Positions 1 to 64,000 of a stretch of DNA of 64,000 bases are shown in pieces. The position numbers and the translations under genes were made by a program. Positions within the stretch are counted from its first letter, which is position 1. Each line of letters opens with the position of its first letter. The stretch lies in contig NC_092572.1 in assembly GCF_037975245.1 (NCBI RefSeq), positions 1,525,501 to 1,589,500 on the forward strand, given 5' to 3'. Source of the stretch: Apostichopus japonicus. Its lineage: Eukaryota; Echinodermata; Holothuroidea; Aspidochirotida; Stichopodidae. The notes under the pieces are model-generated. The model was not told where the DNA came from. It saw nothing but the letters and a program-made list of their open reading frames with translations, and did no database searches.

Positions 1-2153
1 ATCAAAGAATCCTTTTAAATAACCAATATTATTCTAAAGGATATTGAGGAGACAGCTCATCGTGGTACAGAGATCAATACTGTTAGAGTCTTCTTCACTG
101 AAGAAGGTCTAAAAATGCATTTAGAACTCAGTTCAGATGACAATACTTATTTTCACAACGATTTCATGTATTATCCTAATGTTTGTACTATGTCACAGTT
201 ATGACGAAATCTTTCCAAATACCATGTAATATAACAGCATTTATATCCACACGTCACTAATGGCGAAGTTATGTTTCAAGTTTTGGTTTCGTCACATCAG
301 TTTAATTACAGGTCAATAATTATTTTACCTTGGTTTTGTTCCGAAATCATTGAGAAGATATTATTCACCAGACCTATCAATGTCTTTACCAAAACATAGC
401 TTATCGTTAAAATTTCCGTTTGATTATCCGGTTTCAATTGTCATCAAGCTGCAATATTTATGTTCAAATTTTGTAACCTCTGAATATAAGCATTTGTGAC
501 GTTCCCTGTCTTTTGTCATTGTGTTGTTAACTGTAAACTGGTTTCGTAAGGATGTGGCCATATAGTGTGATGGACGAGATTGGTCGTTCTGTGCCATCTT
601 CGTTTATCAGTTCTTACTGATTCCCTGTTTCTTTTGCATGTTTTATTTGCTCTAACTCGACGTTTATTCAACAAATGTTCATGCTAAACTTTCAAGTACA
701 GGCCGTAGTCTGCAGGAAGGAGGGGTGGGTAGGTGAGTAGAAGGACTATCCCGTGAGATATATACTTCATAAATGACAATAGGCCTACGATCAAGTGAAT
801 CTCTGCACAGCAATAGTATGCGCAATTTAAGTTAGTTTTAGCGGAATCATTTCTTGTTTTCATTAGTCAGTGGCGTGCAACCTCAAGATTATATAGGCAC
901 AATTTGTAGGAATGGAGTTCATTAAGAACATATAAAGGTTTTATTTTAAAGGTTTATCACGTATTTGCACGACCGCTGATGCGATGACCGTGGGTTTGCT
1001 TTGGTTTTTACGAGTGTTGTTAAAAAACAATACACGTAGTGAGCTACTTACATTAATACTGTATAATATTGCGTGTACAGTGCAGTGATCTAATGTAAAA
1101 CTATGTTTCATTAATTGATCTTTGCAGCACTATGAAACATTTTGACGATACATAATGCTTCTCGATGTTCCTCAACTGCCCTCTAGAGTTCTACCCTGCA
1201 GCCCTGAAGTATACTGTATATGTTTTTTGTTTTTTTTCTAACGTGAATGTGCCCAGATACCCAATAGTGTGCTTTAAATGTACTTATTTTGTGTGCATTT
1301 TGCAAACATCTGTAAGTATAAGATCATTTTACTATTATATGCAAAGTTTAAGAATGTTTCCCCTTTGGTATAAGTTTCAATTTTATTAATTGTGATGAAT
1401 GCTCTAGGTTATACCTGGATGTTAAATAGAATATTAATTTAAGTCTTATCACTCATCCGATGTGACTTTTGTTAAAATATATTTATGTCTGACATATAAA
1501 TCAGAAACAAACATAAACACCCTTGTAGATTCCTAGACCGGAGTCCGCCCTTCGCTCCCATCGGGGCTTCGCTCCTGGACACCATCAGGGACACAAAGGC
1601 CACTGGAACCAATCCGATAAAGGCTTTGTACCAGAGCGCTCCCTCAGCTTTTATACATGTTCAGTGATTTATATCCACGACCCTTCCCTCCCCCCATTTT
1701 TCAATTGGTATTGACGCCCTGGTTTCAAGCTGTATTTTTAGATTCTTGAATGATGTATCTTCCACGTTTACATATTTCTAAAATTGAGATGTTTATGAAG
1801 AGGTTTTCATTTTCCGTACCCTGGGAATAAGAAAGAAACATAAAACATAAATATAAGAAATGAATTCTTATTTATTTTTTTTTTACTTTTGCGCATTGTT
1901 CGAATTTCCATTGATAAATAATGCGTAAATAGCATGGAGGTAGTCACATTTGCAAAGTAAATTGTAACCACAGTGTATATAAGCAATTAGAATATTGAAA
2001 GATGTGTGAAAAAACAGAGATTTATATAAGTAAAAATCTGACCAGTACACTCGTCTTTGACATCCCGTAGCGACTATTAAGATCAGTACTCTCATGAAAA
2101 ACTGTATGCTATACATGAACCTACACTAAAGGCTATAAAAGAATAAAACTCAC

Positions 2154-5100
2154 CGTATTACATTAGTATTTGCAATTTGTATGCAATGTGGATATTCTGG
2201 AAACCGAGGGTTGTGAAAGTCCACTAGATTTTCAACCTTTGGTAAATAGCTAAGCAGACGGATCGGCTTATCATATATCTCCAAAGAGTCGAGCTTTACC
2301 TGTTTGTATGAAATAATATATTTACAATTAATAACCATATTTCTATATATCTCGTTTAACGTCAGATGTAAATTAAAATAAATAGCTCTTTTATCTGAAT
2401 CTTAAATAATGTAAACGACGCAGATTAAATGTCTTCATTTTCAGTTTCTTGATCTTCCTGGAATTTACTTTCATGAGTACAAATTTAATTCAGAGACTTT
2501 GATGCAACAAGATTTCTCTGTTATACCAAACGAGTAAAAAAGACACGGTTTTGTCTAAAATAATGTGTGTTTAACTCGTAAACATACAGTCGAATGTCTT
2601 AAACAAACAATCATTTCGTTTGAATTATATCGTAATGACAACAAAGTAAGATGAAAATAAGATCAATGTAGAAATAGAAACCACTTACACCTGTTTCATT
2701 GAGAGTCTTCAATAAAAGCAGTATCGCTTCTTTGTAGTAATCACTTGTGCTTTGTCTGAACACCAGCTTCCTCATTTGTAACTTTCTAGCATAAAGTTTG
2801 TATTCCTCTTTGTCTTTTGTTCCTACTTTTAGTAAATATGCTAATATATCAAAGTTTGTAGATTGAGTAATAAACGTGGCGGTATCACCATCTTCGAAAA
2901 AATTAAACAAATTTTCTTTTTTAGTCGTACTGCTCCTACCGTTAGCATTTAAGTAGACTGACTTAAACAACCGAACAATTAATGGAGATATAGTGCGGTC
3001 AAGTTTATTGTAAATGTTCGGGTGATCGTTCAACTCATCTAACATTTCTTGAAGAGGTGTTGTTTGAGCTGTCCAACGTTGTCGTATTCCCTCCACAACT
3101 TTCAATATTTTCCACATTTTCCCATGCATCTCCATTTCAAAAAAATCTTTAATTTGTTGTTTACTAAACCCCCGCAGTTCTACCCGAGCGGTATTTTCGT
3201 GAAAACGTGTCATTTCAAGTACGTTATTATCGGAAGTTACCCAGATTTTCATTTTCTCGAATTTGCTTGCCTCATTATACAAAAGCTCTTCTACAGTTAA
3301 AATATGTTGATATGCATTGTGAAGACTCGATGGAGTGATACTAGGACTTGACCAATTGTTAATTCCATCTAACATTACAATGCTTTTTTTAGTCTGTATT
3401 TCATTATGTAGTGTTTGGCAAGCTTTCTCAGATATTTGACATCTCAATTTTGTTAAGATTTCCTCCAATATATTAGCGCCTTTGGGAACATAATCAAGCT
3501 GAAGGTATATCAAAATATAATCTTTAAGAATTTCTCCATTCATCCACCTCCTTGCTATGTTTTTGAATAAGTGTGATTTGCCAATAGCGCGTTCTCCACA
3601 AAATAACACTCGTTTATCATGGTCGCCCCGGCATAAATGGTGAAGAAGTATATCGTCGTTGTTCGCTGCTATATTTCCTTGTCCACTTTTTTATTTTATG
3701 TAACGTTATCTGGTAAATGCTATCACTGCACCAAGTTCTTCTCAAGGGAATGTAACTCTGCTTTAATTTTTGTTTCAACATATCTGTAATAGAATCGATC
3801 AATCGTAAACGTTTATAAAAATACATTGACTAATTTAAATTTTAGAAAAAAATCTAGCAAAAGCATGATACATATGGAGACCTGCGGTATTCATTATAAG
3901 ACCCAATAAGCACATCTCAACAACAGGAAGCAAACGTATGGACATGATAACTACTTAGGAGAAGTCACCTCTTGTATGGTAACACAGGGAACACATCGTA
4001 TATGTGGTTGGGAAATTGCCCTACTGTAACATATATTTAGAGAACAACAACAAAATATATTATTCAAAATTATTAAAACAGCTACCTTGTTGACGAAGCC
4101 ACATCCATAGTCTTAAGCAAACGAAAGCTGCAGCTGTTATTATGAAGGCGAAAAACACAGCGATCACAGCTATGCTAGCCGTGGTGTTGTCTGATAAATA
4201 AGATAGAAAGTCATTATTAAGAAGGCATTTATCCATCCACCAGCCATCCATCCAGCAAACCAGCCACATATACATATACAAGTGATTTTTACATGTTTAC
4301 ATCCTATTGCTATCTTATTGTACCTTTGCAGAGAAGTGCAAGAAAGAAGTGCAATACTTATTAAATCGTTTCCCTTACGCTTCAGAAAAGAACGTGACGT
4401 AACGATACAAAAATATGTGCAGGTTTTGTAAACACTCTATCCAGAAAGTCGAACAATTTTCTTATTATTTTCTATCTTTTTATCACCCTCTACTCTTGTT
4501 TAAGTAAACTGAAAATGTAATGTAATGTAAATAAAATCTTATATAGCGCACTACGCGCGATGCATCTGTGCGCTTTACAATCTAGAAAATACAATGCCAT
4601 AAAACAATAAAATACAGAACAAGAAAATACAGAAAATGCGAAATACGAATCATTATCAAAGGGCCATAAACGTATTTAATTTGTAAGAAATGTCTTAAAC
4701 TGTAGCTGTTAGCAGGGTGGATCACGTGGTTATTGTGTTCCTGTGTCAATTGTGTACACGTATGTTTGACTATATCTCATCCTATATTCCATGTATCCGT
4801 ATCAGGTTTAATGTAGACATTTCCTACTATTTACAGCATTTTGTTTTGATAACTTAGTTGACTAATTACAATTTATTTACAGAATGGCCATTGCATAAAA
4901 CTTAACGTGCTTGCCGAACGGCAGGGAACTTCCTATCAACAGAGATTTCTAAAACATCAATATGTGTGGTCATACAGTTACAATTAGACATGCACATATC
5001 TAATAGTGCTAATAATGATTACGATAGCAATGACGATGACATTGACGATGTGTTAAATACATCGTGTATAGCTAGGTTGGGTTTCTTGTATAACTTAAGC

Positions 5101-6076
5101 CCCTTAAGTCATATATAATAATAACATTTTTTTAATTAGCATGTAAAGAGCTAGCTATGTATAAGCACGCACAAATGTCGTAAATTGTTCCTTTATATCT
5201 TGCAAGGCATATATAATACGATATGCTATATTTTCTGTATTTTGTTTACATATGTTCAAGACTGACTAATTACAAAGTAACTACAATCCAAGAGAGATTC
5301 ATTATCTACTGATATGAGGTCATTCACGTGACCAGCTCAACTCAAATTGCGGCAATTGTGCAATAATGCATAGCTCAAATCTCTAATTTCATAATGTCGA
5401 TTCCATCTCCTAGGAAAGTAAGGAAGGATACTATCAAGAAAAAGGTGGGTGCAAAAATAATACAAATCAAAATGTTCAGAAATTTTAAAAACGAGACGTT
5501 TATAAATTGCCTCTGTGAACATAATACGATGTCGGTTCACCTACAAATCGTTAGCTATCATTTTATTGTTTCAAGTTTTCATGATAATAGGAAGCATAAA
5601 TCCATTAAACTTATATTACGAAATGGCCGTATAGGCGTTAAAAAGTTAATGTACAAAACAAACGTCTTGTTTCATACCTACTTCTTCTACCATGGTCGTC
5701 ATGGACGACATATGTCACGTTTGTTCCTATAAATTTCTCTATATTATATAGGCATATGCCAAAACAATGCTTCATACTAGAAATAAAATAAATCTAGCAA
5801 CTGATTTCATTTAATAAACATATCCTTTCTAGTCATTTATAAACTCGACCACCATGCAAAATTATTTAGACCATAATCTGAAATATAGCTTTGCCTATAT
5901 CAAGCTACATTTAAACAAGAAGTTTGAGAGAATATACATGTGACTAATATAGAGTAAAACTTACTCAATTTGTTGACTGCAGAGTCGGCAGTTTTAGGCA
6001 CAGAGGGAGTATTGGTGCAAGGATCCTTCTTTTTTTCGCTGTATGGTGCTAGAGCTTTTGTCACACCCGAAGACAT
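2154..6076 (-). pseudogene. N-A: membrane-anchored NACHT NTPase, frameshifted
   Basis: Exons on the minus strand: 6076-5965 (MSSGVTKAL start, 37 codons), 4190-4086 (transmembrane), 3783-2689 (NACHT), 2299-2154 (LRR-like, 48 codons). Phases join 1-1-0 with consensus splice sites. The TM exon has a hydrophobic run starting IAVIAVFF, then R and W-rich residues, which predicts the NACHT region inside the cell. NACHT signs are Walker A GERAIGKS, Walker B IVMLDGI and the LRGF motif. Two defects are visible. A one-base indel in the T-run at 3687-3692 breaks the reading frame between the conserved ITLH segment and VLFCGE. The third Walker A glycine of the paralogs is alanine. There is no signal peptide or Ig exon. 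The four-base TGAG at the last donor also supplies an in-frame stop, so the true 3' end is uncertain. The frameshift could be an assembly error, in which case the gene may be functional. Confidence 0.7.
4512..4600 (-). mobile_element. L2-type LINE 3' tail fragment
   Basis: Read on the minus strand, the block runs from GTAAAGCGCAC through GCGCTATATAAG to an ACATT short tandem tail. That ending resembles the 3' terminus of L2-like LINEs and matches the 3' end of the longer element at 56262-56885. It sits in the N-A intron between the 5' exon and the TM exon. Copy B has no counterpart at this position. Confidence 0.5.
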
Positions 6077-7815
6077 ATTTTGTTGTTTTGGGACAGTGTG
6101 TTAAAGTAACAAGTTAAGCTGCTAGCTTGGAAGTTTGAACTGTTTTGTTGAACTCGTCACAGGTATGGCCATATGTTAGCGCTATCACATGGTAAGACTG
6201 GAGTCAAAATTGAAATAGGCAAGAAAGAAACAACAGTCAGTTTTTGGTGTTTATAATTTCCAAAGATTTTCTAAGCAATCAACTTTAGCCACCAAAGTAT
6301 GCTTTTAACATTAAAAAAGCTATACCACGCAATTTCAATAACTTTGGTGCCTGCAAACATTTGTGAAATTTTACCCCGTTGAAATCCATTGAACATATGT
6401 TCTTTAAGCATTTTACGTAAAATAATGCAATATTAATATGTAGATTCTGGTATTCACCAAAGCTTGTGGGTCTTCACCATTTTGTCAGTTTGAGATTATA
6501 TTTGCATAATTGCTAAAGTGCGGTTTCCCTCTTTCGTGTTATCTTCAGACACGTTGACGTTTTGAGTCCGTCGACATTACGATAAGTATGTTGTTAGCGA
6601 AACAACTTTCCCCAAAATTTTCTCATGTCTGCTTTCATTAAGTGACCGTTTGACTTTTACATTTATTTAAAAGCTGTTAATTTGCTTAGTCAGATGTTTT
6701 GCATAGTTTGGAAGTAATCAGTAATCTGTCATATTAGTACTATGGTAATGACAAAGATTCTCTTTTCTTTTGTTAACATCTGCGCTTTGTTCTTTAAGGT
6801 CAATTGCCATTGCATTCTATTCCCCGGAATATTCCCCCAAATGTTAAGCCTGTTGGCCCAACTGTTAAATAATACAGCCCTTCGCAGTAAAGGTTCTTTG
6901 CACAAACGAAGTTTGATATTGACTTCTTTACATCATGTGGCTTTTAATATTTTTTATATCTTTTTTTTTTACATTTTTTTTTTACATATGGTATGATACT
7001 CTATATGAATGTGAATGCTTCGACAATTTTGCCGTATTTTTCTATATACGTGGTATTTCTTCTTTACATATTAAGAAATGCACATGTTCTTGCTATTAAG
7101 AGAAACGTGTGTTTATAAAAACGTTTTTTGCTTGGACATTTAATTGGTTAATCTTTCATGAAACGCAACCACATATTCGATGTGCGGCGTAACGTCTTGA
7201 ACATTTTGAAGTTCAATCTGATCTCAGTTATAGTTTATCAGAAAAGAAAACCAAAAAATCTAAAAGAAAATAAAGGAAGCAGAACTTCATCATACTCATA
7301 ATCGTTGTCGTTACCGTTATCACTTTATTGATCGTCGCACTCGTCCTCAAAATAACCAAAACCATTACAGTCACTACCATTACTACCGTTAAATCGACAC
7401 CCAGCAGACTTCTGATTGATTTATCCAGTGTTAATTCCTCATCCAATATAATTTGTATTGTAAAGATATTAACAAAATATACTCAGAAAAATACATGTCT
7501 ATCACATCTGAAGATCATTCTAACCTTCAGCTATTGCTTTATTGTGTTGAAGGAGGAATAAGCGGTGTTTTCCTTGACTTTTTTATATCAACATCTTGAT
7601 CACACATTAAAAATGCAAAAATATGAGTTATTAAAGTTTTCGAACATGTACACAAAATATCTGACCTATTTCTGCTCCACTCGATAGTATATTAAAGGTC
7701 CACAACAGACGATCGTCATTTTGACGTTTCTGATTAGTGTTTTTTATGTAACCGTTCTTACTATTTCGAAAATTTGATATTTTGTCGATATAGTATCACT
7801 GGTTCATTAGCCTAG
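6077..7815. other. Divergent intergenic spacer of copy A, no gene seen
   Basis: Spacer between the N-A 5' exon and the LTR-like insertion upstream of K-A. Short reading frames here are low-complexity (T-rich runs near 6955-6990) and lack splice-consistent partners. Parts near 7530-7700 align with copy B around 56890-57030, which supports non-coding shared ancestry. Promoters for the divergent genes probably lie here, but no specific element could be assigned. Confidence 0.5.
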
Positions 7816-8911
7816 TGTTACGAGGGCCCATTGTAGCCTAAAGCTAGTCACTGCTAGTGAGGAACCTAATGTTATAATATAGAAAGTATTTGAAATTGCC
7901 AACGTGATAAATCAATATTTGAGAAATTAGGTCGGGTTACCGTGTCAGAATGTTATAATACACGATTGTTCTGGTATATTCCTTATGATGACACGCTGGT
8001 CTCGGGTTAACGTCGGTTTACGTGAAATCGCGTGTAAGCTGTGCACACATCTTCGTGGATTCTCTGGAATGTTCGCGAGATATGCAAAGGACTTCCAAGA
8101 ATGGAGAAACTGGGTCGAGTTGTTACTCAGGTGTATCGAGAAAGATCTAGATGATTCTTGACATGGCGAATCGTATAAAAACCCGCCCAGATCGGAGAGT
8201 TTCTCAGTTTCTGAACGAATACAAGCGACCACACTTATTATACCATTCTACTATATATCGTCAGTGCTCAACTGCCAGTAGTTTCTGAAGGATTGAGATA
8301 TCGATACCAAGATTGATTCTACACTTCCATTCAGAAGTTTGAAGGGGACTTTGCTGTGAAACTACAGTTTTCCAGTCTTTATTTCGGAGAAGGTGAAGAA
8401 TTTCTGTCTCCGTTGAGGAAGTTCGTTACGCCAGGAGTTGGTGGATATAAAGCTGATTTTGGACTCTGGTAATATTTAGTCGGCGAGAAGTTCGACTTGT
8501 GCTTCACTCGATTGTAGCTGGAAGTCCGTCTTCTATTTTGGAGCATCGCCGGAAAGAAGGTGACTGCTGTTTCTGGGATCGCGAGAAACTTCGTCGAGGA
8601 CCAGTGAATTTCGCGGTACAACGGGCCGAGAATCGTCGTCATCAAGGTCGCGGCCGCTGAGGGATATCGCCGTTGGAAGAGACCAGCGTGTTTTAAAGTG
8701 TATCCTATCTTGTTAAGTTTGTGAGTAATTTTCTATATATTTGTAATTACCATTTGTTGTTGTTGGTTCAAACTCCATTGTTCAATATAGTTTACGTTCT
8801 CATTCAAATTCTCTAGACTCGTCAATTTGTCTGTGTTCCTTACGGAAACGAACCCAGGCTTGTGTCTCGTTAAAAATTAGTTATCGAGACCTCTCGCATT
8901 CCAACGTAACA
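7816..8911 (+). mobile_element. Putative solo LTR, no clear target duplication
   Basis: A 1,096-bp block beginning TGTTACG and ending CGTAACA, a perfect 7-bp terminal inverted match with TG...CA ends. It is more GC-rich than its surroundings. A TATA box (TATAAAA, 8174-8180) sits at a plausible LTR promoter position. The paralogous site in copy B, near 57180-57200, lacks the block, which supports insertion. No coding capacity is visible. The flanks (CCTAG left, AAAGA right) do not match, so either a target duplication has decayed or the ends are slightly misplaced. Confidence 0.55.
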
Positions 8912-9116
8912 AAAGATAGATAGTGTACGTTATTTATTAGAAACCTTGTTAACCTATTCGCCGACGTCAGTCACAAACAGAAAGTGTACAATTTCATGTT
9001 TCGTCCAACAAACAAACAACTATTTCATTCGAGCTCAGATAAGAAAATCATTCACTAAATTTAATCAATGCATCGATCTCTAGGAACGTTAGTATTAAAG
9101 TAGTTACTTCTTAATC

Positions 9117-9146
9117 ACATTTTAGTTGTGATTCTCTATTATAACG
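9117..9146 (+). promoter_or_regulatory. Conserved K-family 5' leader block (K-A)
   Basis: The block starts ACATTTTAGTTGTGATTCTC and continues through a TTATAAC core, 141 bp before the K-A start codon. It recurs nearly unchanged at 17567 and 59525, while nearby non-coding DNA has diverged. It could be a core promoter or a 5' UTR element; the sequence alone does not separate these. Confidence 0.45.
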
Positions 9147-9816
9147 CGTCACTGAATGAAAATATTACTAATCTGATTTCACTTTTACATCATTACATGA
9201 GAATATTTTTCGATAATCTCTTACGTCGGATACAGTGTTTGTATTACCAAGAACATAATGACCCAATTTAGGGTAATAATATTGTCTTCACTCAGCCTGT
9301 CGCTGATTATCTGCGGTAAGTAAGAACATACAAATATTTCAATAAATATGTAATAGTATCATATAATTCAATACTAAGTTACGGTACGTTTCATTTTGCA
9401 GATGGACAAGAAAACACAACTGAAATGTGTGAAGAAATATATGGTTTTCAGAAAACTTTATGTAAGGTCTCGCCTTGGGGTCCTGTCTGCATTGTTTGAG
9501 TTGTTTATCAGGAACCTGACGTGACATTAGTTCATTGCTGAGACTCGAATTGCTTACGGAGACATGAATATGGGGAAACGTAACAGAGTAAGCGAAAATT
9601 ACTGCCATGAGACGAATGCTTCGTTAAGTGTGGAACCTTTTGACGCTGAGAATGAATCCTCTGTTCTATGTCAACAGTCATATGTAAATAGACGGTGAGT
9701 AAATTTTACACTTTTACGTAAGCGACTATGAATTAACAGAATTGTCAATATTAATATATTGAGAGTCAATAAAAGTATACAGCTAGCTTATTTTTGCATC
9801 ATTGTTTCCTGTGCAG

Positions 9817-10322
9817 ACAATGTTGAAAGTACAGGAGATCAGCCTGGTAAATTCTTCTTCAATCCAAACTAATTGAGATTCCGTAATGATAATATAACAA
9901 CATATCTTAACAATAATGATACAATTTGTGCTGGTAGGGATATTTAAACTTTAGTGGCATGAAAACACAGATATTTATCATCGATATCCACATGGTAAAT
10001 GCGTTTTCAATAACAAAACTGATTCGATTTCCTTTAATAATAATACATTACGATTTTATTAATGATGTGTTCATCGTCCGCTGGAAGACACACTATTTTG
10101 TTTTGACATGTAAGTCTCTGCAGATAAAAGAGAATACTCAGGGAGATCCACATGGAAAGTTAATTTTCAATATCATATGTAACTATGATTCCGTTTTAAT
10201 AACAACACAACATTTTGTTTTGGTAAGTATGGGTTCATCGTGTGCAGGAAGCGACACTCATTTGTTTTTGACAATTTTGCCCTTCTCTACAAACAAAGAA
10301 ATTGGTCAAGGAGATCCACATG
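9817..10322 (+). repeat. Decayed stalk mini-exon array in K-A
   Basis: Units with the ending GGAGATCCACATG followed by a donor-like GTAAAT occur at 9817-9846 (intact splice sites), near 9980-9994 (3' part only), 10124-10154 (31 bases, donor GT lost) and 10293-10322 (acceptor CAG changed to CAA). The intervening intron pieces are also similar to one another, so whole exon-plus-intron units of about 160-170 bp were duplicated and then decayed. The intact array in K-B (60283-60820) is the reference. Confidence 0.7.
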
Positions 10323-10995
10323 GTAAATTAGCGTTCAATAACAAATCTAATTAAGATTCACTTTTCATAACAATGTATTATAAAAAGTATGTTCATCGTG
10401 TGCTGAGGGTGGCACTCAATTTGTAGCAAAGTAATTTTTTCTCGTAGTTTTGTCATAAAGCACTCTCTTCAAGAAAGGTACTGATGACGCCTCAAGGCTC
10501 CTGCAAATTATATTATATTTATCCAAATAACTGATGTATGGAGAGAATCAAATATTTGACGAAAAAGGTAAACATATGACATTAAAACGTAAGTTAATTA
10601 AAAGTACTTATTATTCATACTTATCACCACTCTTTAGCTATATATTAATTTCTTTAAATAATTTCTTAATGTGTCTGGTATTTACAGCCTGCTCTCACAG
10701 AGGTAGAAAAGATGAATAATTAAGAAAGTCTTACGAAATACGCAGGAAATTTACGTTTTGGGGATTTGAGAAGACTCCCTATTTTCCAATGTTTTAGTTT
10801 TATGATATTATTATTATTATTATTATTGTTAATCCATTGTGTATACGGAAAACTCCTCCTACGGCATGGATGGCTACTGAGTGATTCTTGGAACTTTTTC
10901 TGTTTTCTTGTGGGAGCTTCTGTCGATAGGTAATATTTCATAAACTGAATTACTTTGGAACCAACCAATTTAAGACAGTCAAATTTCATTTTTTT

Positions 10996-11020
10996 GGGCG
11001 GGGGTGGGGGGGGGGGGTGG
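10996..11020 (+). other. G-rich tract, quadruplex-capable
   Basis: Runs of G interrupted by single C or T bases (GGGCGGGGGTGGG and onward) lie about 95 bp before the 11114 exon of the K-A relic. Four G-runs of three or more are present, so a G-quadruplex is possible. It is a short low-complexity tract and may be only a slippage product. Confidence 0.5.
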
Positions 11021-11615
11021 AGAAACGTAGTACGTACTGTCATGTATTTTCATCTAAGAACACTATTCACCATTCATTTGTTATTCTCATATATGTCTCA
11101 CTTTTCTTGCAAGGTAACATACCGTTTGCTGGTATCTCCCAAGAAGAATTCAAAGCGAAGGTTCTTGACGGGTTTATGTTATCGAGAACGTACGTTTCTC
11201 CAAAAGATATGTAAAAAAGATGAATATTCTATACTTTCTTCATTAAAAAGTGTTAAATTGTTACGTGCATGCAGAACGTTTAAAAGTAATTTTAAATAAA
11301 AATAGCCGAATTGGAACACCTTATTGATCTCTGTAAACCAAATAAGAATTATGAAACACTTTCCAAGGTATACAAATATCTTTCTTGTGAATAGTTAAAC
11401 AGACTTCATAGATATTAACGGGTCAGATGACTGTAGTTTTAGGTACACGAATATTTCCCAGAGTTACAAATTGTTCGTTTTTAACTGTAATTCTCTTAAT
11501 ATCTTAAAGTAGTTTTGTAACTCCACTTAATGATTACTGTGAAACTATGAAAACTAACAAAGACATGTACACGGCATATTAATTAATATAACTCAGCACA
11601 CTAAATGTAGTTGTG

Positions 11616-11617
<2 letters not shown>

Positions 11618-11672
<55 letters not shown>

Positions 11673-11703
11673 TATATATATATACACACACACATATATA
11701 TAT

Positions 11704-11764
<61 letters not shown>
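11618..11764. repeat. TA microsatellite with CA blocks
   Basis: Long alternating TA tract with interspersed ACACAC blocks, ending about 20 bp before the acceptor of the K-A exon at 11784. Reading frames through it on both strands consist of YI/IY or TH repeats and are artefacts. Confidence 0.95.
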
Positions 11765-11766
<2 letters not shown>

Positions 11767-12180
11767 TATTCATCGTTCATTAGGTTTCGAATTATGGTGT
11801 CTTGCTGGCGAAAGAACCACACCATGCGATCTTCGTGCAGTAATATATTGGAAACTATTCGATGTGAATATGAAAAGTTGCATGAGGTAAGTAAACCATA
11901 CATAAGCAAAATATGTTAGAAATTGCTTTAATTTTACCTCCGAGTCTTAAAATAATGTTTATCCAGTTCTTTGAAAAAACATACTTATTTCAATTGAACA
12001 ACCTAGCAGGTTTAATATTAAGAAACATCGAATTATAATTAAATTTTAATTGTGCTAGATTTAAATGGATAGAACAATATATTTGCTTCTATCAAAGTTG
12101 CAGTTAGTTATTTCTTGGTTGTTCACGACGCAATGTATTATTTCGTTTTCTTTCAGAATTACCAAGAATATGATTACTGA

Positions 12181-15100
12181 GAAATCCAGGAGTGATTCTA
12201 TGTCGATCGTTAAATCAGTAAATGATGTTGATATATCGACGAAGCCTGAGTTCCTCGTTTTAAGTTTCAAATTGCTCGTAAAATCTTCTTCGATAAAAAC
12301 ATACTTGAGATTGAAATATTTACCGTTCATAACTACCTTTCGGGATAATGAGAGAGACCGGCATAACATACAAATAACGCGAGGCTTATTTTGTTTCAGT
12401 AAAGTGCAAAAAAAAAAAACTTGGTCACTGTTTGCACAGCCATATCAACACTTTAAGGAACTTTTTAAACGCTACTTGCTTTGTACTGACACTATGATGG
12501 TTAATATTTATATCTATCAGACAATCGAGGCTAAGTATCTGTACTACGGTAACATTTTAGTTTTTGCTTTATTAACTGTATCTATCAATAAGATTTGTTT
12601 CTAAGTGTTACTAAATTATGTCACAATAAATGTGTATAATCGAAAGAAGATCCCTCTTAGGAATGAAATACAGAAATGAGAGTTTATCTTCAATCAATGT
12701 TGAGGTTAGTAATCAGCGATATCAGTGTGCAGAGCAATCTCTCAAGTAGCTTCAAAGTATCTGATTTAAAGTATTTAAATACAATACGTGACAGCCTAGC
12801 TACCTATACAACACAATACTCTTTTAATGCTAAGAATTCAAAAAAAGAGAAGATTTCCTGATTTTGTTTTCTTATTTTCACTAGGAAAGTTTATTTTGTT
12901 AGATTTTTAAATAAATGATGAAATGTTGTCAGTAGTTACGCCTGATCCACTCGTTTTATAATTGTAATCTGCTTACGTCATGAATAAATGGCAAACTGAA
13001 AATGAAACAAGCATTTCATGAAAAGTTCAAATGAAAAGAGTACTTCAAGTGGCAATTAATCATTACTACGCCAATTGAAGCAGATGAGACATTAATCTAG
13101 AATAATCTTTATTATACGGTTTTATGACGCACGGCGATTATCATTACTACCTAACTATACACAGAAGGATAAACAGAACATTGCAATGTGTTTGCAAATA
13201 AATAGAAGATTATGTGTTACACTTTAAACGCCATAAGGCCACAACTGTAACTAAATTACGGAATTTACTCACAACAAGAACACACTATCGCTGTAGGTAT
13301 TTATAAATGTTCACTTAACGTTCAGCAACGATTAATGTGACAAATTATTGTTGACAATTACGAATTAGTGTGTAAAATACCCATTGCATTTACCACTGAA
13401 CATATATATGTTCCACAATTCACTCTAACATTATATATAAAACGTACTGAGTAGCTAATTAATTTCGATTACGCCTCAACAGTAAATATTTTAGTTGATT
13501 AAGGTTAGGATGACTTACCAACAACGTTGCGTTCTCTCTGACACCGACGATTAACAAATATGTTATGTCGTCTTGCACCCTAACTATCGTCCGGGCAGTT
13601 TTCGGTAAATAGTATACGGTATCCTTGTGCGGCTTACCAATACTTGAACTTTGTATTGTAGATTACGAAGCCTGGTATACTGTAGCCTTTTCTGCATATA
13701 TGGCAAACATGTCTGTGATATAGATAATAAAATATGTTTACTTTGTGGGCGAGCTGTGTAAACCACCGATTATAAATAACATCACGAGATATCTATGAAG
13801 TAAGTTTGACTATTTTGTAAAATTATTCATAGCATAAAACATACATATTACTTACTTTAGTTTTCGCAGATTTTGATGAAACATATATTGACATGATATT
13901 CCTGTCTCATGTAATCACACGTGAACCTTTCCAGTTAACGCAAGTATTAAAATCGTGGAAATCATTTTACTGGACATAAAACATATTCATATTCGGATCG
14001 GGATCGTACCATGTATATAAAATAATAGAGAATATTTAAAACATTACCGAACTGAGAGAACTGTTATTGACGTTATGTCCACAGTTCTAACATAATGAAA
14101 CTGCTAGCCCGACCACGGTACTGCATTTAACGTCACCACCTGATTATATTAACAAATACAGGACCGAAATCGTCATCAATGAGAATATATTAACTTCATA
14201 TTTATAACAAGGATGTAACAACTAATCGCCTAAAAATATCATATACATTTGGATCATATTTCGTGCACTACAATGTTTGCAGAAGATTTTGGCCGTCGAC
14301 CTGTAACCCAAACCTCCCATCCCCCCCCTCCCCACCCACACTTTTCATCTCATTTGCTAGTCAACTCTTTTCTGACTAGCATTTGCAGTTATCCTAGCCA
14401 AAGCTTGGACTGGAAAACGACGCATGAATAAAAGCTAGCAAGTAACCAGTAAAGGAAGTATAATTTTCTTAGTTTCATACAAACAACACTTCTTTGGAAC
14501 TGACGTTTGTAAACAAAAATCAACGCCTTGATGACAACGTATAAACCAAAATATATATTCATAAGCCATACTTCAATCAATAATATTTTGCCCAGGATAC
14601 TGTAAACTCGATTCTTGTTTATTTGACGATATTTTGTAGCTCATTATTTCGTCAGTAAGACCTCTGCTAAATATGTAACGAGGAGCCCACAAACGGTATT
14701 AAGCTCCCAACAGTAGTATAATGAAAGGAAAACATATGTTACATTGTATCATATATTATACGCAGGTTAAAACGCTCTTCAAATAATGAAATTACATTTT
14801 TAAACAGTTCAAGTGGTAACAAACATTAACACGAGACAATGGAACTATACCATAAGCTCTGTTAATACATTATAGTTTGTCATTCAGCGATGAGTGTTAA
14901 GAGTTACATTGCAATCTATAGTCACGTGGAGAAAGTAGAGAACACATACATTTGATGTAGAAAAACCTGTTCCAGAGATATTCCGGTACAATAAGGTTAG
15001 AAAAATACAATTGATACCTGGCCTCATTAAACAAGGCCTATATTACAAATATGCAGTTAATATTAGCATTATTTTTAGCCTTACCAAGAGATGTAAGTGG

Positions 15101-17566
15101 CTTGGAAGGGATCCCAAAAATCTTACAAATCCAGCAAATTCTGAGGACATCGCCTCTGGACCCTAGCACCTCCACCATGGATTCGATATGAACTCCAAAG
15201 AAAATTAATTTCTCCCACCCCCATTTATGTTTTACTCGCTATGAGCAAGATATAATTCCAGATTCATTTGATCCGAAACACGTTTCGCTCGTACGTCCAA
15301 AGAACATTTGATTGGTTCTTAATCAACAATGACCTTGTTCAACTTCTGTACTATAGTGTTCGAAGTTAAATGTTTCGTTGATTGAATGACTATCTCTCCA
15401 GTAATCTAACTGTATTTTAATTAAACTGTCATTCCTTAAAATTTATCTCTCCCAACCTTTTTAATATTTTATAATGCTTTTTCCATTATATGGATTATCT
15501 TCACTTTATTGTTTTAGCTGGCAATGCCTTTACTGCAACTGTTCCTTTAGTTTGTTTTTATTTTAGCCGCTGTCAAGATGTAACTTAATGTGTATGTACA
15601 TTCTTTTAGTTAATGCTGTTTAGAAAGGACGTGTAACACGCTTTATTTAACTCATTCCCGATTACATATTTTTCTAACCTCATATAGTCGTACCTACCTC
15701 ATTACGACTTTCGCTATACCAATACAGAACAATGTAGTTATATTGTTAGTTTCTTACATTGTCATAAATCAGTATGTTTCTTTGACAAAGCACCTTAAAA
15801 CTAATTAATTAAATACACACCAATTACACACAAATGTACTCATCTTCTCTGTTTTATTCTTGTTATTGTCGTGTATTTATCTTATGTAATGGACGGTTAC
15901 TGCATAGCCGCTCACATGAGTTTCAATTGAGCTTCTCCTCCTATAGTATTCTCAGATACGTTTAATTATAATACCCGTTTGACCGGTTTAACAAATAAAT
16001 GTGTAAACTTTATGCATTTTACGCAAACTTCATTAAGTGTGACGAGATACCAATGGGTTGTTTCTAAAGTCAACTGTCCTAATGCACTTGGAGGACAGTG
16101 AATAAATACCTAAGGATACAGATATCATTTGTCCCTTCCTGCACTTCACATACATCCTGTCGTTCTGTCCACTGAATCATTGCTTTTTGCCGTGTTCCAA
16201 ATTAGACACAAGACAGTCAGCTTTGTGATTGTATTTCATCAAACGTTGGTCTCAAATCAACGCAAGTATTTATTTAAATTGGAGACGGATTCAGTGTGGT
16301 CTTCTATCTACTAAAGTAAGAGTAATAATAAAAATAGTACAAAGAATACAAAATCATTCTTTCGTATTCCAACTTTCGTCTTCATTCCCAGATTTGTATA
16401 ATATGATTTGTAACAGTATTACATGAATTGTTTCTTTTTTTAATGGTTATATCCCTTGGCAAAATGGTAGATGTCTGTCACTAGTAGTTTTTGCAGCTTG
16501 GAAGGAGATTATTACACTCCCAACCAACCAATCGAGCATTATTTAGTTCATAATACTGCTTGCATCCATCAACCACTTCTGTCTGGAGGGTCAAAAGGAG
16601 TTTTTATTTTGTCTTCAGCATTTGTTACGTTAAAAAAAAGTAGTTTTTTTGACATTTTGACCCGTTTTTTGCAAGAAAATCGTGAGACAAGTTAAATCCT
16701 TCAATCAACTAAACCAACAGTTACAAGTAGGTCAGGCACAACTTAATTCACAGACATAGGTAGATATATGGCTCTGTAAATGTGGGTAATATATCAAAAC
16801 TGAAATTTTATCGGTCGAAATTTTGGCGATAATACGATCTCATTCCAAGCATATGTTCTCCCGGATGCCTCACTCTACCCGCCAGATTTTTACCTCTCCA
16901 GAACCGTCACATTAGGAAGGAGGAATACATACCAACAATGATCGTATCGGATTAAGGTCAACCACAGTTTAACGTCTCGTGAAGCGCTTGGCACGCTATC
17001 ACTCACATTTTTTAACGCCATGCGTTACAAAACGGATTTATGTGAGACATTTCTTGATTTTGGCTTTACTTTTAAGATGAAATTCGTATCCCTCACATTC
17101 AAACATCACATTATATTTTACTTATAAAATAACATATCTGGAACTCACCCAGCTATCAAAATCATTAGAAATAGGCAAAGCAAAGTACAGTGTATCTATA
17201 ATTACCTCATTTGCATATTTGCATACGTAAATAGCTCGTTTATTAAAATAAAAATGAGAACCTCGTTTCAATACCTTCCCAACAATGTACGGGTTCTTAA
17301 TGTCAAAAGTGACTGAGAAAAAACAATTTGTAAATAATTCCCCTATAGATCTTTGATTTGATTGAAAAGAACTTCGAAAATAGAGAAAACATTCAACAAG
17401 TTCTCATTTAATCGGAAAAAGGAAATCTTTGCAAAAGGGAAAACTTTATTGATCTAAAAAATTTATTGCCTGAAAGGGAGACCTCAGCTATTTGTAAATA
17501 TAATAGATTTATAACCATAGCCTATATTGTAACAAACAGTCAAGTTGTGACAGTATTTAATATGTT
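12181..17566. other. Intergenic region, no gene supported
   Basis: About 5.4 kb between the end of the K-A relic and the K-C leader. Open frames here (for example 12065-12604 and 16129-16695) are AT-rich, lack splice-consistent neighbours or recognisable motifs, and overlap each other on both strands. A GC-richer patch near 15100-15250 looks repeat-like but could not be classified. Confidence 0.5.
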
Positions 17567-17596
17567 ACATTTTAGTTGTGATTCTCTGTTATAACG
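17567..17596 (+). promoter_or_regulatory. Conserved K-family 5' leader block (K-C)
   Basis: Second copy of the leader block seen at 9117 and 59525, 101 bp before the K-C start codon. Here one internal A is G. Outside this block the upstream DNA of K-C does not align with the other two genes, so the block marks the upstream limit of shared sequence. Confidence 0.45.
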
Positions 17597-17667
17597 CATC
17601 AGTGACTGAAGCTATTACTATGCTAATTTCACTTTGACATCATTACACACAGTACATTTGCGTTGCA

Positions 17668-20600
17668 ATGGACATCATGACCCGATTAAGAGCAATATTA
17701 TTTTCTTTACTCAACCTGTGGCTGATTATCTGCGGTAAGTTAGTGCATTAACATCTGGTAAAAGAATAAATAATGTTATAACAGAATCTAATACCAAGTT
17801 ACGGCACGTTTCATTTTACAGAAGGACACGAACAAACAACTGGAATTTGTGAAGAAATAGATGATATTCAGCCTTTTCTGACAACACTATGTAGTGTCCT
17901 GCCTGGGGATCCTGTCTGCCTTGTGTGCCCTGTTTATCAGGATAATGACGTAGAATGGATCACTGCTGATACTAGAATTGCTTATGGAGACATGAACTTG
18001 GGGAAACGTAAAAGTGTTTACGTAAATATCTGTCATGAGACGAATGCTTCGTTAAGTTTGAAACCTTGTGAAGGTGAGAATGAATCCTTTGTTCGATGTC
18101 AACAGAGCGAGAAAGTGTTGGCCAAATTTACACTCATATGTAAAATAGACGGTGAGTAGATTGTATTGCTTCTATTAGATATAAATTTGTCATATTTAAT
18201 TACAATATGAATTGGAAAATTACCCCTCAAAAGATGCAAAATGTGTGTTTTTTCAATAATATATATATATATAATTTAAAGTGTACGTTTAGCTTGTTTT
18301 CCCCTTTCCCTGCAAACAAAGTTAAAAGTGCAGGAGATCAGCCTGCTTAATTCATCTCCAATTCAAAATGAAATTTAATGCTAAAAAAACATAAAAATCT
18401 TCATAAAAAAGCGATATTCAACTCGGCATAAAATGTTTACTTTTATTTGTCTTGCTCTGCACTCAAATGTATTGATCAGAAAATTCATTTCAATAACAAA
18501 ACTACTTCGATTACCTTTTATAAAAACACACAATATATTTTAATAAGTATATATTCATCTGGCGCTGAGAGTGACACTCAATTTGTAATGGCAGTGGTAG
18601 AAAATATTAATATGAGCAATACTTTACGTTTACTTGTTGGTGTAAGTCTTCAATAGATGTTGCCACCGGTATCAATAACCATACCGATAACAGGGGTTAA
18701 ATCCCTTTGGTATTTTGAAACATATTTTAATGAAAGAATGTAAAGCAAGCATATATCACTGGTCTGACTATTCAATTAGGGAAAATTCAGAATGTAGACC
18801 CAAGTTATTTTAGGAAATATGTTATCTCAATTTTATCTTTAATGACAGATGTAGTGCCTGTGACAACTGGTAAACAAAGTTGTTTTTTTCCTTTCAAGTT
18901 TGTCTAAATAGTCATGCAAGTAATTTTAGGAAATATGTTTATCTATATTTTATCTTTAATGACAGATGCAGTGCTTGTGACAACTGGTAAACACAATTGT
19001 TTATTTCCTTTCAAGTTTGTCTAACTAGTCATACAATTCCAAGCTCAGCAAGGAAGTAAACTTAAAAAAAAATCTGATTCTATCATTTCTGCGAAAGCTC
19101 TTGATCCAGTTCTAACTATGAATTGATAAATTTTAGTAAAGTGACTTCATTCAGTTTCGTACTTAATTTCCCTTTATTGTTAACAGAAGGTCAATGTTAA
19201 ATTGTTTCCTTTGTAACGAGAAAAATAAAAATGAGCTAATCAAAACCGGTAATTGAAACATAAGTTCATGATATATTTATTACGGTATGGCAGACGATAG
19301 CTGGTACATACAGACGCAGAGCCAATAGGACATATTTTACAGCCATTAGCGAAACGGTCACTTGGTTATATGCACGAACGCTTTATTTCCTTGTCCACAG
19401 ATACTCTACATACAACACGGAAATCAGAAGGGCGAGAATCACGCCAATTAGAAAACACATGGATTATAGTAGCTGGTGCATTCGTGTTGATTTTCAATTG
19501 TCTGCTAGTCTGTGTTTGCATCACAGTCAGGAAATATAGATGTATGTAAAAGTGTTGTACATACCTTTGATATTTAAAGTTGAGGAACATAACTATTAAA
19601 GTAATATGTATTAAATAGACTTATGATGCCAAATAATATCGTACTGTGTTAAATGCGAAATAAAAATAATATTGTACGAATTGAAGCAGTTTCTAGGGGT
19701 AGCTATGTATTAGTCAACATTGATTGGACATTTTGTTCATACTTTCGTTAGGCATTATCTTTTCATCGATACCCTTAACAAATGTCATTAAAGGTGATCG
19801 TATGTTACAGCAGGGTATATTGATTGATTATAAGCAACACACTGTCAATCGTTACATTATAATGGCCTCTTAATAACTTGATACTAATAGATTAAGGATG
19901 CATGTAATGAACAGGTTTCTTAATTTTATTCCAAAATAAAATACCTAAAGAAAATGAGCTCTCAATAAACGTATCTTGGTATAGATATATGATTGGTTGA
20001 TAAACATGTTGACGAAAAAGTAATAGTAACCAAAATAAGTCATTTATTCTGCGTTAATTTACTTATTTTAGGTGGGTTAACCTCAGCTACTCTTTCCTTC
20101 TCTGTCCGTTTACAGTTCCAGTAACAAGAAACCGGCAAGGATGAGTATTATTGAAAATAAAAATAATATTGCGAAAATGCCCCCCCCCCCACTATCCCCT
20201 ACTTATACTCTTGAAATGATGTTTTAAATGTGTTTATGTTTGCTATGGAAAGCAGTCAAATTACCATTGACGTTGATAGTGCAATGAAACAGTTATACTT
20301 ACCTTTAATTAATTAATAATTGTTTTCCATTTGGTTTAGAAATCGAAATATCAACTCACGTCATCAAATGAACGTACTCGATAAAGACGCCCTAGATGCC
20401 GATCAATCAAGTAAGATGTATTTTCATGTCAACTAAGTTTCAGAATTTGAGATACGGAATACGGGATACCTATAATGATAATGTTATGGGCGAAGTGATT
20501 TTTAGTACGATTATATGCAAAAAATAGGACAAAAATATGGTATAACTTTCAAACAATAAATACTGGTGCACTTCAAAGTAAAGACACCAAAATAAATTCC

Positions 20601-23600
20601 TTTGAAACTATCTTACCAACTTGATCATTTTTCTAGATATCTTATGTAGATTAACACATTGATTCAATATGATGTATCACATCCTTTAGCACCTCGACAA
20701 AAATTGAAGTATATATAAAATAGAAAGAAATGAAGTTGTATAAGATAAAACACCGACAATATTATTTTACAGTTAATTGTAAGAAGAGACTGCCAGAAGG
20801 GAGGTAAGCTATGTTCTAAATGTTCTTTACAACTGTATAACGAAACCGACAAGTTTTAAACTAATTAACATACTAAATATTAAAGTTTATTATAGTTAGG
20901 ATAATTACAGGTAATTGGCAGTGATATATTAATAGATCATGACATGTGTTAATGTGAAAATAGAAGCGTATTCATGTAACTTCACGGATTATCGTCACTG
21001 ATTTCTGTAGCAGGAAAGAATTATCAAAGACACCTGTTGACGAGGAAAACTCACAAAACTCGCACAATTCTGGAGGAAGTGAACCTAGTAAGTTAATTCA
21101 AAATATCGATAGTAATTTAAATGAATCAATTAAAACGTAAAAACAGATTCATGTTACTTATTACACATCGCATGCACTAAACAAGAGATGCAGACAACAT
21201 TTGTCAATGAGAATGACGTCCCAATGTCTATAAAAGAAAATTGATACAACTGTTCGATACTTATGTCATTGTGTTATACAGTCCACCAAGAGTAAATTGT
21301 TACTGAAGGTCATATGGAGCCACTGTGTATTAATAAATACTGAGTATTTAAATGATAAACTCTCAAATAGGTTTTTTGCACTATTTCGTGAGTAATTTGC
21401 ATGTTTATCAGTTTAAGATATTTTTGTTCTCTTTCGCAGATTATTATTCTACAGTAGATGTAATTTCAGAAAAAGATCCCCGGATGTTGAATGAGAATGA
21501 TATTTCCATCATTATGAATATCAAGATAGGAAAAATCTACAAAAGATGGATGGGATCTATTTATCTTGCCAATGAGACCAATAAGTGTGTTGTAGTAACA
21601 ACTCTAACAGGCTAGTAAGATTATGATATACAATCATCGTACTTATTGAGTTTAAAGCCACGGTTAGATATTATATAATACAACGTCTGTATCGATTTTT
21701 GTGTGCAACAACGGTAAATTGTTGGCAATGTGCCCCTTTAAAATATCATTTAAAGATGAGAGGGGATTAAATGACATTGTGTACCAGTCCGAACTATATA
21801 TTGATCCATGACTGTTTATGGTTCTGTTTCTAGAAACACTTTTTAGAAAGAAAGAAATTCATTGGGAGGCTTACATCAGAAAATGTCTCGAATTACCAGC
21901 ATCGAACCATCTAGCAAAGATCGAGGCTATATCTATACAAAGCAGTGAGTTGTTATTGTCCATATTTTATTAATCAAGTAATAGTATATTGTTAATCTAT
22001 GTTAGTGAAATACAACCAAATTAAAATAAAGTCCATACACCCATAATTGTTCCGTTTTTAAAACTCCGAGGGTAAATATGTCCGCCATGTGGAATAAAAA
22101 GAAAATGCATATAACGATGACCTGATATGATCTTCTGGTCATAATGTATATGTGAACAAGAAGCTTATATTTTTATTACCATCTAAATGAGCTTTCCTAT
22201 GCTACAATAATTATATGCAGGACATTCCACATACGTTAACGTATTTTACTATAAACACGTTTTCTTTAACGTAGTTTCTTCTATTTTTTTCTTGTACTGT
22301 TTAAGATAAACTGTTTCTTATCAGTGAACACCTCGTTTGTGAAAGTATGCACAAAGTCTTGTCACGTGACACTAAAGATGAAAAGGACTTATACTGCTGT
22401 AGCTCATTAACAGTTCCTGACGTCATCAAACATATATCAGGAATTTTGGAAGGAATGGACATTCTAAATACGTTCGGGGTAAGTAATGATAGAACCTTCG
22501 CACTAAATATGTAGCAACCTAAACAACGTATTTTCATATAGCTGAGTTATTGAGTATTATCGTCATCGTCAATGTTTATTATAAACCTATCTTCCTGTTT
22601 AAAAGATCATTTCTAAGTAAACAATGTGTTTACAATTTTGTTCCATATGTGCTTCTCTTCACATGAACCAAAGTTATTGTTTTTCATCTTCGTTAAGTTC
22701 CTTCACCCTGGCTTAACAACGAAAAAGGTTTTGCTAACAAAAGGAGGACAGGTCAAATTATTTGACTTCTGTCTGGCTCGCGATGCACCGAGAATAGCTG
22801 CTCTCAAGAAAGAACAGGTAAAATGTAAAATGTAATTATATTAATTACAAGATTATGATCAAATAATGTGTTCAAAAGACAAATATATAATATCATCCAG
22901 TCAAAGCACTCAAAAAGCCGTCAAAATATTTTAATTAGCGTAATATCCTGGTGTAAGACACATCCGTAACCTTGAAACCTGTTAACAAAAATAGCCTGAG
23001 CTTTTCCTTTGGAATAATGCTACACGTTAGGCTTGTGCGTTCAAACTTTATATCGATGTCTCAATGTTAAAACATGTAACAATTATCTGTGTCATATTAA
23101 ATGTATTAATGGAATAACGAGGTCTATGATGTACATATATAACAAAGAACAACATAAACATATTAACTTAGCCTTCAGTGTGATTGCTTTTATTTCAAAA
23201 TGCTTCGATTAATATTGGATGATAGTATTTACCATAATTTGATCAAGTTCTCCACACACTCCCTTTAAGAATTTCATATTGTAATAGATAGTTTCAGAAA
23301 ACAAACAGTCGCCCCAATGCAGAACCAATGTTTACCGTGCAGCTAACTCAATTGTGGTTTAATACAACATTTTTTTCACATTTCTTTTTACAGCAGATTC
23401 GTTCCTTGACTTTGAATCAATTTCCACCTGAAATGTTAATGTCGAATCAATATACGCAATCCAGTGACGTGTGGTCTACAGCAGTAGCAATATGGGAGAT
23501 TATGAAAGCAGGTAAATCAAACTAAATTCCTATGAAAGCTTAATGCAGTTGCACGAAGAGAAAGTATCGACACTTATTTCAATTATGTAGCATAACATTG

Positions 23601-24892
23601 AACCGAATATAGCTATGTCACACTTGCAACAAAAAGGTATACGGTGATGTTCATATATGTATAAATGAATCTGTATATAAAGACATCTTGCGATTTATCA
23701 CATGGGATACCATCGATTTACTACCAATTGTGTTATTCTTACAATTTCCTTCACGGACGACTTAAAATAATGTATTCATCCTAGTAACGATATTTAAGGA
23801 CAATTCATTAGCCTTGAACGAATTAGAAACAAGAAATAAGATACCATCTAAGGTACTGGTTGCACCTCCTGCATCAATCAACATGCAGTAACTCTGGTGT
23901 ATGCCCAGTCTTAAAAGTTATATACCAGAATCAATGATTCTAAAATCTTAATTTTGTAAGGAATCCCACCATTTCCGGTTGACCGGGAAGTTAGATTTGA
24001 CGAGGAAATTATCAAACCATCAGTACCCTGGCCCGAGAAGTACTTACAGATAAGGTAAGGAAACATATGCTTCTTCCATAATCTAGTTTATTGCCAAAAT
24101 GAGACTTTTAATATGTTATTTGAACACAATAATAAAGTAATCGCATAGTGTACGACCGTTATGTATCGTGTTCGAGTTTTGTATCTGGATGTAGAACTGG
24201 GAACATTTGGAAAATGTAGAAGAAAGTTACTCAGTTATTTTTTCACATTTTGGTTTACTAAGTGTATTATGCAATACAGACAACATAGTACCTTAAGGAA
24301 CACTGACTTTCTCTCCATACAAAATCCTGATTAATGAATGTTTTCGTTGTTGATTATGTTACAGCGATGTCGTCCTTATTTCATTTGTAAGGTTTAACGC
24401 TTTACTTAACTAATTGATAGCCCAAAACATTTCATAATGCCTTAATTTGTTTCAAGCATCTTGTAGTTTACATTTCATTAAGATCTACAAAGTAGATTCA
24501 CATCTCGTTCATTCAGTTTTTGTCGACTATTTTTCAAATATTTACAGAGATAAAATCTTGTTCGATTGTTGGAATTATAACTGTTCTCTTCGACCTTCCA
24601 TTCATCAATTGAGAGCAACATTCGTAGCTGTAAGTAATCCATTACTCACATAATGTATCAACCAGTATTTAGAATGGTGAGAGTTAACAACAGTATACTT
24701 TGCTAAATAGTTTGCTCATCCCTGATTTTATATTCTACATTACGTACTCATGTTATCCCTCAACAGATATTTGAGAAATTAATCACGGACAGTTCTTACG
24801 AGATACCGATACCTACGACGTATTTACCTATGAGAACCCCTGATACCACTCAACCTACCTATGCAGAACAAATCTACCATGCTGGAAAGTGA
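17668..24892 (+). CDS. K-C: Ig-like receptor tyrosine pseudokinase
   Basis: Sixteen exons: 17668-17734, 17822-18151, 18849-18869, 18966-18986, 19401-19545, 20340-20410, 20773-20803, 21014-21087, 21440-21610, 21834-21944, 22306-22478, 22698-22817, 23394-23511, 23961-24054, 24548-24629, 24767-24892. All phases close, giving 584 residues. Order: signal peptide 1-22; cysteine-rich Ig-like domain about 23-132; stalk 133-167; TM 168-189 (IIVAGAFVLIFN); acidic juxtamembrane; kinase fold about 280-540; tyrosine-rich tail. Fold markers are PPE 456-458, SDVWS at 469 and a late RPS. Catalytic residues are lost: VAVK is VVVT (lysine to threonine, 307), HRDLAARN is HPGLTTKK, and DFG is DFC. A kinase-dead membrane receptor is therefore expected, probably a scaffold or allosteric partner. 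One splice site is irregular: exon 21440-21610 ends at GC rather than GT, and using the next GT would create a stop. Confidence 0.85.
18849..18986 (+). repeat. Duplicated 21-nt mini-exons in K-C
   Basis: Exons 18849-18869 and 18966-18986 are 21 nt each, both preceded by AATGACAG and followed by GTAAAC. They encode DVVPVTT and DAVLVTT. Flanking intron sequence is duplicated with them at a period of about 117 bp. Both are phase 1-1, so either can be skipped without a frameshift. K-B has a single equivalent at 61245-61265. Confidence 0.8.
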
Positions 24893-25029
24893 GCTGGGTG
24901 TCGCAGGGCTCTGATATTGGATGTAACGGCTGGACGGTGCGGTATCTGGAGAGCAAATGATGCTGTTGGAGCTACTTACCACGGTAGTTCTAACATGCTG
25001 GAATTATACGCTACGCCAAAAAAGGGTCA

Positions 25030-25200
25030 ACAATACACCATGATGATGTATAACCTAACGATGGTGGTGTAAATTGAAAGACGATGATGTAAGACCTAAC
25101 AAAGATGATGTAGAATATACGATTATGATGTAAAATACACGATGATGAGGTGACAACTAACAAGATGATTTAATAATATAGAATATATGATAAATATTCG
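25030..25200 (+). repeat. Degenerate GATGATGTAA minisatellite
   Basis: Imperfect repeats of a roughly 25-35 bp unit containing GATGATGTA followed by an AACCTAAC-like or AATATACGA-like part, beginning about 140 bp after the K-C stop codon. It may lie in the K-C 3' UTR. No polyadenylation signal could be assigned confidently. Confidence 0.6.
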
Positions 25201-25629
25201 ATAATAAGAACTTTAGATTGGTTCACTTTTATATGATGATATGGTTTGGATATAACACTTTTCACGCAAAAGCTTTATGTTCATGTGCTACGGAATCCTT
25301 TAATGGTAGTTGATATAATTCAGCATGAAATTCACACAAATTTCACACACTAGACTTGAGTAAAACCTGTTAGCCAATCAACGATGTTGTATAATGCGAA
25401 CCACACATAACAAAACATTAACAGCCTAACTGACGGGCGGTTTTGGAAGTGCAAGACTTTTTATCAAAGAAAGGTCAACCAATTTTCCCAGAAGTATTAT
25501 TACATCATATTCATAACCAAAAGCCAGCAATTAAATAACGCTGCTTTTCTCTTCCGTACCTGTTTTCAGCTCCCTTCCATCCCAGAAGATTAATTACTTG
25601 TTGAACACCGTTGTTAACCCTTAGAGTGT

Positions 25630-28600
25630 TTTGAGTTTGATTTATTGCCACATAATATAAATACAATGGTGGTTAAGTTAAATCACTAGCAGGTGGAGGT
25701 AGACAGAAAAAGCAGAGCTTTTACAAGCATTCTCCTTTTACGAAATCAATAAATGAAAGAATACAAATTATAAGAAAGAGGAAGAAGGAAAGAACAAAGA
25801 ACAAAGAAAAAAAAACGCAAGAAACAAAGAATCACTGCTTAATGATAATAATCGTTGAGTAAAATTGATTTCATTTTTCTTTGAATCTTAAATAGTTTTA
25901 GATTCATCATTGTGTTGTCCAAACTATTCCAGATTGTATCTCCAGAATTGATAAAAAGTCGATGAGTCGTCGTAGAAGTGAGTAAATTTTACGGAAATGT
26001 TGACAAAAGCGTGCATTGTAGTTATAAATGTCAAAATTCGCAGGCAAAAGTCCATGACATATTTATACATAAATTGAGCCAATTGGAATTTGTATGTGTC
26101 AAAGATATTTAAAAGTTTGAAGTTAGAAAATATGATATTACTCTGCGCACGATGACTAGAGTTTGTAATCAGGCTGATGGTTTTCTTCTGGAAAGTAAAG
26201 AGGCGATTAAGGTAAGATAGAAAGGGCTTTTCCCTATATTATATCCCAGTAAGACAGTTTTGATTTAATCAGGGAATCTTGCAGTGTTTTAAGTGTATGC
26301 GATTGTACAATATAGCGATTTTTATGAAGTATTTCATTAGCCTTTGAAATTTGAGGGCATTGTCTTTTGATATGATACTTCCAGGTGAGATTTAACCTAG
26401 AAATTTAACTTGTTAGCAAGAGGAATATCATCATTATCAATAAATACGTTAACAATATCAACCTTTCGCTGAACAGGACGAAATAGTATACAATTGATTT
26501 GCCTACATTTAAAGGCCAATTATTTGCTTAAACAAGTTTAATACAGAATATAGTTCAGAGATAACGACACAAGTGCACAATGAATACCACTGTGCTTAAA
26601 AAGAATACGTCTGTAAAGTGTGTAATGTTAAGAATGTGAGAACAGTTACACACGTCATTGATGCATGTTATAAGATCACGTAGTGGTCCACAGAACCATT
26701 TGGGAGGCCGCAGCTTACTGTACTGGTCATAGAAGTTTGATCATTAATGCGAACAACATGTTCTCTCTTGGAAGATAGCTAACGAACCATATATATTTAA
26801 CCCCACGAGTTCCATAATGGCTAAGCCTTTTTTAGTAAGATGTAATGGTTGAAAGTGTCGAATGCTTTAGACGATTTCAAAGACAGCAAAGTAAATTCAT
26901 TGTTATTGAGGTTAATATCGAAGAACTGAACTGTATCTGCTGCCGCCATATAAGTGGAAAGATTCTCATGAAAACCAAATTGACGTGATTAAATGATATC
27001 ATTCTTGTTTAGGGAGTCTGTGAAATTTAAAAACATAGTTTTTTTCGAGAACTATAGAAGATGTAGAAGAAAAATCGAGATTAGTCGGTATTTTGAAAGC
27101 ACAGATGGATCACTAGTTTTTTTAAATAGTCGTTATTCTAGCAACTTTCATACCATAAGGAACAATACCACTAGAGAGGGGAAGGTTGCAAGTATAGGTG
27201 AGCGGTTCAAGAAGATTTTCGCAAGTAAAAATTATATTGACAGTTATACCGTCAGTCCCAGCCGCTGAACCTATCATAAAATTATGAATAATTGAAGAAA
27301 TTTCCATACAGTTAGTTGAGGAAATAAACATAGTATTAGGGTAAGAGTTTATAAGAAAACTACTGAAGCCGAGATTACCTTTTTCAATATACCCAGCTTA
27401 GTTCAGACCGAAACTAGACCATTGACCATTAAAGCAATTAACAACCCTTAATTCTTCGCTATTGTAATTTATTCTAAGTAGGCTTGATGTTTCGGTCATT
27501 GCAGGAGGCTGAATGGCAAGTGTTATTAGTCAATTCAGCCTCTGCAGAAGATCCTGCTAGGCTAAAAAGGTCAGGCCTACTTTCTTTTACTCATTCATTG
27601 TGCTTACATTGTATTATACATATTTTGGTATTGTAATTTATTCTAAAATGCATTTCTTCCCTACCAATTATTTCATTTATAGTTCCACAGGTTTCCTTCT
27701 GAATATTTTTATTTTCACTCAAAAATATTGCTATAGTAAAACTTTTTTGAGAGCTTTATAGTAGGAATAAGTATATTTTTGAAATTAACGTAGATGAACT
27801 TATTTCGAAGAGATCTGTTTGGGGGTACGATTTGTAAAGTATTTTCTTAAGTAGCAATTGATTTAATAATTCAATTAGTAATCAAATGATTGCACTTGCC
27901 TGACCCCTTGACGCCAGTGCGCTTAATAGGATAATGTTTGGCATAGATCTCACTTATTAAACCAATTTTTTTTTTACAAGCATCATTTACATCTGTTTTT
28001 GTGTACAGCTGATGCCAATTGAAGTCGTTGAGCTCAAAGGAAAATATATTATAAATACCCGTCGACGTATTCCTTTTTATTACATAACTGGTAGTACAGT
28101 ATGAGCAATTTGAAGAATTAAACGCAGCTGAGCATATAATACGTCAAAATGAAGAGATTGACGTCATTACAGAAATGTTATCAATTTAAGTGGAATTTCA
28201 ATCAGTAATCCTGGTAGTTTTTTTTTTTATAAGCGGCGTTAATTAATCAGAGTACATAGTATCTCAGAAAGTGGCAACATGACCATCAGAGTCATACTTG
28301 AGGAGGTCAATATTAAAATCACTGAGAAAGGAGCATGATTTCTGACCCAGGTTAATGGCATTTAGCAGGTTGGACATCTCATCAGTAAAAGTAATCACGG
28401 AACCATCTGGCGGTCGATAAATACACCAATTATGCAGTTGCGGTATTGGTGTATAGCTTCAATAATTACAAATTCAAAAGTACTGTAATTGAAATTAAGA
28501 TCATACCTTGTTTATACTGAACAACATTACGAATGTAAAGCCAACTCCATCACCACCTTTATCAGTTCTATTAACATGAATGAAGTTATAGTTATCCACT

Positions 28601-28760
28601 TGTCACATATTTGAATCCAAGTCTCAGAAATGGCAACTATTGAGACTCTACAGTCTAAGTCGTCATGAATTAGATAACGAATATTATGATGATTTTTCCA
28701 TTAACTACGAGTAAAGTGAGATCCAGGTGGCTGAAGTGCACTATAACAAATTGTTTGGAA
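25630..28760 (-). mobile_element. Degenerate CR1/L2-type LINE
   Basis: On the minus strand, in LINE order but scattered over frames with many stops: AP-endonuclease traces (AISETWIQ near 28630, a GGDGVGF patch, SDFNIDLLKYDS near 28300), reverse-transcriptase traces (SAGTDGI near 27260, NLPLSSGIVPYGMKVARITT at 27125-27180, GLPNGSV near 26710, FTDV where FADD is expected), the thumb motif IDNDDIPLANKLNF, and a C-terminal FINSGDTIWNSLDN ending at a stop at 25839. The 3' tail ends near 25630 with GGCAATAAATC. Inactive remnant of the Jockey-superfamily type. It probably once provided its own reverse transcription. Confidence 0.8.
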
Positions 28761-31041
28761 TTTGGTAGTTTCTATCGTAAAGATACACATTATAAAAATA
28801 TAGTTAAACTGTTATGACATGACAAGAACCGAGTTAGAGAAGTCAATAGAAAAATGCTAAATACCTGTATTTTGTTTTATGTTTTTACAAATTTGGTAAA
28901 TAATATCCGTCACGACACATCTACAGGATAAGGAGGGGGTAAACTGTTACACTGTACGTAACTGCCATGTAAATAATATGAAAACCAACATTTTTTACAT
29001 GCAACTAATCATCATGCAAAATCAAATTGAAACTAAGCTGCCTGTGCATGATGTACGGTGCAACGTTGGATGAACCTATGCAACAAAATAGCAAACCGCA
29101 ATTATGTGATTTAATGTAAAGTTTATACATCGAAATGTGTATTATGCTAAATGTATCCCAGTCAGTTTGTAGGTGGGTTTCCATTTTCTTATGGAAGGAA
29201 AGTGTTGATGGTGGGAGCGAAACATTGGAAAGGAGTAGGTTGTTTCGACTATACTCTAGTTAGTTATTGAAGAAAAAGATGGTTATTGAAGGAACGAATC
29301 ACATATTTAACATTGTTGCTACAATAACAATGAACTAATCAAACGGTGTAGATTAAGTTTGTTTTTGTTCATTCGATTTAACTTACTACTTAAAAATCAC
29401 GGTACATAAACTAAGCGCTGTCAAGAACAAAACAGTGTTTGTCCGTTTACTCCTTGTCCTTCGACTTCAGTCGCCATTCCATGCTGGATGTGTGCTCAAT
29501 GTTTGTCCTTTCCTTTGATTAGACCTTCCACACTTCACCTCTGACCCCTCATAATGAAGATCTTCAGTATTTCATCCCAGGCTATGTTTGGAAGTTTTTG
29601 ATAGACCTTTAAGGATAATTTTACATATTTAAATTGTAATAATTATAAATTTGACCTCAATCTCCGTTATTATAAGAACCACACACTTTTTTATGGTACT
29701 GTAAAACAATCACTCTTTGCTTCTTTTTAGCACTAACCTATTGATATCTGACCTTTCAGCTAGTAATTGTAACCTGCAAAGAACAACCGGATATACACAT
29801 ATTATCCCTCAAGTATGATATCAACATAATCTCCTTGTCAGAGTACATTTAAAGTTCTGATTGCTTTATCTCTATATTCGTGTTTTGTGAATACAGATGG
29901 GACAGTAGAAGACTTATCAATGGCATGTGCGATTAAATCCAACCCAAAGTGGTGACAAATCAATAGGCAGATTTGCCATTAAGTGTTCATCAGAAAGTAT
30001 ATTAATACTTTAGAATCATATAATACGAACAATGTTAGTCTTTATTTTGAATTAATTCAATTTTGGTTGTCCGATTTCTCATCAACAAGTCGATAAGTGA
30101 TTCGTCAAAGAAGCAAATCACTCTTATACTTTACGAAGCCCGTTTTGGAACCTCAACAACACTGAAGTAACTTAAACTCATTTATTCAATTTTATTAAAC
30201 TCTTACTGTATTATTGAACCAAAACTGAAAGGACCAAAGGTATGTTTCTCGTCCTTCGATACTTTGTTTGCTACATAACTAGTACATGCTAAACCCTTAA
30301 AAACCACGACAGCTTAACGCAATAACATATTGATGACAGCACAATATAAACTACATACAATGAAGTGCTGTATATACAGAAGCCTATGTTATCTACAAAC
30401 CTATGAATACTCTCAGTATTAACACAAGCAAAGTTTGATCCAGGTTATAGCACTGTAAATAGTACTATAAAAGGTGTTGCACACCATTATTAACCATGCA
30501 CCTCAACCACAAACCGTTCCATCAAGGACTACTGAATGAAACGTACTCTTTGACAGTTGTTTTAATATGGTAATATTAAGAGTATAACTTGAAGTGATAA
30601 CAATAACTGTTACTGGTTCTTATACATAGCTTCTTGATCACTTAGGTGTCTACTGCTTTTATATTCGTAAATTCCATTATCGTTTCGGTAAACATCCTGC
30701 GCACTTACTAACTTGAAATATATAATACGTGTCATAAATTACCGAGAGGTGTTTTAATTTTTGATGATGATCTTAGATAACAACAAGTTTTTTCATATCT
30801 GCTTTGATGAAAATATATATATGAATAAAGTTCAATCATAATTGAAGAGTGATAGTACATTGGAATTTTGAACTTTGGACTCAGCCACTATGGTGGAATT
30901 ATTGATAACAATCGTACACACAGTAAACATACATACACTATGCGAACCAGGGATACGTCTGGTTTCAGGTACAGCTGCATCCTACACGACTAAGTTAAAC
31001 AAAACAAACCACTGTATGGTTTTGTAACCCTTATAATGTTC
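28761..31041. other. Spacer between LINE relic and N2, no gene seen
   Basis: About 2.3 kb of AT-rich DNA with no open frame long enough or splice-consistent enough to support. The upper (5') limit of the LINE relic is not sharply defined, so some of this may be older element sequence. It separates the tail-to-tail genes K-C and N2. Confidence 0.5.
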
Positions 31042-34000
31042 TCATTTATTTTGAAGGAATTTAACTGATATTAACACAAGGAGAGGCCAATTGGTCGATA
31101 AGTTGCAAAAATAATTAAACTCAACCAGCTGTGGTATATTGAAACATTCCACGATGAGCTTGGTATTGCAGCGTACGTTTTCTAAGCCGAAAAGAGTTAC
31201 AGTTAGATGCGCTGACTTAAAGCCAATTGCAATGACAAACCAGGGGATACCCACATGTAACAATGGCCGCTTCCCAGCTTTAAACACTAATCAGTGTATC
31301 TTGAAACCATAAGACAGACATTTTGGTAAACAACATTAATGAAATAATTAGAAGATGAATTGGCACGGTAAGCATTAATATGTATTTGCAAATACAAAAC
31401 AATACTATGTGAGAATCACAGGAGATGTGAATGTTACAAAAAGGTGTTAAAAACCAAACGTACGACTTATTATAATTGAAATTAAAACTGAGAAACACAA
31501 TGTCATATATATGACTACAGCGATGACATCGCGCACAAGGCTGATCCTAATGTCATTTTTTTGTTTATGAAATAAATCAATTCATCAGTGCATAATAAAT
31601 GTAGATTCACGTGTATTCCGACTGCAAATAAGAAAACTAAATTGAGACAGGGCTCAGAGCTGACATTTCGATTAATATAAAAGGCTTCATGAAAGCATTG
31701 TATTTCTTATTAAAGAAGGTTTATTAATTTAATTTTTCTTCTTTTCCTTTTCGGTGCTGAGTTTTTTTTTTCTCTTGACACTGAGAAATATCAGTCAGCA
31801 TGTTGGTTTCATAAATATTGTTATTAAACTTTTGCAAGTTGTATACTACGCGTTGTTCTCTTGTTCTCTTGTCCACTTCTCCCACTCTCCATTTTTGCAT
31901 AAACGCTCATAAGGGGCATCTTCAGTCTTGCGAAAAACTGCCAATTGAAAAGAACATTTTTAGTTTTAATACGTCATTACAACTATTTGAAACCAAAGCA
32001 TTTACATGTATTTCTTTATTTATATTTTCTTCTCCTTTGATATAGGTGTTCAATGGATTATAAGACAAAAGTATAAAAAGAGCTGATATTTAGTTAAAGC
32101 AAATATTGCTATACATCTTCGTAAACATGTCTTTATATTGATCGATTGATGAACCATGGCAGCATATATTTTCTTGATGTAGTTAATTTTTCAAGGTCAT
32201 CCAATCATCTCAGTGTTTAAAAATGAAAACGCTTGCTTGCTTAGAGCCTCAAATTTTACGTTCTTCGAAATAACTTTACCATCCTAACTCAGTTTGATTA
32301 GCTACTCGAAACATGTTGTTTTGTTTATGTTATTGAATATCTACCTTCAATCTTCTCAATATCAACAATATCCTGTAGTTCATCTTGTGAAAGTCTTTCT
32401 GGGGTTTTGCTCTCATAAAACCTTGCGCAAACGAAGAGTAGAACAAATATAAACAGTATTAATCTTTTGCAGAGGTTGACTTCTCAAAGTATGTGTGTTA
32501 CTTTTTATTGGTTGATTATAAGAAGTCTCTGAAACGACAAACTGTTCATTCCAAGTAGAACACATAGTAGATTTTTATACGAATGGTAGCCTTAACATTT
32601 TCAAAAGTAATCTCAATCAATTCGGAGGAAATATAAAATCGTTAACAATTCTCTTATATGAAGTTCTATGCCGTCAATTTTAGAGTTCAACATGTCTAGG
32701 GCTTAAAGGTGAAGGCTATTAAACAATAATTCTAACCTTAATTTCTTAATTGATTTTTCGGGGGATATAAATTTAAAAAAAGGAAGACATTTAAACAGTA
32801 GTGTTCCGTGTATTATGGCCTATGTGAATAATGATTACATAATCTTTAAGGCAAATAGCAGTAACATATTAGCTATATCAGCTATTAAACAATGTAAATT
32901 TGTGTAATTATTTTCATTATTAGCGGACACAACAAGATAGGACATTGGTCTATATTTTATCAGTTTATTATATATGACAGCTTTATAACTGACAACTTGG
33001 CCTGTTAAAAAAATACTTAACGTGAACGTTATTTACGCTAGACAATACTTAATATTTAATATAAAACTCATGAGAAGAAAGTAAACAAATTCAAAAGTCA
33101 CTCACTTTATTTTCTTCGTCATTTGTGGAACCTTTTCCATGACAGCTTTGAATTTATCTTTGTTTGCTAAATGGACCCCGTGAAAGACAAGCCAATCGTC
33201 GATGTTTGGTAAACCGCTCAATTGAACAATTGGGAAGTCCCCATGTATCTCCAAAGATTTAAACGTGGTCTGTCGGCCAAAAGTATAAATATCAGTGTAT
33301 ATTTATTTGTTTCGGCAAAACGCTTTTGTATCATCGACAGTTTTTCCGCCGTTTCATCTGCGGGGGATTTGCTTTGATGCACACTATTGACAGTGGGTGT
33401 GACTCAAGTAGAATGCTATACTAATGGTAAACCAAGCGAAATTTCTGACGATACTGCAGGGAGACTCGATTGCTTGTCGTGCTTGATGATTGAACTTCTA
33501 CAGTAAATCAAGACACCAAATTCCGACAGATATGTAAAAAAACGTATAATCAACATTGGGGCCGGCCATCGACTCAAAGCGTAAAGTCATAGAGAGAAGG
33601 AACTCAAGAAGCTGTTCATTTACTGCAATGTTAAATATATAAAAGTAAGACGGCTTGATGTTGGGACGCTGTCAAAATCTTCCTCAGGCGGCCACGACGC
33701 AACAACTAAGGATACATTTAAGCTAGATGATGAACAGACCAATGAACATGTAATCGAACAAATTATATAGGTTTATAATTGAAAACAAAACAGAAGATAA
33801 CATTTTCAGATGGATATAAATTTAGTTAATGCGGAGAATTGGGACTAATAATGTAGGGAGTATAATTATTACGGACGATTTACCCAAATCAATACAGTAT
33901 GAAGACAACTTACATTATCTAATAGAAAAGCAAGATTGCATGAGAAGCAATAATGCTAATCGGATAATTTAAAGCAGTTTGCACATCGATGCTTTTGGTT

Positions 34001-37000
34001 TACAAGGAAACAATAATTTTGATTTACTAATTTAGATAATACAATGGTTATCATACCATCTATACCTTCTAGGTTAAAATTTCTAACTGAAAATCTGACT
34101 GTGTTTGGTACTAGAGGATATATAGTAGTAGCTAAGTCCTTACCTCTGCCTCCTTGCACTTCTTCAACAAGTGCAGTATTGCGTCTTGGTAATACTCTTC
34201 TGTGCTATGATGGAACACCAATTTCTTCATTTGTAACATTTTAGCATATTCTTTGTATTTTTCATCATCTTGCGTTCCTACTTCCAGTAAACATGCTAAT
34301 ATATCAAAGTTACCATTTTCTACAAGTTTTTCGATAGTCTGAAGCTTTTCTGCAAAGAACATGAACAAATCTTGTTCCAGCATTGTACTGTTTGTATCTA
34401 ATTGAATCGAAGCAAACAAGCGAGCAATTAATGGAGATTGTGTAATAAAATCTTTACAATGATAAACAGTTTCCATCTGAAATTGCCAATTTTCCAGAAT
34501 ATCTTCAGCAAGTTTGTAATTCAAGGGTCTGGCCTCGGGATTAAGTGTTTGATCTTTCGATTCCTGCTGCTTTTCCTTTAACATTCTGTACTCTTCCATG
34601 TTTTCCTCAAGTTTTTTATCTTCATTTTCTTGCCAAATTTTTTCAAAAAATGCAGTTCTTTGGATTTCGTTAAATCCTATAACGTCTATTCTTGTGTAAG
34701 GTTTGCTCATAACGTTCAAGTCCTTGTCAATGTTACAAGAGGTTACCCATAATTTCATATTTCTAAAGTTACCGATATAACCCTTCAAGATATGCTCCAC
34801 AGTTAGTCTCTTCTTACTGACTACATTCGATATATTATTATCATCATTATGAAGTCTTGACCAATTGCTAATACCATCTAACATTACAATGCTGTCTTTC
34901 CTTTCTAATTCCAAAATTAAACTATTCGCTTCATCAACAGACTTTTCTCGGTTCAACATTTTCATGAGTTCATCCAATATGCAAGCGTCTTTGGAAAGAT
35001 ATTGTAGCTGAAGGTAGATCAGAATAACATCTTTCATAATTTCCCCATTCTTCCACTTTCTGGATATGTCACGAAACAAATGAGATTTGCCAATACCAGG
35101 CTCGCCGACAAACAATACCCGGTTACCCTGGTCGCGCTTGGATAATACAGTAATCAGTTCATCGGCTTTATTCACATTTGATATGTCGTTGTCTGTGTAT
35201 GTTATCGTGTACTGACAGTCACCACACCAGCTGTCACTGAATGAGACTTGTTTTAATTCTTCCAACATATTAGTCTGCTTTACTTCTTCCAACAAAGTTC
35301 CTAACGAAAGAATATCAGAATAACAAACATTCATTTAAATGGCATTGTTATGTACTTCCACCCAAAAGTCTCCATCAAACTCAGAGAGACTACGTATCAT
35401 TCATCCTTTCAATATGTTATATTAAAAAATGAGGCCATTTAAGATCTTTTCAATTCATTCCACTGGTTAATATTTACCCTCCCCCCCAAAAAAAAAAAAA
35501 AACACAAAACAAAACAAAACAAAACAGAGCAAACAAACGATGCCATGAAAGCTTATTATTTTATGTGAAAGTCGCATTCAGGTACAACAGGCATTTTGAA
35601 AGAACATGAACTATTTGATTGAAGCCCTTTTACAATTTAATTAAACGTTCAGTTGTACCTTCTAAAATAACGATATATTCTGGCAAGGGCATCTCCCAAA
35701 AATTCAAGAGGCGACAAGCGCAATTCCATTTTCAGTAACCAATTTACTGTCCGAACATAAACTAGTTAACCGGTTAACCGTCCACATTGACACAGTGTGT
35801 TGTCGTGGGCATGGGTAAGGAATGTACTACGAAGGGCAGCAATATAATTTAGCCTATCAAGCAGATTCCATGTTTCTTATCTATATTTGGTACCTGCAGC
35901 CGCCAGGATATGGCTCCCTCGGGCTTTCTTCCTTAGGACAGATTTTTAAATTTCCATTAAGGTGAGTCTTAAGAGAGCATATGGCTTCATTTTTCTTTTG
36001 TTTTTGTGAAGGCCGGTTTTACTGGACGAATGATTTTGCGTAACCTGTTACCAGGTCCCAGGCCGCCGTACCGGTAGCATTGGCTCAGTTACGTTGCTCT
36101 CTGGTGGTCATTCTTAAGATTTTAGGTAGTACAGTAACATATCTGGCCATGTAATCAATTACAATCCGATAGGAAGGTTGTTTTTGCAAATTCGGCCGAC
36201 GGAGCTACTTGTAACTTGACAGGGTATACCAAAAGCGTATGGGGCAGATCGATTCTGAGACAGACATGCAGTTACTTAGAATGGCATTTGAGATTTGGTA
36301 ATTTGTTATACAATATCACCTGTATACGTGAAGCAAGTTTTTCCTATTGTGTACACTGTTTTTAGCTGGGAGCACAAGGGGTGCGGCGATGCGCCCAGAA
36401 CTTGGAGCATTTCCAGATAGTTTTTGTCCTATGCTGAAAATTGCTCAGTACATAAATATATGTCCGAAAGTTAAATTACTCTTTCACACTGTGAAATCAC
36501 TAGACAGTCATGGCTCATACTGTAAGTACTGTTCAAGTCCTGTAACACATGTAACGCATGTCACGAACACAAACCAATAATAACTGATGCACGATTGTGG
36601 ATCATTAAGAGTAGTTACTGTAGGCCTAACAACCACTGAGTGCGAGTTCTATAATACGCGATTCTAAAATGAGTTGTATCTAGTCGTTTTATGCCATAAG
36701 GAGGCCTACAGATATACCCAAACATGGCCTTTCATTCTCGGCTTGACAAATTGGCGTAATTTAAAGAGAGGATTGAACTGGAATCAAGCTGTACGGTACC
36801 TCCTCTACTTCAAACACATGGCTAATTCAGTAACTACTGGTGCCATCTGTAACACATGTTCCTACTGTTCATGTCCTACAACCGTGCATCAGTAATTACA
36901 ACTCTGTGTTCGTAACACGGTAACACGTGCTATATGTGGCACCAGCATTTTACTGTACTAGCTATGAGTATCGGCTAGTGGTAAGTATTTCATACCCCGT

Positions 37001-40000
37001 ATGGTGATATCGGAGGGGTGTGGGCAGAGCCCCATTGTTTATGGGAGTTAGCTGTCAGTCGTAGCAAGCGTAATTCTCGAATGTCGAAGTGAATGTCGGA
37101 GAGAGTAATTACAATTCTCCGGAATGTACTTTAAGGAAGGTGAGGGATCTGGTCACAACATTTTGATATTTTGACTTTGAAGTTGCTCCATTTTCTTTGA
37201 TTAAGACTCAGTAAAGTTAATACAGTTCACTAAATATATTTGATAACCCCTCTGTGGTCCAGAAGCTAACTTCCTGGTAGCTGTAGCACTTTGGTGTAAT
37301 TATTTCTGTAGCATCTCCTTTTCCACTAATAAAACATATAAGAGTGTTCCTTCGGTAGGTTTAAAGTCCATACAACTATGTCATATGCAGATCGTAAGGA
37401 GTTGAACATTGTTAAATATTGTTTCAAAAATTACAAAACATGGTAGTTTTACATGCAATTACCGTTCGTATAAGCGAGATTTCTCACAAGGGAGATAAAA
37501 TACACAGTTGGTAGAATCTCTTCTAGAAGGAAGAAATTATCACAAAACATTTTACACCCTCCCACTCCCGTAACAACGATAGTAGTTTCGCCCATGGTTT
37601 ATATACGTTATTATATTTAAATGGGCAAGTTACACCCACATGACATTTTGAAGAGAGTAGTTAAAAATGGAATTGCTAGATTATCACAGTTGGCTACACT
37701 TAAAACACACATAGTGGGTTGAATTGTTAAGTTGTTCAAATATGAGATCATGAAATCAAAAAGTACTAAACCTGATTTTCAGGATGTGTTCTAAAAGGTA
37801 TTCCGTTGTCTATGTGACATATTATATACTTATTTTGAATTTTGGAACATGCTCTGCGCTTAAATCGGTGTATAAGATTTACTTAGGAAGCAGATGTGAA
37901 AACTCTCCGTCTTCTAATAACGACTAAATAACTTTAACTAATGAACATACTTTACCCAATACATTACCTTGCCGTCCACCGTGCCGTCGATGTAGCTTAT
38001 AATAAAATATAGCTAAAGCAAAAAGAGTTATCCCCAAGACAGCCAAAACACACGTAACAATTACTTGCGTTGGAGAGCTCGTCTGTTTCGTGTTGTCGTC
38101 ATTGCATTCTTCTGAAAAGACATTAAGTTCACTAATTTGTTGATGTAAATATAGTCAAAAATAGTCAATTAACTTCGAAGTTAATTGACTATTTTTTGTG
38201 ATACCATAGCTCTACGTTTTCCAATAAACCTCCACGGTTTCTTATCTAATCAGGTAGAATAATCAACACATCACTTGTACAATCTTATACTACATATATA
38301 TTTCTTCCTACATTATATATGAATTATGACAATGGGAAAAAACAGGTCGATGTAATTTATTCGTGTTGCGTCTTCTGCTATATACAATTGGGCTTTGATA
38401 ACATTATGTAGCTGCAAATAAAGAGATAGTGTTTATCACTAAAGAACAAATAATAGTCATTTTTGTTCTAACTGTAATTAACTTACCTTATCTTATTTCA
38501 TAGTTTACATCTTGAATGTCATTTGAAAATCAGTTATATTACATGTAAAAAATCATTTTTAACTGAGCACAATGGATGCTCAGCGTTTGAAAGACTTACC
38601 TGATCGAATGTTAACTGTCTTATTTCCTATTGTCAGTATCTCTCGATCGTAATAAACAGAGCAGCGAAATATAGCATCTTCAGCACATTTCAATTCGAAG
38701 AGAATAGTAGTAGAAATATTCCAGGCATCCGTTATGTTATTCTTGATCTCAAATGATGTCTTCTCGGTGAATGTAGTATTATGTCCTTCGACACTCCAAT
38801 ACAAAGTAACATTCGGGCGTACCTGTTCTATGTAACAAGTTAAACTAGTAGGATCGTTGGATTTAACTCCTACGATGCATTCATCGCAGTTAGAACAAGA
38901 CTGGACGAGAGGACACGGAGGTGTCGGCGTGACTTCAAGAGAATAAAAGTATATACACCTGGATTAATATAGGTTGCAAAATTGCATTTTAGTTTAAATT
39001 AATTGTAACAATAACTGTGAACTTAGGACCATTGAATGATAGTGCATATCATTTTAACTGAAGATATTTTTCCCAAATTGCATCCGATGTTCCCTTTAAA
39101 TGTATAAATGTAGTGAAGTTGGACAATCTGTGTGATGTAAAGTGCTACAAATTTGTCTACACACATAAAATCTCAACAAAACAATCACAAATTATTGAAC
39201 AGAATAGCTGATCACACATATTTGTAACTCTGAACATAATGACGGAATATTTTAAGATCTGAACAATGCATATTTCAAGACTGAATCTTAAAAAAGAAAA
39301 AGAAAAGAAAAAGACAGGAAAGTAGAATGGCAATGCAAATACCAAGCATCATAATTGGTAGACTTCTCACCTATTATCAAGACTGAAATAGACCGTCTCC
39401 ACACGGTTCCGTTTTCAAAGATTACAGCATATGTGTAAGAGGCCTCGTGATCCAGCCTAGCATTGATAATTTTCATATTACCTTCAGAAGTAATGTCATA
39501 ATGGTCATCATCATACTTTTCTCCACCCTTTACACCATTCTCTAATTTAAGTATTGGTTTGGTCAGTGATATCGATCCCTGGTACCAATAATATCCCTCG
39601 ACGTTACCGCCAACGTCACAGTATATGGTGTTGGTTTCCATTCTTTCGACATATTGATTTGAAAGACATGTTTGGCAAAAACCTGCAAAAAAGTAAAACA
39701 ACAACAACAAATTCGAAAGTATTGTTGAAATCTGTACGTGAAAATCTATCACATTTTCCAATATTTTTGTAAACATAGATTTTGTCTTCCTTTTTCGAGG
39801 ACTTTTTCATGGAAGCGTTTGCTACAGTCCTCGATAAAACTAACTTCTTAAGGGGAGTGAGTACCGTCACTTAAGGCTTGCTAATATGTGATAAGTCCGC
39901 AATAATGAAACATTACAAAAGTAATTTTGATATTTTGAAGACCATTCAAAAGCAGCGCTAAAGGTTCATGATTTATTTATAGAATTACGGCAATGTGTTT

Positions 40001-40702
40001 TAAATTACTCTTTTTTCACCCGAAGTTTATCAATTAAATAACTAGCATATAATTAGTCTACCATGTTGGTTCAGCTCCTCACATGAAACAGAAAGCTCAA
40101 CAGCTATAATTGTGACTTAATGAACTGAAATAAAACGTTTAAAATGTCCTAACATTTTTCCAATGGATATGGTATTGAAAGTCATTGAAGATATCAGAAC
40201 ATATTTTATTGGTTAGTTAGAATCTGCAAGCCACTGATTCATTAGAGTTATTATTACTGATCAACCAATGAATCAATAGTACTGACTGTACCGAGGAGCC
40301 AGCGTCATTATCACTTTAACCTCGAATGATCGTTGCAGAGACTGAGCATACTTTACAGGTGAACGTCTTGAAAACCAGAATGACAATGAAGAAAAATCAC
40401 TATCTATCATACATTTCATTTTCTTAAATTATAACATATATCACATACAATTATGATATGACTTTCCTTCATAAACTAATTGCCAGACACTTTTTCTGTG
40501 GATTTTTCTGATGTATGTAATTGCTCTATAAAGAGTAGATATACTTCAACAGTCCGTAGCTACTTCATCCCAGCACCACAGAATCCCATGAATGTGTTTC
40601 TCCTTCAATGCACTGTTTTTGTATTCTTTTTAACAGTATTATAAGTACGTTACCTTCCACCACGAGGATGGATAACATGTAAAAAGACGAAAACATTATC
40701 AT
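31042..40702 (-). CDS. N2: Ig-Ig-TM-NACHT receptor
   Basis: Eight exons on the minus strand: 40702-40654, 39682-39371, 38932-38600, 38111-37968, 35300-34144, 33269-33106, 32421-32345, 31286-31042. All phases close, giving 826 residues. Order: signal peptide (MIMFSSFYMLSILVV); V-type Ig-like domain 17-120 with CDV, YYWYQ and a D-E-A-Y pattern; second Ig-like domain 121-231 with LTC, YWS and FRC; TM about 248-269; NACHT region with Walker A GEPGIGKS (345-352), Walker B IVMLDGI (417-423) and VIGF (about 488); then leucine-rich-looking segments (SLEIHGDF; TLFGLENV). STAND NTPases of this type usually oligomerise when triggered, so N2 could link extracellular recognition to a cytosolic NACHT switch. 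The first six exons are well supported by motifs. The last two rest on phase and splice signals. The LRR-like exon donor also contains an in-frame TGA, so a shorter end is possible. Confidence 0.8.
36564..36912. repeat. Imperfect inverted repeat in N2 intron
   Basis: Arms at 36564-36598 and 36878-36912 share CGAACACA and ACTGATGCACG in inverse orientation, roughly 28 of 35 positions. The enclosed DNA is GC-richer than the flanks and has non-coding open frames. It could be a small degenerate non-autonomous DNA element. No target duplication was identified. Confidence 0.4.
38157..38196. repeat. Perfect 40-bp palindrome
   Basis: Two 20-bp arms with no spacer, centred on TTCGAA between 38176 and 38177; the left arm begins AAAAATAGTCAATTAACTTC. 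It lies in the N2 intron, 45 bp before the acceptor of the transmembrane exon. On the minus-strand transcript it would fold into a strong hairpin close to that 3' splice site. Confidence 0.95.
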
Positions 40703-41536
40703 GAAGTCGAAGTGCCTGATGCTATCTGAAATTAAAATAGAAGATAGTGGGTTCAATAACGTAAGGCCTCACGTAAAGAAAATTGACAACAAGCAACTAA
40801 TTGGAAGCATTTGAAAAACACAGGGAGAGGGACAACTATGACAACATTTAACGTGAGCAATGAACTAATATCAAAAACTTACTGCCATTAGTAACGAACA
40901 AAGGTGCAAAAGATTTACCACGGGTTACGAAACCGGAATTAACCGATTACAAGTCTTTTGCTTTATAAACTGAGATATTGAGATCTCAGTTGCAGGTGAT
41001 CCGTATCTAATTAAATTCGTTTCATAGGATGCCAGTCGGAAGAGACAGTAATTGGCACATTGCCGTGCAAACAAGGGTTACACACGGTTTCAATACGATA
41101 AAAACCATCAGAGAGAGAAAGAATTATGAAGCAAAATAATGTAACTGATCTAAATTACAAACATACTGTAAATATTTAGTCAATTTTCTTCGAATATTCC
41201 AATTTAGTTTACATTGTGGCTTACACTTCTAGTCATATGAAACAAAAAAGCCAAGCAACCAAAAGTTTAAGGTTTGAATTGAAGTGCATGAATTTATGCG
41301 TTTAATAATCTTAATTTAATGTAAGTGGGCTGCGATTGTATTATGGAACATAGATCATTCAACGTTATGTACATCTGAAAATGCCAAAAACTTCCTGTTA
41401 ACTTTACTTCTGTATTTCGTTGGGATCAAAGCTTACAGTCCAAGACTTCTTCGCGATTGGTGTTACATTTACAAAAAAAGTAATTATTTCTTCATATTGT
41501 AGAAGTTAATGACTAATGTATAAAGTAAAACATCTC

Positions 41537-41840
41537 GGACAAGGGCGTAGGAAACGGGGGGGGGCTGGGGGGCGCCAGCCCCCAGTGAAAAATGTGGAGG
41601 GGCGGAAGTATCATTCCGCCCCCCGCTTCGCAAGTCAGAAAACCCCTTTTTCATTTCCAAATGAAAAAAAAAATCTCATTTGGAGCACCAAATTGCATCT
41701 AAGGCCAGGTGAAAATACAAAATTAAGTTTACAAAATGGAGTGGGTGTTGAAGTGTGCTATATTGCACCAAATTGCATCTGAGGCCACCTGGAAATGCAA
41801 AAAATTCCAAAGGGGAGGGGCCACCCTTTACTTTAAATTG
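41537..41840. repeat. GC-rich dispersed repeat with internal direct repeat
   Basis: Begins with a GGGGGGCTGGGGGGCGCC-rich patch. It contains GCACCAAATTGCATCT twice, at 41685-41700 and 41765-41780 (80-bp period), followed by CCAAAGGGGAGGGGCC. A related block with GATCGCATCTAAGGACC and AAAGGGGATGGGG occurs at 45150-45300, and a CTCCCC-rich piece at 44580-44630. This looks like a non-autonomous family; its class cannot be determined here. Confidence 0.5.
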
Positions 41841-42998
41841 CTTCCTAATTTCCCAATGGTTTATATTCTGTGTAATGTTCTTTTATAAATTCTTGAACAA
41901 ACCAAGGATAGAACTGACATAGTGCCGGCACAGCTTCCTTCTCTCATCATAGTTGAATTTACACAATATGAGTTTCAATTCCAAATATGATAAGATTTTC
42001 ACTTCAGTCATCTACGATACTGGTTTAGGTATACAGCTAATTACATCTACAGTGAACTCTTTGGAACGAAAAAGTCACAAAGTTGAAACTAAATGTGTTA
42101 AATAAGCTACATCTTTATTATGAACATTAGAGACGACTATTGAATGCTAAAGTGTCATTTGTTAAAACAACTTGGCTAAAAGATAAAGGTAACCAAATAT
42201 TCCCAATTTACCTTTAGATATATGGTATGGTACAGGCTATAGAAATGAGTTGCAAAGAACAACTAATTAGCCAATAAGTAAAGTAAGTGCTAGCTAAGAT
42301 TTGATTTCACAAATTCAGTCATTATAGGCCTAGAGCAATGATGAACGTATACTCCCCAAGATACATTATACATGTGTCAAGTTTAATGGTTTTCATTCTA
42401 ACGTTTTTTACAGTTTGAAATGTACATGTATGTAACAGTGGGCTATTTTAGCCTTTCATATATGCGACAGGTGTAAATAACTCAGGACTAAAACACTTAA
42501 GCACACTCAGCAGTAGCCTACCATGTATGTACAATGTTTATAAGCTAGGCTATGTGACTTATAATATCGAAGACAATAATGCTTGTTTTTTACATTATTA
42601 TTATTAGACTAAATTTGTAAAGTAATTGTAATAATTCAAGTATTTTTCAAAAACATGGCAAGTATTTGCTTGACGTTTGTATTCGTTGGAATACATGAAG
42701 TGTGACTCGGCGTATCAATCCGTGTCCCAAAGTTAGACGTATGTTTATCACATGACCATGAAGGCTATATAATATGATAGTAATATTGTAAACTCGGGAA
42801 TCTTCACAGGTTCACAGGAATGGTTCGAATTGACTCGTCGTTAGCTCTGCATTATTTGCCCTATACTTGCTTGTAACACACATGGGACATACATACATCG
42901 TATGCCTAGTCTGTTTGTCAACACAATATACCATATCCTACCCTAGTCCTGGCCTACATCAGCCCAGCTGCCGCTCAAATGGACAAAAAAAACTAGTC

Positions 42999-43023
42999 AT
43001 CAATCAATCAATCAATCAATCAA
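42999..43023. repeat. ATCA microsatellite
   Basis: About six uninterrupted ATCA units in the spacer upstream of N2. Short, and not linked to any gene feature. Confidence 0.9.
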
Positions 43024-45149
43024 TTTACACCTTCAAACGGTCAACTGTTTCATATATCGGCCAGTGTTACACGACATCGTGAAATTTAATGTCATCAATG
43101 ATATTCACATTCAATAAATACGAGCAGAATTAAGGAAAGTCGCCTAGTAACCATCAATAAAACTAACCCAATGATCTATGTTGGCTTGAAGGTGTTTAGT
43201 AGTAATATACATGTGCAAGTTATCCCATGCTGGAAACACTTACACTTTACCATATTTGTTTTCCCTCCAAACTAACAATATCAATTTGGGTTGGATAAGA
43301 CCCATTTAATGCACATGGTTAACTCATACAGAAAAAAAAGACTTGGTACATCGATATGATACATGCGCTACCGCAATTTTCATCTCCAACGACTCAATTG
43401 GTAAATGGTTTGATTGCGGTGAAATTCACATTATATTGATATATAACATTTGGTAAGGTTCCCTTTACTAACTCTGACACGGTTTGTATAACAAGAAAGG
43501 AATATCGACGCAAGTTATTCACATTATTCAGTGTCATAGTCTAAACACACAGGGAAAACAAAATGCCACTCATTTGTAAGCTCTCTTTGTCCTGTTATTC
43601 TCATTCTTTCAGTTAAAGAAAATGTGCATCTACTCTGTTCTACTAAGGTGAACTGTTGAAGGCCCAATGGCTTAACCAGAGATTATCAAGATGATATGCA
43701 AACGAAAATTCTGAATAAACTGATCCTTCACTTGTGTAGCACTCGTTTTGCCAATGCTAATTTTACGATATGCAAAAAAAAAAACGTTATATATTGGAGG
43801 AAGGGAGACATATGTACATGAACGTTTAGTTCCAACAACTTTAAAGCGTATGTTTGTCACTGTTAAAAAACACATAATTTTGTGTTAAGTATTTAAAATT
43901 GACAAAGGCAGAATTCACATTATATTTAAACTTACAATAGGTGGTAATGATCAACATTGAGACCCCACATTAGAATAATGCAAACGAATGATCAAAAATG
44001 AAAGAGTATATTGGACAATGGCGGCATGTTGGTGATATCAACAATATGAAAAACGCAGATCGCAAAAGAGATCGACTACTCAGCATTGCTGCTTAATCAC
44101 AGAACAGTTTATATATAATAATAGTCACACAAACCATTGTGATATTATAAGCAATTTGTGATAGTTTCAAGATCGATTAATGATAGACCATATTCAAATG
44201 ACTAACCTTGAACTTGTCGTTTGTGTTTGCTGCTGATGAGTAACCGAGAGCTTATACAGCTTTGCATGGAAGATATTCTATGTACACTACATCGACGAAT
44301 TAACTCGTGTTACCATCTATAGGGTTTTACAAAACGTGGACTTTGGAATAACGATTATAGACAGAGCTTGTTGCAAGGTAATTCTTTGTGATACAAATGC
44401 CAGTGCGACACACTTGCATCATTTGTTGTCGTGTACATGTAATGATGGGACAATTTCTTTCGTCATGCAAAGCATTCATCATGACTATTTGAACAATACG
44501 AATATTATTCTTTCAACATAAACCAAGGGCAGTATAATTTCTTTAAAGCTTTACTTGGGAGGACAGTATAGAGTGGTCGTTGCCAGGAGTGGAGCAGGGG
44601 GAGCGACTGCTCCCCTTTCAGTGTCGAAAAAAATGTTAAAAACTGTAGTTTTTGTCAGCTCCGTTAACTCAAATATAATCGTAGGAACATTCAGGCCTAC
44701 TGATTCAGTTACCAAGTTTAGCCGATGTGATTAACTACATTTAGCCTATATCCTATTACAAGCCTTCAGTTGGCCACTGCGTAATAAAATACATACAGCC
44801 TACCTTAACACAAACCGTATGCACGACGACGACAACGTGCGTTCTCGTCTTTTCTATGACTTGTCATAAGTTGTTGCACGAACAAAATGTTATTAAACTA
44901 AGCTAGCAATCTTACGTGATACGCGCTTCCTATAAATTCTTATTACACTGCTAAATATAAACGTTTATTTTGTCTATCAGTTAAGTTCGTCAAATGTATT
45001 AAAGTCCAGACATTTTACAATAAACAATAGTCATCCTACTGGAAAAATTGTTAAGAGCACTATCGCTGTCTTTCTGATGTAAGATGTAAAAGATCGAACC
45101 GGAAACAAAATCTGCCGATAATATGATAGCATATGATCATGATGAAACT

Positions 45150-45300
45150 GTGGAACATTGCACAAGATCGCATCTAAGGACCTTCGATTGTTCAAACACT
45201 TCTCAAAGGGGATGGGGCACCACTTACCCTTAGACCCCTCCCCCATATCAATCGCAAAATGTGCCCGCCGCCCTTGCAAGTTCCTGGCTACGTTGCTGAG
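45150..45300. repeat. Second copy of the GC-rich dispersed repeat
   Basis: Shares GCATCTAAGGACC, a CAAAGGGGATGGGG block and a GCCCGCCGCCC-rich end with the unit at 41537-41840. Only partly alignable by eye. Confidence 0.4.
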
Positions 45301-45954
45301 TGGTAGTATTCTTTAAAACTGATCCAATCGACTGGTGTAATTTAAATGTAAAATAAAACAAAACTGTTAGCAAATTGCTTATCCACTAAAGAGTCTGTGT
45401 AAGAGAATGTGTCAAAGTAAGAGGACCTGGCGTTTAGATCCTAGCAGTATCTTCTCCAGAGGCAGAACGAAAAGTTATAGTAACACAAAAAACAAAGATG
45501 TAAGATGATTAGTGGACAATGAATGGAGAGAGGAAAGCAACCAACAGGGGGGTGGGGGGGCAGGTAGGAGATAACTGAAGAAGGACAAAAGAGAGAGTAA
45601 TTGAAATTACATTTCTTCATATCATGTTCACACAGCTTACGAAATACTCTTGTAAATTATCGATGTTATTGGTTTGGAAGAATATGAATAACTGGCGAGG
45701 ATTATGAGTGTAAAGCTGACTTACGGGGTTATTTATATAATCAATGCTGTAAGCTTACACACCGGTTACAGTACAATAATGCTAAGGGTACTTTGAGCAT
45801 ACTTGAAGTTGAAGGCCGATACCTTGTGATGAACTGCAGCATGCGCTCAGCTAGTATACAGCTTATCCTAAATATCAGGGTACCCGAGACGGAGAGAGAG
45901 CAAAATGGCTATGAACTTAAACTGTCACTTCGTGTGGCTTTTTATACAACATTT

Positions 45955-46125
45955 TAATTCAAATGTGGAATTTTAGTTTAGAGAGCCATTTCAGATGGGA
46001 AAGCCGTAGGTTGCTCTTGGAAGAAAAACCCACCTTACGATGAACCGGCCGGGGATCGATCCCCTAACCTCCCAATTACAATGCCTCGTTGCACCGCCTT
46101 CGTTCACTCGGCCACAGAGCGGACT
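45955..46125 (-). mobile_element. tRNA-derived SINE
   Basis: On the minus strand a pol III A box (TGGCCGAGTGA, near 46103-46114) is followed by a B box (GGGATCGATCCCC, 46051-46064). Next comes a non-tRNA body with GGTGGGTTTTTCTTCC and TTTCCCATCTGAAATGG. The head cannot fold into a complete tRNA with paired acceptor stem, so it is a SINE rather than a tRNA gene. Confidence 0.7.
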
Positions 46126-49100
46126 GAATATTAGAAGCAAAACTGTGCTCATCCTAAATGCCATAAACCAGATCTAAACCTTTTACTCTCTGCTAGTTTA
46201 GCATCGTATCTCTTGTGACCTGTTCCTCTACTAATATATTTGTTTTATCTATATGTACTTTCCCAATTCTCGTGTATTCTTTTTAAGGGATGCTTACTCA
46301 CAAACCTGCACTTCCAAATATACCTGTGTTAGAAAACTGTCAATTTCACTGGGATTGTCTTGTTCTTGTCAATGCTATATACTTTTATTTTTAAATCTTG
46401 GCCACTTCCCTGAAGGTGAATTTTATTACTTCAAGTGACGTCAATGACAATTTGTCTGATATGATCCAGATTCTCATGTTTATAATATTACTAGTTATTA
46501 TTGCAAGTACTACTGTGCCAACAAGATTAATAGAAGGTTCCTGTACTCCTATGCCACGGTCACTGTAAATTGATGAAATTGTGCGTAATTTTTTGCTCGA
46601 CAAGTTAAATTATATTTAAACTTAAGCCATGATGCTTCATGAAAGAACTTACCTTAAATCTCCTCAACTTCGTCATCGATCCTAAAGTACAAGTGTTTAC
46701 AGTGTCATGTCATATTTCTCATTTAGTTCCTTGCATAACCATCTTACTTTTGGTACTAGCTCCTCTGCGTCACAATATTGACTTATTTCTATTACCTCTA
46801 AGATCGATATGCATATAACGGAATATATTACTTTCATAATAAAGCTGCTCATACCAAGGTTGCGTTAAGAAATTCTTACTCTATTACAACTCTATTTTTT
46901 GCTATCAACAGTCGTAGGGGTAATCCACATGGACTTGACGACTAAGGTTATTTTTGACGCGTGTAATACGATAACAAAATAAATATATAAGTATTTTAAA
47001 CTCCTTAAAAGAGACTAAATATAAAGAGTATTCAGTATTTAGCAATAAGATTTCTTCAGTTATTGAGAAACAAAAGCACATTGTTATTATGCTAAGCTTT
47101 ATAAGCTAAGCTTTGTAGTCTGGTAACATCTAATGAGTACTTGGAATAGCCAATGGTGTTCTAAAGGTTACCGATAGCCGTTAGAAGCTTATTGAAGAGA
47201 CAGAACATCGTGGCACAGAGATTGGTAATATTAGAGACTTCTTTACCGACTAAGGTGTTAAAAATGCCTATAGAAAATCAGTTCAGATGTCAATACTTAT
47301 TTTCACTACGATGCTTTTTCCTTATGTTGCCAATGTATCACGGCTATGACGATACCTCTCCAAGTACCGTGCAAAATATATGGCAAAGTTATGTTTTCAA
47401 TAGTTGTGTACGTCACATCATTTTTATTATAGGCCAATAACTATTTTGCCTTTTTTGGGAAGTCATTTACAATATATTATTTACCGCTTTTCAATGTCTT
47501 TCCGAAGTCATAGCTTTTTACTTTAAGTTCTTATTGATTTTCCTTTTCAACCTTTATGTCTCAATATTTAATGGGGCTGTAACTTAATATATTTCTTATT
47601 CAATCGTTATTCAAACTCGTTACACATCTTCTAACGTTTCCTGTCGTTTATTGTCTTGTAACTTTGCAGTTCACTGTAATCTGGTTTCGTTAGAGTGTTG
47701 CCATGTAGTGGGTAGACCGAGATTGGAAGTCCTGTCTCATCTTAGTTTATCAGTTCTTCTGCTTCCCTTTTTGCGTTTGCCTGTTAAATTTGCTCTTCCT
47801 CGACGTCTATTCCACAAATGTTATTAATGTTCTTCAAATGTTCTTTAATTTTTAGAGCAGTCTCATGAATCATTCATTTATTTGAAAATTGTATTTATTC
47901 GAGGTGCATAGAAAACGCCTTATCATTGGAATCTTCTTAATCATGATAACTTCTTGTGATGCAAAACATGTAACATTGTATAGTAAATGAACAGTCACAT
48001 TCTTGACAATTATTTTGGGTAACTGTTGCAACCTGCAGTCATTAAACGTAATTAATATGTTAGTATTTGGATGTATCAACAAAACAAGCAAAAAAGCTAG
48101 GGTATAGAATATAGTACTGATTTTATTACCTACAGAGAAGTACACGATTGAAAATGTGAAAATGAATGTAACAAATAAACAATCAGGATTTCTATAATAT
48201 TTTATTGAAAGGCAAATTCGCTCCTATACGCTCAGACAGTGGAGGCGTTTTGCTTATCAGAGTCGTATTACATGTAGAAATAAATTCACAATTTAATTCA
48301 AAATTCAGAACTGCAGTTTTTAGACATAATACGCCGGCTTTCTTAAGCGAAAAGGAAGAACCTATACTCACTTTTAACCTTATTAAAGATCAATTTGAAT
48401 ATTTACTCGATTGATTCATCTATTTGACTTTAAACAGGCTTTCTGCTACACAGTAACTAGACAGCTAATCAATAACTATATAATTGTTGTATTCACCCTG
48501 CACAATAAACGTTATATTGTTTTGGTTGTCAGAGCAGTAACGTATCAGTATGTCAAGTAAAATGTTAATTAAAGCAAATCCATTACATTCCAGCTATTCA
48601 TGGACGATTGAGAATTTAACAGAATATGTTAACCGTAATAGTTTATACATTGCTTCAATTTGACATTTACAAAAATATTAATATATCATCTCAGCTTATG
48701 GAATCATTACACATTCCTATATACATTCAATACACGTTGCTCAAAACCGCTAACAAGAAGGAGAAATGTAGTCATACCAAAATGGTCACGTATTTAAAAG
48801 TAACGGGAATAATAACACGCAACACATGTAACCTACGTTGATAAATATTAATGATGAGAATGGAAACGAAACTTTACAAGAAACTATTTTCATTGTGCTC
48901 GAACCATGATTGATTTAAAATGTCAATGTCCATCAATTAGCACGTGTGATTGTAGCTTAAATATCTGAAACCAGCTGTTGGGCTTATCTTTATTTTATTT
49001 CGGAAATTTCCTTCAAATATATATATTTTATTTTTATTTTTAGCTAATAATTACACAGTGAAAGAAGACAGCCCTCACTTTGTATTACGTGAATGTCGTT

Positions 49101-49335
49101 TTCTGTTAGCATAACACTTTTGGTAACAACTTTTGGTATAATTTTTTTTTTCAGTTTTTACTTTGAATTTATGTCAGTCCTTTTTGTAGACGGGTTATTG
49201 TAAATACCTTTGTTTTGTCTGGTGTTAAAGAGTTAAACCTCCAAGCGAGTTTCAAGCAGTCCCGGGGGCAACAATCTCCAGGACGGGGACACAATATCAT
49301 ATGCCAGTAGCCCCACGCCAACACCCCCTCCCCTC

Positions 49336-50743
49336 AGGTTAATGACTAAATCGTGTAGGCGAGAGCGTTATATGGCTCATAATGACTCGTGTATCTCTAA
49401 AAAGGAATTGGAACAATGTGCTTCATGAGATTATTAATTATTAATGTTTTATGCTCATCTACTCAAGTTCCCGTTCAAAAAAGAACCGTTCAACCGAGTT
49501 GATAATAAAGCCCGTAGCATTCGCTTTTCTCCTTTCCACTATATTTTGTGTTGATAGTTAACAGCTTGTTATCACGTAAAATAAATATAACAATATATGT
49601 ATATTATAGTTTGGTTAGCAATGCCATTAATAATAGTTTTACGTGTTGTAAGTATGTTTCGAGGGTTCGAGGTTGGAGACTGGTTGGCTCTGTTGCTAGT
49701 CATGCTGTTGTTATTACCATGTAACTTATTATACCTTTAGTTCTAGTAGATTAGTTATGCACATAATTATGTTCACAAATAAATGTAGGTTAATGACTAA
49801 ATCGTGCAGGCGCTAGCGTTATACGACTCATAATGACTCATGTATCTCTTAAAAGGAATTAAAACAATGTGCTTTTTGAGATTATTAGTTATAAATGTTT
49901 TTATGCTTATCTAATTAAGCTCCCGTTCAAAATAGAACTGTTCAACCGGGTTAGTTTAGTTTAGTAGAAAAAAAGGACCAGGAGGGACACTCAAATCCCC
50001 ATCAAAGGACCCTATAGGAGAGGGAAAAAAAACTAAAGACACAAACACTCAGACCCGAATACAATGCTTAAAGAGCTTGTCCAAAGCATTCTTAAACCCA
50101 TTGACACTACTTGCAAGTACAACTTCCTCAGGCAAACCGTTCCACTCATTCACAAACCCTATTATAAATAAAAGTTATGCCGAATATTATTTCTACTTTG
50201 TGACTTTTGGAGTTTATGACAATGACCTCTGGTACAACTTATATTAGCAAACATGAAAAAGTCGATAAAGGATAAATTTTCAAAACCATAACCAATCTTA
50301 AAAACCTGAATCAAGTCACCACATAACCTCCTACGGTCCAGTATGGTGAGATTCAACAGTTGTAACCGCCTATTATTAGGAAAACTCTTTAAGGAACTAA
50401 TCATCCTATAGTAGCCCTCCTCTGGACCATTTTAAATACTTCCTAATCTGTGATAATGAAGCCCGTAGCATTCGCGTTTCTCCTTTCCGCTATATTTTGT
50501 GTTCATATTCAAAAGTATGTTGTATTATCACCTAAACTCAATATAACAATATATGTATATTATAGTTTGGTTGGCAATGCCACTCATGATAGTTTTAGGT
50601 GTTGTAAGTGTGTTTCAAAGGAGGTTGGAAACTGGTTGGCTGGATGCTAAGCTGCTAGTCATGCTGTTGTTATTTAATGTAATGTATTATACCGCAAGTT
50701 CTAGTTGATGAGTAATGCACATAATTATGTTCACAAATATATG
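49336..50743. repeat. 451-bp tandem duplication, second unit interrupted
   Basis: Unit 1 is 49336-49786. Unit 2 is 49787-49952 plus 50451-50743. Both begin AGGTTAATGACTAAATCGTG and contain GCCCGTAGCATTCGC and GTTCACAAAT blocks in the same order. Unit 2 is split by the LINE fragment at 49953-50450, so the tandem duplication came first. Confidence 0.85.
49953..50450 (-). mobile_element. 5'-truncated CR1/L2-type LINE 3' fragment
   Basis: The minus-strand translation shows the C-terminal end of a LINE reverse transcriptase: RRRLCGDLIQVFKIG, TRGHCHKL, then in another frame EWNGLPEEVVLASSVNGFK and a stop. The 3' end carries a CTAAACTAAAC tail. A different copy from the degenerate element at 25630-28760. 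Confidence 0.8.
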
Positions 50744-52200
50744 ATATTCACGTATAATTTCACCGATGACAAGTATGGGGCCGTAGCCTGCGAGAATGAG
50801 GGTGGTAGGTGGGTAGAGGGGACTATCCCGTGAGATTTTACTTCTCAAATGACAGTAGGCCTACCATAAAGTGAATACATGCACAGCATAGTATTAGTTA
50901 TTCCGTTCGTTTTAGCGTAATTATACATGTTTTCTTTGTCAGTTGCGTGTAACCTCAAGATTATAGGCACGTATTGTAGGAATGGCATTCATTAAGAACA
51001 TATAAAGGTTTATTTTAACCGTTCATCACGTATGTGCACAATCGCTTATGTGATGACCATTTGTTTGTTTTGGTTTTCATGAGCTTTGTTAGATGAACGT
51101 TTCGCTCACATATTGTCGACATGGTCACTTTTGGGAAATGGCCCACCCACCACAAGTGTATTTGAAAAGGTCATGGTATATACGCACATAAAGAAAACAG
51201 CACTATGTTACTGTTTCTTTATGATAAATAATACGATACATAATACTACTCGATGTTCCTATTCTACCCAGGCTACGGCCCTGAAGTATATTTTATATAT
51301 TTATATGTTTACGATTTAGTGACCATGCCAAGATACCCAATAGTATTTTTAATGTGACTATATTATCATATTTGTGTGGATTTTTAAACATCTGTATAAA
51401 CAAGATAATTTTATTCTTGTGTGCAAAGCTTAAGAATGTTTTCCTTTAGGCAAAATTTTCAATTTGTTCATGATGATGGAGGCTCTAAGTAAAACCTGGA
51501 CGTTAAATAGAATATTAATTTAAGTCTTATCACTTATCAGATGTGACTTTTGTTAAAATATATTTATGACTGACACATAAATCACCAAACAAACATAAAC
51601 AAACTTGAAGATTACTAGATGGGAGTCCGCCCAGTCGCTATCAACGTGGCTTCGCCCCTGGACACCATCAGGAATCCAAAGGCTGACCACTGGAACTAAA
51701 CCTATAAAGTCTTTGTACCCGCTTATCTTTATCAATGTTCAGTGATTAATATCCACGCTCCTACCCCCCCCCCCTATTTTGCAATTGGTATTGCGGCCCC
51801 TGGTTTTAAGCTGTATTTTCATATTCTTGAATTATGTACAATCTTCATATTACCAACATTGAGATGCTCACGAAGAGCGCTTTATTTTCCGAAACCTGAG
51901 AGGAAGAAAGAGAAATGAAACATAATATAAGAAATGAAGTTTTAAATTTTGTTTGTCCTTCTTGCGCATTGTTCGAATTTTCATTGATAAAGAAGGCTTA
52001 AATAATAAAGTGGTAGTCACGGGTGCAAGTCAATTGTAACTACAGTGTTGAAATATATTACTAATTGGGATATTGAAAGACGATATTGCGATTTACATAA
52101 AACTTGATTTACACATTTCTTTGACGTCCTGTTGTGATTACGGTAGTCGCAATGAGAACTGCACCAACATACACCACAGTCTACAAAGAAATACACTCAC

Positions 52201-55200
52201 TCTATTTTATTAGTATTTGCAATTGTTATGCAATCTGGATCCTCTGAGAACTGAGCGTTGTAAAAGACCACTTGATTCTCCACTTTTGGTAAATAGTTGA
52301 GCAGACGGATCGGGTTAGCATTATATACCTCCACAGAGTAAGGCTTTACCTATTTGTATGAAATAATATATAAATATATTAAATTCCTATATTAACATCA
52401 GCTATGAAATAAAATAACGAGTTATAGTATTCAAACTTTTAATATTTTAAACAACGCAGAGTATATAACCATCATTTACAGTTCATGACTTTTCTTCAGG
52501 GACAAACTTAACTTCATAATTACAAACTTAAATTTGTAGACTTTGCTGCAACAATACTTTTTTGTTGAACCAGGCGAATAAGAAATGCCACGGTTCTGTG
52601 TAAAATACTGTATGCTTAACGCGTCAATATAAACTAATGTCTAACATTACAATTCACAAAATTGTTTCATATGAGTTATATCGCAAAGAAATCCATATAA
52701 GTAAACGGCTAGATCAATGTAGAAATAGAAACCACTTACGTCTGTTTCATTGAGAGTCTTTAATAGATGCAGTATTGCTTCTTCATAGTAATCACTCCTG
52801 CTTTGTCTGAACACCAGCTTCTTCATTTGTAACATTCGAGCATATTTCTTGTATTCGTCTACGGTTTTTGTTCCTACTTTTAGTAAACATGCTAACATAT
52901 CAAAGTTTTTAGATTCGATAAGAAATGTGATGGTTTCAGACTTATGCGCACTGAAATTTAACAAATGTTCTACTAGCGGATCTCCATCACGTCCTTTAAT
53001 AGTTAGGTAGCGTGACGTTATTAACCGAGTAATTAATGGTGACCTAGTTAAGTAATTGTCTTCCCTTATTTCCAATGCATCTGCCATACTTGGTGTGTGA
53101 GTTTTCCATGGCAGTTTCCCTACAGAGCTGGGTATTTTCCACCCTTTTCCAGACATACCTTTTCGTAAAAATTCGTCTCTTTGTTTATTTGTAAAGCCTG
53201 CCAGTTCTACTTTAGTGTATAGTCCTTGGAAAAGTTCCTGGTTATGTTCAATATTATCGGATGTAACCCAGATTCTCATATTTTTGAAATGTTCTGGATT
53301 TCCTTTCAAAAGGTTTTCTACTGTCAGAGTATCTGTATTTCTTTTGTCAATATTCCAAGGAGTGGTAAGTCTTGACCAATCGTTAATTCCATCTAACATC
53401 ACAATGCTTTTTTTTTCTTTAAATGCTGAACTTAGTTTCTGGTACGCTTGCTGAGATATTTCATATTTCAAAAGTTTAAACGTTTCCTCTAATATATTGG
53501 CGCCTTTAGGAACATAAGGAAGCTGAAGGTATATCAGCATAAAATCTTTGAGAATTTCTCCTTTCATCCACCTCCTTGCTATGTTTCGGAAAAATTGTGA
53601 TTTGCCAATACCACGTTCTCCACAAAAAAGCACGCGTTTATCATTGCCGTTTAGGAATAAGGCATCAAGAAGTTCATCCTCTTTGGTCACCGTCTTATAT
53701 CTTTTTCCATTTTTCATATTTAACGTTATCTTGTAAGTGCTGTCACTAGACCGGGTTCCTCTAAAGGGTATGTAGCTCTGCTTCAAAGTTTCCATCAACG
53801 TATCTATATCGGAATCGAACAATATCATATACATTTATAAATTTACATTAAATAACTTTATTTTATTATAGCACAAGTATGATGCCGATGAAGACTTACG
53901 GCATTTGTTATAAGACCCATTTAGCACATCTCAACAACAGGAAGAAAAAGAAAAGAAAGATTAGTTAACGTATGAACCTTATAACTACTAAGTAGAAGTC
54001 ACAGTTAACTTGTCTTATATATGGTTTAGAAATTCTGCAGCTGTAACATAAGCTAATATTAAGCCAACGTATGTGTATTTGGTGAAACCCAAAAAATCAT
54101 AGCATACAAAAATGTTAACAGCTACCTTGTTTAAGACACCTCAGCAATAGTACCAGTAAAAGCAAACCACCCACTATCATGACGAATACCAGAGTCATCC
54201 AGGCCGTGATGATGTCTTCGTTAGCAGGATTGTCTGATAAACAAGATAGAACGTCATTATTATTTTATTTTATGATCCATCCATCCGTCCGTCCGTCCGT
54301 CCGTCCGTCCGTCCGTCCGTCCGTCCGTCCGTCCGTCCGTCCGTCCGTCCGTCCGTCCGTCCGTCCGTCCGTCCGTCCGTCCGTCCGTCCGTCCGTCCGT
54401 CCGTCCGTCCGTCCGTCCGTCCGTCCGTCCGTCCGTCCGTCCGTCCGTCCGTCCGTCCGTCCGTCCGTCCGTCCGTCCGTCCGTCCGTCCGTCCGTCCGT
54501 CCGTCCGTCCGTCCGTCCGTCCGTCCGTCCGTCCGTCCGTCCGTCCGTCCTTCTACTCGTCTTTTAATGTGTCATGTTGTATTCTTTCGTCTCAGTGGTA
54601 TTTAAAAATTACGTAAAATTAAAATGCGAGATATGAATCGTTCTCAAAGGTCATACACGTCTTTGAATTGTAAGAATTGCCCTCAACTGTAGCATTTTAG
54701 CAGGGTGGCTTACGTGGTTAATGTGTTCCTGTGTCACTTGTGAACACGTGTGTTTGACTATATCTCATCCTTTATTACATGTATCTTTCAATCTAGTTTT
54801 TTTATCAAGTTTAATGTAGAACTTTGCTTACTATTTACAGCATTTGTTTCGATAATTGAGTTTCTAATTGAAGTAACTACAGTAAGTAACTAACATCAGT
54901 AAATTAAAATAGGGCACTTCTAAGCAAATGCATCTTTCAAAACACTAATAACTTGGTCCCTCAATCCATATTAAAGACTAGCACAGTTTTGAATAGCATG
55001 TTAAGAGCTTTCTATGTTTAAGCACGAACAATGGTCACAACGTGCTCATTTATGTCCTGTAAAGGCAATCATAAAACCATATGTTTAAATTTTCTGCATT
55101 TTGTTTACATGTTCAAAACTGACTAATCGCAAATGATCTCACTGATGATTCCATATCTCGTGAATTTAAGACTAATATCAAGAGAAATAAGTGGATGCAA

Positions 55201-55637
55201 GAATGTTCATGTTCAGAAAGAAAAGAGACGTTTATAAATTACCTTTGTGAACATAAGTAGAAGTCGTTTAAATTTCTACAGATGGTTAGCTATCATTTCC
55301 ATTGGTTTAAGTTTTCAAGGTTACAAGAATCATTAATCCATTAAACTTATTTAAATGGCTGAATAGGCGTTAAATATTTAATTTATTAATGAAAATTCTG
55401 GTCTCATACCTAGCTTCTTCTACCACCATCATCATGGATTAGATACCTCACGTCTGTTCCATTCAATTCTCACTATTAGATAGGCATATGCGTAAACAAT
55501 GTTTCATACTGGAAATGAAATACCAAGCTACAATTATACAGGAAGTTTGACAGAATGTACATGCGACTAATATAGACTAAAATCTTACCCAATGGAATTT
55601 GAGAAGACTTCTCTTCGTTCGTACTCTTCTCTTTCAT
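52201..55637 (-). CDS. N-B: membrane-anchored NACHT NTPase
   Basis: Exons on the minus strand: 55637-55589 (MKEKSTNEEKSS start), 54233-54126 (TM, TLVFVMIVGGLLLLVLLL), 53803-52740 (NACHT, 1,064 nt), 52346-52201 (LRR-like). Phases close, giving about 455 residues. NACHT signs are Walker A GERGIGKS, Walker B IVMLDGIND and LAGF after a VTSDN segment where canonical NACHTs have TSRP. The positive flank after the TM predicts a cytosolic NTPase. There is no signal peptide or Ig exon, so this would be a reverse signal anchor. The ATG used by N-A is TTG here, and that frame soon meets a stop, so I chose the next ATG, which is in phase with the TM exon. The last exon ends AATAGAGTGAGT: either a TGA stop or a donor to an unseen exon. 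The NACHT exon is intact; the 5' and 3' ends are less sure. Confidence 0.75.
54285..54548. repeat. (CCGT)66 microsatellite
   Basis: Sixty-six uninterrupted CCGT units, preceded by two CCAT units, in the N-B intron about 50 bp upstream of the TM-exon acceptor. The paralogous site in copy A (about 4230-4262) has only a short imperfect CCAT/CCAGC tract. The 145-codon frame through it (RPSV repeats) is an artefact. Confidence 0.98.
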
Positions 55638-56261
55638 TTTCTAAACAACACTTTTTAACACAAACGAAGTGTCAGTATAATAATTCCTTTCTTGCGTTTT
55701 ATCCCAGGTGTCTTAAGGTGTCTTGCTGTATGTTGTTCGAGTTATTGTCACACTCGAAGACAATTTTGGTGTTGGGGACACTGTGTTGACGTAAAAATTT
55801 AAGCTGCTAGTTTGGGAACTTTGAAGTGTTACGTTGAACTCGTCACAGGTGTGGCCATATGTTAACGCAATCACATGGTAAGGTTGGAGTCACTATTGAA
55901 AAAAAAAGGCAAGAAAGAAACAACAGTCATCGCTTGGCGTTGATAATTGCCAAACATTTTCTTAGGCAATCAGCTTTGGCAACCGAAGTATCATTTTAAC
56001 ATCAAAAACAAATTAAGCTAAGCAGCTAAACGTTTTGAAGTCCGGTTTAAGTGAATAAATGCAATATTAACTTGTTGTTAATGGTATTTAACAAAGCTGG
56101 TAGGTCTGCGCCATCTCGTCATTTTGGTATGTTCGTAATGGCCAAATTGCGGTGAATTAGTCAGTGAAAGTTCCACCTTCGATATAATTGTATTGTAAAA
56201 TAATAACAAAAGCTATTCCGCAAAACACGTGTCTGCCTCACCTGAACATACATACATGAAC

Positions 56262-56885
56262 ATATTTATATAGCGCCTCTCCCATAGGCTGAAACGCTTT
56301 ACACAAAAAGTACAAATAGAAAAACCAGAATTAAAATAATCATCAAGGTAAGCAATACAACCCTCCAAAGCGTTAAACAGTACCAGCATGATTTTAAACT
56401 AGCCGCAGTACCTCACCGCAAGCCAATCTAAGTGTATTAAAAAGTTTTGATATTGACATATTTTGGAGAACGAGACACCACCAGGGCAGTTATGTTCAAA
56501 ACACGTAGTATTGGTGTTAAAGTATAATCAGAAAAGCCGTGTAAGAGTGAGTTACAGTCGTCAATCCTATAAGTAATGAGTACAAAAGCAACATTCTTTG
56601 CAGTCTCACAATTTAAGTAAGAAATTTGTCCCAGATATCTGACAAACATCATATCAGATAACCACACATGTTGAGCATGAGGTACTATAGTTTGATGTGT
56701 GTCAAAATGACACCTTGATTAGAAACATAATCAGAGTCAGGAACAAACAAATTACCAATTAGAAGTTTTAAGTCTGCTAGAACAATCGCCTTTTTGCCAT
56801 CAAGCACAATAAACTGGGCTTTATCATGATTTAGTTTTAATCTATTTGTAAGCATACTGATAAAACGAACATCATACTCATCTTA
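56262..56885 (-). mobile_element. L2-like LINE 3' fragment
   Basis: On the minus strand there are broken reverse-transcriptase C-terminal motifs (NRLKLNHDKAQFIVLDG, AFVLITYRIDDCNSLLHGF), then a 3' UTR ending GCGCTATATAAATA. It is absent from the equivalent place in copy A. Its 3' end matches the fragment at 4512-4600. Confidence 0.75.
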
Positions 56886-57654
56886 AGTTATTGCTTAATT
56901 GTGTTGAGAAAGAAATAAATGATGCTTACTTTTACAACTTTTCATATCAATAAAGACCAAATCTTTAAAATACAAAGTATTTGTCGAAAACTTACACAAA
57001 GAATCCGACCACCTCTGCTCCACTCAATTAGTTGTTAAAAGAGCCACAGCAGAAGAGCGTTATTTTGACATCTTTAAACTGTTGCAACCATGTCATTTTT
57101 CATGAAAACTGTATTACTTCTTACTACTAATACGAGAGTTGGGTTAATGTGTCAATATTTTAACGACGGGCTCATTAGCTGTATAAAAATACATAGTGTA
57201 CGACATATGTCTTAGCATTCATTACCTTTTAAAAGCTTATTCGCTGACCTCCGTCAAAAACAGAAAGTAAAGTAATTCCTGTTACTTCATTGCTTGGACC
57301 TTACGTTTAGTTGTGCAAATGAAATGAAGCATTTTCATGAAAGTACAAAAGAGTAGTATATTGTGCTACTTCAAGATATAAGACAATTAAATGTTGAATT
57401 CGTCACTTAACGGAGGGACACGCATTTAACAACATTTCTAATACCCTTGTATGGAACCAAAAACTCTATATAGAGGAGTTTGCCATTAATCAGGCAACAG
57501 TATACGACGGTACCAAATCCATACTTATTAATCTATTCTGAGGAACGTTTCTGCAAGTCATAAACGCCCAAAGAAGTGCTTCAGTTCGAGCTTGGATAAA
57601 TAAAAAATCATACACTAGAATAAATCAATGCATCAAACGCAGGGGTAGTTAGTC

Positions 57655-59500
57655 TGTCACATTAGAGTAGATAGGACAGTGTATTTTACTATTGGTAATG
57701 ATAAGCTTGGTCATCTTTTGCATGAATGAACAAGCTGTTGTGTATTCAAACTTTTAATCCAGGGAACCAGTCAGATCTAGTATAATGATGCTGACTAGGT
57801 AGTAGGAATGTGTCAGCATTATAGGGGCAGGTATGAATAGGGAAGGCTTGGGTAGACTGAGAATGCTATAGAATTGCTCACAATGTCCAGGTGATCCTAT
57901 TGTCTGCGCTAATAGATGCAACATATTTTCTTTACAATGGACTAGCTATTACATGTATAGGCTAGTGCTGAACAAACACATCACTCTTAGCTAAAACACC
58001 ATGCTGTGAGAGTCATATGATTTCTATATGTATATCTCTTGGTAAGGCGCCCGATTTAATTTTCCGTTGCAACACATGGCATGGGATTTATTTCACTTAT
58101 GAAAACCTATATAAGCCGGGAGGCCAAAATGTTGTGAATTTGGATTTCATCATTTGGCAAGAATTGTGTTGGGAAAAGTCGCCTGGGTACCAGAATCTTG
58201 ATAGAGTCTGAGGAGGGCAGCTGTTTGTTGGCAGTATTGGATGCTGACCTGTATCGCTACAGCTGTACTACGGGGCTTACCAAGGGACGTCGAATGTGAT
58301 ATCATTGTAAGTAAAACTTTGACGTAAAGCATGTATTTACAGTAAACATTATTTGGTTAAATATTGAGATTTGCTGTAAGGGAGAAACAATGTAAAAGGG
58401 TTCGTAATTGTTCTATGAAATTCATTTCCATGTATGCATTATTTATGGCATTTAGGTAATGAAAGTATAGCATGCATGAAAAGAGATAAATTGTGTTAAA
58501 TTAGTGAATTTACCGAAATGAAAGATATTATTTTAATGTGCCGCGCCTAGTTTTGAAGTTGTACGACATGTGGCAATAACATTATTCTACAAGCGTATAA
58601 AAGTAAAGTTATTTTTACGTTAGAAATGAGTTTAATGTAATTATAAAATTATTTAGGTCGACTTTTGGAAAGACCAAAATGATGTATAATTTTTAGTAAA
58701 TGATTCCATTTACTAGCGGCTTGAAGTTATTATTTTGGAAATATGAAAATCATCTCAAAATTGGTTGAAATGAAAGCATATATATATATATATATATTGC
58801 ATTGTGAATTGGAATTCAAAATATTATAACAGTTTTGGGTTCTTGCTTATTTAATACAGTGCCACTTTTATATCCGTTTGGGATTCAACGAGAATAACGA
58901 GTGACTTTCATCTTACGGGGATAATCAATTCACACTGACTGGTGTAACATCTTATACTACTGAAGAGCGGTAGAACTTTATGATTGTAACATCTATAGTT
59001 ACGAGAACTGTCTCTTACTGAGAAGCATTGGACACTGGAACATCGTCGAATTTTGAACTTTAAATATTGTGTTCACAAGTAAACTTATTCTCAACTACTG
59101 GTAATATCGTATTGTAAAATCAACACTATTGAGGTATGAGTAATTACGTAGTTTTTCTGGGGCAAACAAACTACTTGGGCATTGAGTAAATCATACGTTT
59201 TGGAAAACAACCAAATTTTGTCTGAGCACCTAAAACATGTTAAACTCCTGTAAAAGGTTTCAACTTTGAAGTATCTCAATTCCATGCTTGCAGCAGGAGA
59301 ATATTAGAATCCATGGTATTATTGACTTAGAATTATATTCATTTATTTATTTAAGAAAGAAGAGACTTTGATGAATTAAATTGGTATTATTAAGATTACT
59401 TGGATGTCTTTGTGAATTACTTAATTGTACTGTGTCTTTATATCGGTCGGATAGCCTCCATTCGAACGCGCTAAATTGTACCCCGCTTTTGTAGGTGACA
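57655..59500 (+). mobile_element. Solo LTR with 5-bp target duplication
   Basis: A 1,846-bp block with TGTCAC at the start and GTGACA at the end (perfect 6-bp inverted termini, TG...CA), flanked by identical TAGTC at 57650-57654 and 59501-59505. A TATA-like CTATATAAG lies near 58109. No reverse transcriptase or gag-like sequence is inside. Copy A has continuous paralogous DNA across the site. Family (Gypsy or BEL/Pao) unresolved. Confidence 0.8.
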
Positions 59501-59524
59501 TAGTCATAAAATAGTTAACAAATT

Positions 59525-59553
59525 ACATTTTAGTTGTGATTCTCTATTATAAC
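59525..59553 (+). promoter_or_regulatory. Conserved K-family 5' leader block (K-B)
   Basis: Third copy of the block at 9117 and 17567, 137 bp before the K-B start codon. The solo LTR ends only 25 bp upstream, so K-B transcription may have been affected by that insertion. Confidence 0.45.
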
Positions 59554-59661
59554 AAGTGGCAGAATGAAGCTATTACTCAGCTGGTTTCACTTTAACATCA
59601 TTACATGGGAATTGATTCCTATATATAATCGCGTTTGCGTATACACAGTGCTTGCATTACA

Positions 59662-62600
59662 ATGCATATCATGAACCAATTAAGAGCAATATTATTTTCT
59701 TTACTCAGCCTGTCGCTGATAATCAGCGGTAAGTATGTTAGTACATTAAAATGTGTTAATGAATGTCTAAAAGTATAACAGCACCCAATACTAAATTACC
59801 ACACGTTACACTTCGCAGATGGACAAGAACAAACAACTGAAATTTGTGAAGAAATTGATGATATTCAGCCATTTCCCACCACCGTATGTAATACGTTGAA
59901 TTGGGATCCTGTTCTTGTCTGCCTTGTTTGCCCGGTTGGTCAAAATATCGACGTGGAATGGATCATTGCTGAGACTCGAATTGCTTATGGAGGCATGAAT
60001 TTGGGGAACCGTAATGGAGTAAGCGTAGATAGCTGCCATGAGACGAATGCTTCTTTGAGTGTGAAACCTTGTGACGATAAGAATAAATCATTTATTCGAT
60101 GTCTACAGGGAGAGGAAGTGTTGGCCAAATTTACATTCATATGTAAAGTAGACGGTGAGTAAACTGTATTGGTTATGTAAGCGACAAGGAATTTATCATA
60201 TATAATTACAAGATGAATTAGAAATTACCCCTCAAATATGTGTCTATTTAATTTAAAGTGTACATTTAGCTCGTTTTTGCAGACAAAATTGAAAGTCCAA
60301 GAGATCAGCCTGGTGAACTCATCTTCAATTAAAAATTAAAAGAGATTTTCGTAATGATTATATAACGACATATCTTAATAATTATGATACATCTGTGTTT
60401 CAAGCGAAAATTTAACTTCAGTGGCAATGGAAGGAAACGTTAAGTTTCATTTTTCTCTCTTTGCAGACAAAGCTATAAATCAGAGCAATCCACATGGTAA
60501 ATTCATTTTCAATAAACTAATTCGATTCCCTTTAATAAGTATACATACTGTATTTTATTAAGTATGTGTACATCGTATGTGGCGGGCGGCTATGGAAGGA
60601 AACATTAACTGTCATTTTTTTCTCTCTGCAGACAAAGATATAAATCAGAGCAATCCACATGGTAAATTTATTTTCAATAAACTAATTTGATTCCGTTTGG
60701 TAATTATGCATAATGTATTTTATTAAGTATGTGTACATCGTGTGCTGGACGCGAAAATATTTGTTTTGCCACTTGTTTATTTCCCTGCAGACAAAGATAA
60801 TAATCAGGAAAATCAACATGGTAAATTCATTTGCGATACAAATTTAAATTAAAATTTCTTATATAACAATTCACAATGCATTTTAACAAGTATGGCTTCA
60901 TCGTGTGCTTGAAGCGACAAGCAGATTTTACTGGCAATGGTAGAAAACATAACTTACGATAACAAAATAGCTTACGATATATCTTTTTGTGTGTATACTT
61001 GTGGCAATAAGTCATTTTAATATAGTGTAAAAAGAAATATGGTTAACCGTGCATCAAGGCGTTGGTTTAAGTCTTCGCAAATCTTCAACAGGGGTTGAAC
61101 CCAGTCTCTCTAACCTGTTCTTGTTTAATGTTACATAATTCTTAATATATTCCAATGAGACGATCAATATTTAACTGATTTTGATACAAAAAAATGTCAA
61201 CAATTCTTGAGAAACGATATTTTCTCTCTTTCTCATAATGACAGATACATTGCCTCCAACAACAAGTAAGCTTCGTTCATAATGCCGCTAACCGCTGATG
61301 TGATGATAGTTTTAATCAAAATGATATATATCTAATATCATTTTTGGATTATTTTGAGTACATGTTTAGAGCACCAAGTGTACTTATTTTTACGTGGAAA
61401 AGGGAAGAAATGAAGTAAACATATTCGCTTCTGAATCAATAATCTCATATGATGTAGATCCTCATTAAGTGATATTTGTTTTTCATACCGTTAATTTATT
61501 TTTGTTTTAACTATTTGCTGTATACAGATAGTCATCCCAATTTCAAATTAACCATGTACATCACCGTTGGAGTAACACTTTCTCTGGCTGTAGGCTGTAC
61601 TCTTGCAATCTCGGTACATTGCTCCCTGCGAAAACGTAAGTTTGATCTAAACCAAAAGTTTAAACTCACCCAAACGGTTCCTGCGGTATACCGAATATTG
61701 AATATTGAATGAAACTGGGCTGTTGTCCCTGGTAACAAGGTACTCATGCTACTGGATTATTTCTGCCCTCCAACGCAAAAGGGAGGCTGTATAGTCATCA
61801 ATACGGCACTACATAATGGTGATATGGCTCAATCATTAGACCGCACAAATTGTAAACCTAAAACACTAGTTCGAAACCCACCATGCTGACGCTTTTCTTG
61901 ACTTTTGACATTGTTTAGGGTATTCCTCTCAGTTTTCTATTGTTCACTTATAAAACAAATATCAACAGCTTTCAGTAAAATTTAAATACAATTTTCCTCT
62001 ATAATAACATATTTGCATTGATTATACCGTCGTAAGTTCCAGAAGCTTGTCTTCTTCCATCATTTTTCATCTAACGAATAAATCAACTTGTATTTCTATG
62101 GAATGCAGGATAAATGGCATAAATCAACATAGCCTATGAACATATATACTTTCTTCCAACATATAATGATAACAGAACCTAATAAAATTCATGCCACAAG
62201 CAGAAGCCCTGGCTGTCCCATGATGTGTTTTATTCCAAAAGTTATGATCATTTGCTGGTATTTGACAATCTTTACCATTAAACACATCAACTGGTTTAAT
62301 GTGGAAAGACTCGGTGTGAATGCATAAAACAAAACACTTGATTCTGACTCAAGACTAGTAACTGGACAGGGTAAGCATGTGGTCAATAGTTCCACTCATA
62401 TTAAAGGAATAAAGAGGGGGCTACATTGTGGCCATTGGATTGTCCTCTTTTTCTTATTTGCATTAGCAACTACCTCGTTAAGCCCGTCATAACAATTTTG
62501 AGAAAACTACCCTTTCCTCCCACATTGGTATGCACAAGTTAACATGTTGTTTTTTTAATATTTATCTTGTTTGCATTAATTATCAAATTTTTAATCAATG

Positions 62601-63772
62601 TTGTTAAATAACCACTCATATCACTTATAGGAGGCCGTTTCACAACAAGCGAAGGGTAAGCCATATTGAACTTTATTTAGGTTCTGAGCCAATTCAAAAT
62701 TACGGTAAAGCCTAAAAATATTTCGCTTAGGAAATGAAAAAAAATGAAATTGATTTGACTTCTGTTGAGATTGGTGGAACACTTGTAGCTGTTACTCAGA
62801 GTTTCACGCGTTTATACGATCATCAGGACAGTTGTATGATGACCGCGTGAAACTCTGCGTAACAAGTACTAGTGTTCCACTAGTCAGAACAGCGTTATTT
62901 CAAAGGAGAATATGAAATCATAACTTTCCAAATTGTTCTCTCATATTTTATGGGTTAACAGAAATCTCACCATGTCGAGTATTTGCCTCTGAAAAATTGT
63001 GTTACATTGAAATTAACTATGCCGATTATTGTTTTGAGTTCTTACACAAACTTCATTTGTTTCATTCTTGTTATACACAACATAGTAACTTTAATCTGAC
63101 TGTATACTGATGAATTATTTCGTGTAAACTTTTCCTTAGTTATATGTTTCTAAAATTTCTGCAGCAAAGTGCAGTTCATTCGGGTTTCAAGCAAAGTGAT
63201 ATTTGTAATTTATTTAGCGATTGTTATGAGACTAAGAATTATAATAACATTGCAGTCTAGTTAGCTACCCAAGTATCATTGGTGCACAAAGACAAGCTAC
63301 TTGATGTTCATAAGTATGTTATATATTAACCTTCAGATTGACACCCAGCATGGACATGGAAGATAACGTTTGTTACGTAGGAATGGTCAGTGAAACTTCT
63401 ACAACAATGAGTTTGGAATACATTGTACAAACGAATTTAACAGGTGACGCCCGTTGCTACCTTATTTTAACTTGGTTCTTTATAGCAGTTCATTGTGTTG
63501 AGTTTTGTAATAATGGAATTTCGTAAAGAGTAAATTAAACTGTAAAAGAAAGCTTCACTTCTTAAACGAGTTTCTTGTGAGTAGTACGAGTTGGCAATGA
63601 TTATATGTTGGCCTTTGTTCTTTTTTTTTTCTACATTCAGATTCAAATCGTCTTCATCTCAAACCGATCCTGAACGAACAAGTGCTGTCTGGTGTACCCT
63701 TTGAATATTGGAATGCTCACATGACGGTTGATGGTTCGAATAAAATGGATTGTTTCGCAAAGAAGCTATCAG
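59662..63772 (+). CDS. K-B: Ig-like receptor kinase, 3' end outside window
   Basis: Exons: 59662-59728, 59819-60154, stalk mini-exons 60283-60312, 60467-60496, 60632-60661, 60791-60820 and 61245-61265, TM 61528-61635, then 62631-62655, 63337-63443, 63641-63772. Phases close throughout, giving about 305 residues before the window ends. Signal peptide, then a cysteine-rich Ig-like domain close to K-C (shared IAYG and CHETNASLS blocks, VEW tryptophan). The TM run begins MYITVGVTLSLAVGC. The juxtamembrane exon carries YVGM, a YxxM-type motif. The last exon aligns with the K-C N-lobe exon, but its VAVK equivalent is CFAKKL, so the ATP-binding lysine is kept, unlike in K-C. HRD and DFG lie beyond the window, so activity cannot be judged. 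Predicted type I membrane receptor. Confidence 0.8.
60283..60820 (+). repeat. Stalk mini-exon array in K-B
   Basis: Four exons of exactly 30 nt (60283, 60467, 60632, 60791), each after a pyrimidine tract and GCAG and before GTAAAT or GTGAAC, each phase 1-1. They encode DKIESPRDQP, DKAINQSNPH, DKDINQSNPH and DKDNNQENQH. Intron sequence between them is also repeated at about 160-185 bp. Each can be skipped or included in 10-residue steps. Confidence 0.85.
61825..61879 (+). mobile_element. tRNA-like pol III boxes, SINE head relic
   Basis: An A-box-like TGGCTCAATCATTAGA (61825-61840) and B-box-like AGTTCGAAACCC (61868-61879) at tRNA spacing, in the K-B intron after the TM exon. No closing acceptor stem is seen, so a SINE remnant is more likely than a tRNA gene. 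Confidence 0.45.
62775..62879. repeat. 36-bp inverted repeat with hammerhead-like core
   Basis: Arms 62775-62810 and 62844-62879 match at 32 of 36 positions, with a 33-bp spacer, inside a K-B intron. The minus strand reads CTGATGA, a short linker, then GAAAC, the order of hammerhead ribozyme core elements. The plus strand has TGATGA, CCGCGT, GAAAC. Stem II pairing is poor, so catalysis is doubtful. Confidence 0.6.
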
Positions 63773-64000
63773 GTATATAGCACCTCTTGAGAAAAAAAGA
63801 AAATTAGTTTTAATTACGCAATTTGTAGATTCGTGTAAACGGTTAAAAAATGCACTTTCAGTATTTGAATTCGAAGAAAACTCAAAATAATACGGACATG
63901 CCAACATTATTTATTTTATTGTTACAATGTTTCAACTTAAAGTATAATATTATTTTACAAAGGCGAGTATTTGACAATGGGTCGTTATTGATTTCTTTCA

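Follow-up and report, generated by a model that had tools for sequence, protein, structure and literature searches.

A compact Ig-TM-NACHT gene of Apostichopus japonicus that likely encodes a cell-surface receptor of the AjNLRC4 kind with an altered Walker B motif

The window analysed here, a stretch of 64,000 nucleotides of Apostichopus japonicus DNA, holds a real gene for a likely cell-surface receptor of the Ig-TM-NACHT kind, the kind to which the published receptor AjNLRC4 belongs. By domain coordinates and two primer sites it is a separate, uncharacterised paralogue of that kind, and many genes of this design appear to exist in sea cucumbers. NLRs are taught as cytosolic sensors, and an NLR switch carried by a receptor on the cell surface would tie outside recognition directly to NLR-type assembly. 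A sequence-only reading of the DNA had presented the combination as unusual; it had already been described in this species in 2021 (PMC8699970). What is new from the locus is a compact subfamily, an altered Walker B motif and the visible loss of Ig exons within one tandem array; these allow a test of whether receptors of this kind use their NACHT as an ATPase switch at all.

The window gene comprises eight minus-strand exons running from 40702 to 31846, which join into a single uninterrupted frame of 775 residues. Each of the seven introns has a GT donor and an AG acceptor, and the four junctions among exons 1-5 are all in phase 1. A homologue search with the gene found P0001, a protein of 803 residues from A. 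japonicus that NCBI names “uncharacterized protein”, and the translated model is identical letter for letter to its residues 29-803: judged by this identity, the Ig-TM-NACHT chain of the window gene is the chain annotated by NCBI. The signal peptide exon (40654..40702), read from MIMFSS, encodes a hydrophobic N-terminus, is identical to P0001 from residue 29 and ends in phase 1 with a GT donor; in NCBI's form it starts about 24 bases further upstream than 40702. Residues 1-20 of P0001 lie in a further minus-strand exon at 44208..44267 (20/20 identical by tblastn of P0001 against the window). Next come the exons of a V-set-like Ig domain 1 (39371..39682; identified by Pfam, splice borders, alignment and the family profile), Ig-like domain 2 (38600..38932), the stalk and transmembrane helix (37968..38111) and the NACHT module (34144..35300). 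Two C-terminal tail exons (33106..33269 and 32345..32421) and the last coding exon with the stop (31846..31937) complete the gene, the final two matching P0001. The spliced frame bears out the earlier claim of a signal peptide, two Ig-like domains, a TM helix and a NACHT in one frame, and that claim had placed the start and the Ig, TM and NACHT parts correctly. The 3' end had been set wrongly at 31042, where both the exon model and the match to P0001 end the protein at 31846, and the length of 826 residues becomes 775, or 803 with the upstream exon. Rfam at the gathering threshold returned no match within the window.

The NACHT assignment of 35300-34144 was confirmed by profile: the exon matches PF05729 with an E value of 1.2e-10 and 41.9 bits, where the cutoff is 26.7, and the whole P0001 protein scores 39.9 bits. 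The Walker A motif, GEPGIGKS, is at residue 373 of P0001, and the Walker B region (LDGISNW) reads DGISNW instead of DGxDE. The domain resembles NLR NACHT domains in sequence and fold, upholding the view of the protein as a surface Ig receptor bearing its own NACHT. The Ig domains score below the Pfam cutoffs, at 20.4 against 21 for C1-set (E 0.00068 for the Ig2 exon, just under the cutoff) and 15.1 against 26 for V-set; the whole-protein scores of 17.3 and 14.1, respectively, are also below. The V-set cutoff of 26 is passed in the relatives P0004 (26.4) and P0009 (38.5), so that two out of six scanned members of the family exceed an Ig cutoff; in the PDB, the profile of the family finds Fab light chains, with a best E of 2.5e-4. 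Ig2 has the B-F strand Cys pair and the C-strand Trp, and Ig1 has the first Cys and the Trp, with Tyr at the place of the second Cys. The TM helix spans residues 276-294 of P0001 (hydropathy 2.86) and its flank is basic on the predicted cytosolic side. The structure model places a helix at 282-300, with low confidence there, and has strands and helices alternating after residue 695, a pattern also seen for the first tail exon; mean pLDDT of the model is 55.8, and superpositions with an rmsd above 15 were discarded because of this low value. Pfam searches up to E 0.1 detected no death-fold effector domain (CARD, PYD, DD or DED) in the window protein, and no LRR was matched by Pfam. The ectodomain carries six N-glycosylation sequons, a number reached in 163 of 2000 shuffles, and an excess of sequons as a sign of outside location was dropped as not significant.

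The same strand carries two further NACHT paralogues, at 3783-2689 (copy 1) and 53803-52740 (copy 3), with the window gene as copy 2. The NACHT exon of copy 3 (52740..53803, borders checked; PF05729 34.8 bits) and its TM exon (54126..54233, phase-1 borders) belong to P0018, the annotated form of this paralogue, which is a TM-NACHT protein without Ig. Upstream of them a decayed Ig2 exon with a broken frame remains at 55640..55893 (tblastn E 0.002 to Ig2). Copy 1 has a TM exon with phase-1 borders (4086..4190), a NACHT exon 78% identical to P0015 whose frame is broken near 3690 (2689..3783) and a weak decayed Ig2-like stretch (5960..6230; tblastn E 0.78 to Ig2) that has sequence and position in common with the copy 3 remnant. 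TM and NACHT exons are 302 bases apart in copy 1 and 322 bases apart in copy 3, with matching phases. Read from sequence, the array shows an Ig-TM-NACHT plan with the Ig part lost in two of three copies. Nei-Gojobori comparison of the NACHT codons, with exon borders kept, gave dN/dS ratios of 0.79, 0.41 and 0.40: copies 2 and 3 differ with dN 0.50 and dS 1.21 (ratio 0.41, 347 codons) and copies 1 and 3 with dN 0.36 and dS 0.45 (ratio 0.79, 323 codons).

Other features of the window lie near these genes. A long tandem repeat with an 8-base period occupies about 54260-54590, directly upstream of the copy 3 TM exon. Related plus-strand stretches occur at 17782-18156, 59779-60159 and 9371-9677; the first two are open and 68% identical in protein, and the third is split over two frames. 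The two open stretches were rejected as extra Ig exons: neither has a Pfam match up to E 0.1, and the best match among the 52 collected proteins reached only E 0.054.

Profile and single-sequence searches collected a short family of 20 proteins, all named A. japonicus. This range holds among the 7994 and 7989 candidates with most shared words that the homologue searches scored, and is no proof of absence in other species. A search with the ectodomain of P0021 gave a set of 32 proteins including the query, from Holothuria leucospilota, A. japonicus and further contigs, 22 of which have a precomputed NACHT match. In most of the set the Ig pair is present twice, with hits of the short-family profile at about 25-230 and about 300-445. 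The short-family ectodomain profile matched all 25 sequences tested, and the short-family NACHT profile matched three of the same 25 (20 of them NACHT proteins) at E up to 10. The Ig ectodomains of short and long families are homologous, and by these profile matches the cytosolic parts are much more diverged than the ectodomains. On seven contigs, 4547 to 10221 bases long, Ig and NACHT are encoded together in proteins of 1155-1803 residues; because the window gene spans about 9 kb with seven introns, contigs this compact are most easily read as transcripts.

The two families are also divided at the Walker B motif. All 20 short-family proteins match the Walker A pattern, and DGxDE is missing from all 20: both later Walker B positions are non-acidic in 19 of them, and P0018 keeps one acidic residue. 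Among the 32 other proteins, DG[FYL]D[ED] is found in 21, which are all 21 long-family NACHTs with a readable motif; the remaining 11 are one AIG1 protein and ten without Walker A by the pattern used, of which P0039, unreadable by pattern, is the only one with a precomputed NACHT match. P0001-P0003 have Cys at an Arg position that we take to be sensor-1. Since the acidic residues of Walker B are lost, the short-family NACHT is expected to bind nucleotide and hydrolyse it poorly; the sequences suggest weak ATP hydrolysis as a prediction. Among the papers listed by the literature search, none deals with this Walker B change by its title.

NLRC4, NLRP3 and NOD2 are cytosolic, have LRR sensors and mostly death-fold effectors. 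A similar picture of NLRs is set out in the AjNLRC4 report (PMC8699970). The window protein shares NACHT sequence and fold with these three and, unlike them, has a signal peptide, Ig domains and a TM helix; of the canonical animal NLR features, it shows no N-terminal death-fold effector among Pfam matches up to E 0.1 and lacks the DGxDE Walker B. Three sequence features of the AjNLRC4 kind are present: a signal peptide and Ig domains, a TM helix between Ig and NACHT, and the NACHT after the TM. AjNLRC4 (MN607598) was reported as an Ig-TM-NACHT receptor on the coelomocyte membrane, described as without CARD and LRR, whose Ig domains bind microbes and polysaccharides, and which dimerises via the Ig domains and is internalised; its NACHT is reported to interact with actin in Arp2/3-dependent phagocytosis of Vibrio splendidus (PMC8699970). 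The two proteins come from the same species and have extracellular Ig, TM and intracellular NACHT in common. They differ in their coordinates: AjNLRC4 is described with TM at 483-503 and NACHT at 600-757, against TM at 276-294 and Walker A at 373 in the window protein. The published values fit the long family with two Ig pairs, in most members of which TM falls near 470-505 and the Walker A motif near 594-630; in the window protein the Ig pair is single and Walker B is altered. Of the six AjNLRC4 primers, the qPCR forward and the NACHT-fragment forward primer were tested, and neither has a window match at three or fewer mismatches; identity of the window gene with AjNLRC4 is rejected on the published domain coordinates and these two primers.

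Related architectures have been reported elsewhere. AjNLR-new (PIK48001.1, 1197 aa), published in 2026, likewise unites Ig, TM and NACHT in a single A. japonicus protein; it is longer than the window protein and is described as having two TM segments in an inverted topology that puts the NACHT outside (PMC13133943). Chiridota heheva NLRs with an Ig V-set domain are described as combining Ig and NACHT in another holothuroid (PMC8913654). The TM-NLRs of sea anemone and coral are also probably membrane-anchored, and the account of them gives 3-5 N-terminal TM helices and mentions no Ig ectodomain (PMC5094078). Long-family proteins have a hydrophobic helix within the NACHT, CQVPLFFVMFAH-like, at 776-794 in P0027 and 771-789 in P0041. 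A second TM has been predicted for AjNLRC4 at 776-795 (PMC8699970), and the long-family helix near it may be a buried NACHT helix; if so, the second TM of AjNLRC4, and topologies built on it, would be in question.

We consider it reasonably probable that the window gene encodes a type I membrane receptor that binds microbes, clusters and drives phagocytosis through a poorly hydrolysing NACHT. The Ig pair would face the body fluid and bind microbial surface sugars or cells, and ligand binding would cluster the receptor and gather NACHT modules under the membrane, where they could recruit the actin machinery for phagocytosis, as reported for AjNLRC4. The state of the receptor would be set by ligand-driven clustering rather than by an ATPase cycle, because the NACHT is expected to hydrolyse nucleotide poorly. 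We infer microbe sensing and uptake from AjNLRC4, and the function is carried over across subfamilies, since the ectodomain of AjNLRC4 is longer and its domains lie at other coordinates. The proposed link to inflammasome-like assembly finds no support in the window gene, which has no death-fold domain by Pfam to E 0.1 and an altered Walker B. Nor does AjNLRC4 offer a route through the NACHT: the “inflammasome-like complex” of internalised AjNLRC4 and caspase-1 described in 2025 is reported to form through the Ig domains, not the NACHT (PMC11932488).

The sub-cutoff Ig scores, the lack of a significant sequon excess, the distant NACHTs and the loss of Ig exons in the neighbours count against this explanation. 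The 2667-base intron between TM and NACHT could hide the start of a second gene, gene prediction having fused an Ig-TM gene ending after 37968 to a NACHT gene beginning in these 2.7 kb: there is an in-frame ATG just upstream of the NACHT exon (35334), the copy 3 frame too begins with ATG (53834), and proteins are annotated as TM-NACHT without Ig (P0011, P0012) or as NACHT without TM (P0013, P0014, P0016). However, the joined form recurs in a second annotation set for an 88% identical protein (P0002, BSL78_06493), and P0001 can be aligned with eight relatives along most of the chain (P0006 without part of Ig2, P0007 and P0008 without a pre-NACHT stretch and P0008 without the N-terminus). The close, phase-matched TM and NACHT exons of copies 1 and 3 and the compact contigs of relatives encoding both parts as one protein argue the same way. 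On paralogue exon order and relatives we hold separate genes to be very unlikely; annotation, paralogue exon structure and relatives speak for a single transcript carrying Ig, TM and NACHT. Decay of the window gene, with no working receptor made, is suggested by its neighbours, in which both Ig2 exons and the copy 1 NACHT frame are broken. Against this, all eight exons of the window gene are open with intact borders, its close relative P0002 is also intact, and the ratio of 0.41 between copies 2 and 3 is as expected under constraint, compared with 0.79 between copies 1 and 3; decay has only a slight chance of being correct.

The main rival to the receptor reading accepts the protein and denies it a working switch: the NACHT would serve as a scaffold or decoy, pairing with long-family receptors of normal catalysis and dampening or tuning their activity. 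The loss of DGxDE from all 20 short-family NACHTs and its retention in the 21 readable long-family proteins fit such a role, as do the Cys in P0001-P0003, the homology of short- and long-family ectodomains and the reported dimerisation of AjNLRC4 through its Ig domains (PMC8699970). However, the Walker A pattern is kept throughout the short family, and heterodimers of short and long receptors are hypothetical. Some functional NLR-like proteins also vary at the Walker B motif. We regard the decoy or partner role as rather unlikely, and prefer a phagocytic receptor governed by clustering.

A broader proposal, which we put forward tentatively, is a modular sea cucumber receptor system in which an Ig-pair ectodomain and a TM helix are combined with interchangeable cytosolic modules: an active NACHT in the long family, a Walker-B-altered NACHT in the short family, an AIG1-type GTPase (P0034) and a HisRS-like core (P0021, P0023, P0024), the short receptors possibly acting as non-hydrolysing tuners of active ones. 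It would include ectodomain exchange between paralogues. P0009 is 86-87% identical to P0004 and P0006 in the TM segment and 79-80% in the cytosolic part, against 34-36% in Ig1 and 21-28% in Ig2, and an ectodomain so much less alike than the rest of the protein points to a swap.

Three further architectures were seen among the collected proteins. In P0010, an annotated Ig-NACHT protein of A. japonicus, Ig2 passes straight into the NACHT with no TM segment, so that either the annotation is wrong or the protein is a variant with no membrane helix. P0021, P0023 and P0024, from Holothuria leucospilota and a contig, are Ig-TM proteins in which a histidyl-tRNA-synthetase core follows (PF13393; 108.9 bits for P0023); because they occur both in a genome annotation and on a 4082-base contig, this may be a genuine receptor fusion rather than a prediction error, and the literature search, judged by title, found no published account of an Ig-HisRS fusion. 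P0034, on a 5295-base contig, continues from an ectodomain of the same family into a GTPase of the AIG1 type (150.3 bits).
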